64,000 nucleotides of DNA from Asparagopsis taxiformis. Taxonomy: Eukaryota; Rhodophyta; Florideophyceae; Bonnemaisoniales; Bonnemaisoniaceae. The notes beneath the pieces were generated by a model, which had not been told where the DNA came from, made no database searches, and saw nothing but the letters and a program-made list of their open reading frames with translations. The translations under genes and the position numbers were made by a program. Positions 1 through 64,000 of this stretch are shown here, one piece after another (the stretch's first letter is position 1; every line of letters starts with the position of its first letter). Location of the stretch: positions 62,001 to 126,000 of the forward strand of contig JALQPE010001888.1 of the NCBI GenBank assembly GCA_030407315.1. Reading direction: 5' to 3'.

Positions 1-1
1 G

Positions 2-340
2 ACCGTAGAAGGGGTTTGGCTAGCATTCCTAGAGTGTTGGTGTACCCTGTACACCGGATATCCTAATCGACTTAGAACTGATTGCGGTTCATTATTCACC
101 TCGCCACGCTGGAAGAATTTCACCGATGAGAATGGCATTACTCTACGAATATCTGGTATCGAAGCTCATAACTCACTAGGGATTGGAGAACGATTCCACG
201 ATCCACTAAGGAGAATTTATCGTAAGGTACAAGCTGACTTCCCTCAATTGAAAGAAGAAATTATACTCAGACTTGCGGTGAAAGCCATGAATGACAGGAT
301 AGGAGAAAACGGTCTGGTTCCATCTCTGCTAGTATTTTGA
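2..340 (+). pseudogene. Ty1/copia integrase, C-terminal half of the catalytic core (broken)
   Basis: An open frame enters from the left edge and runs to a TGA at 338-340. It reads through an integrase core: an RLRTDCGSLF block, which matches the second catalytic Asp region, and later GIEAHNSLGIGERFHDPLRR, which matches the catalytic Glu region of copia integrases. The same frame stays open directly after the TGA and joins the next segment, so the stop is most simply a point nonsense mutation in a once continuous pol. The 5' LTR, gag and protease of this element must lie left of the window. Seen: frame, motifs, stop. Inferred: element type, from linkage to a copia-order RT and RNase H downstream. 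Confidence 0.75.
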
Positions 341-1812
341 GTCATTCCACGATTCTCAATTATAAGCAGTAATCTTCCAACCCAAATGGAGAGAATGAAA
401 GCCATCACCGTAGCCCAGAAGGAAATGAACTCTATAATTGCAGAAAGAAAAATTAAGACAGCGTTTCAGAAGAATGTCCCGGCATCGTCCGATAGACACT
501 ACTTGATTGGTGACAAAGTCCTAGTATATCGAGAAAAAGAGAAACAATGGATGGGACCATTCCACATTGTATTCATAGATGACAAACTGATTACTGTTCA
601 GAACGTAAGTAGGACATATGAAGGGATATTCAATATACAACAAGTGAAACCATACCGAAGTAATAGTTCAGAATCACCTGCTGAAGGAACACCGGAAAAT
701 AATCAGTCCAGTGGATCTCTGTCCAGCATTGAACCAAGAAGTGAGCCTATCGCAACCAATATCACAGAAGTGATAAAATATGGTGACCCTCGAGCTAGTA
801 AGTTCTTAGAGGCTAAAAGAAAGGAAATACAAGGATTATTGGACCAAAGAACATGGAAAGTGGTGAACAAAGAGAACGTTCCAAAAGATGCCAATATTCT
901 TGGTGGAAGATTCGTACTCTCCATCAAGGACGAAGGGAAAATAAGGAAGTGTGGAAGGCTAGGTACGTAGTGCAAGGTTTCCGGGATAAAATGAAAAAGT
1001 CCCTTGTACACGACAACGCCACCGCAAGACCACATTCAACAAGAATCCTGGTTGGACTGGCTTCATCTTTTGGATTCCGTCTATTCTCTACTGACGTGAC
1101 CCAAACATACCTCCAAACTTCAGAGAATCTTACGCGTGACGTTTACATCAGGCCTTCCAAAGAATTTGGTCTAAAACGGGACACTATGCTTAAACTCCTG
1201 AAACCACTTTATGGACTTTCCGATAGCGGAGACTATTGGGGAGAAACCATAAGAGATCACATTGTCAATGACCTCGGTATGAAACCCACAACTGTTGACA
1301 GTGCGTTCTTTTTCAAAAAGAGCCACGGTAAACTTTCAGGATTGTGTGTCAGTTACGTAGCCGACTCACTTCAGGCCGGAGACGAGTCTTTTTCATTACT
1401 TTCCCAGAAGACAGCTCAGAGGTTTCAATGCAGAGAACGAGAATGGGATAACACAAACTTCCTAGGAGTACAAATCGACACGAAACATCCGGAAATCCGA
1501 GTTCACCAGTACAAGTATATTCAGAAACTGAAACCCATCCCTACAGATTCTGAATTTCAGATGTTCCGATCATTCCGAGCTAAGCTAGCCTGGATAACTC
1601 AGACCCGCCCAGATATCTCATGTTCAGTGGCCCAATCTACCCAAGTCACTGAAGCAATATTCAAGGCGAACTCCGAAAGGATCATTAAGTCCCTTAATTC
1701 TGTATTGAAGCATTTACAAAAGACTCCATCTTTACCTCTAAGATACCCAAAACTTCAGATCAATTCTATGAGAATACAGGTGTACTCAGATGCATCCTTT
1801 GCGAACAACCAT
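341..1812 (+). pseudogene. Ty1/copia reverse transcriptase and start of RNase H (frameshifted, interrupted)
   Basis: The pol frame continues to a stop at 968-970; coding potential then moves to another frame (open 853-1812), placing an indel near position 936. The second frame has copia RT signatures: FRLFSTDVTQTYLQ, LLKPLYGLSDSGDYW, and CVSYVADSL where the catalytic box is normally YVDD, so one catalytic Asp reads Ala. It ends in the RNase H motif VYSDASFANN at the exact insertion point of gypsy element 1. The remaining RNase H lies at 15053-15517 in the same frame. With a nonsense codon, a frameshift, a catalytic-site change and the insertion, this copy is dead. Confidence 0.85.
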
Positions 1813-2612
1813 TGTAGGACCAGCCGGGGTGGCGATCGCTAGGGGAGTTCTAGAATTGCAGCCGTGTCAGGGCGAGGTGAACCGTAACGCGCTAGTTGAA
1901 CTTGCGTTCGCGCGTCGCTCGGTCGCGCTGGCGAACGGGTGGTACAACGGCGGAACGCGTAGGGAACGATCGCAACACGGGATTCGCGGGCCGGCGCAAG
2001 CCGTGATCTCAGGGTGAGATCACCGAGTAAACTCGAGCACGACGCGATCCACACAGGGGTCGTAAATCCCTGGCCTAGTGGCGTGCGACGCAACGCGCGC
2101 TATCGCGGTGCGACGCGGTTCGACGATCGGTTTATGCGCAGCGCGCACGCGAACGTCGGCGATCGTGAGCAACCCCACGCAACGTTGTAACGCAATCGGT
2201 CCTCGCGATTCGCTAAACGCTTAACTCGTAGCTGCGAAGATGCTGGCTGTTTATTGGTAAGGTGCGAAGCTGAACGACCATTAATAGCTAACTACTAAAG
2301 GACAGGCTGTCCTACCGTGGCCGGCCGGCGGCCGCTCGCTCGCACGCGAAAAAGGGAAATATTTGGGAAAAAGACTTTCTTCATAAAAAACCCAAAAAGG
2401 GGAAATAAAGGGAAATTCGCAAAAGGCGCTACACGTGGCGCCAAGCTCGCAGGTTCGTTCGCGCGCACGCTCTCGCTCAGGCGCGCCGTGACACGTAATC
2501 GGTTCGCCACGCGTACGCTCGCTTGCTAACTAACTCAGCGCGGATGCACGCGGACTCAATTCGTCGATATCGCTCAACCCGCGTTCGCGTTAGCGGCATA
2601 AAGTGCACCACA
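1813..2612 (-). repeat. LTR of gypsy element 1 (3' LTR in sense orientation)
   Basis: 800 bp, bounded by TG...CA and nearly identical to 14247-15047. In sense orientation it is the downstream LTR. It also lies directly upstream of the antisense ORF (ATG 183 nt away), so if the LTR fires backwards it could supply that ORF's promoter; this last point is inference. Confidence 0.95.
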
Positions 2613-2620
2613 CTCCCCCC
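2613..2620 (-). other. Polypurine tract of gypsy element 1
   Basis: On the - strand the eight bases next to the LTR read GGGGGGAG, the expected plus-strand primer position directly upstream of the 3' LTR. It fixes the orientation together with the primer site at the other end. Confidence 0.75.
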
Positions 2621-2794
2621 GACTAACATCACAGCGCGTCCCCGCGCGTCATCTCTTCCTGCGTATCCTTTGCCTTTTCCTTCTCTCTGTCCACTCTTCT
2701 CCTGTCGATCCTCTCCCTCTCTTTCTATCCTTCTTCTCTCCTCGGTCACTCGCATTCGTTGTTTCGCTCGTCGTCGCACGCGGTCGCTTTCGCC

Positions 2795-5617
2795 ATGGCG
2801 CAGGACGGTGATACTCTCCCCAGCTGGCTGCGCGCCAGCGTTCCTTCCGGTGAAGAAGCTGCGACGCCGATACGTTCGCCATCGGCGGCTCCGCGTCCCG
2901 CTTCGCCATCTCCTATGAGCCCCGAGAGCCCATTTTATCTGTCAATGGCCCAAGCTTCACCTGCCAGCGCGCCGGTTGCCGCGTCGTCAAGTGCGCATAA
3001 CGCGGATAATGTCGGTGCGTCATCGGGTGTTGTTGCGACAGTGGATGTAACCGCTACACCCGCGGCTGGGAGTCGTGCCAACGTTGGCGTGCCTCTTCGT
3101 TCCGTACCTGCCCCTTCTTCCGTGTCGCTCCCTTCGGCCGCGCAGCGCGTCCCCGTCGCCGCTCCGCGTGCGCGTTACGACGACCCTTCTGCGTTCCGGT
3201 TCCTGCCGCGCGCGATGCCAACTTGGTCCGAATTGAGTCGCGTCCAATATTTTCCTCGGCGTTTCCTATGGACGCGTATCGCCGATGTCAACCGCTATGC
3301 GGTATTACCTGGCCACAAGAACGCGCAAGCCGTATGGGATGCGCGACGCGAGGCGGCGTGGTGCGACTTGGCTGTACCTTCGAACATTCCTTGCGACACT
3401 TACTTCCTGGAGGACGCGGCGGATGAGCGGTTGGTGCGTCACTTGGCGCGTCTTCGCACAATGCGCCGCGACGAGTTCGCGCATCTTGACCCCTGGGCGG
3501 CGGCGCCTAGCGCCGGTTTCTTGTTGGACGGCGGCGTCCCCTGGAATGATGTTGAACGGGAGGGAGAAGTTAGTGAGCCTTGGTTTTTCGACGCGGGGAT
3601 GCGCTCCGTGGCGCGTCGTGAATTGCGCTTGCGTCGCACGACCGGTTACTTCGTTACGCATCGCGACGTCGAATTTCGCGAGTTCCCAGAAGATCGCGTG
3701 AGTTCCTTCTTCCCGCGCTACGACCCGCGCGACTGGCCTGACGCTCCCGAGTCGCTGTCCGTTCCCCTGCCGTGCGTCTTCCATTATGCACCATCTGTCC
3801 TTCTTGGTCTTGATGTTCCGATCGAGACGCGTTCCTACTTCTGGGCCGTGGCGCTTAGCGAATGGGTCGTGATGGTGGCCTGCGCCTGGCTTCATGTCGC
3901 GTTCGTCGAGCGTCGTTTCGTTCGCTTGAGCGACCGGCTCATCGCCGGTATCGAGAGCGTTGGCGCTGCGGCGGTCGTTCGTGGCGGCACCTATTCAGTC
4001 GCGCACTTAGAAAGTCTCTTGTCGGAGCATCGCGCGTGTCCATGGGACGAGACGCCTGTCTTCGACGTGGCTCCCGGCGTGGACTTCAATGAAGGTGGCC
4101 AGTGGCTACCGTGGAGCGCGGAACGCGGCGTCGTGGATTGGGCGCATGGCGCGCTCGGAGTTCACAGGCATACGGAGATCCCTCACTTGCTATTGAAGTC
4201 GCCGCGCAACCCTTCACGTAGCGCGTTCGCGCATCTAGAAGCGGGCGACGTCGTTACCGTGGATGCTGTCTTGTCGGCGTTGTCTTCTAACGAGTTGCAT
4301 GTGATGCGCGCAACGAACTCGCGGGAATATGCGCAGTACCTTGGGATGGCCGCGTTGTTGGCCGTTGAGCGCCGGCGATTCCGCGATGGGCGCTACTCGT
4401 TGTTCTCCGAAGCACCACGGGCTCCTATCGACGTTGCGCAGTTAGACGCGGCGTTGCGTGCGGAGTACGTAAAGGTGTACAACGAGTTACAAGAACTGAA
4501 GAAAGCCACTCAAGGTCAAGGCGCCGCCAACATGCCTGGCGAAGCGGGTGCAAGTGCGGCGACGGCTAGCGGCGCGGCATCGGGTTCGGCGGTTGTTGGC
4601 GAGAGTGCAGAAGCGCCCACGGCGGTGGCTGGTGACGACGCTGGTGCAGTCGCTGGTTCGTCGGCGGCAGACGGGCTACAAACTCAACTTTCTTCGGCCA
4701 AGCAGGGTCGAGATGAAGCGTTGTCGCGCGTGACGTCGGTCGCGCAAGCTCGCGACGAGGCTTTGGGGCGACTTAGCGCGGCCACCAGAGCGCTCGACGA
4801 GGCAATCAAGGCGCGCGATGATGCGTCTGAGGCACGTGACGAAGCCGTGTCGGTCCTGCGCGAGACTCGGAAGACGTTGGCGGAATCGGAGGAGCGCGAA
4901 GCCGCGCTAAAACGCAAGGTCGAAGACGACGCTGCGCGTATTGAGCGTATGCACGAAGACATCGGGAAGTTGCAAGGTCGTGCAGCGGCGTACAGGAAGG
5001 AGGCTGGGGGTGATCGGGCGGTGCTAGCGAATCTTCGAACTCGCTGTGACGCTGCGGTGACGGCGCAACAGACGGCGCAGAGTGCGCTCGTCGAAGTCGA
5101 AGCCAACTTGGAAGCAGAAAGGGGGCGGTCGTCGGCTCGTATCGCTGCGGTGCGCGACGAATATCGCGCGCGAGAAAGGGATACCGTGCTCAAGGTTCAA
5201 GACACTATCGAACGCGCGCACCGGTTGGGTTCGGCATTGAACGATGTCGTTGGCTTCCTGCAGCGGTCCCCGACTGGGTCCGTGGGCGAGAAAGAGTCAG
5301 CTGGCGAAACGCAGTCCGTGAGCGAGTTGCGCGCAGAAGCGGTACGTGGCGTTGCGGGGAGCGTTGGCTCAGGACGCGGCGGTGCACGGCCCATGACGCG
5401 TTCGCGCGCGGCCGCGGCTTCGACGGGTCGCACAAGTATTCCTCCCCTTCGGATTGGCGTACATGATGGGCGCGTCGTTCGGGTGTTGAATCCCGAACGG
5501 CGACGCGGTCACCAGGCAGATACGGCTTCGAGCCGCGCTCGTTCGCGCAATACGGCGGGTAGTTCGTCAAGCCGTCACACGCGTCGAGACGATGACACGC
5601 GCGCACCTCCGTCCTGA
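2795..5617 (+). CDS. Antisense ORF of gypsy element 1: 940-aa coiled-coil protein of unknown function
   Basis: The start is the first ATG of the frame, in a good context (gccATGG); the longer frame upstream opens only at a non-ATG codon. The ORF runs opposite to gag-pol, between pol and the 3' LTR. Order by eye: disordered Ala/Pro/Ser-rich N-terminus (about 1-135); a globular, aromatic- and Arg-rich middle (about 140-560) with a hydrophobic run near 348-371 that could be membrane-spanning or core; an Ala/Gly linker; a long coiled coil (about 628-815) built on repeated ARDEA-type heptads; and a basic Arg/Ser-rich tail. No catalytic motif or known domain is recognised. The pyrimidine-rich leader at 2640-2760 and AATAAA at 5659 suggest it is transcribed. 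Antisense ORFs in this position are known from some plant gypsy elements (Grande type); homology to those is untested. Element 2 carries a similar ORF. Confidence 0.75.
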   Translation: MAQDGDTLPSWLRASVPSGEEAATPIRSPSAAPRPASPSPMSPESPFYLSMAQASPASAPVAASSSAHNADNVGASSGVVATVDVTATPAAGSRANVGVPLRSVPAPSSVSLPSAAQRVPVAAPRARYDDPSAFRFLPRAMPTWSELSRVQYFPRRFLWTRIADVNRYAVLPGHKNAQAVWDARREAAWCDLAVPSNIPCDTYFLEDAADERLVRHLARLRTMRRDEFAHLDPWAAAPSAGFLLDGGVPWNDVEREGEVSEPWFFDAGMRSVARRELRLRRTTGYFVTHRDVEFREFPEDRVSSFFPRYDPRDWPDAPESLSVPLPCVFHYAPSVLLGLDVPIETRSYFWAVALSEWVVMVACAWLHVAFVERRFVRLSDRLIAGIESVGAAAVVRGGTYSVAHLESLLSEHRACPWDETPVFDVAPGVDFNEGGQWLPWSAERGVVDWAHGALGVHRHTEIPHLLLKSPRNPSRSAFAHLEAGDVVTVDAVLSALSSNELHVMRATNSREYAQYLGMAALLAVERRRFRDGRYSLFSEAPRAPIDVAQLDAALRAEYVKVYNELQELKKATQGQGAANMPGEAGASAATASGAASGSAVVGESAEAPTAVAGDDAGAVAGSSAADGLQTQLSSAKQGRDEALSRVTSVAQARDEALGRLSAATRALDEAIKARDDASEARDEAVSVLRETRKTLAESEEREAALKRKVEDDAARIERMHEDIGKLQGRAAAYRKEAGGDRAVLANLRTRCDAAVTAQQTAQSALVEVEANLEAERGRSSARIAAVRDEYRARERDTVLKVQDTIERAHRLGSALNDVVGFLQRSPTGSVGEKESAGETQSVSELRAEAVRGVAGSVGSGRGGARPMTRSRAAAASTGRTSIPPLRIGVHDGRVVRVLNPERRRGHQADTASSRARSRNTAGSSSSRHTRRDDDTRAPPS

Positions 5618-5658
5618 TTCTTGCTCCGTTCAGTTAGCACGCATTACATTCTCCTTGC

Positions 5659-5664
5659 AATAAA
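5659..5664 (+). terminator. Candidate poly(A) signal for the antisense ORF
   Basis: AATAAA occurs 41 nt after the stop codon of the antisense ORF, on its coding strand. The position is right for an mRNA 3' end, but a hexamer alone is weak evidence. Confidence 0.45.
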
Positions 5665-7436
5665 CTCGTCTTGTTGGTATCTACGTGTCGCCCTTCCCGC
5701 CTCTTGGTTCCTCCACTTGGTACACGCGCTGTAGTGTGACGCTGGGGGCCGGCCGGTACTCGGCGTGCCAGATCATGAGGCACGTAAGCGTCGGTGTGCC
5801 TTCGGTAAGGACGCGCGTGTCGTGGCTCAAAGCCGTATGTGCCCGTTGTCCACGTCGCCGTTCGGGGACAACCGGATGAAGTCGGCCATCAGCACGTGCC
5901 GATATTTCCAGCATGCGTTGGGTTGCGTGTGTTGTGGAACTTGAGAGGGGGGTGAACGGGGTGAGTTGGGGCGGCCGGTACGCCGGAGCGCGATCGTCGT
6001 AATGCGTTCGCTTCGTCGGTTCGTCGCGCGTGGTTCTCGCCGCCGCGGGTTAATTCCATCGCGCGTTCGCTCGCGGTCGCGTCATCGGTTCGTTGCTACG
6101 CGCCTTCGTTTTTCGCCTTCGCGTCGCCTCGCTTGCTACCTACGTTCGTGTCTCACTATCGCATCCGCTGTTCCATGGCTAGAGCGGGGCGAAAGGGCCT
6201 TATTCGCGGGCTCCCGTGTGGGTCGCCTCTTTCTTTTTGTAGACTAGGCCTCATTCTCCGCGCTTTCGCTGAGGGGGAGATGCGCGCGTGAATGCCACTA
6301 TATTCTCGGTGGAGACCGGCGTACGTCCAGGTGACTGCGTCTTTCCACCGAGTTCGAGATGCTCGCTGGAGTCTGCGCGTGTTGTCGTCCAATCAAATGA
6401 CGGCAGCGAGGGACTGCTTGTCACGGCGTGGGGGTCAGTGTGGCGGCGGCGCAATCCAGGTGCCCCTTCGCCAACAATTTTCTCGTGGGACAATTTTTTG
6501 CGGGACGGTCAAATTGCTATTCCGCCGGGCCAGACTGCGCACCCAATTTCGGAGCCGCTCCCCTATTTTCGCGCGAAACCCATCGTTGGTTCCAGCCCAT
6601 CGCACATCTCCTAGAGTCAGTCAGGGAGTTAGTCGGTGCCGGGCTTGCACGCATTTTCCAGGTTGTGCGCCGACATACGTGAGCGGGACTCTCAGTACGT
6701 GACATGGCGCGACCTCTGCGTGGCGGTAGGCGGTTATTGAGGGTTGCATAGCGTGGGCGACGAGTAGCTGCAGGGCGAACGAAGAGCGGTCGAAGCGCGG
6801 GCGAGGAGTGATACGTGGTGTCTCCTGGCAGTCTTGGCGCGACTTGCGCAGCGGTTCCCGAACCTCGCACAGGTGGTCAGCGGGCGGCGCCTAGGGCGTA
6901 AGCGAGTGGGTTCGATTCCCACGCATCGACGGCGTTCTGCGCGACGCGTGTTAGCACCAGCAATACAAAACGTTCGTTTGTAGGCTTCGCACAAGCGTTC
7001 AACTTCCCAGTTAGTCTAGCCCAGTGTGGATTGCCTCCGTGCGGATAGCTGACGCGAGTAGTAACGCGACGCGCAAGCGACGAATCATGTGCGGCCTGTC
7101 GGACGAGTGCGTCAGCGGCTCGCGAGCGGCGTCGCTCCATTGCGTGCGGCGACCGTTCCAAGTCATTCAGCGATAGAACGTCAGTTGCGCAGGGCGCGGT
7201 GAAACTTCGTCTGACGTCGCGACTGACGTTTTCGTGCGGTGTCACGTTATCGACTGAACCGGTTCGAGAGTACTGGGCGCTGCGGGCACACGAAATAGAC
7301 GGCAAGGATGATATGTCGGCGCGCTTTTTCGCATACGCGTCGGAGCGAGCCTCATGGTCCTGGCCCGTTTTCTCCATGAGATCTGCAGGCGTCCTCCTTG
7401 GTTCGTATGCCGCTCTTGGCTTGGCGGTTCTGCACG
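5665..7436. other. Non-coding spacer of gypsy element 1 between pol and the antisense ORF
   Basis: About 1.8 kb of GC-rich sequence with only short, uncharacteristic ORFs in all frames. It is 3' untranslated sequence for the sense transcript and downstream sequence for the antisense one. The only structured feature noticed is the tRNA T-arm-like stretch at 6906-6922. Confidence 0.6.
6906..6922 (+). other. tRNA T-arm / pol III B-box-like sequence
   Basis: GTGGG-TTCGATT-CCCAC forms a perfect 5-bp stem with a 7-nt loop identical to a tRNA T-loop, and contains the B-box core GGTTCGATTCC. No matching acceptor stem or proper anticodon arm is found upstream, so this is not a complete tRNA gene. It could be a tRNA relic or chance. 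Confidence 0.4.
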
Positions 7437-10400
7437 TTAGTTGCGTGGCGGGCGATGGCGCGTCCTCTTGTCCGCTAACCGCGAACTGGAGCGACTGGGT
7501 GGCGTCCGGCGCGGTTTGGTGACGCTTGTCGCTTCCGGCGTGCGTTTCTTCGGCGGGGGTCCCCGGCGGTCGCGTGACGTAGCGCGGTCGGGCTCGGTGT
7601 CGCTCGAAGCGGTTCGCTTTAGGTCCTTGCGAAAACGTGCGACAATAGGTGCGGGTAGTGAGCCCACGGGTTCCCAGGTATCATCGCGCGGCGAATATCC
7701 TTTCCAGCGCACTCGGAAAACGGCTTCCCCAGCATCTTCAATGCCTTCGGCCATGAGTTTGTCAATCATAAATTCGCGCGTTCCGTACCCAGACTCTGGA
7801 CTAACTTTGCGCGAAGCTTCGAGGTCGCGTTCGCTGCGTTGCGTAGCGTCGTTAGCGGCTTCCGTTGCGGTAGCATCTTCCTCGTCGTCTAGCGGGGAAG
7901 GCGCGGGCGTCGCAATACGCGGTGCGACACGGATGCGGTCGGAACTAACGAGCTCGGGCACGCCATCTATTACGATTTCGTAGGTATGGCCGCGACAGCC
8001 TATTACAGGGAAAGGGCCGGAGACGGGGTAGTCCAATTTCGACGCACGCGCTCCTTCGTCTCGCTGCGCTTGAGTCGTCGCTCCCGCGCGGGTATCCAAG
8101 TAGACTTGGTCACCCACCTTGATTTCCTTGTTCACTGCGCGTACGCCGCGGTCGAAATCCCGTTTATACCGCGCTTGCGCCTTCTTCAGCGCGTTTGCTG
8201 CGCGCGCGTAGGCGTCCGATAATCGCGCTAGAAATTCCATGCGGAGAAACGGCGTGCTGCGAATCGTGTCCACTTGTTCCGTTCCCAGCGATACGGGGTA
8301 GCGTGTGAGCGTAAGTTCGAACGGCGACGTATTCGTCGAGCGGTGTATCGCGCGGTTGTAAGCGTACGCTAGCGCGTCTAAGTGCTCGTCCCAATCTCTG
8401 CGCTCTTCATCTACATAATGGCGCAGCGTCGCGACGATGGTGCGGTTCATGCGCTCGATTTGTCCGTTCGATTGCGGATGGTACGTCGTTGTGAATATGT
8501 TTCGCGTACCCATCAGCGCGCAAGTCTCCTGAAACAGCTTCGAGCGGAATTGCGGCCCATTGTCCGAAAGTAGCGTGCGCGGCGGTCCATAGACGAACAC
8601 CCAATCTCGGCAAAATGCCTTCGCAACGGCGAGCGCGGATACGCGTCCGAGCGCGATGAGTCGGCAGAGTTTGCTATAGCGGTCTGCGATTACAAGTACG
8701 AAGCGGCGTTGGCGCGGAGTCTCGGGCAGCGGCCCAAGGATATCGATAGCGACGTCTTCGAGCGGGCGCGTCGCGGGGAATAGCTTCAGGGCGTTCGTGT
8801 GGCGATATTGCGTAACGCGGTTACGTGCGCACGCGTCGCACTGTCTCACGGTGGTGTAGACGTCCACGCTCATCATCGGCCAGTAGTACGCGCGTCGGAT
8901 TGCGTCATACATGCGTCGCGCGCCCGGATGTCCTGCAGTTACCGCGTAATGGTTAGCTCGCAAAATGCGCCCCTTAATCGCTTCGGGCACGACTATCTGC
9001 GTGGCGTCGTCGAGCGGCGCGGTCCTCATAAGTATCCCATCGGGGGACAGGTGAAAGCGCGACTGCGGCGCGGTTTCGACATCGCGCTTCGCGTTTTGGC
9101 AGAATTCGTCCGTCGCTTGCTCGCGAATCCACTCGTCAGTGGACACGGGCGGTTCGATGCACGACCGAGTTGCCAGTAGGCAGTCCAAACTCGGGTAGTA
9201 TTCTGCGTAGTCGCATAGTAGCGCGGTATCGGTTCGCGCATAAGCGTCCGCGTGCGGTTCAACGATATTCGCGGCGTCGAAGCAGGGTATCTCGTCCGGT
9301 ATTTCCGTCTCGTCGCCGCTTCGCGTGGCCATTCGCGAGAGCGCGTCGGCGATGACATGGCGTTTACCCTTTTTATATTCGACATCGAACTCGAACTCGG
9401 CGAGTCGCAATCGCCAGCGCGCCAGCCGTCCTTCTGCAGAGGTCATGTTTAGAATCCAGCGCAGCGAATTGTGGTCCGTGCGAACCGTGAACTTCCGTCC
9501 TTCTAGATACGCACGTAGTAGTAACACTGCCCATACCACCGCGAGGCATTCGCGTTCCGTCGTCGAATAGTTTCGCTCCGCGTCGTTAAGCGTGCGCGAC
9601 CAGTATCCGACTGGATGTAACGTGTCTTCGTCCGCGTCTAGCTGTAATAATGCGCATCCGATTTGTCCTTGCGACGCGTCGGTATCGAGCACGTATGGGT
9701 GTCCCTCGCGCGGCAGGCGAAGAATAGGCGGAGATAGCATCGCTCGTCGCAATGATTCGAACGCGCGCGTTTGCTCTGGCGTCGGCGCGGGTAGGTTATC
9801 TCCTTGGTCCTTTTTCAACAGCTGCGTGAGCGGCGCGGCTATGAACGCGAATTTCTCGACGAATCGGCGGTATACGTTGCATGTTCCCAGAAAGCTGCGC
9901 AGCTGCGTTTTCGTCGTCGGATACGTCGCATCGCGCAGCGCGTCGCATTTCGTCGTCGGCACGGATAGCTTTCCAGGCGAAATAGTATGTCCCAGGTAGT
10001 CTACCGAGCGCTTGAAGAACTCAGTCTTCGCGAATTTAAGCGAAACGCCAGCGCGTCCGAGGATTCCCAGTATCTCGTCGACGTGATGCACGTGCGCGTT
10101 TACGTCGGCGGAGAAGATGATTACGTCATCCAGGTAGACTAGGCAGTGCTGCCATTTCACGTTCGCGAGCAAGATATCGAGCGCGCGCTGAAACGTCGCG
10201 GGCGCGTTCGACAGTCCGAAGGGCATGCGGCGGAAGCGATACGTACCAACATGCGACGTAAACGTAGTCTTGTCGCGGTCGGCGTGCGCTACTGGGATCT
10301 GCCAGTATCCCGAGTTGCAGTCCAGCGTAGTGAAAACCGTCGCGTTACCGAGCGAATCGACGCAATCGTCCATGCGCGGAATCGGATACGCGTCCTTGAC

Positions 10401-11654
10401 GGTGGCGGCGTTTAAGCGGCGGTAGTCGATGCAGAAGCGGGAAGTCCCGTCCTTCTTAGGCACGACTACGACCGGGCTCGCCCACTCCGATGTAGCAGGT
10501 TCGATCACTCCAGCGCGGAGCATCTTATCCACTTGCGTACGGATAATTTCGCGCGACGCGTGTCCGGCGCGGTACGGCGGTTGGTTGACGGGGGTCGCCC
10601 CCGGAACCAGTTCGATGCGGTGTTCTGTCGCGTGGATGGCTCCAAGCGTGCCATTCCACATTTGCTCGTGCTTTCGCAGCATCTCGATAATTCGCGCGTG
10701 TAGGTCGTCGTCTACTCGCTCATCGCGTAGCGTCGCGCGTAGGAGGTCTTCCCAGTGCGGCGTCGCGTTCGCAATTCCGTCGGCTTCGCGCAGGTCCGGC
10801 GGGTTCGTCGCGTTGCATGGCGTCGCATCGTCGGGCGGTCGGTCTTGTGGAGTCGGCGCCTCTTGCGCAACTTGTAGGCAACCTACGGGGTTGGGCACCG
10901 CGGCGCCCAGCGTCATGCCTTTGGGCAATACCTGGAGGCGGGTGCCGGCGTTGTGCACGTGCACGCTGAAGGGCACGTTCCTTTTAACCAGCGTTTCACC
11001 GTTGGCTAGACGAAGCAACTTCTGCCCGTAGAGGTCAGTCGCGGGTATCGTGATGCAGCGTCCGTGAGCGCCCGTGGTGACTTCGATAGCCTGCGTCGCG
11101 TGCGGCGGAATCGACGTGCGGCGCGCAACGCGGATTGGTGCGAAATCTGTCGGTCGGGTAGTCTTGGGGGTCGGTGCGCGGCGCGGTTTCGTCGGCGTGC
11201 GTGGGAGCATCGGAACGTGGTCCCCATAGCGGGTTCGCAACGCGCGCTGCGGCCCAGTATAGATCATCCGAACCACGCGGTCGATGAAGTCTGCTCCCAG
11301 AATGCAAGGGACGGATAAGCGCGGCATCACCAGGAAAGTTTGAAGGTGCGCGCGGGCACCTAGAAGAACGCTAAGTCGCAACGACGCGTTCGGCGCGAGG
11401 CGTCGTCCATTCGCGTCGATAATCGCGCAGCGCAGCGTTGGCGGCGTAGCGTGGCGCTTCCAATCAGCGCCTAATACGTTCTCGCGAATGAGGCTCGGGC
11501 CCGCGCCGGTATCAAGCACAGCGGTCACCGCGGTGGCCGTGCGTAGATTATATCCGACGCGTATCTCGAGTTTGTAGTTCGCGGTGGGGGTCTGAAACAG
11601 GACCACTGTTTCGGGTGGTAACGGAGGCGGTTTTTCGCGCGGCGGTTGCGTCAT
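7437..11654 (-). CDS. pol: Pol polyprotein of gypsy element 1 (protease, RT, RNase H, integrase, chromodomain)
   Basis: 1405 codons from the first ATG, but the frame is open further upstream and overlaps the end of gag in the -1 frame, so expression is probably by frameshifting. Domains: aspartic protease with DTGAG at 48-52; RT with catalytic Asp in FTTLDCNSGYW (445) and YLDD at 507-510; RNase H with Asp 657/659, TDHNSLRW and the DALSR end; integrase HHCC zinc finger (H902, H909, C939, C942) and D971, D1031, E1067; a GPF-type module near 1213; and a chromodomain at about 1294-1343 (VRWKGYSPRDDTWEPV), which defines chromoviruses and is thought to steer integration to marked histones. All catalytic residues are present and there is no stop, so the copy could be active. 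Confidence 0.95.
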   Translation of the reverse strand: MTQPPREKPPPLPPETVVLFQTPTANYKLEIRVGYNLRTATAVTAVLDTGAGPSLIRENVLGADWKRHATPPTLRCAIIDANGRRLAPNASLRLSVLLGARAHLQTFLVMPRLSVPCILGADFIDRVVRMIYTGPQRALRTRYGDHVPMLPRTPTKPRRAPTPKTTRPTDFAPIRVARRTSIPPHATQAIEVTTGAHGRCITIPATDLYGQKLLRLANGETLVKRNVPFSVHVHNAGTRLQVLPKGMTLGAAVPNPVGCLQVAQEAPTPQDRPPDDATPCNATNPPDLREADGIANATPHWEDLLRATLRDERVDDDLHARIIEMLRKHEQMWNGTLGAIHATEHRIELVPGATPVNQPPYRAGHASREIIRTQVDKMLRAGVIEPATSEWASPVVVVPKKDGTSRFCIDYRRLNAATVKDAYPIPRMDDCVDSLGNATVFTTLDCNSGYWQIPVAHADRDKTTFTSHVGTYRFRRMPFGLSNAPATFQRALDILLANVKWQHCLVYLDDVIIFSADVNAHVHHVDEILGILGRAGVSLKFAKTEFFKRSVDYLGHTISPGKLSVPTTKCDALRDATYPTTKTQLRSFLGTCNVYRRFVEKFAFIAAPLTQLLKKDQGDNLPAPTPEQTRAFESLRRAMLSPPILRLPREGHPYVLDTDASQGQIGCALLQLDADEDTLHPVGYWSRTLNDAERNYSTTERECLAVVWAVLLLRAYLEGRKFTVRTDHNSLRWILNMTSAEGRLARWRLRLAEFEFDVEYKKGKRHVIADALSRMATRSGDETEIPDEIPCFDAANIVEPHADAYARTDTALLCDYAEYYPSLDCLLATRSCIEPPVSTDEWIREQATDEFCQNAKRDVETAPQSRFHLSPDGILMRTAPLDDATQIVVPEAIKGRILRANHYAVTAGHPGARRMYDAIRRAYYWPMMSVDVYTTVRQCDACARNRVTQYRHTNALKLFPATRPLEDVAIDILGPLPETPRQRRFVLVIADRYSKLCRLIALGRVSALAVAKAFCRDWVFVYGPPRTLLSDNGPQFRSKLFQETCALMGTRNIFTTTYHPQSNGQIERMNRTIVATLRHYVDEERRDWDEHLDALAYAYNRAIHRSTNTSPFELTLTRYPVSLGTEQVDTIRSTPFLRMEFLARLSDAYARAANALKKAQARYKRDFDRGVRAVNKEIKVGDQVYLDTRAGATTQAQRDEGARASKLDYPVSGPFPVIGCRGHTYEIVIDGVPELVSSDRIRVAPRIATPAPSPLDDEEDATATEAANDATQRSERDLEASRKVSPESGYGTREFMIDKLMAEGIEDAGEAVFRVRWKGYSPRDDTWEPVGSLPAPIVARFRKDLKRTASSDTEPDRATSRDRRGPPPKKRTPEATSVTKPRRTPPSRSSSRLADKRTRHRPPRN

Positions 11655-11680
11655 CGCGCGTCGCGTATCCGTTGGATGGA

Positions 11681-11723
11681 GAGGAGTCGGCCCACCCGCT
11701 ACGACTCCTCGTAGGCGTTTCCC
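11681..11723 (-). promoter_or_regulatory. -1 ribosomal frameshift signal at the gag-pol overlap
   Basis: Near the gag stop the - strand reads CCG GGA AAC in gag frame, so the heptamer G-GGA-AAC (11717-11723) is a canonical X XXY YYZ slippery site in the correct phase. Six nt later a perfect 9-bp stem begins, GAGGAGTCG (11702-11710) pairing with CGACTCCTC (11681-11689) across a 12-nt loop. Pol lies in the -1 frame relative to gag. Known: this heptamer, spacer and stem arrangement is the standard -1 frameshift architecture of many retroelements. Confidence 0.8.
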
Positions 11724-13669
11724 GGGTCTTCTGCGAAGCGAACCGAGTGGGGCGTGAGCTGCTCGCCGTCGTGCGCGTCGTCTTCGCGCGTGCGTTCGCT
11801 TTCGCGCTCGCGTGCGTCATCGTCCGCGGAAACTTCGAAAACCTGAACGTTACGCTGCAGGTTCAGTTCTTCGGGCGTTAGGCGCGCGTGGCTATGCATC
11901 TCGCGAATCGCGGCCTGTTGCTCGGATGAGAGCAGCGGGCAGCTTACCATGGGGTGTCCGAACTTCCGGCATATCAGACAGCGGAACGCCGCTGTGCGAG
12001 ACGTGTCGGCCGGTGCCGTCTGTCTCACGATAGGCGGTGGGTAAGTTGCGCGCGGTATGTGCGCCGTGTACGGTCCCGCGCGTTCGCGTTCTCGGTCGTC
12101 GTTATGCGCAAAGCGTCGCGAGCGGTCGGCGGGCGATGCGTCGCGAGAGCGTGGCGTGCGATAATTCGACGAAGGTGTGCCAAGCGAGGTTGGACTTCGC
12201 ATGGGGCTCGGGGTCGAGAACTTCCGTTCGCGCGGAGCGTGCGGCGTCGCGGCGGAGGTTGAGACGTTTGGCGATGAGAAGCCTGATGGCGGGGTATGCC
12301 CCACGGTCAGTGCTTGCATCGTTGGTGTCTCCTCCTCTTCCACGTAGAGCGCAGGCGTTCGTCGCAGTAGCGGTCGCGCGCTCGTCGTCGGCGTCATCGC
12401 TCGGTGCGTGTCCCCGTGGCTCTGCGCCATAGAGACTAGCTCTCGAAAGGTGTATCGACGCGGGTCGCGAGACAGCGCGTCCCGTACGAGGTGTTGCGCA
12501 TAGGGTCGTAGACCATCGACGAAAATAGAAACAAGCGTTCGCTCGCTAAACGCATCGCCGCAGCGCAGCGCGCGGCGTCGTAGTCTCGTAGCGAATTGTG
12601 TTTCGGTTTCCTTCGGGTCTTGCGTTTGTTGCGCCACGTCACGATACGCTTGCGCGACGTCGCCTTCGCGCGCATAGGTTAGCAGGAGCCACTGAACGGC
12701 TTCCGCGTAGCACGTAATCGAATCGACGCCCGCACGCGCTCCTCGGAACGTTCGTCCCACGTACGTTTGGAACGTGTCGCGCGCCTCGTCGGCGAGGAAA
12801 TACTTGAGAATCGGCAACGCTGCGCCTTCGGATACGCCGGTGTCGTCGCATGCGCTCTTGAAATACTTCAGGAACGATAGCACGGCGATTCCGTCAGCGC
12901 CCGTGAAATTCTCTCCCTGCATCGAATGGCGCACCATCTTCGCGTTGTTAGCCAATTCGCTCGCAATTGCTCGGTTAAACGCGCGGTCCGTATTACGCAA
13001 GCGGTACGTGCGATACGAAAGCGCGCGCGTGAACAGCTCGTTCAACGGCTGGATCTCTACCAGCCCGGGATGCGCGGGTCCATTGTCACTATCCGAATGC
13101 GGGTGGTCGTCGAATGACAGGTCCTGGCGCGCCAGTTCCAGCCATCCTTCGGTTTCCGCGTCGCGCGCGTAGTTTGTAGGGGTCGCGCGCGCTGCGGTTC
13201 GCGTTCGGTTTTCGCGCGCAGCGACGTTCGCGCGTTCGGTGTTGTGCTCCTCGCGGGAGTCCATCGTAGTGACGATTAGGTTGTGGACTTGCGCCCTCAT
13301 CTGAGCCGTTAGTCCACGTGATTGGCCCTTGATAGCGCGGTCCACCGCGGTTCGTACTTCAGCCTGGAGCATGCATTGGAACGTAGGGTCGTCCACTACT
13401 TGTCGAACCAAGCTCGGAAGCGTTGCGGACGGCGTAGCGTGCACGTCGGAAACGCGGAACTCGGCCTCGCGCTTCGTTGCGGCGCCGTCGTCGGACGTTT
13501 GCGCGTCGTCGTCGATACTCGCGAGCGCTTGCGTCGGTAACGGCGGCCACGGAGAAGCGGTAGGGTCAGGGATATGTGAAGCGACCAGCGCGTCGACTGC
13601 GTGCGTTTGCGACGCGACTGGCGGCGGTTCGGTCGGCGCGTTCGATCGCTCGGGCGCGGATGGATCCAT
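11699..13669 (-). CDS. gag: Gag protein of gypsy element 1
   Basis: 656 codons from ATG. The disordered N-terminus is followed by a helical capsid-like region with the retrotransposon-gag pattern (GADGIAVLSFLKYFKSACDD, then QWLLLTYAREGD and the FATRLRRRAL stretch), a Ser/Pro/Arg-rich segment, and one CCHC zinc knuckle, CLICRKFGHPMVSC, at about 562-575. It forms the particle and binds genomic RNA in this family. The end of the ORF contains the slippery heptamer that should give the Gag-Pol fusion. No lesions are seen. It is paralogous in layout to the gag of element 2. Confidence 0.92.
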   Translation of the reverse strand: MDPSAPERSNAPTEPPPVASQTHAVDALVASHIPDPTASPWPPLPTQALASIDDDAQTSDDGAATKREAEFRVSDVHATPSATLPSLVRQVVDDPTFQCMLQAEVRTAVDRAIKGQSRGLTAQMRAQVHNLIVTTMDSREEHNTERANVAARENRTRTAARATPTNYARDAETEGWLELARQDLSFDDHPHSDSDNGPAHPGLVEIQPLNELFTRALSYRTYRLRNTDRAFNRAIASELANNAKMVRHSMQGENFTGADGIAVLSFLKYFKSACDDTGVSEGAALPILKYFLADEARDTFQTYVGRTFRGARAGVDSITCYAEAVQWLLLTYAREGDVAQAYRDVAQQTQDPKETETQFATRLRRRALRCGDAFSERTLVSIFVDGLRPYAQHLVRDALSRDPRRYTFRELVSMAQSHGDTHRAMTPTTSARPLLRRTPALYVEEEETPTMQALTVGHTPPSGFSSPNVSTSAATPHAPRERKFSTPSPMRSPTSLGTPSSNYRTPRSRDASPADRSRRFAHNDDRERERAGPYTAHIPRATYPPPIVRQTAPADTSRTAAFRCLICRKFGHPMVSCPLLSSEQQAAIREMHSHARLTPEELNLQRNVQVFEVSADDDARERESERTREDDAHDGEQLTPHSVRFAEDPGNAYEES

Positions 13670-14225
13670 CGGCGCGGTTGCGTTCGATCGTCGCCTAGGG
13701 AAAAGGGAAAAAGGGATGATGGGGAAGGAGAAAGGGGAATTCGGCGCGCGTCAAAATCTCGCGTCGGCGCGTCGAAAAATTGGCAAGTAAAAAGGGAAGC
13801 GCTTCCCGAAAATTGTCTGCGTATCGGGCGCGCGTAGTAAGGGTGAGGGGGACAAGTTCGCTCGCAGGAGGGCTTCTTCCTCGCTCGGAACGCGCAAAGA
13901 CGGGTCTCGATCGTCCGCGAACCCAATATTTTCGGCACCGCCGAACCCGCGTTAGGGTTGCGAACTAGCGCGCGCACGCGCTGCGTCTTCGATCGCGTCG
14001 TTCCGCGCGGCGAATCGTCGTAGTAGAGGTAGGGTAGTTATACAAACCAGAGAGGCTATAGCACCGCTTCCGGGATAGCGATACGCGCGCACGCGTCAAT
14101 CGCCCTTGCTGTCGCGCACGACGAACGGATAAAAGAAGAATTAGAGTAAGCGATAGGTTTGGCGTCCCGTGTTTTCCCCAAGCGGAGTTTCTGTGCTTCG
14201 CTGAGTTCGCACGTCGGTTCGCGCA
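13670..14225 (-). other. 5' leader of gypsy element 1
   Basis: About 560 nt between primer site and gag ATG, sense on the - strand, with no substantial ORF in sense direction. It would hold packaging and translation signals; no clear repeats or hairpin array were seen here, unlike element 3. Confidence 0.6.
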
Positions 14226-14244
14226 ATTCTAGGTCGAGAGACCA
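14226..14244 (-). other. Primer binding site of gypsy element 1
   Basis: On the - strand, two nt after the 5' LTR, 19 nt beginning TGGTCTCTCGACC are the complement of a plausible tRNA 3' end. Numbered as a tRNA, this gives CCA at 74-76, A73, C61 and A58, the residues expected in an acceptor/T-arm. The cognate tRNA is not identified. Element 2 uses the same 19 nt. Confidence 0.75.
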
Positions 14245-14246
14245 GT

Positions 14247-15047
14247 TGTAGGACCAGCCGGGGTGGCGATCGCTAGGGGAGTTCTAGAATTGCAGCCGTG
14301 TCAGGGCGAGGTGAACCGTAACGCGCTGGTTGAACTTGCGTTCGCGCGTCGCTCGGTCGCGCTGGCGAACGGGTGGTAAAACGGCGGAACGCGTAGGGAA
14401 CGATCGCAACACGGGATTCGCGGGCCGGCGCAAGCCGTGATCTCAGGGTGAGATCACCGAGTAAACTCGAGCACGACGCGATCCACACAGGGGTCGTAAA
14501 TCCCTGGCCTAGTGGCGTGCGACGCAACGCGCGCTATCGCGGTGCGACGCGGTTCGACGATCGGTTTATGCGCAGCGCGCACGCGAACGTCGGCGATCGT
14601 GAGCAACCCCCACGCAACGTTGTAACGCAATCGGTCCTCGCGATTCGCTAAACGCTTAACTCGTAGCTGCGAAGATGCTGGCTGTTTATTGGTAAGGTGC
14701 GAAGCTGAACGACCATTAATAGCTAACTACTAAAGGACAGGCTGTCCTACCGTGGCCGGCCGGCGGCCGCTCGCTCGCACGCGAAAAAGGGAAATATTTG
14801 GGAAAAAGACTTTCTTCATAAAAAACCCAAAAAGGGGAAATAAAGGGAAATTCGCAAAAGGCGCTACACGTGGCGCCAAGCTCGCAGGTTCGTTCGCGCG
14901 CACGCGCTCGCTCAGGCGCGCCGTGACACGTAATCGGTTCGCCACGCGTACGCTCGCTTGCTAACTAACTCAGCGCGGATGCACGCGGACTCAACTCGTC
15001 GATATCGCTCAACCCGCGTTCGCGTTAGCGGCATAAAGTGCACCACA
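14247..15047 (-). repeat. LTR of gypsy element 1 (5' LTR in sense orientation)
   Basis: 801 bp, matching 1813-2612 apart from about four substitutions and one extra C. It starts TGTAGG and ends CACCACA on the + strand, and is followed at once by the second ACCAT target duplication (15048-15052). Confidence 0.95.
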
Positions 15048-15517
15048 ACCATGACTTATCATCCCAACTCAGGTACATCATTTTTCTCACAGATAATTTT
15101 TCCCGATGTCAACCTATAATTTGGTCTTCTCATAAGGCTAAAAGAGTCACAAGATCAATCCTTGGGAGTGAGACCTTATCTTTTGCGGATGAATTTGATA
15201 CAGCACTTGCCTTACGCCATGACCTTCACAAAATGACGGATATAACATTCTCAATTTTCATGTTAACAGATAGCCTATCTCTCTTCGATGTAATCACCAA
15301 ATCATCCGTGACTTCTGAAAAACGCTTGATGGTCGACTTAGAAGTCTTGAAAGATGCATATTCCTCTAGAACGCTGGGGAAAGTTGGATTCATTAAGTCT
15401 GAATACAACCCCGCTGACAATTTAACAAAAGTCTCACGTGGGAACTTCCTAGAATCAATCTTGAGCACTGCAAATATACAACATCCAGTAGAGCAATGGG
15501 TGGATCGCTCATTGTGA
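15048..15517 (+). pseudogene. Ty1/copia RNase H, C-terminal part (continues from 1812)
   Basis: After the duplicated ACCAT the copia reading frame resumes exactly in phase and runs to a TGA at 15515-15517. It carries the rest of the copia RNase H: PIIWSSHKAKRVTRS, then SETLSFADEFDTALALRHDL and a final KSEYNPADNLTK segment. Joining 1812 to 15053 leaves the frame intact, which proves that gypsy element 1 inserted into an existing copia pol. Confidence 0.9.
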
Positions 15518-15530
15518 CAAAAATTCAACC

Positions 15531-15545
15531 AAGAGAACCTGGGAG
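15531..15545 (+). other. Candidate polypurine tract of the copia element
   Basis: A purine-rich run, AAGAGAACCTGGGAG, lies directly before a TGTCAG that would start the 3' LTR, 13 nt after the pol stop; both spacing and composition fit. Confidence 0.5.
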
Positions 15546-15855
15546 TGTCAGTCTGCCGACCGATTATACGGTTCGGTATGAATTCTAGTCACGCAAATTG
15601 ATTGATTCTTTAATTCTAACCTTCTTCTAATTTCTGTCTGGATGGAATTCCTATACCTAGTCTAATTCATGTTATCGTAGTTGATTTGTTCGATTACCGG
15701 CTTTATACTCACTTTCTACTTCAAATTAGTCCTAATCCTTCATATTACTATGCTAGAGATAGGTGCTAAGCAGTATAAGAAGGGAGTAGGATAGAGTAGT
15801 CTTCATTTCTCAGATACAGACAACAACTACCAGCCTTCGATAAAGTGTTCTGTCA
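15546..15855 (+). repeat. Probable 3' LTR of the copia element
   Basis: AT-rich, non-coding sequence begins TGTCAGTCTGCC right after the polypurine tract. The right end is a guess (TGTCA near 15851-15855), because the partner LTR is outside the window and no duplication can be checked. Confidence 0.4.
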
Positions 15856-17038
15856 ACTAACGCACCCCTCGTGCCCCGACCCCATTCACCCAGACCTGGT
15901 GTGGCCCCGTCGAACATCATTTCTGGACCAGCCGGTCCCAAAGCATCCGGTCTCTGGAAGGCCAAAATCAAGTGGAAAAATCAACTTTTATTTTGGAATT
16001 TGTTTTTTTGGAAATTTTCCCACAAATATGACCCAAAAAATTTTCTTCACGACGAAATCCCATATTAGCTCACGTGCAAACTACAAAAATTTCGAAAAAC
16101 ACGACAACAACAAAAAAATTCCCTACCCCTATTGACCTTCTGGAAACCCGTCAAACTTCCAAAAAGACAAGCGAAAGTCAGTTCCAATCTATTTTGTCCG
16201 GAAAGCAAAGGAATTGTTTGCCATTTTACGAATCCTTTTGGACGATGAACTCCACATCGTCTACGCCATAAACAGCTGGCTCAGCAACCCAAACACCAAA
16301 TCTTGGTCTGGATATGCCGCCAAAAATTTATCCCAGCACTGACCCTATCAATAACATTGTCATACTATAAATTACGTACAGTGGTTATTGCTATTCGTGC
16401 GATATTGCGAAAATCAACTTTGCCCTGCACAAACCCACTCACAATCACCATATTGGTGACTATATTTCTTCAGACATTTGTGTAGCTATACCTGCAGATG
16501 TCAATCTTTATTGGCTAGCTACTGTAAATTTTCGCTACGACAAATATTTTGATCAAAAATTTTCTAGAAATTAGATCTGCTTTATTAGATTTACCACCGC
16601 CGCCGCCATTCAAATGAGCTCTACCCGGGTGGAGGAAAATACCTCCCCAGTTGATGGGTTCATAACCAGCGATGCCAAACCAGTTCCTGGAAATTCCACC
16701 CCATCATCCAAAAAACAACTCCTTAAGCGTCAATAATACACTTCCCCCCTCTCTGACAATCCTCCGCCCCAGCGCGTGCCATCGATCGCGAATTCACAGC
16801 CACGCCCCCCAGCCCTGCGACAAGTTATCATTCCCCACCCTCCTTGGGCAACCGCACACGCCTCTTGAGAAGGCATCCAACAACCCTTACATGTGTCGAA
16901 CTTTTCAAAGAAATCTGGAAATTGAAATATGCTGAAACTAAACCTTTTGGGTTGAGTTCTTCTGACAACAGAACCTTCCCAGAGCAACTGGTACTTTGTT
17001 GACTTTATTGAAATGAAAACAAGTTTCATCACAGCATA
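15856..17038. other. Decayed AT-rich DNA without a recognisable gene
   Basis: Only short ORFs, none with a recognised domain. Low-complexity Phe/Lys/Asn translations near 15960-16130 and a Pro/Ser-rich one near 16600-16850 suggest old, mutated coding or mobile sequence. It is continuous with 18295 onward once solo LTR A is removed. Confidence 0.4.
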
Positions 17039-18314
17039 CTACTTGTAGGACCTTAGCCCTGAAAGATAGATTGTACCTCCAAGGAGGATGCCATCCACTC
17101 AGTGAGTAGGTAGGGATAAGGCTTCGAACTCACGAGTGAGAGCGCCGATTCCACGAGGCGGATGTCTCGTGCGATCCTGGTAGCCTGGGGGCTGTGTCGG
17201 GTGGATCGATCCCTCGGAGCCCGGACACCTGTCTCCCAACCCGGTAGCGGGTGGTAGAGCGGGGTCCGGGAGGGCTGGATCTAACCTGCCGGAGGGATCT
17301 ATCGGCGGTGGCCGTCCTCAACCCACTCAAGGGTTAACTAGGCGCTTAGCGCGATGGATCCCCGCGGGGAACTGTGGTCGCCTCCACGCGTGTGTGCCCA
17401 CACGGATTCCGCAACTATGATACCGCCGGCGGCTGCGGTCGAGACCGATTGAGAAACCCACGGGCGCTGACTCAGTTGACCGGTTGGGGTGCCGAACTGA
17501 CAGCGCTCCCATCCGGTATCCTTGTCCCGGTGGCCGGAAAGCCACTCCCGGTCGCCTGGCGGCGTTAAAAGAAGCTGGAAGGTGGTCTACTACCGCAGAG
17601 ACGAAATGCCCTAGGGCAATCCACGTGCACTCCCGTTGGAGGAGTCTCGCGGCGGGCAATTGGGGAAATGTGCGAGCGATCCCCAATTGGAGACCGAAAC
17701 GGAGCGGTTGGTATCCTGTGAAGGAATTTCCGCCGTCGCCTAGTTGTAAGGCAAACGACCACGGTCGAAGGATTTGAACCGGAACGATCTAACTTCATTG
17801 TAGACTAGTGGCCAGTCAAGTGACCTTGAGTGGTCAACGAGGCTGCCCGGACCGGTCCAGGACCGATGGTCCTGGTCCGGCGATCGACGGTCCGCGTGGG
17901 ATCTTTATGTAGCCCGGGGGCCAATTAGAGTTAGCTGCTACGTTGCTACGCGTATACTAGAGGAAATGGCCAGCGATAGTTTACACGTGCACAGCTGTAG
18001 CGCGCGGGTCAAGCCCGCGCGCACACGTGTGCAACTAGGCGCAGCTAACGTTACAATCCAGCGAAAGGGCTCAGCACAAGCAATTTGGCCCGGTGCCAAT
18101 GCAAGGCGGCACGCACCCATTCTCCCTCGGGCGACAATTACTATGCCATGTCACCGCTGCTCATGGGCTAGCGCCGCGACTCTTCGTGGCCGATTCTATT
18201 GCCGAACACCACTCACGCTCGCGAGCGTCACTCCCACGCGACCCTTCTCCAGGCGCCCTTTCGCCAGACAATACGGGACGATTCCCACACTACTATTATG
18301 CTGCGATGAAACTT
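17021..18314. repeat. 18-bp inverted repeat (hairpin) split by solo LTR A
   Basis: Arm 17021-17038 and arm 18297-18314 are reverse complements at 17 of 18 positions. Removing the LTR and one CTACT copy leaves them separated by 7 nt, so before insertion this was a strong hairpin and the LTR sits in its loop. Confidence 0.8.
17044..18289 (-). mobile_element. Solo LTR A of a gypsy-like family (1246 bp)
   Basis: Starts TGTAGGACC and ends TCCCACA, flanked by the direct repeat CTACT (17039-17043 and 18290-18294), with no internal coding region: the product of LTR-LTR recombination. The TGTAGGACC end matches element 1's LTR start, so sense is taken as the - strand. A related, diverged copy (B) lies inverted at 57234-58510. 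It includes a perfect 9-bp hairpin at 18000-18022 whose position, but not sequence, is kept in B. Confidence 0.85.
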
Positions 18315-19560
18315 ATTTAGAACATAGCTAACAGCACCGTGATAATCAAAGTCTCCACTCAAGACATGGAGTACGTATACACGATACCAAGCAAAACCTC
18401 ACTCTTCTTTCGCTCTGATAACGCACACGAGTACACATCTTACATGTTACAACCAGAGCTTTCCATTTATATCTTCAAAAACATCATGAAAGCTTGGTAA
18501 AAGGCGCACAAAAAAAGTATCGACGAACGCTTCAGCCACATACTGATGGGCATCGTCTGTGATACACTCACCTACGGCAGTCTCGCTGATAACAACTGGA
18601 AATAAGAAATGATGGAAGCTGTCTTTTAGCGCAATATAGCGCTACAATGCAAAAACAACAAAACCTCTTACCCTGAATGACAATGGATAATACTCAGATG
18701 GAGCCAAAATTGGTTTTCTGGCCAAATCGGCCACATACTCATTCCAGATCCGTACCAAGCTGGAACACCGAATAATCCTTATGCGCTTCCTCTCAGCAGT
18801 TTACCCAGACAACATACTAGTCGCAAATACCACAAAGAGACACATATTCAAGTGCTGGGACTGATTTGAACCCATTCTCGACAACGACCGACACATTTGT
18901 CTCCACACCATTCGCTTTCGAGGCGGCAAATAACAAGACTTCAAGAAGATCCATTCGGCAACAATTAAAAGCACACGCACGGGCATGGCCAAACTACTGC
19001 ATGGCTTGCAAGTATCCAGAAGCCCACCTCTAGTTCGGCACCCACGAAAACGAACTCACGAAAATTAACGAAACGCTCGCCTTCCCTTCGATTCTCTGCG
19101 ACCACAAACCGCAAAAAACATCTGATCCACCTCACTATGACTTAAATATACAAGCGAGGCTCCGAAATCCACACCAATGGAAGTAAGGGGTGCTGTGAAG
19201 TGCGCGGTGACCTCATGTAGCTGGCTTCACCTGTCGCTGGCTAAGCACGCATTGCGACTTAGACAATACTGCCACATTCGGTGGAGAAAACCATAAAACT
19301 GCTTCGGGCAAATGCCGAAGCCTACTGCCCCCAAAAAGAACACTTGTACATTTCATCTGACTTCATTCAGAAGAATTTCGAACATACCAAACTGGTAATG
19401 GTAGAACAACACCTCTCATTCGACTGATCGTTTCGCCATGACGCCCACCTTGGCTACCTCCTTGGGAACCTTTATTGGATACGCAATGCCGGAAGAGTAT
19501 TCTCTGATGGCATGAAATACTTCCTTCTCTCACCATTGGTGAGAGCAGGAAATTTTTAAG
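18295..19560 (+). pseudogene. Heavily decayed coding-like region, family unknown
   Basis: One + frame from about 18345 gives protein-like stretches (DMEYVYTIPSKTSLFFRSDNAHE, further on FGQ-type segments and LGYLLGNLYWIRNAGRVFSDG near 19450) interrupted by many stops and shifts. The texture suggests an old transposon or host gene. I do not recognise the family. Confidence 0.3.
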
Positions 19561-20969
19561 AATGTTTGTAATTACGCAGCATTGTTGTTCGATAGAATAG
19601 AATTTTTTTGCTGGAACTATCTGTTTGTGGACTACACTTCGTAGCCCACACTATTCAATCTACATGAATGGTAGGCTACAATGTTAACCAATTTATAGGT
19701 AATAATAATTTCTGTTTTAGTCACTCAGACGGAAACGTCTACACCATGCTACCTACGATTTGAATTCACTAGCCACCTCGAATTGTAGTTGCTGTAGAAT
19801 GTAGAAGCTAGAACTAGAATAAAAGGGGCGACTTGCTTCGAAGCCAAAGCAAAAAAACAACTATCATCATCGAAGATAACAACCATCAATACCACCAACC
19901 TGCGCGAACACTCGCGCCGCAATCGTGCGCACCGTCAATTCGAATTTAACAATTGTATTTTTTATTTCGGGATTATTTTCCCATCAAGATCCGATCATTT
20001 AAAAAACATATTTTTGATTGGGTAAGCGCAAGAGTAATTGTCGGAATAGTATGCACAAACTTACAGTAGCTGATACCCAGATTAAGATTACTGTAATTCG
20101 TAAAGGCCGCCGTCAGTGGAATAGCCACCGACGGCAGCACTCGCCCGTTTCTAATAAAATACCGCCGCTCACCCCTCCCCTCAGGGGAATAAGGTAGAAA
20201 CGAATAGAACATTGAATCAACTGGTCTGACACGAAGTCGGGACCGGGTTGGTAGTTCTTCTTACGCCTAAACGTGACCTCTTCCATGACCCCAATCATCC
20301 TCTACCAACTACTCCCATGCGCCCGCAATTCCATTGTACCCCACCGAAACAGACCAGCACGCAACTAACATCTGGCGCATTCCTGTTCCTCGCGGTGGCT
20401 AGGTTCCACCATTGTAATTCGTCCACGATGCATTGAAGGGCGGTGCTTTACGACAGTAATGAAAGGTGCTCCAGTTTTTTAAAAATCCCTCTGCTTCTCA
20501 AATATTTTCTCCAGCTCTGAAATTTGTAGGCGTGAAAACGGAGTATAGAACGCACATAGCTGAGCCAAGCATTGCACAAGATATATGTTGTCTTACAACT
20601 TCTATCCAAACTTGAATTGTAACGGCGGGGGCTCAACGAACTCATCGAATCCTGGAGTCCATTAGTTTGGGTGCAGGCGCATCATGCCACATCCTAAATA
20701 GGATCATTGCGCTAATGTGGGTCAACTTTTCAAATAAAATAATCGCGATTTCGGTCTCCATCAAGGAACGAATTGTTGCAAATTGTTCTAGAAGCAAAAC
20801 TACGAGACTATGCCTAAATTTTACCGAGCCATTCGAGTCACAGATGTTATTTCAAGAAGTCAGCATGCCCATGAGACATGTCGTCGAGAACTCTAGAGCA
20901 GTTAATTCCAGCTATCAGTTGCCCTTGTCACATTTTCGTGATTCAATGTCCTCGGCTACCAGAAGTATA
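19561..20969. other. Intergenic DNA, no gene seen
   Basis: Mixed AT-rich sequence with short ORFs only. A stretch near 19576-19970 has an LTR-like texture (TGTTCG start, A-rich middle), but no partner or target duplication was found. The part just before 20970 should include the 5' flank of the pogo-like element; no terminal inverted repeat could be recognised by eye. Confidence 0.35.
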
Positions 20970-21033
20970 ATGGCCTAGACAATAGCTTCAACAACGAAAC
21001 AAGAAAAAATCAAAATTGCTACAGAATATACCC
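20970..21033 (+). pseudogene. Pogo-like DDE transposase, first codons (split by gypsy element 3)
   Basis: ATG at 20970 is followed at codon 3 by TAG and then by an in-frame reading, IASTTKQEKIKIATEYT, typical of the start of a pogo/CENP-B-type helix-turn-helix. After the single TACCC it joins in phase with 39373 onward (RTSGSSVRYSARQHDVS). This shows that element 3 inserted into a transposase gene that is now also broken by nonsense. Confidence 0.65.
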
Positions 21034-21394
21034 TGTAACGAACTGAAGCTGATGCCAGCAATGGCCAGCATAAACTAGTGTATTCTAGACACTACAAGTT
21101 ACACTAAGTTTACTCATATACTATAGGCTGCTAGAAAGTAACTTGCTGTTACGCCTAGAAGTATCTAGTTGGCTATGTCATCGAGTGATGTCATGATGGC
21201 ATCATGTTAGATTTATTTTGATGACATAATTTTATTTTGATTAGTATTTTCTAGAATTAGTTCGACATCGAACTACAATTCTATGGTGGGTATAAAAAGG
21301 CATGGTCAACTCCGGTCTTGGGGGATCGGAGGCATCATCGATCATTCAACTAAAACAACTACCACTCAGCTATCCCGTATACACATTCGTTTCA
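21034..21394 (+). repeat. 5' LTR of gypsy element 3
   Basis: 361 bp, TG...CA, identical by eye to 39007-39367. A TATA box, TATAAAAA at 21291-21298, lies about 100 bp before the LTR end, placing transcription start in the final quarter (short R/U5). Confidence 0.93.
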
Positions 21395-21395
21395 C

Positions 21396-21407
21396 TGGTA
21401 GCATCGC
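21396..21407 (+). other. Primer binding site of gypsy element 3
   Basis: TGGTAGCATCGC begins one nt after the LTR. Its complement ends GCTACCA, the A73/U72 ending typical of eukaryotic initiator tRNA-Met, so a 12-nt initiator-Met primer is likely. The primer differs from that of elements 1 and 2. Confidence 0.55.
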
Positions 21408-21494
21408 TTTCTACGGGCGCACTGAGTGAGCAGTTCGGCAAACGCCGGCCGACTGCAAGCTCTTGGCTGAAAAGTCATCGTTGGGAGTTATTGA

Positions 21495-21708
21495 ACACCT
21501 GAGGGCAGGAGTGCCAGGTGTAAGAACTGTAGTGTCTGCTACACCTTGAGCAAGGGTAAGTTACCTGAGGGCAGGAAGGCCAGGTAACTAAGGGCCTACA
21601 GGAGGGACTGTAAGTGGTCAACCCGAGGGCAGGAGAGCTGGGTTGTACCTGAGGGCAGGAGGGCCAGGTGGTGTCTGAGGGCTGGAGAGCCAGACATCCC
21701 ACTTACAG
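21495..21708 (+). promoter_or_regulatory. Array of five covarying stem-loops in the leader RNA of gypsy element 3
   Basis: Five hairpins share a 13-nt loop close to AGGGCAGGAGRGC but have different stems, each self-complementary: ACACCTG/CAGGTGT (21495-21521), AGTTACCTG/CAGGTAACT (21559-21589), CAACCCG/TGGGTTG (21619-21645), ACCTG/CAGGT (21647-21669), TGTCTG/CAGACA (21672-21696). A further 10-bp stem, CTGTAAGTGG (21608-21617) with CCACTTACAG (21699-21708), encloses hairpins 3-5 as a multibranch domain. Compensatory stem changes with a conserved loop indicate selection on RNA structure, or selection before this copy died. Role is inferred: genome packaging, dimerisation or translation control. 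The rest of the leader (to 21988) shows a bulged hairpin near 21430-21465 and no ORF. Confidence 0.8.
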
Positions 21709-21988
21709 AACCTAGATCGGAAGTCTAGCTTCCTGGAGGGATTCTTGATTCGCAAGACTATCCTCTGACCAGCCCTGTGCTGTCGCCAATTGTATTCCCT
21801 ATACATCCTATTCCACTTGTTGGCTGTTAGCTAGGTGGACCGACAGGGTCACGGATACGGGTAACGCAGGCTTGATAGGGGTAAGGACTTGGACTAAGAG
21901 GGGTGGAGAGGAGATAGGAAAACTCGAGGAAAGTTGGGTACGGTCGACTCGAGAAACTTTCTTATAGGGTAAGGACACCGAAGGGTTT

Positions 21989-22647
21989 TGTAGTAGGTAG
22001 AAAATCCGCAAAGCGGCAAAACCACCCTACAGGTGTCCCGAGCTTCGGTAGCGTGGTAGAGCAAGCGAATCTTGCGTCAACCGCCAATGGCGTGTATACC
22101 ACGAAAGGTCTTCCGGTAATGCCGGGTGAAGGTTGGGGGTGCTCACGCACGAAGTGCGTATTGATGGAGCGAAAGACGTAACCCGTCGAGCTGTATAGCT
22201 AAAGCTAATTCGTCCTGGAAGGATGGAATAGAGCAATGCAAACACTGTTCAGTGGAGTCGTAAATTCCACGTGAGTTTACGTTACCTCTAAAAGGTTAAG
22301 CACTCTGGCTAATCCAGAGGCGTTTTATACTAGTCTAAGTTACTGTAAACAGTTAGGGTAGGTAGACAGTTAGGAATAAATATCCTTATGTGCACCAATC
22401 AGATCCCTGATTATGGCGACTGCGGAAGCCCGCGAGATCACCAACTGTTAGTGTTACAGTGTAAAGTTAGCTGAGTCAGCTTAGTTAAAATTTGCCCCTT
22501 GTGGGTTCTTTAATTGTCCCAGTGGGTCCATTCCCTTGACTTGGGCGAGATACAGCGAGGCTGTTTCTATTGGTCAGTCCCGACCCGGGGTCATCCAATA
22601 GGATGTTGACACGACCCCACCAGGGCAGACCACCGCGTGGTATGACA
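21989..22647 (-). repeat. LTR of gypsy element 2 (3' LTR in sense orientation)
   Basis: 659 bp, partner of 33659-34316; ends TATGACA. In sense orientation it is the downstream LTR, and it sits upstream of the antisense ORF. Confidence 0.95.
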
Positions 22648-22658
22648 TCGCCCCCTCC
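22648..22658 (-). other. Polypurine tract of gypsy element 2
   Basis: On the - strand GGAGGGGGCGA directly abuts the 3' LTR, as in element 1. Confidence 0.7.
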
Positions 22659-23123
22659 TAAGCCAATTGTCGTCCCGACAATTCCAAAAATCTACTGATT
22701 TTAAATTCCCAAATTATTTCCACCGCCGTGGCCGGCCAACCGGATAAAAATTTTGACCGCCAAAATTTGGCTGATATTTACCCGTGCACACGGTTCCACT
22801 CCCGAGCGTCGCTCATCATCTGAGTAACGACCTTTCAGGTTTGCGTCCTTTCACCGGCTTTGCCGTGTTGTCCAACCTTGTTCTCCCTCCGGTCCTGCCG
22901 GTTTGCGAAGCGATCTCGCCTGGCGATTCAAGTCTTGTGCCTCGCTGAGGTTTGCGCGCGTGATACGCGATTTTTCTTGCGTTAAGGGTAATACCCGCCT
23001 TGCGTTCTTCCGCGGCGTCCCTTCGGGATTCAAGCAAGACCTCACGCCTGTGGCGACCGTACGACTTGTCTGTTGCGTTGCTTCTGACTCCAGTGGAGTA
23101 TTTAAGGACTGCTGTTACTCAGC
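22659..23123 (+). other. Leader upstream of the antisense ORF of element 2
   Basis: 465 nt between polypurine tract and the first ATG of the antisense ORF, with no convincing ORF. An AT-rich stretch near 22690-22790 could act as promoter; no definite element was identified. Confidence 0.35.
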
Positions 23124-26100
23124 ATGGTCGATCGCATTAACAGCCCGACAGGCAACATGCCAACACGTTCTACGCGGGCGGCTTCCCGCCGTCCAACCAC
23201 CCGCCATCAGGCGTCGCGCGCACCTTCGACTCCAACCCCGGCGACGCCGACAACTAACCCTTCCGCTTCCGCTGCTGGCGTTCCAGCTTCTTCTTCTCAA
23301 CCACCGGATTCCGGTTCGCAGGCTAAACCCTCTACAGGGACTGGTCAAGAACAGGCGAAGACACCTTCGGCCGCTCACCGTCCGCCGAGTCCCTCACCTG
23401 AGGTTACGCCTCGCCCTATAAGAAAAGGAATATGTACCCCTGATATGCTTTAGATGAACCAATGATGTACGTGAATCTCTACTGTACGCAAGAGATACTT
23501 CGCTGTCCGTGAGCGTATGGACATCCCCCGTCCATCATTGGTATCGCTATGCGGCCATCAGCTGAAGAGCAAATGATCCTTATCCGTACATTAGGCATGT
23601 CATAGGTTCATCATGCGGCAATCTTTGGTACATCTTTAAGGCGGGTAAGACAATCCCGGTAAACCGGTTGTGCTGCCTTCGGTAGTTCCGCCCCCAAGCG
23701 ACCCTCATCCTGAGGTAGAAGAAGTTGAAGTTCAACGGGATACCCGCGTTCACCGCCATCGGACAAGCAAGGGACTCCCCAGCCTTCACGCCGCACGCCG
23801 GAACCGGCAGAAATTATCGTTGACGCTGCTGCGGCTTCGCAGCCCAGTTCGACCCCCGCGACTTCTGCCGCTCCTGCTGTCACAGGCCGTTCCATCGTTC
23901 CCCGTCCATCAGAGTATCCGGATCCTTATGCGAAACCTCGCTCGTCCACACGGAATCCCGTTACGGCTGAGCCGGTTAAGTCCAAGAATCCTTACGAGGA
24001 CTTATACAGCCGTAATCGGCAATTCATCATCGATGCGCGAAACCGCAAGGCGGCCGAAGAAGCGGGTCGCGGGCTGGTTGCCAGCAATTCGACGCGAGCC
24101 GCGTATGGGTCCGGTGGATATGAGACGGTGCAACCGCAAGGAAGACAAGGTCAGTTGGTAGATCCGTACCAAAAACCAGCTCCTGCTGTTACGGCTGCGC
24201 CGACTTATTCATCGCCCAAGCGGGTTCCGGCTCCTTCCGCCGATTGGCGTCGCGAAGGCGAATTTTATCCTTCGAATGCTTCGGAGCTCATGGTCTTTGA
24301 CTCACATGAGTTGCCTTTTTCAAGGTATTTGAGAGCTCCGTGGGAGTATTACCCTTTTGCGCGCCTGCCCCTACGGGAGTTTTTAAGCGAGGACGTTACC
24401 GACTTACGTCGAGACCTCCGTCTCATGGCAGGTGTTAAACACCGTGATACCCATGCGCTGCATAACAGCTGGTCGGCTTATGCCCAATTGCCGTCGTGTC
24501 GGCCGATGCGACATTTCCGTGTGCCACACACGTTGCTGTGCGACCGCACCTTTCTTCTTCACCCAGGCGATGCCTTGTACGTTGAGCGGATGAACCGTCG
24601 ATTGTTCGAGTCACACTCGGATCAAGGGAGCGTTCCCGACTTACCTATCGTTAGGTCAAGATGGTTTGCGTATCCGCCCCGCCCGGATACCGGTATGTTG
24701 GAACATCACATGCGTGTACACGCGCGTCACCTAGCCCGGACTACCGGTTTGCAAGTGTCGTCACTTGACTACCAAGTGTTCGGTTACCGAGCTAATCGGA
24801 GCATAGACCATCGCACTGCGAACTTGGTGGTACCTACAGCAGAGCTGAATTCGACGTTGGAAGATTCCCGATGGGAAGGCGAGAACTCACCGCCCTTGTG
24901 TTTGCCCATTGGGGATACACCAGCGATGCTGTATTTCCACAGTGTGGTAGAGGCGGATCCCCGTCCTTGGGTGAAGCCTCGGTTTTTGGACTATGTCCTG
25001 TTAGAGCGAGAGCTCATGATTGGTTTGGAATTGGCTCGTCTCGTAGAGACTAGAGGGTTCCTCCCGGTATTGGCCAAACACTTGGCAGAGTCGGCTATCA
25101 CGACGTGGAAGACATTCCATGAGATGCCGTTATCACCGGTTGTACCGAAGACGCGTAGCGTAGATGTGAAGGTTATCATCGACCTCCTCGAGGCTTCTTA
25201 CAAGACCACCGATGGTATAGAGGAGATTGCTTGTACAATCGAAGGCGTTGCGCCCGAGAAGATCTTCCTTTACTCGCATCCGAGTTTGCCCTTCAAACCG
25301 GCGAAGGCCGCGGCGTATACTACCCGGGACGGGACTGTGGTTGAGACTCCTCCGTTTCGTCGGGACGGTGAATTTGCCGAGGACGGCTATCTTACGGTCG
25401 ACCCGCCAAGTTACTCCGACGGAGATTTGGAGGACTACATGTACAAACCCGAACGGGAGATGCACGTTCCACGCCCTGGGCGTTCGACACCTGCTGGTCA
25501 TTATCGTCCAGCCGATTCCGGCGTCTCTCCTCATCCAACTGCTCCTGTAGAGCCAGCTTCTTACGAAGCGATGGAACCCCCGGCAGTTGTCCCTCCACCA
25601 GCCCCACTGGATCTTTCTCGCTCTACCCGTCCGGGTCTTCCGGCTTCTACGGCAGCGCCGTTTCTGTCACCAGACCGTCAATCCGGTCAGTCACTCGAGG
25701 ATGACGGTACGGTCGGTCGTGCTACCGCTCGCGCGGATGTTCTTGGATCCAGTTTGTCTGCGGCGCAGTTATTATCGGTTACGAATGTGCGCCAATTGGC
25801 GGATAGTCTTGGTGATGGCCAACTTTCGTCGGTGTTTCATCCACGGGATGACGGTTACCCCGTTCGCAATGCGTTGGATACTTTGGCGTTAACGTGTGTC
25901 ACGTTGGGTACTCGGTACAAGGAAAGTCGCGAGCGACGGGATGCTGCAGTAACGCGCTATCGCGCAGAGCGTACAGGTCGCCGCTTAGCGGAAGAGAAGG
26001 TGTCAAAATTGGAAAAGGACTTAACTGCGAGGCAGAAGACGTTCGATGAACTAGTGACAAGAGTCCGAGAGCTTGAGGAAGAATTGCGCTTAGCGCGTAG

Positions 26101-26557
26101 GCGCATACCGCATGAGCGGGGTAGGGATACGACACAAGCCCTGGAGACTCCAGCTAGTATTCAACCTCGAGGAGGGATATCCGGTCGTCGTCGGGATCGT
26201 TCTCCCGCTGAGCGCGACGATGGTCGAAATGTCCGCCCCCGGCGCGCTTCTCCAGTTAACACGACTCCGCCGTTGCTTCAGCGCATCGAAGCACGGGATC
26301 CCGTGAGGGAGGAGTCTCCGGATATGTCCGATGAGGTGGTCACTAATTCTCCGACGGTATCGGTTCCTTCAGTCCCTGCTGTGCCTCATCATCGCCCACC
26401 GGCTCGTTTAACCACTTCCCGTCGGGATGCTGGACGCATTCGTCCTCGCGACACTCGTCGTTCTACGGCTCAACATCCGACCAACCGGTCATTGAGGCCA
26501 ACCTCTTCCTACCCTTCGCATCAGCGCCCCCGTCCCTCCGACAACTTCCGACGTTAG
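23124..26557 (+). pseudogene. Antisense ORF of gypsy element 2: coiled-coil protein (disrupted N-terminal part)
   Basis: ATG at 23124 opens a Thr/Pro/Ser-rich frame that hits a stop at 23451-23453. After about 240 nt, coding resumes in the same frame (VVPPPSDPHPEVEEVEV), then shifts near 23740 to the frame that stays open from 23729 to the TAG at 26555. The long part has an aromatic globular region (REGEFYPSNASELMV to about 25310), a Pro/Ser linker, a coiled coil near 25900-26100 (ERRDAAVTRYRAERTGRR onward) and a basic Arg-rich tail. Position, strand and architecture match the 940-aa antisense ORF of element 1, though sequence similarity is weak by eye. No known domain is recognised. The gap could be an intron rather than damage. 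Confidence 0.6.
23425..23663 (+). other. Insertion or intron inside the antisense ORF of element 2
   Basis: About 240 nt with stops in all + frames separate two stretches of the same coding frame. It contains a 10-bp inverted repeat, ACCAATGATG (23458-23467) with CATCATTGGT (23533-23542). The flanking coding sequence shows CCTGAGGT on both sides (23400 and 23708 areas), so a GT...AG intron is possible. Not decidable by eye. Confidence 0.35.
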
Positions 26558-26888
26558 ACGTCTTACTTCCGTAACCGGGTTTACCTTCTTATACGCATTT
26601 GCGTTTCACTCTCATGTTAGATCGTTCATCCATGCGCCGTGTGCGGCTTTGTCATGTCTCCCATTAAAATTTGGAATGTTTTTGTTGTTTTTATGGAATT
26701 TTTCGTCCGCCGATTGGCTTCATATTTCTACCGCTCGCGGTTTTTGTTATTTGGCCAACCCGACGGGTGCTGTTCGTGGGGTCTTACCGGCTCAACCTTG
26801 TGGTCATTAGCGGTGACGCCGCGATCACTAGCCGTTCCTACTGACGCTCTTGCGTACAACAGCTTCGCTGTGGGGCAGCTCTGCCGTT
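26558..26888. other. Spacer of element 2 between antisense ORF and pol
   Basis: 330 nt with no ORF of note; no AATAAA was found soon after the antisense stop, in contrast to element 1. Confidence 0.5.
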
Positions 26889-27590
26889 CTACTTACCACG
26901 CCTTTTGGCCGTTCGTCGTTTAGACGTTTTCTTACCCGCTTGGCGGTCAACTTTCCGGAAGTACCGAGATATTTGCTCGTCTGGCACGTTGTGCCGTTGC
27001 GTCCACGTAGGGTCACGATACCCGTACCACTTCACGAGGAACCATTCCTCCTGATCGTCGTCGACGACATAATCGATCAAGTCGTCTATGGCGAATTCCT
27101 GTTCCTCAGGTGGTCCCAGGTTGTGGGAGACAGTTCCCGGTTCGGGTATAACCTCTTGGCTCGACGAGCGTCGTCTGCTTCCGGTGTTGGCCGTGTCCCC
27201 GCAGGGTTTATCGGCTCAGCCGAAGTGGCTTCTTGGGATATTTCCATGCCGTGTGGTCGGCTTATTCTTGTTTGTCGACGAGAGCGACTATTCTTCTTCG
27301 GACTTGTTCCGGTTGGTGCCTTATGGGTTGATCGGCGTAGCCGGGAGAACGTCTTGTTGGCGTCTTGGGAAGCAGGTTCCTGCATTGTGTCAAGAGTTTC
27401 ATCCTCGGCGAGGTCAATTTGAGTGGTCATTGGCTGTGAAGCAGCATTGTTATTACGACGTATGTCAGCCTGGGCCCCCTCCTCAAAGACGGTTCGTCTC
27501 GGACCGATACTCGGTGTGTTAGTTACAGAATTACCTTCAACCGCGGGGCGGGATGACAAAGGCTTGGTTACAGGGTGACCTGGGGTTGTC
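26889..27590 (-). pseudogene. Pol C-terminus of element 2: linker and chromodomain in displaced frames
   Basis: After the pol stop at 27568-27570 coding continues in another frame (charged linker, 27086-27590), then in a third that holds a chromodomain, DYVVDDDQEEWFLVKWYGY and TWTQRHNVP, ending with a Lys/Arg-rich tail at 26889. Two indels, near 27575-27590 and 27090-27120, therefore separate the chromodomain from pol. In element 1 the same region is fused in frame, which shows the ancestral state. The chromodomain would direct integration to chromatin marks. Confidence 0.8.
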
Positions 27591-30500
27591 CGGTGTGAAG
27601 AGGTACGCGCTGCGGACCTGATGTCTCGCGACGTAGTCGTTCTTCCGCCATAGTCGGCACCGTGTTGGCGGCTTGATCGTCGGTTCTTGCCGCAGGTACG
27701 GGTGCTCCGTTAGAAGTTAACCGTGAGTGCGGTATTTCCTGTTCAGGTTGTGGCGCATACGTCACGCGGTCGTGGCTAACTTGTTCGACAAGTCCATCAC
27801 GTTCAATATGGACGGTACGCCTACCGGCTTTAGCAACCTTAAAAGGTCCTTGCGCCAGTGGCGTCAACTTGTTTCGTTCCCGTACTTCGGGGTTGTCAAG
27901 GTAGACGTAATCACCCTCCTGAAGGAGTCGTTTGGTCTTCCGGATCCTTCGGTCAAAGTCCCGTTTATAACGCGCTTGCGTGGCTTGTAGCCGTTGACCG
28001 GACTTCTCAATCGCGTGAGCAATCCGTTGCAGGAAATCCTGTTTCAAGAAAGCGTCCGGTTTTTGCCGTGATCTCGTCGAGTGATGAAGGGAGTAAGGTG
28101 GTGGGGGTCGACTTAGGATAAGGTCAAAGGGTGTCGTCCCTGTCGTGCCTGTCGTGCGATGCACGTGCGTATTATACGCGTAAGTCAACGCTGGTGCGTA
28201 CACATCCCAGTCATTCTGGTTCTCATTTACGTAGTTGCGTAACATGTTCAACAACGTACGGTTATACCGTTCTACCTGACCGTTGGTCTGAGGGTGGTAG
28301 GTTGTTGTGAACAAGTTCTTTGTTCCAAGTTGCAGGCAAACAGCCTGAAAAAGTTTGGAAGCAAACTGAGGTCCATTATCGGAAAGCAACGTCCTAGGGG
28401 GACCGTACTTGAAAACCCAGTGGGTGCAAAAGGCAACAGCCACATGGTAAGCAGTGATACTGCGTAATGGTACAACCTGAGTAAGCTTCGTGAAGCGACA
28501 GGTAATTACTAAAAGGTGAAGGTTACCCTTCTTTGTTTTAGGCAACGGGCCTAATAAGTCTATAGAGACTTCTTCCAGCGGTGCTGAAGCTGGGAATAGT
28601 TTCAATGTGTTTGCGTGTCTACGCAACTTGAGGCGGTTCTTGGCGCAAGCCTGACAACGTTCAACCGTAGCGGTGATATCCGCGGCCATGGCAGGCCAAT
28701 AATACGAGAGACGCATAGTCTCATACATACGGTTTTGTCCGGGGTGACCCGCGAGTACGTCGTGATGACACATCTTCAACAGGCGGGGCCTGAGTGTTCT
28801 TGGTACAACCACTTGGTGGGAATTGTCCAGATTGGATTTACGTCGCAAGACACCTTGGTCATCTTCAAAGAAGACAGTGTCAGACTTCTGACTTGTCAAT
28901 ACTTGTTGACAAAAGTCATCAGAGCGTTGCTCCTCAATCCACTCGTTGAGTGTTATCGGTTCGGAACCCTCTGTCTGAGGGTGTGTCGTTAGGACAGCTG
29001 GGTTTATTCCCGTTAGGGATTTGTCAGTGTAATTCCGCGCGATGAGCACATCAAAGAACCAAGGGTTCATCTCTTCTGTAACAGGTACTTCCTGGGTAAG
29101 GTCATACGCGAAGAGTGTGGGAATTTCGTCATCCACCGGATGTGGGTCTAACCCTTCTGTTTCAACACGCGATAACGCGTCTGGTACTTGGTGAACCCTA
29201 CCGGGGCGATAGACTATGGTGTAGTCAAACTCTGAAAGGCGGAGTCGCCAACGGCAAAGGCGCCCGGATGGGTCGGTGATGTTCATCAACCAACGCAACG
29301 CGTTATGATCGGATCGTACCACAAACTTTGTTTGCTCAAGGTATGGTCTGAGGGTAGTGACTGCCCATACTACAGCGAGACACTCGCGCTCTGTCGGAGA
29401 ATATCCCCGTTCGGGTTTGGTTAAGGTCCGCGACCAGTATCCTACAGGACGATAGTCGTCGTCATCCTGCTGTTGCAACAGCGCACACCCTATCTGATAC
29501 GCAGAAGCGTCCGTGTCTACGATGTAGGGTTTACCCACTCTTGGCAGAGCCAATATTGGTGGTTGCACCAAGGATTCCTTGAGTTGTTCAAACGCGTGGC
29601 GTTGTTCCTCTGTTGGAGGCATTGAACCGAAGCTCGGTAGGTTTTCCTTAGTCAACATCGCGTTGAGGGGGTGGGAGATATCCGCGTACCCCTTCACGAA
29701 ACGGCGGAAGACCCCGCAGCTCCCGAGGAAAGAACGCATTTGCGTAGGTGTGGTCGGAAAAGTTGCTTTCGCAATAGCGTCCGTTGCCGTTTGGGCGACC
29801 GCTAGCTTACCTGGCATAACCACATGTCCAAGGTAATCTACCTTCGCTTCGAAGAAGTGGCACTTGGCCAGTTTTAGGGTTACCCCTGCCTTCCTCAACA
29901 GTGTGAGTACCTGATCCACCTGATGAAGGTGTTCTTCCTCACTCCGTGAGAAGACGATGACGTCGTCAAGATAGATGAGACAAGTTTGCCAGCGTACGCT
30001 GCTTAAGATAATATCGATAGCACGTTGGAACGTGGCGGGCGCATTCTTCAGCCCGAAGGGCAATCGTTTAAATCGATATGTTCCAAGGTGCGACGTAAAG
30101 GCCGTCTTATCCCGATCCTCGGAGGCAACGGGAATCTGCCAATAGCCCGAGTTACAGTCGAGCGTGGTGAACACGCGTGCATCTCCTAAGGAGTCTATAC
30201 AATCGTCCATACGAGGCAACGGATAAGCGTCCGATATTGTGATATCGTTGAGACGGCGGTAGTCAACGCAAAAGCGTAGCTTACCATCCTTCTTGGGTAC
30301 CAAGACAACTGGGCTAGCCCACTCAGAATTCGAGGGTTCGATGACCCCTTTCTCTAGCATGGAGATGATCTCCTTACTTGCTAGCTCCCTTCTCAAGGGT
30401 CCCATCCGGTATGGTTGCTGTCGACGAGGTCGACTTCCTTCGATTACATCGATCCGATGCTCGGTTGCTTTAATGTCTCCAAGAGACCCGTCCCACATGG

Positions 30501-31638
30501 ACTCATGCTGCGATAGCATCGCTATAATTTTCTCCTTCAACTGCGGTTGCTGAAGGTGTTCCAAGGATACATCCTCCCGCCATTGCGGATTCTCTTTCTC
30601 CTTGGTTCCCGTCGCCGGGTTGGTCAGACTGATGATACGGTCTGTACCGGAAGAGGATAACTCACTGGGGAGCTTTCGATCGGCTGTGCCGGGTGCTCGA
30701 CGAGCAATACCAACAACCGTCCCCTTCGGGAGGTATCTCTCTGCTGACCCAAAATTCGTTAGAATAACAGTGAAGACTGTTCGAGGAATGATTTCGGCAA
30801 TGCCGTTCGGCATTGAGATCCGCTGTCGGTGGAAAAGTTTTCCCTTCGCCTCGAGGAGGCTTAGTCCGCCCCCAGCACAGACAACCGATGCGGTTACTTG
30901 ACTCATGGGGGGAAGGGTGATTTCTCTTGCTAGCCGGATCCTGTTGGACTGGTGGTCCAAGTCAGTACCCTGCGAAGGGCTTGAATCATGTATATAGCAA
31001 GAAGAAGAAGAGTTGTTCATTTTACTCACATTCTGCATAAGCAGTATGGCTATCGAGCCACCATCATGCACATCAATGCGCTGAGCGCGGCATCGAATTG
31101 CCTCTACATGCGAGTTCATGATACCTGTTCCCAGGATAACTGGTACTGCCAGCTTAGGGGCTACAAAGAATTCTGCGTCCAGAAGCTTTCGGCCTAGCTG
31201 TATTAGCAGCTTGATTCTTCCCGTTATCCTGAGAGGATTACCATTGGCGTCTGCCAGTTGAGGGATATTCCCGGTCTGCGCGGCATAGGCCTTCCATCCC
31301 TTCGGTAAGGTTGATTCTTGGACGACCGAAGGACCGGAACCGGTGTCCATAACCATACGCATGGGCGTTAGAAGTGTCTCGGAAATTCCGATCGAACCTA
31401 AAACCACGTAGTGGGCTGCCTTCAAGAGACATGCAGCCTTTGGCTGAGAGGGGAGGGGATAAGGGATATCCCCGGTTGGTGTCTGGGTAGGACGGTTCAA
31501 CCGTTTTGGTTTCTTCGTTCCACCCTGTGGAGGTGTAGATGGTGCGATATCCACCCCACAGCGAAGCTGTTCCACCCCCTGGCGGGAGCGCGACACCTCA
31601 CTCCCCCCGGTTAGTTTTCCGACGAAGTGTCGGATGTT
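27568..31638 (-). CDS. pol: Pol polyprotein of gypsy element 2 (protease to integrase)
   Basis: The open frame extends from 31638 and has no early ATG; it overlaps the gag end by 28 nt in the -1 frame, so it should be made by frameshifting. The only nearby slip candidate is GGAAAAC just before the gag TAA, which is not a canonical heptamer. Domains in order: protease DTGSG; RT with FTTLDCNSGYWQIP and YLDDVIVF; RNase H with DTDASAYQIGCALL and SDHNALRW; integrase HHCC (HHDVLAGHPG, CQACAKN) and the D, D, E blocks VSIDLLGPLP, LLSDNGPQF, YHPQTNGQVERYNR. Catalytic residues are intact over about 1340 codons. It is closely related to the pol of element 1. Confidence 0.92.
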   Translation of the reverse strand, partial: NIRHFVGKLTGGSEVSRSRQGVEQLRCGVDIAPSTPPQGGTKKPKRLNRPTQTPTGDIPYPLPSQPKAACLLKAAHYVVLGSIGISETLLTPMRMVMDTGSGPSVVQESTLPKGWKAYAAQTGNIPQLADANGNPLRITGRIKLLIQLGRKLLDAEFFVAPKLAVPVILGTGIMNSHVEAIRCRAQRIDVHDGGSIAILLMQNVSKMNNSSSSCYIHDSSPSQGTDLDHQSNRIRLAREITLPPMSQVTASVVCAGGGLSLLEAKGKLFHRQRISMPNGIAEIIPRTVFTVILTNFGSAERYLPKGTVVGIARRAPGTADRKLPSELSSSGTDRIISLTNPATGTKEKENPQWREDVSLEHLQQPQLKEKIIAMLSQHESMWDGSLGDIKATEHRIDVIEGSRPRRQQPYRMGPLRRELASKEIISMLEKGVIEPSNSEWASPVVLVPKKDGKLRFCVDYRRLNDITISDAYPLPRMDDCIDSLGDARVFTTLDCNSGYWQIPVASEDRDKTAFTSHLGTYRFKRLPFGLKNAPATFQRAIDIILSSVRWQTCLIYLDDVIVFSRSEEEHLHQVDQVLTLLRKAGVTLKLAKCHFFEAKVDYLGHVVMPGKLAVAQTATDAIAKATFPTTPTQMRSFLGSCGVFRRFVKGYADISHPLNAMLTKENLPSFGSMPPTEEQRHAFEQLKESLVQPPILALPRVGKPYIVDTDASAYQIGCALLQQQDDDDYRPVGYWSRTLTKPERGYSPTERECLAVVWAVTTLRPYLEQTKFVVRSDHNALRWLMNITDPSGRLCRWRLRLSEFDYTIVYRPGRVHQVPDALSRVETEGLDPHPVDDEIPTLFAYDLTQEVPVTEEMNPWFFDVLIARNYTDKSLTGINPAVLTTHPQTEGSEPITLNEWIEEQRSDDFCQQVLTSQKSDTVFFEDDQGVLRRKSNLDNSHQVVVPRTLRPRLLKMCHHDVLAGHPGQNRMYETMRLSYYWPAMAADITATVERCQACAKNRLKLRRHANTLKLFPASAPLEEVSIDLLGPLPKTKKGNLHLLVITCRFTKLTQVVPLRSITAYHVAVAFCTHWVFKYGPPRTLLSDNGPQFASKLFQAVCLQLGTKNLFTTTYHPQTNGQVERYNRTLLNMLRNYVNENQNDWDVYAPALTYAYNTHVHRTTGTTGTTPFDLILSRPPPPYSLHHSTRSRQKPDAFLKQDFLQRIAHAIEKSGQRLQATQARYKRDFDRRIRKTKRLLQEGDYVYLDNPEVRERNKLTPLAQGPFKVAKAGRRTVHIERDGLVEQVSHDRVTYAPQPEQEIPHSRLTSNGAPVPAARTDDQAANTVPTMAEERLRRETSGPQRVPLHTGQPQVTL

Positions 31639-33542
31639 TCATCTGAAGATGCTAGAGCATCAACTGCGGTTTCTTCCGAACGAGAAGGACCAATACTCCG
31701 TTGCAATCCGGAAGCCAGATTTGTTTGTTCAACGACGTTGTCGTCCTCGGCAAACGCGACCATTCGCGGAAACGGTTTCTGCCGTTGGAGAACTGTTTTA
31801 GCAGGGACCTGCTTCTTCTTGAACTTGTCGAATTGCCGTTGCTGGCGGCGCATGACTTGTTCCGGCTCTTGCTGGTATGCATAGTTCGCGAAAGCGAAAT
31901 ACATTCCCACGGAACGGGAGAGGTACGGGCATGTGTACAGCACGTGACCGGGTTGCCGGCATCCGGAGCAGCGCCAATTGACCGCTCCCTTCGGGATCAT
32001 GGATTCGGCAAGACTCACATGTTCCTCTGTGAGGGGCGGTACCTCCATCGGCGGTGTCTCCGCGTTCGGTCCCACGGTCAGTGGTTGTAACGTCTGCGAC
32101 GTAGACATTTCTCTCCTCATTCCGAGGTCTTCATTAGCCATGGTAGCTAATAACGCTTTGCGTTTCCTTTCGGCAAGCTCCCTACTAGGGTACATCTTGG
32201 GCTTAGCCGTGTCGGCTGTGGTGGCTCTTAAGGAATCTCCGAGTCCTTTAGCCAAATTGCGTACCGCAAGGAAGTCTTCGCCGTCTCGGCCAACAGTCAC
32301 CTTAACGGTGTCTTTTACCCCCGGGCGTAGCCCTTTGAGGTAGTAGTTTACCAAGTCTCTCTCAGAGAAAACATTAGCACACAACAGTGCGGCCTCTTGC
32401 AGTCTATCGGCGTATTCTGCCTCATCTTCGTGAGGTTCTTGTTTAATACGCGTGACCGCGTCGTAGGCGTCAGCCAAAACTGTATCCGTTGCATAACGAG
32501 AAAGTAAAGCATGGACGGCCTGTGGCCACGTTATCTGCTGGTGCAGTTGATTTAGCAACTTCCTTTTCCGAGATTCGGACGCGATGAATCGTTGCGCATC
32601 TCCTTCAAGGAAATAACGTAGCAACTTTGTTGCTATTCCTTCTGATACTCCGCAGGAGTCACAAGCATCTTGGTACTCCGCAAGGAATCGAAGTATATCG
32701 ATGGGTTGCGTTCCATCGAACGGCGTCAAGGACGCATTGAAGTTCCGGATCTTTTCCGTTATCTTGTAGAGACTTCTACTCTTTCCGTTCGGAGCTTCTG
32801 TCGATGACGACTTGTCTTGTAACCGGTAATACCGGTAGGATACTACACGATCGAACGCGGGTTCGCGGGCTCTTAAAGGAGTTAAGCCTGGTTCCAGGGG
32901 TCCTTCTTCTGTTTCGAATGGATTCGAAGGTGTATCACCAAACCCAAAGACTGGGTCACCCACGTTGGGATTTCGACTTGGTACCGGACGGGCGAGAGAC
33001 TCGCTGAGTAAATCCACTCGATCCGACAAACGTCTGGTGACGTCAACGACCTTGTCGAGCTTCTCGGCTTCCACAGCTACGCTGTTCTCGGCAGTGCCGT
33101 CTTGTTGATTCCACAGCCCTTGGTGCTGATGATCGGAAGAAGAACTAGCGTAGCTTCTCCTTTGTAGGTCGGTGACCTTCTTCTCAAGCCGGATAACCCG
33201 TTGTAGAAAATCCACACGGATAGACTTCCACGTCCCCGAGAAGACTTCTACTTCTTTCTCATCTACCACTTCGTGGCAAATGGCTTTCAGCTTGGGTGCA
33301 AGCAAATCAATCGTGTGATCCACGAGAGTTGAGACGAGATCGCCGTGTCTATCATCGAGGGTGTCCTCAACAGCTTGGCTGATCTCGTCGCGCATCTCTT
33401 TCAATTTATCATTGAGAATCTTGTCTGCATGTTCATGCATAAGTCGGAAGACTCCTTCCTCAGTGACGAATTCTTCGTTTGAACCTCCCCCGATAGGGCC
33501 TGACTCGGAGTCAGAATGTTCCGGAGACTTGTCCGATGGCAT
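31611..33542 (-). CDS. gag: Gag protein of gypsy element 2
   Basis: Start chosen at the ATG at 33542 (MPSDKSPEHSDSESG), 643 codons to a TAA. Acidic N-terminus, a helical and coiled-coil-like segment (about 20-170), a capsid-type region (PFDGTQPIDILRFLAEYQDACDS, then ALLSRYATDTVLADAYDAVTRI and EYADRLQEAALLC) and a CCHC knuckle CSGCRQPGHVLYTC near residue 525-540. The arrangement parallels the element 1 gag. Uninterrupted. Confidence 0.9.
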   Translation of the reverse strand: MPSDKSPEHSDSESGPIGGGSNEEFVTEEGVFRLMHEHADKILNDKLKEMRDEISQAVEDTLDDRHGDLVSTLVDHTIDLLAPKLKAICHEVVDEKEVEVFSGTWKSIRVDFLQRVIRLEKKVTDLQRRSYASSSSDHQHQGLWNQQDGTAENSVAVEAEKLDKVVDVTRRLSDRVDLLSESLARPVPSRNPNVGDPVFGFGDTPSNPFETEEGPLEPGLTPLRAREPAFDRVVSYRYYRLQDKSSSTEAPNGKSRSLYKITEKIRNFNASLTPFDGTQPIDILRFLAEYQDACDSCGVSEGIATKLLRYFLEGDAQRFIASESRKRKLLNQLHQQITWPQAVHALLSRYATDTVLADAYDAVTRIKQEPHEDEAEYADRLQEAALLCANVFSERDLVNYYLKGLRPGVKDTVKVTVGRDGEDFLAVRNLAKGLGDSLRATTADTAKPKMYPSRELAERKRKALLATMANEDLGMRREMSTSQTLQPLTVGPNAETPPMEVPPLTEEHVSLAESMIPKGAVNWRCSGCRQPGHVLYTCPYLSRSVGMYFAFANYAYQQEPEQVMRRQQRQFDKFKKKQVPAKTVLQRQKPFPRMVAFAEDDNVVEQTNLASGLQRSIGPSRSEETAVDALASSDETSDTSSEN

Positions 33543-33638
33543 CACTTCTACTCTTGTTCAATGAGCTCACGTCTCACGACGAGTTTACTCTTCTTGAGTG
33601 GTTTCGGTGTGTCGCCGGTCGGCTAAGATGTCGGTAAG

Positions 33639-33657
33639 ATTCTAGGTCGAGAGACCA
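33639..33657 (-). other. Primer binding site of gypsy element 2
   Basis: The same 19 nt as in element 1, one nt from the 5' LTR on the - strand, beginning TGGTCTCTCGACC. Conservation between two diverged elements supports its use as the primer site. Confidence 0.8.
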
Positions 33658-33658
33658 A

Positions 33659-34316
33659 TGTAGTAGGTAGAAAATCCGCAAAGCGGCAAAACCACCCTAC
33701 AGGTGTCCCGAGCTTCGGTAGCGTGGTAGAGCAAGCGAATCTTGCGTCAACCGCCAATGGCGTGTATACCACGAAAGGTCTTCCGGTAATGCCGGGTGAA
33801 GGTTGGGGGTGCTCACGCACGAAGTGCGTATTGATGGAGCGAAAGACGTAACCCGTCGAGCTGTATAGCTAAAGCTAATTCGTCCTGGAAGGATGGAATA
33901 GAGCAATGCAAACACTGTTCAGTGGAGTCGTAAATTCCACGTGAGTTTACGTTACCTCTAAAGGTTAAGCACTCTGGCTAATCCAGAGGCGTTTTGTACT
34001 AGTCTAAGTTACTGTAAACAGTTAGGGTAGGTAGACAGTTAGGAATAAATATCCTTATGTGCACCAATCAGATCCCTGATTATGGCGACTGCGGAAGCCC
34101 GCGAGATCACCAACTGTTAGTGTTACAGTGTAAAGTTAGCTGAGTCAGCTTAGTTAAAATTTGCCCCTTGTGGGGTCTTGAGTTGCCCCAGTGGGTCCAT
34201 TCCCTTGACTTGGGCGAGATACAGCGAGGCTGTTTCTATTGGTCAGTCCCGACCCGGGGTCATCCAATAGGATGTTGACACGACCCCACCAGGGCAGACC
34301 ACCGCATGGTATGACA
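33659..34316 (-). repeat. LTR of gypsy element 2 (5' LTR in sense orientation)
   Basis: 658 bp partner of 21989-22647, followed by the second GGTTT duplication at 34317-34321. Differences cluster around 34165-34185. Confidence 0.95.
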
Positions 34317-34321
34317 GGTTT

Positions 34322-34531
34322 ATATCGTAAACTGGTGGGGATATCCCGAACGGATCGTTGAACCACATTCCCTGGGGTGGGTGTGATCAGAGTGCTGAAA
34401 TTCCTCTCTCCACGGGTAGAGGACCCGTCGTCAAAGGACGAATCCTTTCAAAAAAATTGGAAACTGGAAATTTGTTGTTGAAGAAGAAAGAAGTTTTTTA
34501 AGGTTTTAAGTTTGGGAAGAACACTGTCATT
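34322..34531 (+). other. Remaining leader of gypsy element 3
   Basis: The untranslated leader resumes after element 2 and runs to the gag ATG; a short GC-rich hairpin-like stretch lies near 34405-34440. No ORF. Confidence 0.6.
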
Positions 34532-35298
34532 ATGTCGTTATTGAAGCCCAATAAGCCCCGACATTCGATGGAACGCGTGATGCGTTTACTGTTCGGACGT
34601 GGCTACACTCTGTTGGAAGGTACATTTCTCTCATTCAGGTAGGCTCGGATGCAGAAATATCCGATAAACAAGCTATTGATTTCGCTTCGACGTTCATGAC
34701 AGGGGTGGCTGCCAACTGGTGGTTTACCGTTGTCAACGGAGCGAAAATGCCTGATTCTTGGGAGGCCTTCTCAAACCTGGTTATTCAAGAGTTCGTTCCT
34801 CAAGATAGAGCTGTTAGAGCTCGCGATAAGCTCAGCAAGTTGAAACAGAAAACAAGCGTTTCTGCCTATCTTTCCGAGTTTAGGAACATCGTAATCAATA
34901 TCCAGGATATGAGTGAGGGTGAGAAGTTGGCTCGTTTCTGTGAAGGTCTTAAGGCTCATATTCTTCTTGATGTTCGCAAGAACAATCCATCGGACCTTGA
35001 TGCCGCTGCAAACATTGCTCTTAGCGTTGATGGTGCTTATTACGGAGCTGGGTTCTATACAGGAAAAGTTGTTCCTTCAAGTTATTCCGGGTACGCTCCC
35101 ATGGAAATCGGCAACTTCGAGAAAAGCCATTCCATGAATGCCCAGAAGAGGAAGGATATTCGTGAGAACCTATGCTTTGTATGTCACAAGCCCGGTTGCA
35201 GAGCTTATAGGCACAAAGGGGAAGTCAAGAAGAAGCTTAACACGAACAACACTCAGGTTCATTGGGGAGCACCAAGTTCCTTTCCGCAGGAAAACTAG
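34532..35298 (+). pseudogene. gag: Gag of gypsy element 3 (frameshifted)
   Basis: ATG at 34532 starts MSLLKPNKP; the frame then fails and coding continues in another frame from about 34560 (TFDGTRDAFTVRTWLHSV, a typical gag start), through GVAANWWFTVVNG and FVPQDRAVRARDKLSKLKQ, to TAG at 35296. A single indel near 34558 explains the break. The zinc-knuckle region reads CFVCHKPGCRAYRH, with Cys and His exchanged against the usual CCHC order, so it is either a CCCH variant or a damaged knuckle. The gag end overlaps the pol frame by 37 nt. Confidence 0.8.
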
Positions 35299-38200
35299 TC
35301 GGTCCTCCTAAAAACAAGTTGTACGCTCAGGATGGACCTGAAAGGAGTGTGAATGTTCGATGCGCTGATGCGCAAGTTAAGAGACCAGAAAAGCCAGGAA
35401 GGGCTGTTCCAAGGCAGGAGAAGGGCCGTGTAGAGCCGAGAGTCTTGGAAGCTGAATCAAATACTATTGTTGGGAAAGAAAGCATCACTACTGATGACCC
35501 TATACCAGTAGATCCATTATTGGTTTTCCATGGAAAGTTGAACGGATTACCAGTCAAAGTATTGAAAGATGATGGATGCAATACCAACGTAGTAGGGGCC
35601 GAGTTTCTGAGGAAGCAGAAATCTCGAGGAAATTTCATGATTCAGAAAGAGAAAATACAAGTCTCACACTCTCGAAAAGGTTCCACGGAAGAAGCATCTG
35701 AAGTAATCATCAAAGGAAAATTGAATATGGGTTCACATACCTATACATAAAATTGGGTTGTTGCCAATTGTAGGTATGATGTTCTTTTGGGGATGCCATG
35801 GCATGTCGCCCACAATCCAGTTATCGATTACAAAAAAAGGATTGTGAAATGTGGCCATCAGTTGCTTCACGCCTGTAAAGATCCTGATGATCCAAGGATT
35901 CATGTGACGAATCTTGGAGTGAGAAAATTCAGAAAAATGTTACGGAACAGGAAGAACAGTAATGACTTTGAAGTGTATCAAGTATTCGAAAAGGAAAATA
36001 TTCAGGGAATGAAAGGTTCCAAACACAGTGAGAGGTTGGGGAAGTTACTGACAAAGTACCAGGAAGTGTTCAGAAGTGATCTTCCAGATGGACTTCCTCC
36101 CAAGCGAACAGTAGATCACGCGATCGATGTTCAGAAAGATGCTAAACCTCCACTGAGACCTCTATTTCAGCTGTCTCCCGCGGAACTAAGAGCAGCTAAG
36201 GAATATGTCGAGGAACTGCTGAAGAAAGGAAAAATAAGATCAAGTAAGTCACCTTATGGAGCTCCTCTGTTCTTTGTCAAAGAAAAAGACAAGCTTCGTG
36301 GAGTAGTCGATTATCGAGCTTTGAATCGAATCACGAAGAGGAACAACGCTCCATTGCCGAGATCTGATGAAATGTTTGATCGCCTTGGGAGATCAAAATA
36401 TTTTTCAAAACTAGACCTCAAGACGGGGTTCCATCAGATCAGGGTGAAGCCGGAAGACATCGAGAAAACAGCGTTTAATACAAAATATGGGCAGTTCGAA
36501 TATCTTGTCATGCCTATGGGTCTGTGTAACGCTCCTGCAACGTTTCAGACCTTGATGAACCAGATTTTCTATGATTGTATTGATGTTTTCTTGGTTGTTT
36601 ACCTAGATGATCTACTAGTATTCAGCAAAACGGAAGAGGAACATTTTCGGAACTTGGAAACTGTATTGGAACGTCTGAAGAGAAATGAATTGTACGTTTC
36701 TCCAAAGAAATGTGAATTCTTTCAGACAGAGATCGACTTCTTGGGATTTTGGTTGGTAGAGACGGCATCAGGGTTAATCCTGAAAAGGTTGACGTCCTTA
36801 AAACCTGGCCAAAACCAAAATCATTGACAGAGTTGAGAAGTTTCCTTGGTCTCTTACAGTTTTTCCGAAGGTTCATTCCGAAATTCTCTGGGATTGCGTC
36901 TCCATTGACGGATCTGACGAAGAAAGAAAAGGGTATTGGACAATGGGATGAAATCTGTGATGAAGCTTTCCAAAAGTTGAAAGATGCAATGATTCAGGCT
37001 CCAATATTAGTTGCACCTGATTGGAGAAAGGCCTTCCGAGGTCATGTTGATGCATCTCAGCTCGCTGTTGGTGGTACTCTAACTCAGCTGGACGAGAATG
37101 GGAAGGATCGTGTTATTGCCTTCTACTCAAAGAAGTTATCATCCACTGAGGCAGATTATACAGCGAATGACCGAGAACTTTTGGCTTTGATTTGTTTCTT
37201 GGAACGATTTCGATGTTACCTCGAAGGAGTTGAATTTGAAATATTCACAGACAACCAAGTACTAAAGAGTTTCTTTTCGAAAGTCAAGTTGAGTCGAAAA
37301 GAAGCGAGATGGTTGGAAACTCTAGGTAACTTTGGTATATTCCCGATAACCCTCAAACCTGGCAAGATTCATGTATTGGGTGATGTTTTATCAAGGGCTC
37401 CTCACGTTATAGCTGGGCGAAATGCTTCATTTAGCAATATTGAAGTACCTGAAATCAATTTTGAGGACATTGTAACCCGATATGATGATGACCAGTTCTT
37501 CGGACCAGTGGTAAGAGCCATGGAAGGATATTTTCCTGAAGATGAGATTCAGAAACGGAAGCTGGAAAAGATCATACCATTGTTTTGTCGTGAACGGGCG
37601 AGGCTATTTTACAATGGAAATTTGTGTGTACCGAGAAGGTCTGTGTCCAGTATTTTGCAAATGGCACATGACTCTAGGATAAGCGGTCATTTCAAGTTCT
37701 TGAAGACGCTAGCAAGACTTGAAAAATTCCATTGGAGACACAAAGCCCGAGATGTCCGGAAGTATGTGGAGGGATGCATGAAGTGTCAGCAATACAAAGA
37801 CTCTAATCAGAAGAAGTTGACTGATCCAACTTCTTTAGAGATTCCTGAGAGAAGATGAGGATCTCTAGCAACCGACTTTATCGTAAGTCTACCCAAGACA
37901 AAAGACGGTTATGATGCCATAACTACCTGGGTAGACCGGTTGACGAGAAGAGTTCATTTTATCAAGTCAAGAGGTACTGACACTGCTGAGGATGTTGCGA
38001 ATGCATTCTTCTCCAACATATTCAAGCTTCATGGACTTCCTGACTATGTGGTATCGGATCGAGATAGAAAGTTTACATCCAAGTTTTGGGATTGTTTGAT
38101 GGAACTATGTGGCGTTAAGCTCAAGATGTCTACGAGCAGGCACCCACAGACGGATGGCACGTCCGAAATCATGAATCGGATGATTGAGAACTATCTTCGG

Positions 38201-38966
38201 TGCTATTGTTCCTATAACCAAGACAATTGGGATGAACTTCTACCATCTGCAGAGTTTTCCTACAATTCTGCTGTTTCTGAAGATCTAGGTATGTCCCCTT
38301 TTGAGCTGGACTGGGATGGATGGATCCAAAGTCTCCTTTGGACTTTGTATCTGGAAATGAGATACCTGTGCAAAGTGTTGAGGAATTCAAGAAACGGCTT
38401 ACAGCTTCTCTTGAAGATGCTAAGTACTCTTACAACATTGCGAAAGCAGCACAGAGTGCGTATGCCTCCAGAAAGTTCAAGGATCCAGACTATAGGGTGG
38501 GATCCAAGTTATGGATTAACAGGTCTTTGTTCAGGGATGCATACTCTCAGTCTCGGGAAAAGGAGAAGTTGACAGCAAGACGTTTTGGACCGTTTGTTGT
38601 GGAGGAATTGATTGGCAAAAATGCAGTTAGGTTGGATCTTCCTGATCATATCAAGATTCATCCTGTTGTTAATGTCAGTCACACAAATCCTCATATAGAA
38701 CAACCGAGTGATATTGCTGCTCCAATACCTCCTGTACCGGCCCTTGTCCCTGCTATTGAAGGTGATGAAATCGAGGTTGAAGCGATCTTGAATCATAGAA
38801 AAAGAGGACGAGGATATCAGTCCTAACCTTGATGAAAGGTAGTCCTACGCATGATGCTTCATGGCAACCTACGAGGGATTTCATAGACAGAGATGGCACG
38901 AAGACTGGAATATGGTTAGAATACATCCGGAAGAAGAATATTCTACCGGAATATCATGATGAATAA
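35262..38966 (+). pseudogene. pol: Pol of gypsy element 3 (protease to chromodomain, at least five lesions)
   Basis: Protease region with LKDDGCNTNVV (active-site region altered from the usual DTG/DSG), then in-frame TAA at 35748. RT resumes in the same frame: RGVVDYRALNRITKRNN, YFSKLDLKTGFHQI, VVYLDDLLVFS. A frameshift near 36755 leads to RNase H (FTDNQVLKSFF) and the HHCC finger (HDSRISGHFKFL, CMKCQQYK). A TGA at 37856 replaces a probable Trp codon, then the integrase core follows (VVSDRDRKFTS, HPQTDGTSEIMNRM). A frameshift near 38310 precedes the C-terminal domain, and the chromodomain remnant (GSPTHDASWQPTRDFI) is out of frame after 38826, ending at 38964-38966. Clearly non-functional. 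Confidence 0.88.
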
Positions 38967-38993
38967 CTAAGTTGATGAGGACATCAACTGTGT

Positions 38994-39004
38994 GAGGGGG
39001 GAAT
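38994..39004 (+). other. Polypurine tract of gypsy element 3
   Basis: GAGGGGGGAA lies just before the 3' LTR, in the position expected for the plus-strand primer. Confidence 0.7.
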
Positions 39005-39006
39005 AG

Positions 39007-39367
39007 TGTAACGAACTGAAGCTGATGCCAGCAATGGCCAGCATAAACTAGTGTATTCTAGACACTACAAGTTACACTAAGTTTACTCATATACTATAGG
39101 CTGCTAGAAAGTAACTTGCTGTTACGCCTAGAAGTATCTAGTTGGCTATGTCATCGAGTGATGTCATGATGGCATCATGTTAGATTTATTTTGATGACAT
39201 AATTTTATTTTGATTAGTATTTTCTAGAATTAGTTCGACATCGAACTACAATTCTATGGTGGGTATAAAAAGGCATGGTCAACTCCGGTCTTGGGGGATC
39301 GGAGGCATCATCGATCATTCAACTAAAACAACTACCACTCAGCTATCCCGTATACACATTCGTTTCA
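39007..39367 (+). repeat. 3' LTR of gypsy element 3
   Basis: 361 bp, identical by eye to 21034-21394, with TATAAAAA at 39264-39271, followed by the second TACCC. Confidence 0.93.
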
Positions 39368-39372
39368 TACCC

Positions 39373-41372
39373 GGACTTCGGGAAGCTCGGTTCGCTATTC
39401 CGCAAGGCAACATGATGTATCTAATATTAAGCTACAAAGATTTGTTCTTGGGAAAATAAGTGCTGCGGAGAGGCGAATCCTAAAGCCAGTTTTGGACGCA
39501 GAAGAAGAGCTTGAGATTTTTCAAGCTATCGAGGAGTTCCCTCGTAATGGAACACCTCTATCAAGAGTCTTTTTTAAAGAAATGATAGCTATTTTTGTTC
39601 GTTCGCTTCCTCCAGATCTTCGGAAGTGCATACCACTCAATATTGGCGTCCCAGGCGATTCAGTTATTCGAATTTTTTTCTTTACAGGCATCGCTGCATA
39701 TCTCTGAAGAGGAGAGCTAACTTGGAAAAGAATAGAGCGGATTCTTTGTCTGTAAGCGCCATTTCAAAGCAATTTTCACGCCTTCACCAAGACTACCAAG
39801 AGCATAAAATTAGCTCCTGTGACAAAGTGTTCAATCTGGACGAAAGTGGATTCAGAACGAAAGGTTCTTCATGTCTAGTAAGAGCAAAGGCATTGTTTAC
39901 CAATTTAAAAGGATTTCGGAGCAATTCTATAGAGCTTAAGTGGGCAGATAATGGCTAGCATATCACAATAATTCCTTTCGTTTCGGCAGATGGTAGGTCT
40001 TAGACTCCTGTTTTCATTTGAAGGGAAAGAATGCCAATTACAGGAAATTAGCCGATGGAACGGTGCAGACACCCTCGCATTTCCTTCCAAAAAACGCTCT
40101 AGTAGCGTATGGAGATCCAGCCGGAATGCATAGCAATGTTTCATTCAAGTGGGCATTTCATTTTATTGCAGAGACGAGATCTTTGCGAAAAAGGAACATA
40201 AATATTGTACTAAAACTGGACGATTACAGTTTGCATATGAGTTCCAAAATTCTTCGGATGCTAAGCGATAATGGTGTCGTAGTGGGTGCACTTCCATCAC
40301 ATACCAGACATCTTACTCTAGTTCTAGACTATTCGGCGTTCTCTCCATTCAAAACTTATTTAATGAATGAGATCAATAGCAGAACCCTCAATGTTAATGG
40401 AAATCAGGGCAATGATGTTTACACACTATGTGAGATGCTAATAGTAGCGTACAGGAAGGCAGTAAAATATGAAAATATCACTAGCGGTTTTCGCAGCGTT
40501 GGTATTTGGCATTCCCAACGAAGATGTGTTTTTCCAGATGCTATTTGCTAGAAGCCGAGAAAAAGATGATAGTCGTCGCAGCAGTGTACCACTTTGTTGA
40601 CTTGATTTACTGGAAGTAGTGCAGACCAAATGTGTACTTATAGCAAGGCAAGATACATCGTAGAAAGAATAAAGGGAAAGTAGAGAATATAATTGTATCG
40701 AATAATGGAAAGGAAAGTAGTGAATAGAACTGTAGCGAACAATTCCTCAGACCAAATTGTTTCCGCAACGGAACGATCACTGAACAAATTGGGAAGGGAG
40801 GAATCAATGTTGGAATAGCTGTAATCCTCAGTGCGCCGTGATGATGTTTCATCTACGACACTATTAGATGCACTGATATCATGAAAATAACCGGTTTTGA
40901 AATCCAAACACCTGCACACGTGTCATACAAGGAGTTAGCAGAGCGTTTGAAGAATACAAGCAACCTATTGCGAGCAGATCGGGACGTGCTATCAAATGGA
41001 ACAATTAATACTCGTGAAGGATTGTTTTTGTCTTGACAGGACGTGCTGAGATGCATAGGGCGGATAGAAGAGGAAAGGGAAATTGCGGAGAGAGCTTCCC
41101 GGTCGGTCGCAGCTGAACAAAGACGAGCAGAACGTGAGGAAAAGGCGGTAGAAAAAGCATTGGAGAGGACCTGTGAAAAGGAAAGGCGCGAAGAGCTCGC
41201 AATTTGGCAGTCACATCGATTCATAAGGGCGAGGATAGTAAAGCAAACGAGGAATTTGCGGAGAGTGCGGGCTCGGTTACGATCGGCTTCAGGTGAGTGC
41301 TTTTGCCTCATTGAGGTTGGCTGGAGTGCTACCGAGTCCATTCTCGACTTTGCGAATAAGCACAAACGGTGA
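39373..41372 (+). pseudogene. Pogo-like DDE transposase, main part (many stops and frameshifts)
   Basis: Continues in phase from 21033. Pieces in order: helix-turn-helix (VRYSARQHDVSNIKLQRF), a CENP-B-type second domain (LDAEEELEIFQAIEEFPRNGTPLSR), a shift near 39680, ISLKRRANLEKNRADSLS, then the first catalytic block FNLDESGF, a stop near 39956, the second Asp in VLKLDDYSLHMSSK, and the third block LVLDYSAFSPFK, together a degenerate DDD/E triad of the pogo/Tigger class. A Glu/Arg-rich coiled C-terminus, with a TGA at 41035, ends near 41300-41372. Terminal inverted repeats were not located. An old DNA transposon, or a domesticated copy since lost, that hosted element 3. Confidence 0.7.
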
Positions 41373-42360
41373 ACGGGAAGAACTTTTCCTATTAAAATTG
41401 TAACGAGCGTTCATCGTCTTCGCAAGGGACGGGACTGTTCCAAGTCTGATCCGAAAGCAGCCAACCGGTAGAGAGTGCTGTTGTCGAAGCAGCCGGACCG
41501 AATACGTTTATTTTGTATTGCATCACTTTGTCCATGTCAACAGTAAACTCGCCTTGCTGACTGCACTCCCTCAGCTCAATCCACACAGGAGAATGGATGA
41601 TATAACAATAGTACGGAGAGGCTTGATTGGCAAAGCCCTGAAAATCGTGCAGACCCTTCGCTCGGATCTACCGTTGGCAGCCTCTTGATGATTTTAGATC
41701 TTCGCGCACTCATGTTGGCCGTAGTCCCACCTGAGTGCCACTTCAACTTTACCTGAATTTGATTCAGCGATCAAATGTGAAGCATGTCGCACTATCCAGA
41801 TTGAGTTTCAAAACTCCGCGAGTCGACAAAGTACACAGCCATTCGATTCTCGACAGTGCTGCATATCTTCATGAAATGTGCAACATTCCAAAGCCTCACA
41901 TTTGGTATCGCATGTCGAGCATAACGTCACGCGTGGAGCTGGCCAATCACCAACGCTCAAAAGTAAGCTGGCACTTTTGCATTGGAGCCGAAATGCGGAT
42001 GTTGGTGGCGGATGGCACGACGTGGTGGAAGAATGTTGGAAGCGGCGATGATGCGTCTGGAGAAGCATATGTTGGTGTATGGATGGAGTCATGTGATGAG
42101 AATATTGAGCGATTCGATTTGTCGGCGTCACGAATAAAATGGGTATACATACATAGCAATGGCCGACCATTTCGTACTGATTTGCACAGAGGCAGTGGAC
42201 CAGTAGTGCACACGCGTCCGACGCGTCCGCACGCGGTCGCACAGCGGGTGTGCGTGGCGTGACAGATTGCGCTCAGTGTGCGTCGACGACGCAAATGTGG
42301 CCATCGATTGTTTACCTCGAAGAAGACGAAATGGAACGAACGGCGGCAAGGCGGATGCAA
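41373..42360. other. Intergenic DNA between the transposon nest and the gene island
   Basis: Frames of 100-175 codons exist in several directions over 41735-42262, but they overlap each other, lack ATG starts or known motifs, and none stands out. No gene is called. Confidence 0.4.
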
Positions 42361-43641
42361 CTAGTCGTCTCTAACGAGTCTAAATTTGGAGAACACAAAG
42401 GGGTATCTGGCCTGGAAGAAGTTTCGAAACGAGGGTCTTCTACAAATGGGCAGGGTGACCCAACTGGCTCCGCGGAGGACAAAGTGTTTGCCGTCAAAAA
42501 AATCGGCCGAATAGCCTTCGTAACCTTGGGTGGGCACGAAGCCAGCAAACATTTCGAAAACTGACGTCGTCAGCTCCCAACCGTTGGTCTGCAATTGACA
42601 GACGGGGCCGTTATCGGAGTCGACGTGCACAGAAGTCGGTTGCGAGGTTGGTTGTGAGCGATCCTTTTCACAGAATGACACGGCATGCACCCATTCATGC
42701 TCGGTGCATAAACGGGCACCGGCCCATTTTGCGTACGCTCGCGCCTCTGCCAACGAGACGGAGACGGGCCAATCAGCCGCTTCGCCTTGAATGGCGTGCG
42801 TGGAGTGGACGCGGATGACAGCCTGATCGCCTGTGAGGATTCGAAATTGCAAAACGGTGTCGTCGTCATCATCATCGTTGTGTTGGTATCTCCAGGATTG
42901 CGGGTGTGAAATCTTGTCGCGTACAATCCATTTCCAATCATCTGGTTGCCAGAACTGCTCGCGATGATAGCCGTTGTCCAGAACGAACGTGAGATAATCC
43001 GCGCATGAAACGGGGTAACGCGCCATAGAAAACGGAGCGACTGGATATTTGAGCTCATCAAATTCATTATCCCAGCCAAAAGTCGCGGCGGACATGACGG
43101 ACGGCCTGGCGGTACCTGAGGCGACAGCGGCGGCCGGGAAGGAAACCCAATGGACGGATGGGGGCGAAACGTGCGACGCAACATGCGAGACAGTTGTCGC
43201 GGGGACGACATGCGGGGACGATTGGGCAAGCATGTATTTCAAGGTCTCGATGTGCATTGCCTCGTGCTCGGCGACGATGCGCAGCACGACGGGAGAGATG
43301 TGTGCGGCGTGGACAGCGATGCTACGACGCACGTCGCGTTGATAGTCGAGCAGGACGCGCCATTGGGGATAGGCGAGGTCGGGGACGGCGGAGGCGTCGA
43401 TGTCCGGGTCGATACCGCGCTCGAATTGACGCTCGTAGACGGCGTTCACGGCGGCCAGATGCGGCGCGGCGCGGCGGATGAGGTTCCAGGAGAAGGCGGG
43501 GAGATGGCCGAGGTAGAAGATGAAGGGATGGCGTAGATGAATGGGGCGTGTGTGCGCGTTATGGGCGCCGATTTCACAAGCGAATAGCGCGTCCGTCTCG
43601 CGCCAGATGGCGGCGAGGTCTGCGGGGGACGCGGCCGTCAT
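42361..43641 (-). CDS. EgtB/OvoA-type non-haem iron sulfoxide synthase
   Basis: 426 codons from ATG, no intron needed. Residues 1-140 are a DinB-like four-helix domain: HPFIFYLGH (His 46) and EHEAMHIET, the HX3HXE motif (His 126, His 130, Glu 132) that binds iron in EgtB. Residues 165-426 form the C-type-lectin-like FGE/sulfatase-modifying fold: FGWDNEFDELKYPV, ISHPQSW, WAGARLCTEHEW, NGWELTTSVFEMFAGF and LRGASWVT...FRLVRDD. EgtB joins gamma-Glu-Cys or Cys to trimethylhistidine in ergothioneine synthesis; OvoA does the same with histidine for ovothiol. Which substrate applies cannot be read from the sequence; no methyltransferase domain is fused. Length matches bacterial EgtB (~430). Predicted cytosolic. 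First gene of a - strand island. Confidence 0.85.
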   Translation of the reverse strand: MTAASPADLAAIWRETDALFACEIGAHNAHTRPIHLRHPFIFYLGHLPAFSWNLIRRAAPHLAAVNAVYERQFERGIDPDIDASAVPDLAYPQWRVLLDYQRDVRRSIAVHAAHISPVVLRIVAEHEAMHIETLKYMLAQSSPHVVPATTVSHVASHVSPPSVHWVSFPAAAVASGTARPSVMSAATFGWDNEFDELKYPVAPFSMARYPVSCADYLTFVLDNGYHREQFWQPDDWKWIVRDKISHPQSWRYQHNDDDDDDTVLQFRILTGDQAVIRVHSTHAIQGEAADWPVSVSLAEARAYAKWAGARLCTEHEWVHAVSFCEKDRSQPTSQPTSVHVDSDNGPVCQLQTNGWELTTSVFEMFAGFVPTQGYEGYSADFFDGKHFVLRGASWVTLPICRRPSFRNFFQARYPFVFSKFRLVRDD

Positions 43642-45045
43642 TGCGGGTTGGGGGTGGCGTTGTGCGGCTCATCGTGGCAGATCGTGGGATTTATGCGTGG
43701 CGGTGGCGGGGACAGTGATGGGTTGCTTGCATATGTCGACGAGTCGCATCTGCGGATTGAAGATTGCTCGTTTGCAGAGTTGCTGCGGTGGTGGCGTTGT
43801 ATGTTTTTTTCGGTAAATTTGTTGCGTGCACCACAGATCGTTGCGTCCATATCAACAACTGCGATTCGTCTGTCGTGCGTGCAGCTGCCATACATATCGG
43901 CCAATCATGCAACAACGATTGCAGCCGATGCGACTCGACGCGTAGTATCATGTCCAAACGTCCCGTTACAAGATTCCATTGTTCTGGATCTCGCACATCG
44001 TTCGCCTCGCCTCCACATCACGCGACCAATGCCGTAGCAGTGTTATGACGCGGCCACGGTCTGTCTGCACGCGGCGCATATGTGTGTGCGCGGATACCCG
44101 TGGTCTGCAAGCGGCGTATGACGGACAAGGTGTGTTGTGTCTGCGGGATGATATGTCGTCCCCGATCACGCAGATCCGGTCCAGTTTTTGTCGCGTTTGC
44201 GCGTACACAATTACTGTCGACGTTGCAGTGTTCCACCGACCATTACGCTCGTGCGTAGATCGGCCGCCCGTTCGTGGCGCGCTCCCGGCCAAGAATAGAC
44301 GGTGGTCACGACCGAATTGCGCGCCGGCTGCGATTGGTCGCCGTGACGTGTGCGCGCGGTCGCCGATGTGATGTTTTGCATGGATGATAGATGGGCTGCT
44401 ATCTGGATTGAGTCGGGACTGTTTTGCGGCGTGTGTCGGTAGGTGCGGTGTTGTGGGGTGAATTGGTTGTGTTTTCGCGGATTGTGTTGTATGGCGAGTC
44501 CACGAGTGTTGAAGGGATAGGTGCGGTTGTGTGTCAAGTACCCTCTGAGGGTATGACGAGTAGACTGCGGCGTTTATTGGCGTGGCTTTTAGTTGTGATG
44601 TGAAATATATGATGTTGCAATTTCATTGTTGATGGATGAATGTGATTGTAAGCTGTTTGGTGGCGTGGTTGACGTGCAGGGAGATAAGAGTCGAGGAGGC
44701 GTAGATAGGATTGCGGTGGCACGGTAGAAATTATAATCCTTTTTGACGTTGAGAGAAATGTCGATTCACAAACAATGACGGTGTCCGAAAAAAACTAGCA
44801 TCTATCTTCTAGCAGTCCTGTCGTGTTTGCAAGAACAAGGTATGGTACATCTGGCGGTGCGCCAAACAAAACGCATGCCATGTTTGATGACCAAGCGAGA
44901 CGACACACTCGAGCGGCGCGGAGGAGGCGCTGCCCGAAGGAGGCACAAGAAAACGCCAACCCAAATCTCCCCCGAAAACATTCCAAAAAACCAACCAACC
45001 ACATCGCAGACGCCACGTCACCACATCCAAAAATTAGCCGCGCGC
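43642..45045. other. Intergenic DNA, no gene seen
   Basis: 1.4 kb. ORFs of up to about 130 codons on both strands (43648-44371) overlap one another and lack domains. It should hold the promoter of the EgtB-like gene and the 3' end of the membrane protein gene; no clear TATA box or poly(A) site was identified. Confidence 0.4.
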
Positions 45046-46437
45046 TCAATACACCAACGCGCGTTTCCTCTTCCGTCTCTGCCGTCCGCCATCATGTTCC
45101 TCACGCACGCACGCGCCATCGCACATCCCGCCGCACTCGCCCGTCCAGACGCTCGTTTTCATAAACACCCCGCTCTGCACCACCAGCGTCTGCGCCAAAC
45201 GACACGGCATTTGTCTTCGCACCCTACCTCCCACCCGTCTCTGCACATACCACACAGCGGCGATCTCGAGCGCCAACCCGACGACACACATCACAACCGC
45301 GACTACAAGCAGCGCGACCCCTTTTCCATGCACGCCGCGTAGCGCGCAATCCGCCAGCCACATCTCCGCCGCGACTGTACGATTCGGAAGCACCGGCGCC
45401 AATCGCACCACAACCGACCGAAACGCCGCGGTCGACGCCGCGACAATCTCCGCGCCCTTGATGGCCATCGGTAGCACCGGTAGCAAATCGCTCAGTACCG
45501 CGTAGAGCACCGTCCCGAGCGTGCCGACCTCCGTCACGAGCGCCAGTGGCACCAGCGTGAGACATAGCGGTAGCGCGAGAATGGCAATGTTGGACGTGCT
45601 TAACGCCGCCTCGATTTGCTGCACGTGTACTCCGGCGTCGCGTTGCGCCAATCGCACCGCTGGGATGTCCTCCGTCATTACCCGTCCGAATTTCACCGGG
45701 ATCACCGCCCCCGCCCAGTCCCAGGTCGAGCGCAGCGTCGTCGAATCGTTGCGTTGCTGCAGCCCGCGTCGCGTCCGATGCGGCAGTGACATTCGCGCCG
45801 CCACAATGTCGTCCGTCCCGACGCTGCTCACATACTCCTCGATGAACAGTCGCGTCCCCCGTCGCAGGTAGTGCATGCTGGGCGCGTTGGTGATCGACAA
45901 CGTCACGTGCCACACGTCCAGCACGCGGAATGCCGTCACGCTGTCCACGCTGCAGCTCAGCGCGGATGTGGTGTGTACAAATGCCGCTGGCGCCTCCGCG
46001 TGCGTCCAGTTGCGACGTGTGGCGCTGATGGCGCGTGTGGACACGCCGTCCACCAGTCGCTGTAGCGTGCGCACGTCCGAGAACAGGTGTGGATGCAGCG
46101 CGAGCGGTAGTGTGTTGGAGAAATCAGTCATGCATGATCGGTCCCGCAGTCGTCCCCAGCCGCGTTCGTTGATGAACGCGTTGGACGCGATGCGCCATGG
46201 ATGGTCCCCGGAGATGCATTGGTGGTTGATGTTGGCTGATTGTGGCTCGGATGCGTACGATTCGAGACGCTCTAGTAGTCGTGATAGACGAGCGGTTATC
46301 GCACCCGTTTCAGATCCGTTCAATAGTTTGGCGATCGGCGCCTCCGTGGATATCCCCTCCGCGCGCAGCGATTGCGCAGCCGCCCTTGGTGCATCGTGAA
46401 GCATGAGTAGTGCGATGAGCGTGAGATAAATCAACAT
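45046..46437 (-). CDS. Signal-peptide membrane protein, family unknown
   Basis: 463 codons from ATG. A hydrophobic N-terminus (1-22, ending RAAAQ) looks like a cleaved signal peptide. The following ectodomain (about 23-280) has a few Cys residues (74, 102, 162) and N-glycosylation sequons (NGS 40, NWT 143, NDS 230). Then hydrophobic segments lie at about 283-303 and 305-327, with a strong one at 373-398, and a cytosolic-type basic tail contains CGGMCDGAC and ends in RRKRKRALVY. The layout suggests a secretory-pathway or plasma-membrane protein with a large outer domain. I recognise no domain. The uniform GC-rich codon use and single long frame support a real gene. Confidence 0.75.
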   Translation of the reverse strand: MLIYLTLIALLMLHDAPRAAAQSLRAEGISTEAPIAKLLNGSETGAITARLSRLLERLESYASEPQSANINHQCISGDHPWRIASNAFINERGWGRLRDRSCMTDFSNTLPLALHPHLFSDVRTLQRLVDGVSTRAISATRRNWTHAEAPAAFVHTTSALSCSVDSVTAFRVLDVWHVTLSITNAPSMHYLRRGTRLFIEEYVSSVGTDDIVAARMSLPHRTRRGLQQRNDSTTLRSTWDWAGAVIPVKFGRVMTEDIPAVRLAQRDAGVHVQQIEAALSTSNIAILALPLCLTLVPLALVTEVGTLGTVLYAVLSDLLPVLPMAIKGAEIVAASTAAFRSVVVRLAPVLPNRTVAAEMWLADCALRGVHGKGVALLVVAVVMCVVGLALEIAAVWYVQRRVGGRVRRQMPCRLAQTLVVQSGVFMKTSVWTGECGGMCDGACVREEHDGGRQRRKRKRALVY

Positions 46438-48268
46438 TTATGTCGCGCGCGATGATGCTTCGACATGACGGTTGCGTTGTGTTGATGGATTGGTACTGTA
46501 GATAAATGGGCATTGAGTTGGTTGGGTGCTCTTTTCTACGTCGGTGCATTGTTGGAGTTGTAATTCCCAATTGTGTGTGTGGAGAGATGATTTTTTCCTT
46601 CTTCTCAGCGCTATAAATGGACTCGACAACAGCTATATATCGGGAACACATGTCGCTCCAGTTGGCGCCTCCTTGATTGTTATGGACAGTCGCGAGTAAG
46701 TTTGGATGAATCAATTTGTTGCGCGTTGAAGGATACCCGTCAAATGTACCGGCTCGCCATTCCCTTACGCTCCAATCTTGCCAGTCGCTGTCGTCTCGGG
46801 CTTACTGTATATAGAGTGGTACTGCAAACCCTTCACAAGAGCCTCCTCCTGCTTGCTAATCGTGCTGTTTTCCCAGTGCGATCCCCCTCCAAACATCATA
46901 TTCGACCCGCAACACTCGTCTCGCATCTCGTGACAGTCTCGTATGAAAACTTTGTCCAAGCATTACAGATTTTGCAGTTTGTAATATACACACCGCTAGT
47001 GTACTACTGGACGACCGCACAAATGCTTCCGATGACATGATGAAGGCGGCCTTCCAGTAGTGGCCTCACTTCTGCGTCAAATGCTGCCGTTGATTGTCGG
47101 TTGCTCCGTTTCTCCCTACACATTCATGATTTTTCTTTGACATCGTTTTCATTCCCGTAGGCCGAATGGTTCCATCAACTGATTTCAACCATATACTTAC
47201 CAATTCACATAACTTTACCTAGTCGATACCATGTTCATATCTCTATATATACCTCAAACTAGCCAAAAATAAACTCACTTCTCGTCCACAACTCAAATAT
47301 TTCTTCCATCTCAACACTTCTCAGATGTTGCGGAACCGAAGATGATTTGCAGCCATCGAACATCCTGATTCGTCTAGTGCTGTGAACATTTCAAGCAAAT
47401 CATTTTCGTTGGGCGATATATCTAAAGACACGACAGAAGCAACGGTACTTATGTGTGACCGGGATGTGGTATTTTTGTTTGTGGGGCTCCGATATTCTCA
47501 CATACCGTGCTGGGCTTAACAGAACGGACAAAAGGTAAATTGTCGATTCTGTTGCGTGATGTGATTGTGAAGCATGGAAAGGGGCAATACGAAATCAGCT
47601 GTTGTGAGCAGGGAGTTGAATCAGGCTTTGAAAAAACGGTTTCCTGATACATCCTTCTTTGAGAGATATTCTTCTCCCATTCAGTTGGTGAGCCGCCTCA
47701 TTTGCGTCTCAGATCGATGGTTTGCTGGCAGTTTGCAAAAAGCGGAGTACTCGAGAGTTTGCTCTTTGTCTAGTATTTGTATTGGCATTATCGGACAAAT
47801 AGTGTGCAGCGTCGTTCAGGAAGAATCGATCCGTGCCTTGTTGACATGCACGGATGGGGGACGTCAGGACGACGTTTGCCACAATTTCCGCGCTTTTGTA
47901 GTCACAAAAGCTGAACTTGGCTTGTAAGAATGGTGTGTTTTTCGATGGCGCGAATGAAGACGCCAATTTCCATGTCGAGATGTTCAACTATGTGCGCAGA
48001 CAACGGTATACGTTCATATTGTGTTTATCGATAGCAGTTGAAATCGGCCCTACTTCAAGATTGAGCGTCATTCATTCAAAATCAAAACTCAATAAACGTA
48101 CACAATAACACTCGCCAAAGTTGGTCACAAAATGGAATTTGGCATCGCACTCAGTCCTCCATCCAAACTCAACCCAAGTTTGGTACTCCATTTCAGTTTG
48201 GCAGCTACCAATCTAACCAGGCTATCACCATCAAGACCAAGCGACAAAACGATCTCAACTTTATTCAA
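46438..48268. other. Intergenic DNA with a possible orphan promoter
   Basis: 1.8 kb without a convincing gene; a 117-codon + frame at 47574-47927 has no known motif. At 47241-47250 CTATATATAC is followed 75 nt on by ATG with a stop six codons later, which could be a promoter left from a lost gene. Confidence 0.35.
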
Positions 48269-49228
48269 TCAAAGTCCCATCCTCACTGCGGCCGCCATGA
48301 GCATTTCCTCACCCCTCGTTTCATATTTGGCAGCAAAAGCAGTGAAAACAAGTCCGTCCGTTTTCGTAGCCACATTCAGCCCTCTCTTAAATCGCGGGCT
48401 ATTCACCTGAATCACTTTCTTCTCACACACCACGCCACCAAGTTGACAATAACTCTTCATCATCATCGGCTGACCATTCCACCGAACCATGTGCCCGGCG
48501 GTTGCACAACTCCCCTGCAAATCACACCACACCTCGGTATCTACATGATCATCAAACACCAGTTCCTCCCTCGCAAATTCCTTCAACAATTCCGCATCCA
48601 CACATTTGCCTTCCACCGGGGCAGCAGACGGTTCGGCATCCGGCGTCGGCGAAACCTCCGGCGGATTATTACAAACACAAAGCACAAATTCACTGCCTTC
48701 ACATGGAACACCTTGAATGGCCATACATTGCAATTTCGACATACAATCCGCATTCGTTCCACAAAAATGCCCCAGTTCACCGAGCCCTCTTCCAGCACCG
48801 GATTGTGCCAAATCAGGCGGCGGCGTCTCAAATCCACATTGCAACACCGGTTCCTCGACGGCTTGCGCCAGACAGACGTTTGTTTGACGACACGTCTCGC
48901 CCGCCAGACAGGACGGCGACGAACAATCGCATATCAGATCGTAATGGTTGGTCGACACGCAGAAACATACCGCGTTTGCAGGGTCGGCTTCTCCGGATGC
49001 CGCGCGGCACGAAAGTCCACTATCATTTGTGCAGCGTCGCGCGCCGTCGCAGTCGCTGTCCACCGTGCACGGCTCGCCGGATAGAGCACGGGTTGTTGTA
49101 CTTGTGAGTTTTGTGATCGCGGGACGGAAATTGCCCCATGGGAGTTTAATGTCTGATTTGACGTTTGTTGTCGCAGCGATGGGGAGCAGGAGAAGGAGCA
49201 ACAGAAGGATTGGAGTTGGTTGTGGCAT
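48269..49228 (-). CDS. Secreted cysteine-rich protein, family unknown
   Basis: Start chosen at the ATG at 49228, because the hydrophobic signal peptide (MPQPTPILLLLLLLLPIAATT) begins there; the frame is open for 57 more codons upstream with no signal-like start. 319 codons. Two Cys-rich repeats follow: GEPCTVDSDCDGARRC...CFC and GHFCGTNADCMSKLQC...CVC, each with a C-x5-D-C pattern resembling EGF- or WAP-like knottins. A C-terminal domain (about 210-319) includes CVDAELLKEF, EVWCDLQGSCATAGHMV and a CQLGGVVC pair. Probably extracellular, in a cell-wall or apoplastic role; no enzyme motif is seen. Confidence 0.75.
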   Translation of the reverse strand: MPQPTPILLLLLLLLPIAATTNVKSDIKLPWGNFRPAITKLTSTTTRALSGEPCTVDSDCDGARRCTNDSGLSCRAASGEADPANAVCFCVSTNHYDLICDCSSPSCLAGETCRQTNVCLAQAVEEPVLQCGFETPPPDLAQSGAGRGLGELGHFCGTNADCMSKLQCMAIQGVPCEGSEFVLCVCNNPPEVSPTPDAEPSAAPVEGKCVDAELLKEFAREELVFDDHVDTEVWCDLQGSCATAGHMVRWNGQPMMMKSYCQLGGVVCEKKVIQVNSPRFKRGLNVATKTDGLVFTAFAAKYETRGEEMLMAAAVRMGL

Positions 49229-49796
49229 CTTGCAACGTTGAAGCTTTGTGATGCAGTTGGGTTGTCGATAGTCGTTGCACTTGGATTGATGAATCGTCCG
49301 CTTTACATTGTGCGCTGTTTTGGGAATGGGCGCGTTGGTTGGAATTTCATGTCGCGGTTGTTCGATGGATGGGTTGTGAAGGGACGGGAGCCAGTTCAAT
49401 GTGTACCCATTACATCGTTTGTTTTGCGGCGCACTGGTCGCGGAATTGGCGCGATTGTCGTGATATAGTCCTTTACTGGCTTGGGATTGAAATGCGGATG
49501 GTTAGGTTGAGAGTTGGGTTGTAACTGACAGGGGGGACTGGAAGAAGAGACAGGGGAGATGGTCTGGAGATGTGATCAGTCGCTGAAAACAACTCGACGT
49601 AATTCAGAGTTTCAACTGTCAGTCAATTATCAGCCAACAGTCGAATTGAATTTTCAGAGAAAAAACATTCAACGTTGGACGAGCATCTGTGTGTGATACG
49701 ATCTTCCTCATCTCCGATCGACTACTCGTCCAACTAACCTTTACCAAAGAGCTTGTCTACACCATCTGTCAACGACCCAGACACTCCAACACATCA
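49229..49796. other. Intergenic spacer
   Basis: 570 nt between two - strand genes. No ORF of substance; AT-rich around 49600-49680. Confidence 0.45.
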
Positions 49797-50303
49797 TCAG
49801 AACGCCTCTCTCCCACGCAACAGCGCCGCATTCTGAAAGTATTTTCTTTCCCCTTCACCATTGCCACCCGAACAATAACCCCTTCGACTACCATACGGCC
49901 GATACTTATCCACAAACACGTCATCGCTCTGATGCACCGCTTTTCCAAACCGCTCCAATCGTCTCTCAAGTCTCTCGTTCAGATCAGCGCGATGCGCCAT
50001 AGTGAAACTAGCGTACACAAGTCCAAAGCCGGGGTTGGTTGAACAGGCGTCGTCACGATCATCACGTCCCAATTCAGCCTGCATGGCGGCATGATCATTC
50101 TGTGCACGCGCCGTAGATGACTCGATCACAGACTGCGTCGTCGGCTCCGTGTCGTCATCCGTCGTCGTTTCCTGCCACATCTCGTGCACAGCTGCCGCGC
50201 GCTCAAGACTGCTTATGCGTCCGAATCGCTCCACACGTCGGTTGAATCTCTCCTCCACGCTGGCATTGTGCGCTTGTCCAGTGCTGCCAAACGCCTTTGT
50301 CAT
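49797..50303 (-). CDS. Small charged protein with two RxxRFG motifs (possible Tho1/SARNP-like)
   Basis: 168 codons from the first ATG (the frame is open slightly further upstream with only a TTG). Two copies of a motif occur about 92 residues apart: RRVERFGR (22-29) and RRLERFGK (114-121), each in an amphipathic helix-like context (EERFN..., NERLE...). Acidic and Thr-rich sequence separates them; the tail is Gly/Tyr/Arg-rich. RxxRFG repeats are known in SARNP/Tho1, where they bind the mRNA-export helicase UAP56/Sub2; that link is inference from a short motif, and no SAP domain is seen. Could be spurious, but codon texture resembles the neighbours. Confidence 0.45.
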   Translation of the reverse strand: MTKAFGSTGQAHNASVEERFNRRVERFGRISSLERAAAVHEMWQETTTDDDTEPTTQSVIESSTARAQNDHAAMQAELGRDDRDDACSTNPGFGLVYASFTMAHRADLNERLERRLERFGKAVHQSDDVFVDKYRPYGSRRGYCSGGNGEGERKYFQNAALLRGREAF

Positions 50304-51124
50304 GCTCAAGATTTGACGCAAGCTTGCCCGCGGAACACCTGGTTGCTATGTGGTGCTGCCGCTGAATTGTCATGGCGTTTTGCTCGCTTTATGTGCTGTC
50401 GGTGTGTTTTCTTGGCGTTTCAAGATGCGTGTGAGTGCCTGTTTGAAATCGATTACATGATCGTTATGCAATTTGAATATACTTCAAGCTGCTTTTGTGT
50501 CAGATTGTAACAGAAGGTTTTTGCAACTCTGTTGTATACGTCAATTGGGTGTCGAACATGCAATGGGTGCGTTCCTATTCTACGTCATATGTGGGACTAG
50601 CGAGAGGCAGAGAATTTGCTGTTTGGGTTGATGAACTAGTTTTTTATCAACCTGGTCAAGAGCTTGTCGCATGTTAACATGTGAATTGATATGTCGCTTT
50701 CAGGGTTGTACGCCATGGATAGGTAGCGGTATGTGATTATAAGCGTCATCAACCACGGCAACACAAGCTCAAAAATTGTGATCGCCAAAACGACCCACAA
50801 CATACAAAGCACAATTTCCCTTTCAGCAGCTGCCTAGATTGCTCATCCATGAGTAATTCGAGATCCACTCATCGCTTTTACCACAACTCGTATGCCTTTG
50901 TGGAAACGTTGCTCCATCATCCTCTCTACGATATTGCTCTGTTGTGACCAACATGATGTTTCTATATCCTATGTGACTTGGCATGCTGCATTGGATACAA
51001 CTCTTCATTGTATCACTACCTCAACGGCGCACTCCTCTGAACATAGCAAGAACCCGGCTTTACCTCATAAATGGTATACTTCAGCATTTCTATGCATCGA
51101 TCCAATAGTCATATGTTTTCTGCA
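50304..51124. other. Intergenic spacer
   Basis: 820 nt of AT-rich sequence; only short + frames. No gene called. Confidence 0.45.
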
Positions 51125-52222
51125 CTAACAACCGCTAGGGCCAGCAGCCCTGCCTGTATCTAGTCGCTCATTTGCCTCTACGATAGCTGCGACAGTCCGC
51201 TCAATCAGTCTAGCTCGCTTCTCCTCCTCGTTCTCTCCTTTTCCATTCGTTGCTCCCTCCAAGTTCTCAATTCCAGTGATGCCTCGCAGTAGCCCGAGCG
51301 CTGAAAGTAGATCGGATATCAATTGGCTATTCTCTTCAATTAACCGACCAAACCCTTCGTTCTCAAATATCTTCTCCCCTTTCTCGTTCCTCATGTCCAA
51401 CAACCTCAGAATATTACTCTTCCTGCAATCATCTAGACTCAAACGATCGAATACAGGTATAATTATTATACCACGCTCTCCGCCTTCTCGGAACCGCTTG
51501 ACGAAACAAAGCAATTCTTTCGTCGTCCAGTACCGCGCTGCAAATTCTGGCGAAAGTATTACCACTGCGATCTTAGCAGTCCCCATAGCTTCATTCATCT
51601 TTTCTCCCGCGTTCTGACCCGGTCGCAGCTCTCGCCGGTCGAAAAAAACTTTTAGGCCCAGTACCACCAGAGCATCGTACAGTAGCTCGGCGATGAACAG
51701 CTTGTCGGGGCCTGCATGACTAATGAAAACATCGTAGACATGTTCGAGGTTTTCTGCGGCACCAATCGATGAGATTGCAGATTGAGGAGTTAAATCTGAA
51801 TTCGGAGGGGAAAGCACTGGCAGCAGTGGTTCTCTGGACGGTGGTAGCTGGGTTTGATCAAGAATGAGATCAATGTGTTGTAAACCACCAAGTAGTTTGC
51901 AAAGCCATAGTCGACGACTTTGAACAGAGAAGTACGCGCAAGTTAGGGCAGTCTCCGTTGTAGCAATAGTAAAGTGCGCAGAGTCGTCTTTGAACCGTAC
52001 ATGCGGTGAAAGAAAAGGAGCATTTTGCTTACAGTACAGGCGCGGGATTGCGGGAACATGTTGTTCGTTATGGATGAGAGCTGCTGCATCTTGCAAGCAC
52101 TCTCCCATGTGAAAAAAGGATTGGCTTGCTGAAAATGCAGGTCCGGGATTGCAGCAACTTGTTTTTGGTTGTGGTTGACAGTTGCTGCATCTTGAAAGTG
52201 CTCTCCGATTGAAACACGCCAC
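51125..52222 (-). CDS. TIR-domain part of the NLR-like locus
   Basis: This frame has no ATG near its start; its first ~125 codons repeat and continue the end of the NB-ARC-WD40 frame, so it is the 3' part of the same gene. Residues 163-310 (numbered from 52222) form a TIR domain: YDVFISHAGPDK, LGLKVFFDRRELRPGQN, AVVILSPEFAARYWTTKELLCF, IIIIPVFD. The Glu in TTKEL (236) matches the catalytic Glu of NAD-cleaving TIRs. A helical tail follows. TIR at the C-terminus, after WD40 repeats, is the reverse of plant TIR-NB-LRR order. Either the two frames are joined by splicing across the duplicated segment or the gene is broken. Confidence 0.75.
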   Translation of the reverse strand: MACFNRRALSRCSNCQPQPKTSCCNPGPAFSASQSFFHMGECLQDAAALIHNEQHVPAIPRLYCKQNAPFLSPHVRFKDDSAHFTIATTETALTCAYFSVQSRRLWLCKLLGGLQHIDLILDQTQLPPSREPLLPVLSPPNSDLTPQSAISSIGAAENLEHVYDVFISHAGPDKLFIAELLYDALVVLGLKVFFDRRELRPGQNAGEKMNEAMGTAKIAVVILSPEFAARYWTTKELLCFVKRFREGGERGIIIIPVFDRLSLDDCRKSNILRLLDMRNEKGEKIFENEGFGRLIEENSQLISDLLSALGLLRGITGIENLEGATNGKGENEEEKRARLIERTVAAIVEANERLDTGRAAGPSGC

Positions 52223-55200
52223 GACACATTTCGTCTCATCTCTTCCTCATTAGTAACTACGATAGTATCCGCGGTAATGACAGTTTCATCTGTGCTGAAC
52301 CATATATGCTCGACATGTTTCAGATATGTCGAGGGGTTGTTGGTTAATGGCAGGAACTGGGAGGACAGTTGCTGTAGTAGTCCTTTGCTCACATCAACAA
52401 TGTACAGAGAAATATTACTTGCAATGAAATAAGCGACGATGTGATTGTTTGATACTGCCATGGTGTGGATAGACCAATGGTGAACATTTGGCAGTTTGAA
52501 TTGGGCCATGACTCGATCATCGTGTCTACACACATCGCACATGTTCCGTATTTGGATGTTCTTTAAGCGGTCATCCATAGTTGACATCGTTTTCCCGTCT
52601 GGAGAGATTGCAGTCATCGTCACATCAGGCAGAAACTCTGGGCTCCCACAACCAAAGCCTTGGTCACAGATTGTCGGATTCAAGTCCCATATGAACAGAT
52701 GTTTGAGGCCAGATAATCCATATAGCTCTGAACTATTGTCTCCAACGAAAAGCCATTTCATTCCTGCCATCATCCCACAGTACATGGTGTTCACTAATGA
52801 AACATCGGATCCGCCACTTCGCACTCTCCATGTGCGAATCGTTCCGTTCGCGTGACCTGTACACAACAGCTGTCCGTCACAATTAAACGTTACAACGGTA
52901 ACATCCTTTCCAGTCTCCATTGAAGACTGCCATATTTCTTGCGACCCTTTCAAGCACCACAAGCGAATTGTATCGTCCCAAGAAGCAGAAGCAAGCATAC
53001 TCCCATCATTGTTCAGCGCCAAGTATATTTGTTTGGCATGAGCAGTTAGTATACTACCAACCGGCTCTAGCGTGCGTGCATCCCATGACTGGATCGTCCC
53101 ATTCTCGAAACCGGAAAAGAAAACGTCTCCAGCTCGACTAACTGTCAAGGAGGAAACTTTGTCACTCAGTACATTGACAGTTCTGCTTTCTCCACTCTCC
53201 ACGTCTAGTACTAACAACCTTCCGTTGCTAGTGTGGAGCACAACATGTTGCTGATGGAAAACGTGCAGGGACTGGATGGCCTCAGCCACTGAGAGTATGT
53301 TCAACTGGAAAGATCTCACTCGTTTGTTGCTTTCCCATTCATAGACTTCACCGTTTTCACACCACGAATAAAGCAATCCTGATGTCCGGTCCACAGTTAA
53401 TCCGTGAACTGCACTTGTATGCCTTCCATCCAGCACGCGTTTCATCGTCTCATCAGTTGCACTCATCACCAACAATTCTCCACTTCTCCCACCAACCACA
53501 ACCTCATCTTCTTCCATTCCCATTTCCATACACGTGATGTCTCCCTCAGGACACAAAACACGCTTCAACATCACATTTGCATGACTCAAAACTCCAGGCC
53601 CCGCCCGAGCCCAAGGAACCTTCGCATGCTTCCAAATACTCCATAACAGCCTCTTCACTACTCTAGACTCGCTCTCCAATGCAAGCAGCCTTCCCTCCAG
53701 TTGAAACGTACACTGCATACGGCTCTTCCTAGTATATGGCACGCAAAGTATCATAGTATTCACAATGACACTCAGGTCATAAGCAGCTTTTGCGTCATTC
53801 TCTCCATTCTTCTTCTCCAGATACTTCTTCAACATCTCCATCTCACTAATAATCTTCTTAAACGGTACACCATCCTCATCTTCATTCGCCTTCTGTATCC
53901 ATCGATAGTCTGTCAACAGACGTACCGCATCCGTTCCCCGCCCCGCCTCAATCATATGTCGTACAATGTTTTCGCAAAAATACTTATCATCATCAATCAA
54001 TTCTTCCCACCATTGTCCATCATTTCTTCCTTCGTCGTTTTGAGCATCCAAACCTGAACTTGTTCTTGAGCCACTTGAAATCTTCGAACTCCTTAATCGC
54101 GAACTTGCAAATTTACAGTATCCGTCTACTACTCTCCCATGCCACCATCCTGCTCCCTCTTTCCCTTCACTAATCTCTACAGACATATCATGTACAAGAT
54201 CATGTACTCGCAGTCCAACAATGCTCCTCCTCTCATTTCGAACCGCGTTCACTATATTGTACTGTGACATCAGCACAACACCCTCTTGAACAATGTGTGC
54301 CGGTACTCTCCACAGCTGCTCAATAGCCGACACCGGCAGAACCATTTGCTTCTGTAGTACACAAAGAGACCCTATCATTTCGTTCGCTGTGATCCCTGTG
54401 TGTGTCCACTTTTGCTCCACAAGCTCCAGACTAATTCGCAGCGCAGCAAATAGCCCATCGTACTTTCCAATCTTCTCTCTTCCTAGACTCCCAACGTTCT
54501 TCTCCAGAATCTCCCAGTAGTCGATAAAAACATCCTGCTCCCTCACTTCCGTCTTCTTGTCCTTCATGTTCCTCACCCACGACCCAGCCACGCTCAATGC
54601 TAGTGGCAGGCCTCCACACCTTTCCATAATCATCTCCAAAGCTACCCTATTTTCTCTAGACAACGTTTCCAGAGACTCCCTTTCAACCCCTGCATAACAG
54701 CCCAGAATTGCAACTGCCCTCTTCCTGTCATGAGCATCCGGGTTCAGGTCAACGGAGTATTGGTGAGAATCTGCGATCTTTCCGTCCCTCGTCGAACTCA
54801 ATACCTTGAAAAGTGCACTGGTATCCTGACAACAACCAGAGTACACGTCGCTTACCATCCCGTACACGTCGCCCTCAAAGTCGCACACGTCGTCAAATAT
54901 CACCAGAATACGCTTGGCCGATAGACGATCAACCAGTTCGTGCATCATCTGCTCATGCGTATCTGCGGCATCGGACAACTCGTTGAATTCTTCAACGAAA
55001 TCTGGGAAGGCTTTCTTAACCAGCTGCTGCATCTTTCTTATCAAAGAGCCTACCGTGATGTCATGTCCGAGCTGAATGAACCAAATTCCATCACTGAATC
55101 GTTCCCAAATCTCGCGATCCCACCCTAGACTGCATAATGTTGTGGTCTTACCGGCACCACCCATACCGACGAGGGCGACAGAATTAGTGGCGGGGCTGTC

Positions 55201-55608
55201 GGAGAGGAGGGCACGTTTAACATCGTTCTCGGGAGTACGCGAGAGGGGAGACAGGTCGAGAACTTGTTTCTGATTCTTTGGGGCGAAAAAGATGGGGGGT
55301 CGGGGCACTTGTGGCGGTGATGTTGGTAGCGGAGAGGCCGGTTCGGGTGGGATATGGACGGATGAGGTGTGGACTGGAGCCGTGGAAGGGGGCATAGAAG
55401 AGGAGGCGGGAGCAGTACTCGGAGGCTGTTCGGTTATGGGGTCGGGGATGGACTTTTTCTCGTATGTGAAGAGATCTCCCATGACGGCATTGAGCGAGGA
55501 TACAGATGATTTGATGGAGATTTTGGGCAGATGGTATGTGTAGAGAAACCGAACTTTTCGTGCCTGATGTGGCCCGGTGACCGGAGGCTTGTGGGGTTTT
55601 ATAGCCAT
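51943..55608 (-). CDS. NB-ARC and WD40-repeat protein (NLR/STAND-type), 5' part of the locus
   Basis: 1221 codons from ATG. Pro/Ser-rich N-terminus (about 55-110), then NB-ARC: P-loop GMGGAGKTT (148-156), Walker B ILVIFDDV (234-241), VLSSTRDG, GLPLAL and an MHD-like VHDLVHD. After an alpha-helical spacer come at least five WD40 blades (GLLYSWCENGEVYEW, VFFSGFENGTIQSWD, LASASWDDTIRLW, LCTGHANGTIRTW). Such STAND ATPases act as ligand-gated oligomerising sensors, often in immunity or cell death (Apaf-1-like layout). The last ~65 codons, after VSIGEHFQDAA, run out of frame because of a 101-bp tandem duplication; the true product probably continues into the TIR frame. Confidence 0.85.
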   Translation of the reverse strand: MAIKPHKPPVTGPHQARKVRFLYTYHLPKISIKSSVSSLNAVMGDLFTYEKKSIPDPITEQPPSTAPASSSMPPSTAPVHTSSVHIPPEPASPLPTSPPQVPRPPIFFAPKNQKQVLDLSPLSRTPENDVKRALLSDSPATNSVALVGMGGAGKTTTLCSLGWDREIWERFSDGIWFIQLGHDITVGSLIRKMQQLVKKAFPDFVEEFNELSDAADTHEQMMHELVDRLSAKRILVIFDDVCDFEGDVYGMVSDVYSGCCQDTSALFKVLSSTRDGKIADSHQYSVDLNPDAHDRKRAVAILGCYAGVERESLETLSRENRVALEMIMERCGGLPLALSVAGSWVRNMKDKKTEVREQDVFIDYWEILEKNVGSLGREKIGKYDGLFAALRISLELVEQKWTHTGITANEMIGSLCVLQKQMVLPVSAIEQLWRVPAHIVQEGVVLMSQYNIVNAVRNERRSIVGLRVHDLVHDMSVEISEGKEGAGWWHGRVVDGYCKFASSRLRSSKISSGSRTSSGLDAQNDEGRNDGQWWEELIDDDKYFCENIVRHMIEAGRGTDAVRLLTDYRWIQKANEDEDGVPFKKIISEMEMLKKYLEKKNGENDAKAAYDLSVIVNTMILCVPYTRKSRMQCTFQLEGRLLALESESRVVKRLLWSIWKHAKVPWARAGPGVLSHANVMLKRVLCPEGDITCMEMGMEEDEVVVGGRSGELLVMSATDETMKRVLDGRHTSAVHGLTVDRTSGLLYSWCENGEVYEWESNKRVRSFQLNILSVAEAIQSLHVFHQQHVVLHTSNGRLLVLDVESGESRTVNVLSDKVSSLTVSRAGDVFFSGFENGTIQSWDARTLEPVGSILTAHAKQIYLALNNDGSMLASASWDDTIRLWCLKGSQEIWQSSMETGKDVTVVTFNCDGQLLCTGHANGTIRTWRVRSGGSDVSLVNTMYCGMMAGMKWLFVGDNSSELYGLSGLKHLFIWDLNPTICDQGFGCGSPEFLPDVTMTAISPDGKTMSTMDDRLKNIQIRNMCDVCRHDDRVMAQFKLPNVHHWSIHTMAVSNNHIVAYFIASNISLYIVDVSKGLLQQLSSQFLPLTNNPSTYLKHVEHIWFSTDETVITADTIVVTNEEEMRRNVSWRVSIGEHFQDAATVNHNQKQVAAIPDLHFQQANPFFTWESACKMQQLSSITNNMFPQSRACTVSKMLLFFHRMYGSKTTLRTLLLLQRRLP
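52004..52205 (-). repeat. 101-bp tandem duplication inside the NLR-like gene
   Basis: Copies 52105-52205 and 52004-52104 begin GAGAGCAC/GAGAGTGC on the - strand and share GAT-GCA-GCA and GCAATCCCG blocks, differing at roughly a quarter of positions. As 101 is not a multiple of three, reading through both copies changes frame, moving from the WD40 frame to the TIR frame. The divergence between copies shows it is not recent. Splicing a GT...AG segment of suitable length across the copies could keep the protein intact. Confidence 0.85.
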
Positions 55609-56109
55609 GAAACGGAGGAAAGGGGAGGCTTTTCTGACAGAACTTTATTCCTCGATACCATTTTTCTTCTATTGAGGCTATCTATTCCTCTATTTGTAGT
55701 TGTGATTTCTACATGTTGATCTGTGCGAATACCGAGGAATGGCAGTGATTGAACGGACACATTAGGAGCCTCCAATAGACCTCTTGATCAAATAATGGCT
55801 TTTAGAGTAAATATTTAGAAAGCGGCTGTATAGTATGTTCATTTCAAAAAATCTTAGAAAATTGATCTAAAACATAACACTTGAATAATTGCAGATTGAA
55901 TCATCACAGATCGACCATTTGATCAAAGATCGATATATTTCCTAATTGCCAAGCGTGAAACTAGATGACCACGACTATTCCAATCACAGGCTTTCTTCAT
56001 AGTAGTTGCAATCCAATAGAGCATAAAAGTAGCCACTTACCCCAGTCCAGACCAACTCTCACCATCCACATACCTCTACAGGCCACTCATCCACTCACAG
56101 CTCAACAAC
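55609..56109. other. Intergenic DNA between divergent genes
   Basis: 500 nt of AT-rich sequence containing the promoters of the NLR-like gene (leftward) and the transposase (rightward). CATAAAAG at 56022-56029 is a TATA-like box about 80 nt before the transposase ATG. Confidence 0.5.
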
Positions 56110-57233
56110 ATGTCTACCAACCCTACCCCCAACGTCAATAGGGCCCTTATCATGCTCAGTGAGGCTGCTGAGACCCACCGTAACCGCATTCAGTCGAGTG
56201 TTCCCCGTGATGACTTGTCCGATGATGAAGTGTCAGCATGTCCGCTTCTGGACTGCTACGTGTCAAAGGGAGGGCCCGATACCCTCAAAACAATGAAAAA
56301 TTTCACAGAGTCTGAATTTGACTATATTTGGACACGAATGAACACCCATGTTCAGTCCACGTGGAACGTCGGGAGAGGTCGTAAGTCAAAGCATCAGCCC
56401 AAGGATGTTCTTTTAATGACACTCACTGTACTCAAGCATCCTTCGACGTGGCAGATGTCTGGTTTGATGTTTGATATGAAAGGGCCAACCTTCCAGAAGC
56501 TGATCATGGGATACCTGGAAATAATTGGGCCGGAGCTGTACAAATTTGCAGTGACAAGAATGAACTCCAAGTACACTATGAAGAAGGAGATGTTGGAAGG
56601 TCAGGTTTTCTCGACATTCAATTTTGTCGATATTCGACAGATGTCACTTTTCAGCAGACTAATCGTCCATCTGGGAATATGCGTGAGGGCAAGTTATATT
56701 TCAGTGGTAAGCACAAGCTGTACGGATACAAAACCGAGGTGTCTGTCATTCCACGTGGATACGCTATTGGCTGCAGCAAGCATCGCCCTGGATCTATTTC
56801 GGATATTGACATCTTCTATGATAACCTGGATTTCCACGAGAGTTCCGTGGCCAAAGGAAGTGACATGGCTGAACTTGATGATGATGGAGAATTGAATGAC
56901 ACCTACCCTAATCAATGGGGAATACTCGGTGACAAGGGATATCAGGGTGGAACAAGACACATCAGGATGATTCATCCAGTTAAGAAGCCAATTAATCGGA
57001 CTCTGACTGCTAACGAGAAGGTGTTCAATGAGGAGCTGTCAAGTGACAGAATTATTGTGGAGAACTATTTTGGTCGCCTGTCAAGCTTATGGACTGTCAT
57101 GTCCAACAAGTACAAGTGGAACGAAGACATGTAAGATCTGGTTTTCCGTACTTGTGTGGCACTGACAGACATCCACGTCAAGTTCAATCCGCTTCGTGAC
57201 AGTGACCAGTCCTTCTATAAGTCGCTACAGAAC
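56110..57233 (+). pseudogene. Harbinger/DDE_Tnp_4-type transposase (frameshift, stop, 3' end lost)
   Basis: ATG at 56110 opens 261 codons (acidic N-terminus, then FTESEFDYIWTRM and GRGRKSKHQPKDVLLMTL, the DNA-binding and pre-catalytic part). A frameshift near 56610-56630 moves the catalytic part to another frame: STDVTFQQTNRPSG (first Asp), GILGDKGYQGG (second Asp), SSDRIIVENYFGRL (Glu). A TAA at 57132 cuts it; the frame reads on as DLVFRTCVALTDIHVKFNPLR until LTR B starts at 57234. The DDE triad is complete, so decay is recent or moderate. No terminal inverted repeats found. Confidence 0.8.
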
Positions 57234-58510
57234 TGTGGGACTCGTCCCGTATTGCGCTGCGAGCGGTCGCGGGAGGGATAATTCCAGGCGTCTGGAATGG
57301 GCGCCAGGAGGGGTCGCTTAAGCGGTACGCTCGAGAGCGTGAGTGGGTGTTCGATAAGGAATCAGCCGCGAAGAGCCGCGTTGGTAATCACTAGCCGCGG
57401 TGACGTGGCAAGGCAATTGTCGCCCAAGGGCGAATGGGCGCGTGTCGCCTTGCATTGGCACCGGGCCACATTGCTTGCGCGGGACCCTTCGGCGAGCGTG
57501 CAACGTGTAGCGATATAGGCGCGATTAGTCACACACGTGTGCGAGCGGGAGGATTCTCCCGTTACAGTTGTGCACGAGTACGTTACGGCTGGCCGTTTCT
57601 ATTAGTTTACACGTAGCAACGTAGCAGCTTACTCTGTAAGGCCCCTGGGCCGCATAAACACCCCACAAGGTCCATTGGACGCCGGACCGGGACCATTGGT
57701 CCTGGTCCGGTCCCGGCAGTCTCGATGACCATTTAAGGTCAACGGACTGACCACTAAGCTACAATAAAGGTAGATCGTCTCGGCTCCAAATCTTTCGACC
57801 GTGGTCGTTTAACTTACAACTAAACGGCGGCGGCAGTTCCCTTCGCAGGATACCCGCTGCTCCGTTTCGATCTCCAATTGGGGATCGCTCGCACATTTCC
57901 CCAATTGCCCGCCGCGAGCCTCCTCCGGCGGGAGTGCACGTGAAATGCCCTAGGGCATTTCGTCTCCGCGGTAGTGGACCTCCTTCCCGCTTCTTTTAAC
58001 GCCGTCAGGCGACCGAGAGTGGCCTTCCGCCCACCGGGACAAGGCTACCGACTGGGAGCGCTGTCGGTTCGGCACTCCCAGCCGGTCAACCGAGCTAACG
58101 CCCGTGGGCTTCTCAATCGGTCTCGACCGCAGCCGCCGGCGGTATCACAGTTGCGGAATCCGTCGTGTGGGCAGCCACGCGTGGAGGCGACCACAACTCC
58201 CCGCGGGGATCCATCGCGCTAAGTGCCTAGTTAACCCTTAAGTGGGTTGAGGACGGCCACGGCCGATAGATCCCTCCGGCAGGTTAGATCCAGCCGCCCC
58301 GGACCCCGCTCTACCACCCGCTACCGGGTTGGGAGACAGGTGTCCGGGCTCCGAGGGATCGATCCACCCGACACAGCCCTCGGGCTACTAGGATCGCACG
58401 AGGCGTCAGCCTCGTGGAATCGGCGCTCTCACTCGTGAGTTCGAAGCCTTATCCCTATCCTCTAATCCTCCTCGGAGGTACAATCTATCTACAAGGGCTA
58501 AGGTCCTACA
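57234..58510 (+). mobile_element. Solo LTR B, inverted relative of LTR A (1277 bp)
   Basis: Starts TGTGGGACTCG and ends GGTCCTACA; reverse-complement alignment with LTR A holds over most of its length with many differences. No internal region, primer site or polypurine tract adjoins it. Flanks AGAAC and GGCAT differ, so there is no target duplication, implying deletion or rearrangement on one side. It contains a 20-bp perfect palindrome (57942-57961) and a hairpin, CGGGAG-GATT-CTCCCG (57546-57561), matching in position the stronger hairpin of A. Confidence 0.75.
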
Positions 58511-59940
58511 GGCATGAAGAGGTTTTATTCGTCGGTAGGCATGGCGAGAGCAAATGATTCGCAACGAGTATGAGATGGGAGGCGCACGAGGAACACTGAT
58601 TTATCACAGACGTACAACTTGGATCTATCCGGTTATGTAATCAACGGTTGTTGAAAGGGGTATCTCAGGTTCTTCACCCAGGATAATATGAAACATGTAG
58701 CAAGAAGATGTCGATGTAGTTCTGCAGTAAAATAAAATTCAGCTTCTCGGCGTTTCCATCCCTAGACAAGAATATTATACTAAGCAAATTGAGAATGCCA
58801 TGCACGAAATACTGCGTGCATGAAACATCTGTTACACAGCTAAATATGAACATGGTCTCACTGAGCAGCGTATCAGCCGTTCGCACGGGACACATATGTA
58901 GAAATTTGTAGGATATTTCTTCACCAGAACATTATATATATAACTGAATGTAACTGCCCAATACGTGCAGCCATATTGATGTCCAGTGTAGCGAATGAGG
59001 TGTAACACGCAACGCCAACTCGATGAATCTGTCTCTGGCATATTCCTGCTCACATGGTGGGTTACTAATCTAGCTTCAATCTTTTGCGGAGAGGCGAATC
59101 TCATGGTTTTCGTACTGGAATGTGAGCATGAGCATCACAATGGCCGCTTCAATCTAAGGTGAAGCACTAACATTTGATCTTCACTCACATCATCAATGGC
59201 TGCGAACGCAAGTGTTTTCCGTTCTTAATATTTTCGAGTATTCATATTGCTAGAATAGAGTAGACTTGCTTTGGTACCCGAGCATGAAAGCGCAATTTGA
59301 CGTTCAAAAAATGCATGTTGTAGATGCGTACAAGTGCAATCATACTCACTGTGCGATCATATTTATGGTAGTATTCATGCAATAGTAATCCATACCTGAT
59401 CCACTCCCAGCTCCTTAACTGTTTTTGATGCAATTAATTTGCATTCTCGCCCCCTGCAAAAACGCAGTGTCCCACACAGAATGACAGCGATTGAGCGGTA
59501 CGACATGGCGAGCAATTGGAGACTTCAGATGAATCCTGTCGTACCGCCTGGTAGTCCTCTCATACTGAGTCGTGTTGCATCCTTAACTCAAATCAGGGTG
59601 TTCCCCGGATAAAGGGGTGCTCGCAGCCGCCCCAAAAGCCGCCTAGCTTGACAGCTGTAATTTTAACACATTACACATCAAGGACACTGCCTGCTTCACG
59701 CCACCTCGTCAGGTTTCGAGAGCCCGACTCGGGCCCGTTCCGAACGGACACTCACATCTCGATTGCCTCTCTTGCATTCTAGCGGTCACGATAGGTGTGT
59801 ACCTAACAAAATTTCGGTTGTATTGTGTTATTATTTCCAGCGATTGGCGTTCGCGACCATTCTTCAACGTGAAACATACCATCCACACCACTCCAATACG
59901 TCAACGTCAACCATCTCTTTTCCTTTCCAACTCAACAACC
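58511..59940. other. Intergenic DNA, no gene seen
   Basis: 1.4 kb, AT-rich, only short ORFs. The last ~150 nt are the promoter and 5' leader of the following gene (CA-rich just before its ATG). No TATA box in a convincing position. Confidence 0.4.
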
Positions 59941-62900
59941 ATGGCGGATACGCATTTCAGCAGTTTGTTTTCAACGGTTTGCGGCGATCAAGTGAGCGCG
60001 TCAGCGGAGTCGCGCGGACTCAAGCGCGGCGTCGATGTCAATTTGTTTGCGGACGTGGACGGTGCGGCTGTGCATATTGGGACGGCTTCGGTGAGCACTG
60101 CTGGTGGCGATGTTGGCCTTCCGCGCACGCTGCACAACCACAAGCTGCCGGAAACCGACGAGGCGGACTATATCGTCGTGCGCAACATTGCGACTAAGGA
60201 CAAGTTCAAGGACCTCCCGTTCCCGTACATGTTTCATGGCGCCGAGGGACCGCCGGAGACGATGGGTGGAGCATACGCCGCGGCGTTTTACCCTTGGGAT
60301 ACTCGGATGATGCGCCCCGCTGCGGAGGATGGCCCTAGCGACATTCGTACCCCTGCTGCAGCGTCAAACTTCAACGCAGCGACGAACCAGGCCAGCTCGG
60401 GACGGATGCCCAGTACCGGTCCGGCAGGCGAAATCACTGGTTCGGGGGGTACGAAGCATCCAGCACGCTCCGTCCCGGTTTCGGGAGGCACGAAGCGCCC
60501 TGCTCGCTCTGCAAGACCCTCCAGTGGAGGCACGAAGCACCCTGCTCGCTCCAACGTCACCGAAGCTACTACGCAGGACGTAACCGAGGTGGACGACGAA
60601 CCGGAGGTGGCGGAAAGCATTCGTGAGCAGCAGGGGACGCAAATTACGGTGCCCAAGTTTGTGACGTCGGATTACGTCGGAGAAGGAGCGACTGTGTTGG
60701 TGAGGCAGCTAGTGGAACCGGCCGTGACCCTTCGGGATGTGAAAGAAGACCACGTGGAGGACCTGCGCAACAATATGTTGGCTGTGGGGTATGTGAGCTC
60801 TTCGCGTATAACTGTGACGGTGCTGAGGTCGCAGAACACGCATCTGCCCGCCGACACGCGTCTGTTCCAGAATGGCAAATTCCATGCCAATGCGAACGTG
60901 ACCGTGATCGACGGACTGCATCGTCTCAATGCTATGCATAGCATTGCGGATGACTTCACGCGCCTCACCCGTATGCACAGAACCAAGCTGCCACAGGACG
61001 CAAACCGCTTGCGCTGGGTTACTCAGCCTCTGGATGTGTACTACCTTCGCCGCAAGGACGACAGTGATCTTCAGCCTCATGAGATCATCCACAAGAGTGC
61101 AGAGTCGAACCATACGACTGGGACGCAACTGACGGAGCGCTCCCTGGTTCGAATCTTTTCGTCCATCCAGCAGTTCATCCGTACGATTGCTGTTGCAAAT
61201 AACGTGGAAAACGCTGGCGACTTGCGTGAGTCTGATGTCATCCGAACATTGTTCGAGGCGCAGTTCATGGGGATGATGAATTCAACGAACACGGCCCGGC
61301 GGTGGACGCGTTTGGCTATAGCAACGCTGAAGCATCCTGTTCTCGACGAAGTGTTGCGTGAGCTGAACAATTCCGAGCGCCGCAACGAGATTGGGATATC
61401 GCATCTGGACCACAAGATAGTGCGCGAGTTGCTGGAAGAAAACTTTGTCTTCGTCTTGCGTGGTCTTTCGGAGTACTTGAACCCTGCTCATGGTGGACGT
61501 CCGGATGGACGCTTTGACGTGAACGACTTCTATACATACGTCCGTCGCGTGACTGCAATAGCAAATTCTCTGTACGCTGCGTTTGGGCGCCCAAAGAGTA
61601 TTATGCGCAAGTCATTTCTGAGCACAGAGATGGCAATTGGGTCGGTTAAGCAGCCGAAGGAGTTGCAATGGCATCTCACCAATGCCATTGCAATGTATAG
61701 AGGGGACGACCGGAGCAGTGAGGTTCGAATGAGACGGAGAACCACACGTTTACAGGATTTGGAAACGAACTTGAAAGAGTTTTTCAATCCGACATTGAAG
61801 AAGAAGACTAAGGCTCGACGCAAACGCCGCCCTTCTGCTGCCAATGTGACACTCACTCACAAGAAGCAGCGGAATGTCGAACATGAGCCTGCTTCGCATG
61901 GCATCCGCCGCCGTTCACAGCGACTTCGCTCGACGGGGAGCACACGCCTCGAGGAAGAAGAGCCGGTTGTGGTACAACAATCCGCCGGGGAAGAAGAGCA
62001 GGCCGTTGTTGATAAACCCACCGATCAACAACAAGCCACTGTTTCCGGTGATGAGGATGACGAAGACTCCGCCCGTTCCCCCGATTCTGCAGTTGAGATT
62101 GTCCCCCAAGATAACCAACGTGCTGGTGCGACTCCCTCCAACCAAGAATCTGTCCATACCACTTCGGACGAGGATGACAAAAACGGTGCAGACGAGGGCC
62201 AAGTCGAAAGCAAGGGGGTCCGCGAAGTGACAATTACACTCACTGTTCCGGAAGGAGTGGAAGTCGATGAAGACGGTTACATCGTTCGTGACTCTCCTTC
62301 TGAAGACGACCTCCTGTTCGACGACCGTATGCCATCTCTTCCTGACGATTTCGAAGCCAAAGACCGAGCCGAAGGGCATCCTCTTGCGCAGCGTCCCGCG
62401 GACGTCATCGCGTCGGTGAGGGTTGGCTGTCTGCCCCTGATTGAGCTCAGGTTGTTATTGGAGAGTGTGGAAATCGATGAGGAGGGCAGAGAGGTGAAGT
62501 ATTTGAAGCAAGTGGCGATGGACCCTGTGTTTGAGGGGCTGCATATTCCGGAACAACATCGGGCTCGTCATCTTGTTTTGGAGATCGAGACCATCTATCC
62601 GATGTTTTTCGCAGCGTGGAAGATGGCTGCCAAGGCGATGTGTGAGCCTACATCGACGTTTCTACCCTCGAGGCTGGACTTCGCCCAGGTTGCGCGAATG
62701 TCTACAAGCTGGAAGGATTCGTATGAGGCCGGCACTGGTATGGCGTACTTCCACAATTGCCGAACGGAAATCAACGAGCGAGGGTATACGGTGATGCACA
62801 ATTTCGCGGATGTAAGCTACCTCGATGCGTCGGACAAGTTCCCATTTGACTTGGGTCTCATGGAAGAAATTCCTAACCAGGAATTGTTTCGGTACTTTTT

Positions 62901-63864
62901 GGGAACGTGGGAGGGTGAGGAGGTGCACAAGGACCCTGGGAACCGGCAGCTGTGGAGTCCCATTGTCAATACGGGGGACGATGAAACAGATGAGAAGAAC
63001 CGGAATGAGGGGAGGGCTCGCTTCACGTCTACGCGCCACTGCCTGGTTGACTATGCCGAGAACGATGAGACACATATCGACCGGTTCAAGTTTGTGGCGC
63101 GACGAGCCCTGCTGGATGTGTGGTTGGGAATCCTTGTCCGGCTGATAGGGCTGGAGGAGTGCGGTTTACCGGGAGAAAAACTTGTCATGCCGGCATCTGG
63201 GGGGCGGTTTTTGATAACGGGAAAGGGGTGTCCTCGGCAGGTCCCACACAATGATATCCCTGTTCCTCCTCGCGACCGCAAAGATCAACTTCCGGGTTAC
63301 TTTGTTATTGCCAACGGAGATGACCCATTCCCTATCTGGGTGTGTCCAGGGTCCCACAAGTACGTCTTTTCCAAAGCGCTGGAATTAGATATGTACGCCA
63401 AGACGATGAAGCTGAAGAAAGTAATCGTTCCGCCACGTTCAGTCTTCATCGGTCACGGCCATGTACAACATGCTGGGGCAGGGCATGTCGACAGAGTTGT
63501 GTCACACACGACAACGAGGTATCACACGTATTTCAGGAATGCGTCGTATCCGATTCCCGACAATGTTTCGTTTGGTTTCATCAGGCGGTTGGGATTCGAA
63601 GAAGTAATCCCCAATGCTACGAGCCGGTCTGCCAGGCAAAGTCAACCGGCACCTGTCAATGTTCGCCACAAGACAGTTGTTCCCATCCCGGTCAAGAAAG
63701 ATCGTAGGCCGAAGACAGGGCAGCTCGGAATGATGCGGATGAAGACGACAGAACCTCGCAAGCCTATATCCTACACAATTAGTGGGGTCCCGGTGATGCC
63801 TATTCTGCCGGGAGATCCTGATTATAGTGGGGACGAAGAGGAAGAACAATTTTCCGACGGCTAG
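59941..63864 (+). CDS. ParB-like domain plus 2OG-Fe(II)-oxygenase-like domain protein
   Basis: Start set at the ATG in acaaccATGGC context (MADTHFSSLF), 48 codons inside the open frame; 1307 codons. Three copies of GGTK(H/R)PARS lie at about 168-205. A ParB-like fold follows: TLRDVKEDHVEDLRNNM, the core VIDGLHRLNAMHS near 321, and SAESNHTTGTQLTERS, as in ParB/Srx proteins. The middle has a basic, nuclear-signal-like KKKTKARRKRR (about 620) and a long acidic, Glu/Asp/Gln-rich stretch. The C-terminal part looks like a double-stranded beta-helix oxygenase: PHNDI (His 1103, Asp 1105), PIWVCPGSHKYVF and HVQHAGAGH (His 1177) would be the HxD...H iron site, as in phytanoyl-CoA-dioxygenase relatives. 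Known: ParB folds bind or cut nucleic acid or hydrolyse CTP. Inferred: a nuclear, possibly DNA- or chromatin-modifying enzyme. Could belong to a mobile element. Confidence 0.7.
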   Translation: MADTHFSSLFSTVCGDQVSASAESRGLKRGVDVNLFADVDGAAVHIGTASVSTAGGDVGLPRTLHNHKLPETDEADYIVVRNIATKDKFKDLPFPYMFHGAEGPPETMGGAYAAAFYPWDTRMMRPAAEDGPSDIRTPAAASNFNAATNQASSGRMPSTGPAGEITGSGGTKHPARSVPVSGGTKRPARSARPSSGGTKHPARSNVTEATTQDVTEVDDEPEVAESIREQQGTQITVPKFVTSDYVGEGATVLVRQLVEPAVTLRDVKEDHVEDLRNNMLAVGYVSSSRITVTVLRSQNTHLPADTRLFQNGKFHANANVTVIDGLHRLNAMHSIADDFTRLTRMHRTKLPQDANRLRWVTQPLDVYYLRRKDDSDLQPHEIIHKSAESNHTTGTQLTERSLVRIFSSIQQFIRTIAVANNVENAGDLRESDVIRTLFEAQFMGMMNSTNTARRWTRLAIATLKHPVLDEVLRELNNSERRNEIGISHLDHKIVRELLEENFVFVLRGLSEYLNPAHGGRPDGRFDVNDFYTYVRRVTAIANSLYAAFGRPKSIMRKSFLSTEMAIGSVKQPKELQWHLTNAIAMYRGDDRSSEVRMRRRTTRLQDLETNLKEFFNPTLKKKTKARRKRRPSAANVTLTHKKQRNVEHEPASHGIRRRSQRLRSTGSTRLEEEEPVVVQQSAGEEEQAVVDKPTDQQQATVSGDEDDEDSARSPDSAVEIVPQDNQRAGATPSNQESVHTTSDEDDKNGADEGQVESKGVREVTITLTVPEGVEVDEDGYIVRDSPSEDDLLFDDRMPSLPDDFEAKDRAEGHPLAQRPADVIASVRVGCLPLIELRLLLESVEIDEEGREVKYLKQVAMDPVFEGLHIPEQHRARHLVLEIETIYPMFFAAWKMAAKAMCEPTSTFLPSRLDFAQVARMSTSWKDSYEAGTGMAYFHNCRTEINERGYTVMHNFADVSYLDASDKFPFDLGLMEEIPNQELFRYFLGTWEGEEVHKDPGNRQLWSPIVNTGDDETDEKNRNEGRARFTSTRHCLVDYAENDETHIDRFKFVARRALLDVWLGILVRLIGLEECGLPGEKLVMPASGGRFLITGKGCPRQVPHNDIPVPPRDRKDQLPGYFVIANGDDPFPIWVCPGSHKYVFSKALELDMYAKTMKLKKVIVPPRSVFIGHGHVQHAGAGHVDRVVSHTTTRYHTYFRNASYPIPDNVSFGFIRRLGFEEVIPNATSRSARQSQPAPVNVRHKTVVPIPVKKDRRPKTGQLGMMRMKTTEPRKPISYTISGVPVMPILPGDPDYSGDEEEEQFSDG

Positions 63865-64000
63865 ATAGCTTAACAACAACTACTAGTAGTACTTTAGCAA
63901 ACAATTATCAAGAATATAATCATCTCCTTTATCACTTTGAATCTATGAACCTAGTATAATGTACTTCCGTTCCATGCTTTCAAACTAGATTGTCCATTCC

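Follow-up and report, generated by a model that had tools for sequence, protein, structure and literature searches.

The hairpins that serve as packaging signals in retroviral leaders differ among themselves. In MMTV, Gag binds the GGAG purines in the SL4 loop, and changing these purines lowers packaging (PMC8096270, in excerpt). The HIV-1 nucleocapsid contacts the GGAG loop of the psi hairpin, and replacement of the GGAG apical loop was without significant effect on packaging, as described in excerpts of one and the same source (PMC7599994); the dimeric HIV-1 leader is credited with more than two dozen nucleocapsid sites in the excerpted text of PMC7395439. In alphaviruses, packaging proceeds by four to six stem-loops with a conserved GGG that act together (PMC8233893, in excerpt). 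The packaging sequences of Ty3 are called 'not precisely defined', and even for the yeast element the place at which Gag binds RNA of this type has yet to be settled, as far as the excerpted parts of PMC11381356 and PMC4974528 go.

We analyzed a stretch of 64,000 nt from the red alga Asparagopsis taxiformis (hereafter the window), in which an earlier note had pointed to five stem-loops in the leader of a gypsy element. The genome examined is an assembly of 141.5 Mb in 3156 contigs, window included. An element of such form was absent from the matches listed in word searches of the open literature, and none of 4227 Rfam families matched the window at gathering score.

Host element

The element that carries the five-hairpin array is a Ty3/gypsy LTR retrotransposon, and it is young. 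Its parts are:

21034..21394, plus strand: 5' LTR of 361 bp with TG...CA ends, 100% identical to the 3' LTR
21396..21407, plus strand: primer-binding site TGGTAGCATCGC, read from the sequence; the motif recurs in locus L070
21395..21988, plus strand: leader as far as a nested insertion
21989..34316, minus strand: antisense gypsy element inside the leader, with LTRs at 21989-22647 and 33659-34316
34696..35298, plus strand: gag ORF of the outer element, with Retrotrans_gag and Ty3_capsid domains; similarity to gag extends from about 34561
35787..37858, plus strand: pol region with RT, RNase H and integrase zinc-binding domain, in Ty3/gypsy order
39007..39367, plus strand: 3' LTR

The outer element is flanked by a 5-bp target duplication (TACCC on each side), which together with the TG...CA termini agrees with Ty3/gypsy, as does the domain order Retrotrans_gag, Ty3_capsid, RVT_1, RT_RNaseH and Integrase_H2C2; the integrase core gave no match in the ORFs scanned for the window copy. 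By analogy to Ty3, we take the tRNA that primes at TGGTAGCATCGC to be the initiator tRNA. In the window copy, the array and gag are separated by the nested antisense element (LTRs of 659 bp, 98.9% identical; target duplication GGTTT). By eye, a sequence resembling this nested element also precedes the leader of locus L071. Copy L002 is uninterrupted: its gag begins 803 nt past the LTR (leader at 1501-2303), and we used this copy as the reference for the complete leader.

The Gag knuckle (P0001) reads CX2CX4CX4H instead of the common CCHC form, and the Pfam matches reported for this Gag include no zinc-knuckle model. Gag relatives among the matches listed are 51-66% identical, and Gracilariopsis chorda (51%) is the sole organism-named one; related proteins also occur on metagenome contigs. 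Elsewhere in the window, a host-like protein of SUMF1/EgtB type is encoded at 42361-43638 on the minus strand. It resembles proteins of red algae and bacteria that carry an annotation for ergothioneine synthesis, its best organism-named match listed being from Chondrus crispus (41%), followed by many bacterial EgtB-type proteins.

Layout and predicted fold of the array

The array spans nt 101-302 downstream of the 5' LTR and consists of five hairpins of 23-31 nt each, in which a common 13-nt core is carried on different self-complementary arms. The structural features, all on the plus strand, are:

21465..21476: small hairpin GGCT-GAAA-AGCC upstream of the array (AGTC in the window copy; mean pair probability 0.97 in L002)
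21495..21521: hairpin 1, arms ACACCTG/CAGGTGT, hexaloop A-GGAG-T
21527..21532 (CTGTAG) with 21596..21601 (CTACAG): stem of a second closed domain, around hairpin 2 (mean pair probability 0.80 in L002)
21559..21589: hairpin 2, arms AGTTACCTG/CAGGTAACT, hexaloop A-GGAA-G
21608..21617 with 21699..21708: 5' and 3' arms of a 10-bp stem enclosing hairpins 3-5
21619..21645: hairpin 3, arms CAACCCG/(C or T)GGGTTG, hexaloop A-GGAG-A
21647..21669: hairpin 4, arms ACCTG/CAGGT, hexaloop A-GGAG-G, the weakest of the five
21672..21696: hairpin 5, arms TGTCTG/CAGACA, hexaloop T-GGAG-A

A mechanical repeat search returned five copies of a 24-nt unit (21497-21520, 21563-21586, 21621-21644, 21647-21670 and 21673-21696) with starts 66, 58, 26 and 26 nt apart and 71-96% identity to copy 1, and reproduced the recurring cores, arms and coordinates of the earlier note. 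The 10-bp stem that the note had drawn around hairpins 3-5 was likewise recovered mechanically. When the first 400 nt of the L002 leader were folded, the mean pair probabilities were 0.94, 0.90, 0.88, 0.71 and 0.86 for hairpins 1-5 and 0.97 for this closing stem. Uninterrupted Watson-Crick arm pairs in the family sequence number 7, 9, 7, 5 and 6, respectively. A T at 21639, which gives a G-U pair in hairpin 3, occurs only in the window copy; of 30 copies compared, the remaining 29 have C, and with it a G-C pair.

The core had been taken for a 13-nt loop. Predicted folds instead pair part of it, so that each hairpin is composed of a stem, a 3-nt purine bulge (GAG/AGG), 2-3 bp and an apical hexaloop. 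The hexaloop contains GGAG in four of the five hairpins, in the form A/T-GGAG-N, and GGAA in hairpin 2. For each hairpin the minimum-energy form accounts for only 38-67% of its own ensemble, and in hairpins 1 and 5 the inner pairings of the minimum-energy folds differ.

Single hairpins are predicted to be mild (−6 to −13 kcal/mol), and the whole fold is predicted at −93 kcal/mol over 220 nt. The 241-nt region folds with z = −2.45, and 3 of 200 shuffles were equally good. Among 200-nt segments scored against 40 shuffles each, the seven that end by nt 400 have z values of −1.1 to −2.9, with only −1.24 for the segment closest to the array (nt 101-300) by itself, and the eleven later ones range from −0.8 to +1.4. 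By these predictions, the leader is more highly structured in its 5' part than further downstream.

Paired change between the hairpins

The central claim of the earlier note was that the arms had changed in pairs around a constant core, and inside the array this is borne out. The true assignment of arms to one another gives 34 pairs, the best of 120 assignments; the next best reaches 33, because hairpins 1, 2 and 4 have ACCTG/CAGGT in common. In a 27-nt alignment of the five hairpins, 97.8% of the paired cells pair, and sliding the partners cuts this to 17-43%. Both sides changed between hairpins in five of nine pairs (five of the seven arm pairs). The covariation score of 0.556, as compared with a shuffled mean of 0.219, was reached by 0 of 500 shuffles, and two of the other measures were reached by 1 of 500, all of these shuffles ignoring the relatedness of the five hairpins.

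Between hairpins, the arms differ at 40% of sites (24% at the inner five positions) and the core at 12%, or at 7% without its one free position. This position reads T, G, A, G and A in hairpins 1-5, which indicates that time for change was available. If a common ACCTG/CAGGT ancestor is assumed, 12 arm pairs postdate it by our own count, and simple arithmetic puts the chance of all 12 being Watson-Crick at ~6e-8, or ~8e-6 with G-U allowed. We conclude that the array is likely a selected RNA structure. The covariation evidence comes from five paralogous hairpins, not from independent lineages; the family copies are mostly 98-99% alike and hold no compensatory change, so it is the paralogous hairpins that carry the covariation.

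Other copies of the family

We examined 50 distinct copies, a sample of the genome's total; 40 of 80 candidates from the leader search were scored, places such as C784, C900 and C1833 from the pattern count lie outside the sample, and C1847 and C2430, among the 50, cover the array only in part. Exact cores number five in 36 copies, four in 8, three in 5 and one in 1, so that 49 of the 50 have at least three. Counted as a pattern genome-wide, adjacent core pairs occur 113 times (68 plus, 45 minus; about two per full copy) and the reversed control 0 times. Against the leader in the window, the 39 other copies listed show 98-99% identity. The leader of the degenerate copy C820 is about 91% identical to that of L002, and C3134 matches the C820 leader at 99%.

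The expectation that other copies keep the complementarity of the arms holds for 38 of the 50, in which all five family arm pairs are intact, but not for the other 12; the window copy itself counts four, with its T at 21639. An alignment of family leaders had been suggested as a check on covariation. The copies are too alike for this purpose, and the substitutions in their arms are uncompensated: 13 differing copies contain 21 paired-site substitutions in nt 1-306 (indels excluded; two in the small upstream hairpin; one, at nt 165, common to two copies), of which 8 lead to G-U, 13 break the pair and 0 are compensated. Further paired-site changes beyond the 21 are found at nt 166 in C2416 and nt 310 in C1997. 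The paired change evident inside the array is thus not seen among family copies. In 11 diverged copies, the substitution density is 1.78% in arms, 2.85% in cores, 1.75% in the rest of nt 1-320 and 2.10% in nt 321-803; arms and cores are no better conserved than the remaining leader. These diverged copies look like dead insertions that drift freely and, as such, neither confirm nor refute selection. The count of 0 compensated out of 21 speaks against frequent mutational self-correction of the arms.

Several copies are rearranged. In C820 (L068), leader nt 213 is followed by a 27-nt insertion that repeats the neighbouring closing stem and arm of hairpin 3 as their reverse complement, a fold-back strand-switch scar. 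C704 (L072) has lost one hairpin through exchange between hairpins 3 and 4, and the arms are left mismatched. On C590, leader copies lie head-to-tail at 9897, 15538, 21179 and 26820, every 5641 bp and gag likewise, as if elements shared LTRs; this is either a real tandem array or an assembly effect. C2430 and C2429 contain tandem 3749-bp units with gag, and the unit that was read (L067) retains only hairpin 5, with other sequence in place of the leader upstream of it.

Absence of ATG from the leader

The 803-nt L002 leader contains 0 ATG; in 500 dinucleotide shuffles the mean was 8.3 and the lowest count 3. ATG is the sole trinucleotide of the 64 that is missing, and its reverse complement CAT occurs seven times. 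The 74 nt of LTR ahead of the L002 leader are also free of ATG, and an ATG is present in the leader of C820. The absence is strand-specific and points to ribosomes scanning the leader, so that translation must enter the explanation. Mild hairpins can be melted by scanning ribosomes, and those of the array, being only moderately stable, could be melted by ribosomes on such a leader.

Distribution beyond the family

The gags of the related elements C100, C59 and C844 of the same genome score 48%, 43% and 41% to the query, as compared with 54% for the array family. In these related elements, for which L070, L071 and L077 served as samples, the leader is under ~100 nt long, as judged by eye between the primer motif and the onset of gag similarity, and contains no array; the array is therefore not required by every relative. 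With default filters, a hairpin model found nothing in eight other-family loci (L070, L071, L077 and L079-L083), the negatives for L079-L083 being weak because the stretches used have no recognisable primer site. In the window, the same model recovered hairpins 1, 2 and 4 and gave one weak extra match (16797-16823, minus strand, E 0.81); it missed hairpins 3 and 5, and its negatives are accordingly soft.

Two sets of candidates were rejected. A search for the core on non-family arms gave 4 exact matches, against 3 for the reversed-pattern control; by eye, three were isolated without pairing arms and one was a mutated family copy. In the prokaryotic collection, 17 stretches fit a loose tandem pattern, but their arms form no more than 2 bp, and many of the stretches consist of simple repeats of 8 nt (GAGGGCTG-like). 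The hairpin patterns were absent from the viral contigs, and gag-based scans of viral contigs and prokaryotic genome contigs returned no relative, although the silence of these collections says little. As far as seen in this genome and in the viral and prokaryotic collections, the array is known from one element family.

Discussion

Our preferred reading, to which we give an even chance, is that the array is a selected RNA structure whose reiterated hairpins dock Gag for packaging within a scanned leader. The array would comprise five copies of one protein-docking hairpin, each with an unpaired GAG/AGG bulge and a WGGRRN hexaloop on a stem of free sequence; hairpin 1 would stand by itself, hairpin 2 would belong to a closed domain, and the 10-bp stem would gather hairpins 3-5 into a compact one. 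Several Gag molecules would bind the exposed GGAG/GAG purines via the nucleocapsid end of Gag, and this would mark the full-length RNA for packaging, as in retroviral leaders. Scanning ribosomes could melt the moderately stable hairpins, so that a single RNA would act as gag-pol message and also as genome.

The array lies between the primer-binding site and gag, judged from DNA order and a transcript start that we infer, and this psi-like position counts for packaging. Packaging by Gag, one of the functions raised in the earlier note, is plausible from position, purine loops and analogy; the identity of the bound protein and the scanning are, like it, proposals. Against our reading are the related elements without an array, the unusual Gag knuckle, the z of −1.24 for nt 101-300, the 13 of 21 paired-site substitutions that break their pair, and the finding in HIV-1 that packaging was not significantly affected when the GGAG apical loop was replaced (PMC7599994, in excerpt). 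The equal conservation of arms, cores and remaining leader among diverged copies gives it no support. A modular, countable encapsidation array, in which five interchangeable bulged purine-loop hairpins with freely evolving stems sit in an ATG-free scanned leader, we put forward only tentatively. If true, it would amount to a repeat-based packaging code, of which there was none for LTR retrotransposons among the literature matches listed.

The main rival to encapsidation is translation: the hairpins might control how ribosomes load, or be the binding site of a host factor that governs translation of gag by repression, shunting or internal entry. A leader free of ATG is expected if ribosomes read through it, and the total fold is stable (−93 kcal/mol over 220 nt), but the lack of ATG is equally compatible with plain scanning, and five copies of a purine-loop hairpin look like a binding array rather than a roadblock. 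A pararetrovirus-type shunt has a short upstream ORF before the stem; neither the L002 leader nor the preceding 74 nt of LTR offers an ATG to start one, and we rejected the locus as a leader of this kind. Overall, we consider translational control rather unlikely. The hairpin could also have been duplicated by unequal exchange or strand switching, its arms being kept complementary by fold-back copying with no selection involved. Both processes have occurred here, as the inverted 27-nt insertion of C820 and the exchange of hairpins 3 and 4 in C704 attest. Repeated copying of this kind is nevertheless an unlikely source of the array, since none of the 21 paired-site substitutions in 13 copies was compensated, and since the core was kept while the arms diverged, a difference unexpected without selection on the core.

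Repeat arrays can also act as DNA, the gypsy insulator being an example, and a 13-15 nt motif that occurs five times downstream of a promoter might bind a host factor as enhancer or insulator repeats. Binding to the core would leave the covarying arms unexplained, and the spacings correspond to ~6.3, 5.5, 2.5 and 2.5 helical turns, so that sites in DNA would not face one side; we regard this as very unlikely. Still less probable, and hard to credit, is that two genomic RNAs are joined via the loops of the array. Retroelement 5' ends do contain dimer sites, and for Ty3 a palindrome has been proposed in this role (PMC11381356, in excerpt), but none of the five loops contains a palindrome of at least 6 nt. 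Within nt 1-330, such palindromes occur only as GCCGGC and CGGCCG, at leader positions 50-57, and dimerization via the loops of the array, which had been among the functions suggested, is not supported.

Returning to encapsidation by Gag, a self-contained 27-nt hairpin, present fivefold in a young and numerous element, makes an unusually clean test object. Short RNAs would allow the number of hairpins, the loop and the stem to be changed independently of one another, the natural differences between arms supply ready stem variants, and RNA structure and absence of ATG come together in one leader.

Among known systems, yeast Ty3 and Ty1 have, as here, a structured 5' end with replication functions, and Ty3 is a Ty3/gypsy relative. 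Their 5' RNA is characterized by palindromes, a bipartite primer site and, in Ty1, a pseudoknot, whereas tandem constant-loop hairpins are not described in the excerpted text of PMC11381356 and PMC4974528. The alphavirus nsP1 packaging signal is likewise built of repeated small stem-loops with one G-rich motif (PMC8233893, in excerpt), but it lies in the coding sequence of an unrelated positive-strand virus, and we claim no common ancestry. MMTV SL4, with its ssPurines, and the HIV-1 psi hairpin/SL3, as portrayed in the excerpts cited at the outset, resemble the array in leader position between primer site and gag, in exposed GGAG purines and in the presence of several hairpins. They differ in that their hairpins are unlike one another, whereas here one hairpin is repeated five times, and in that Gag binding was measured in MMTV and HIV-1, whereas here we infer it.
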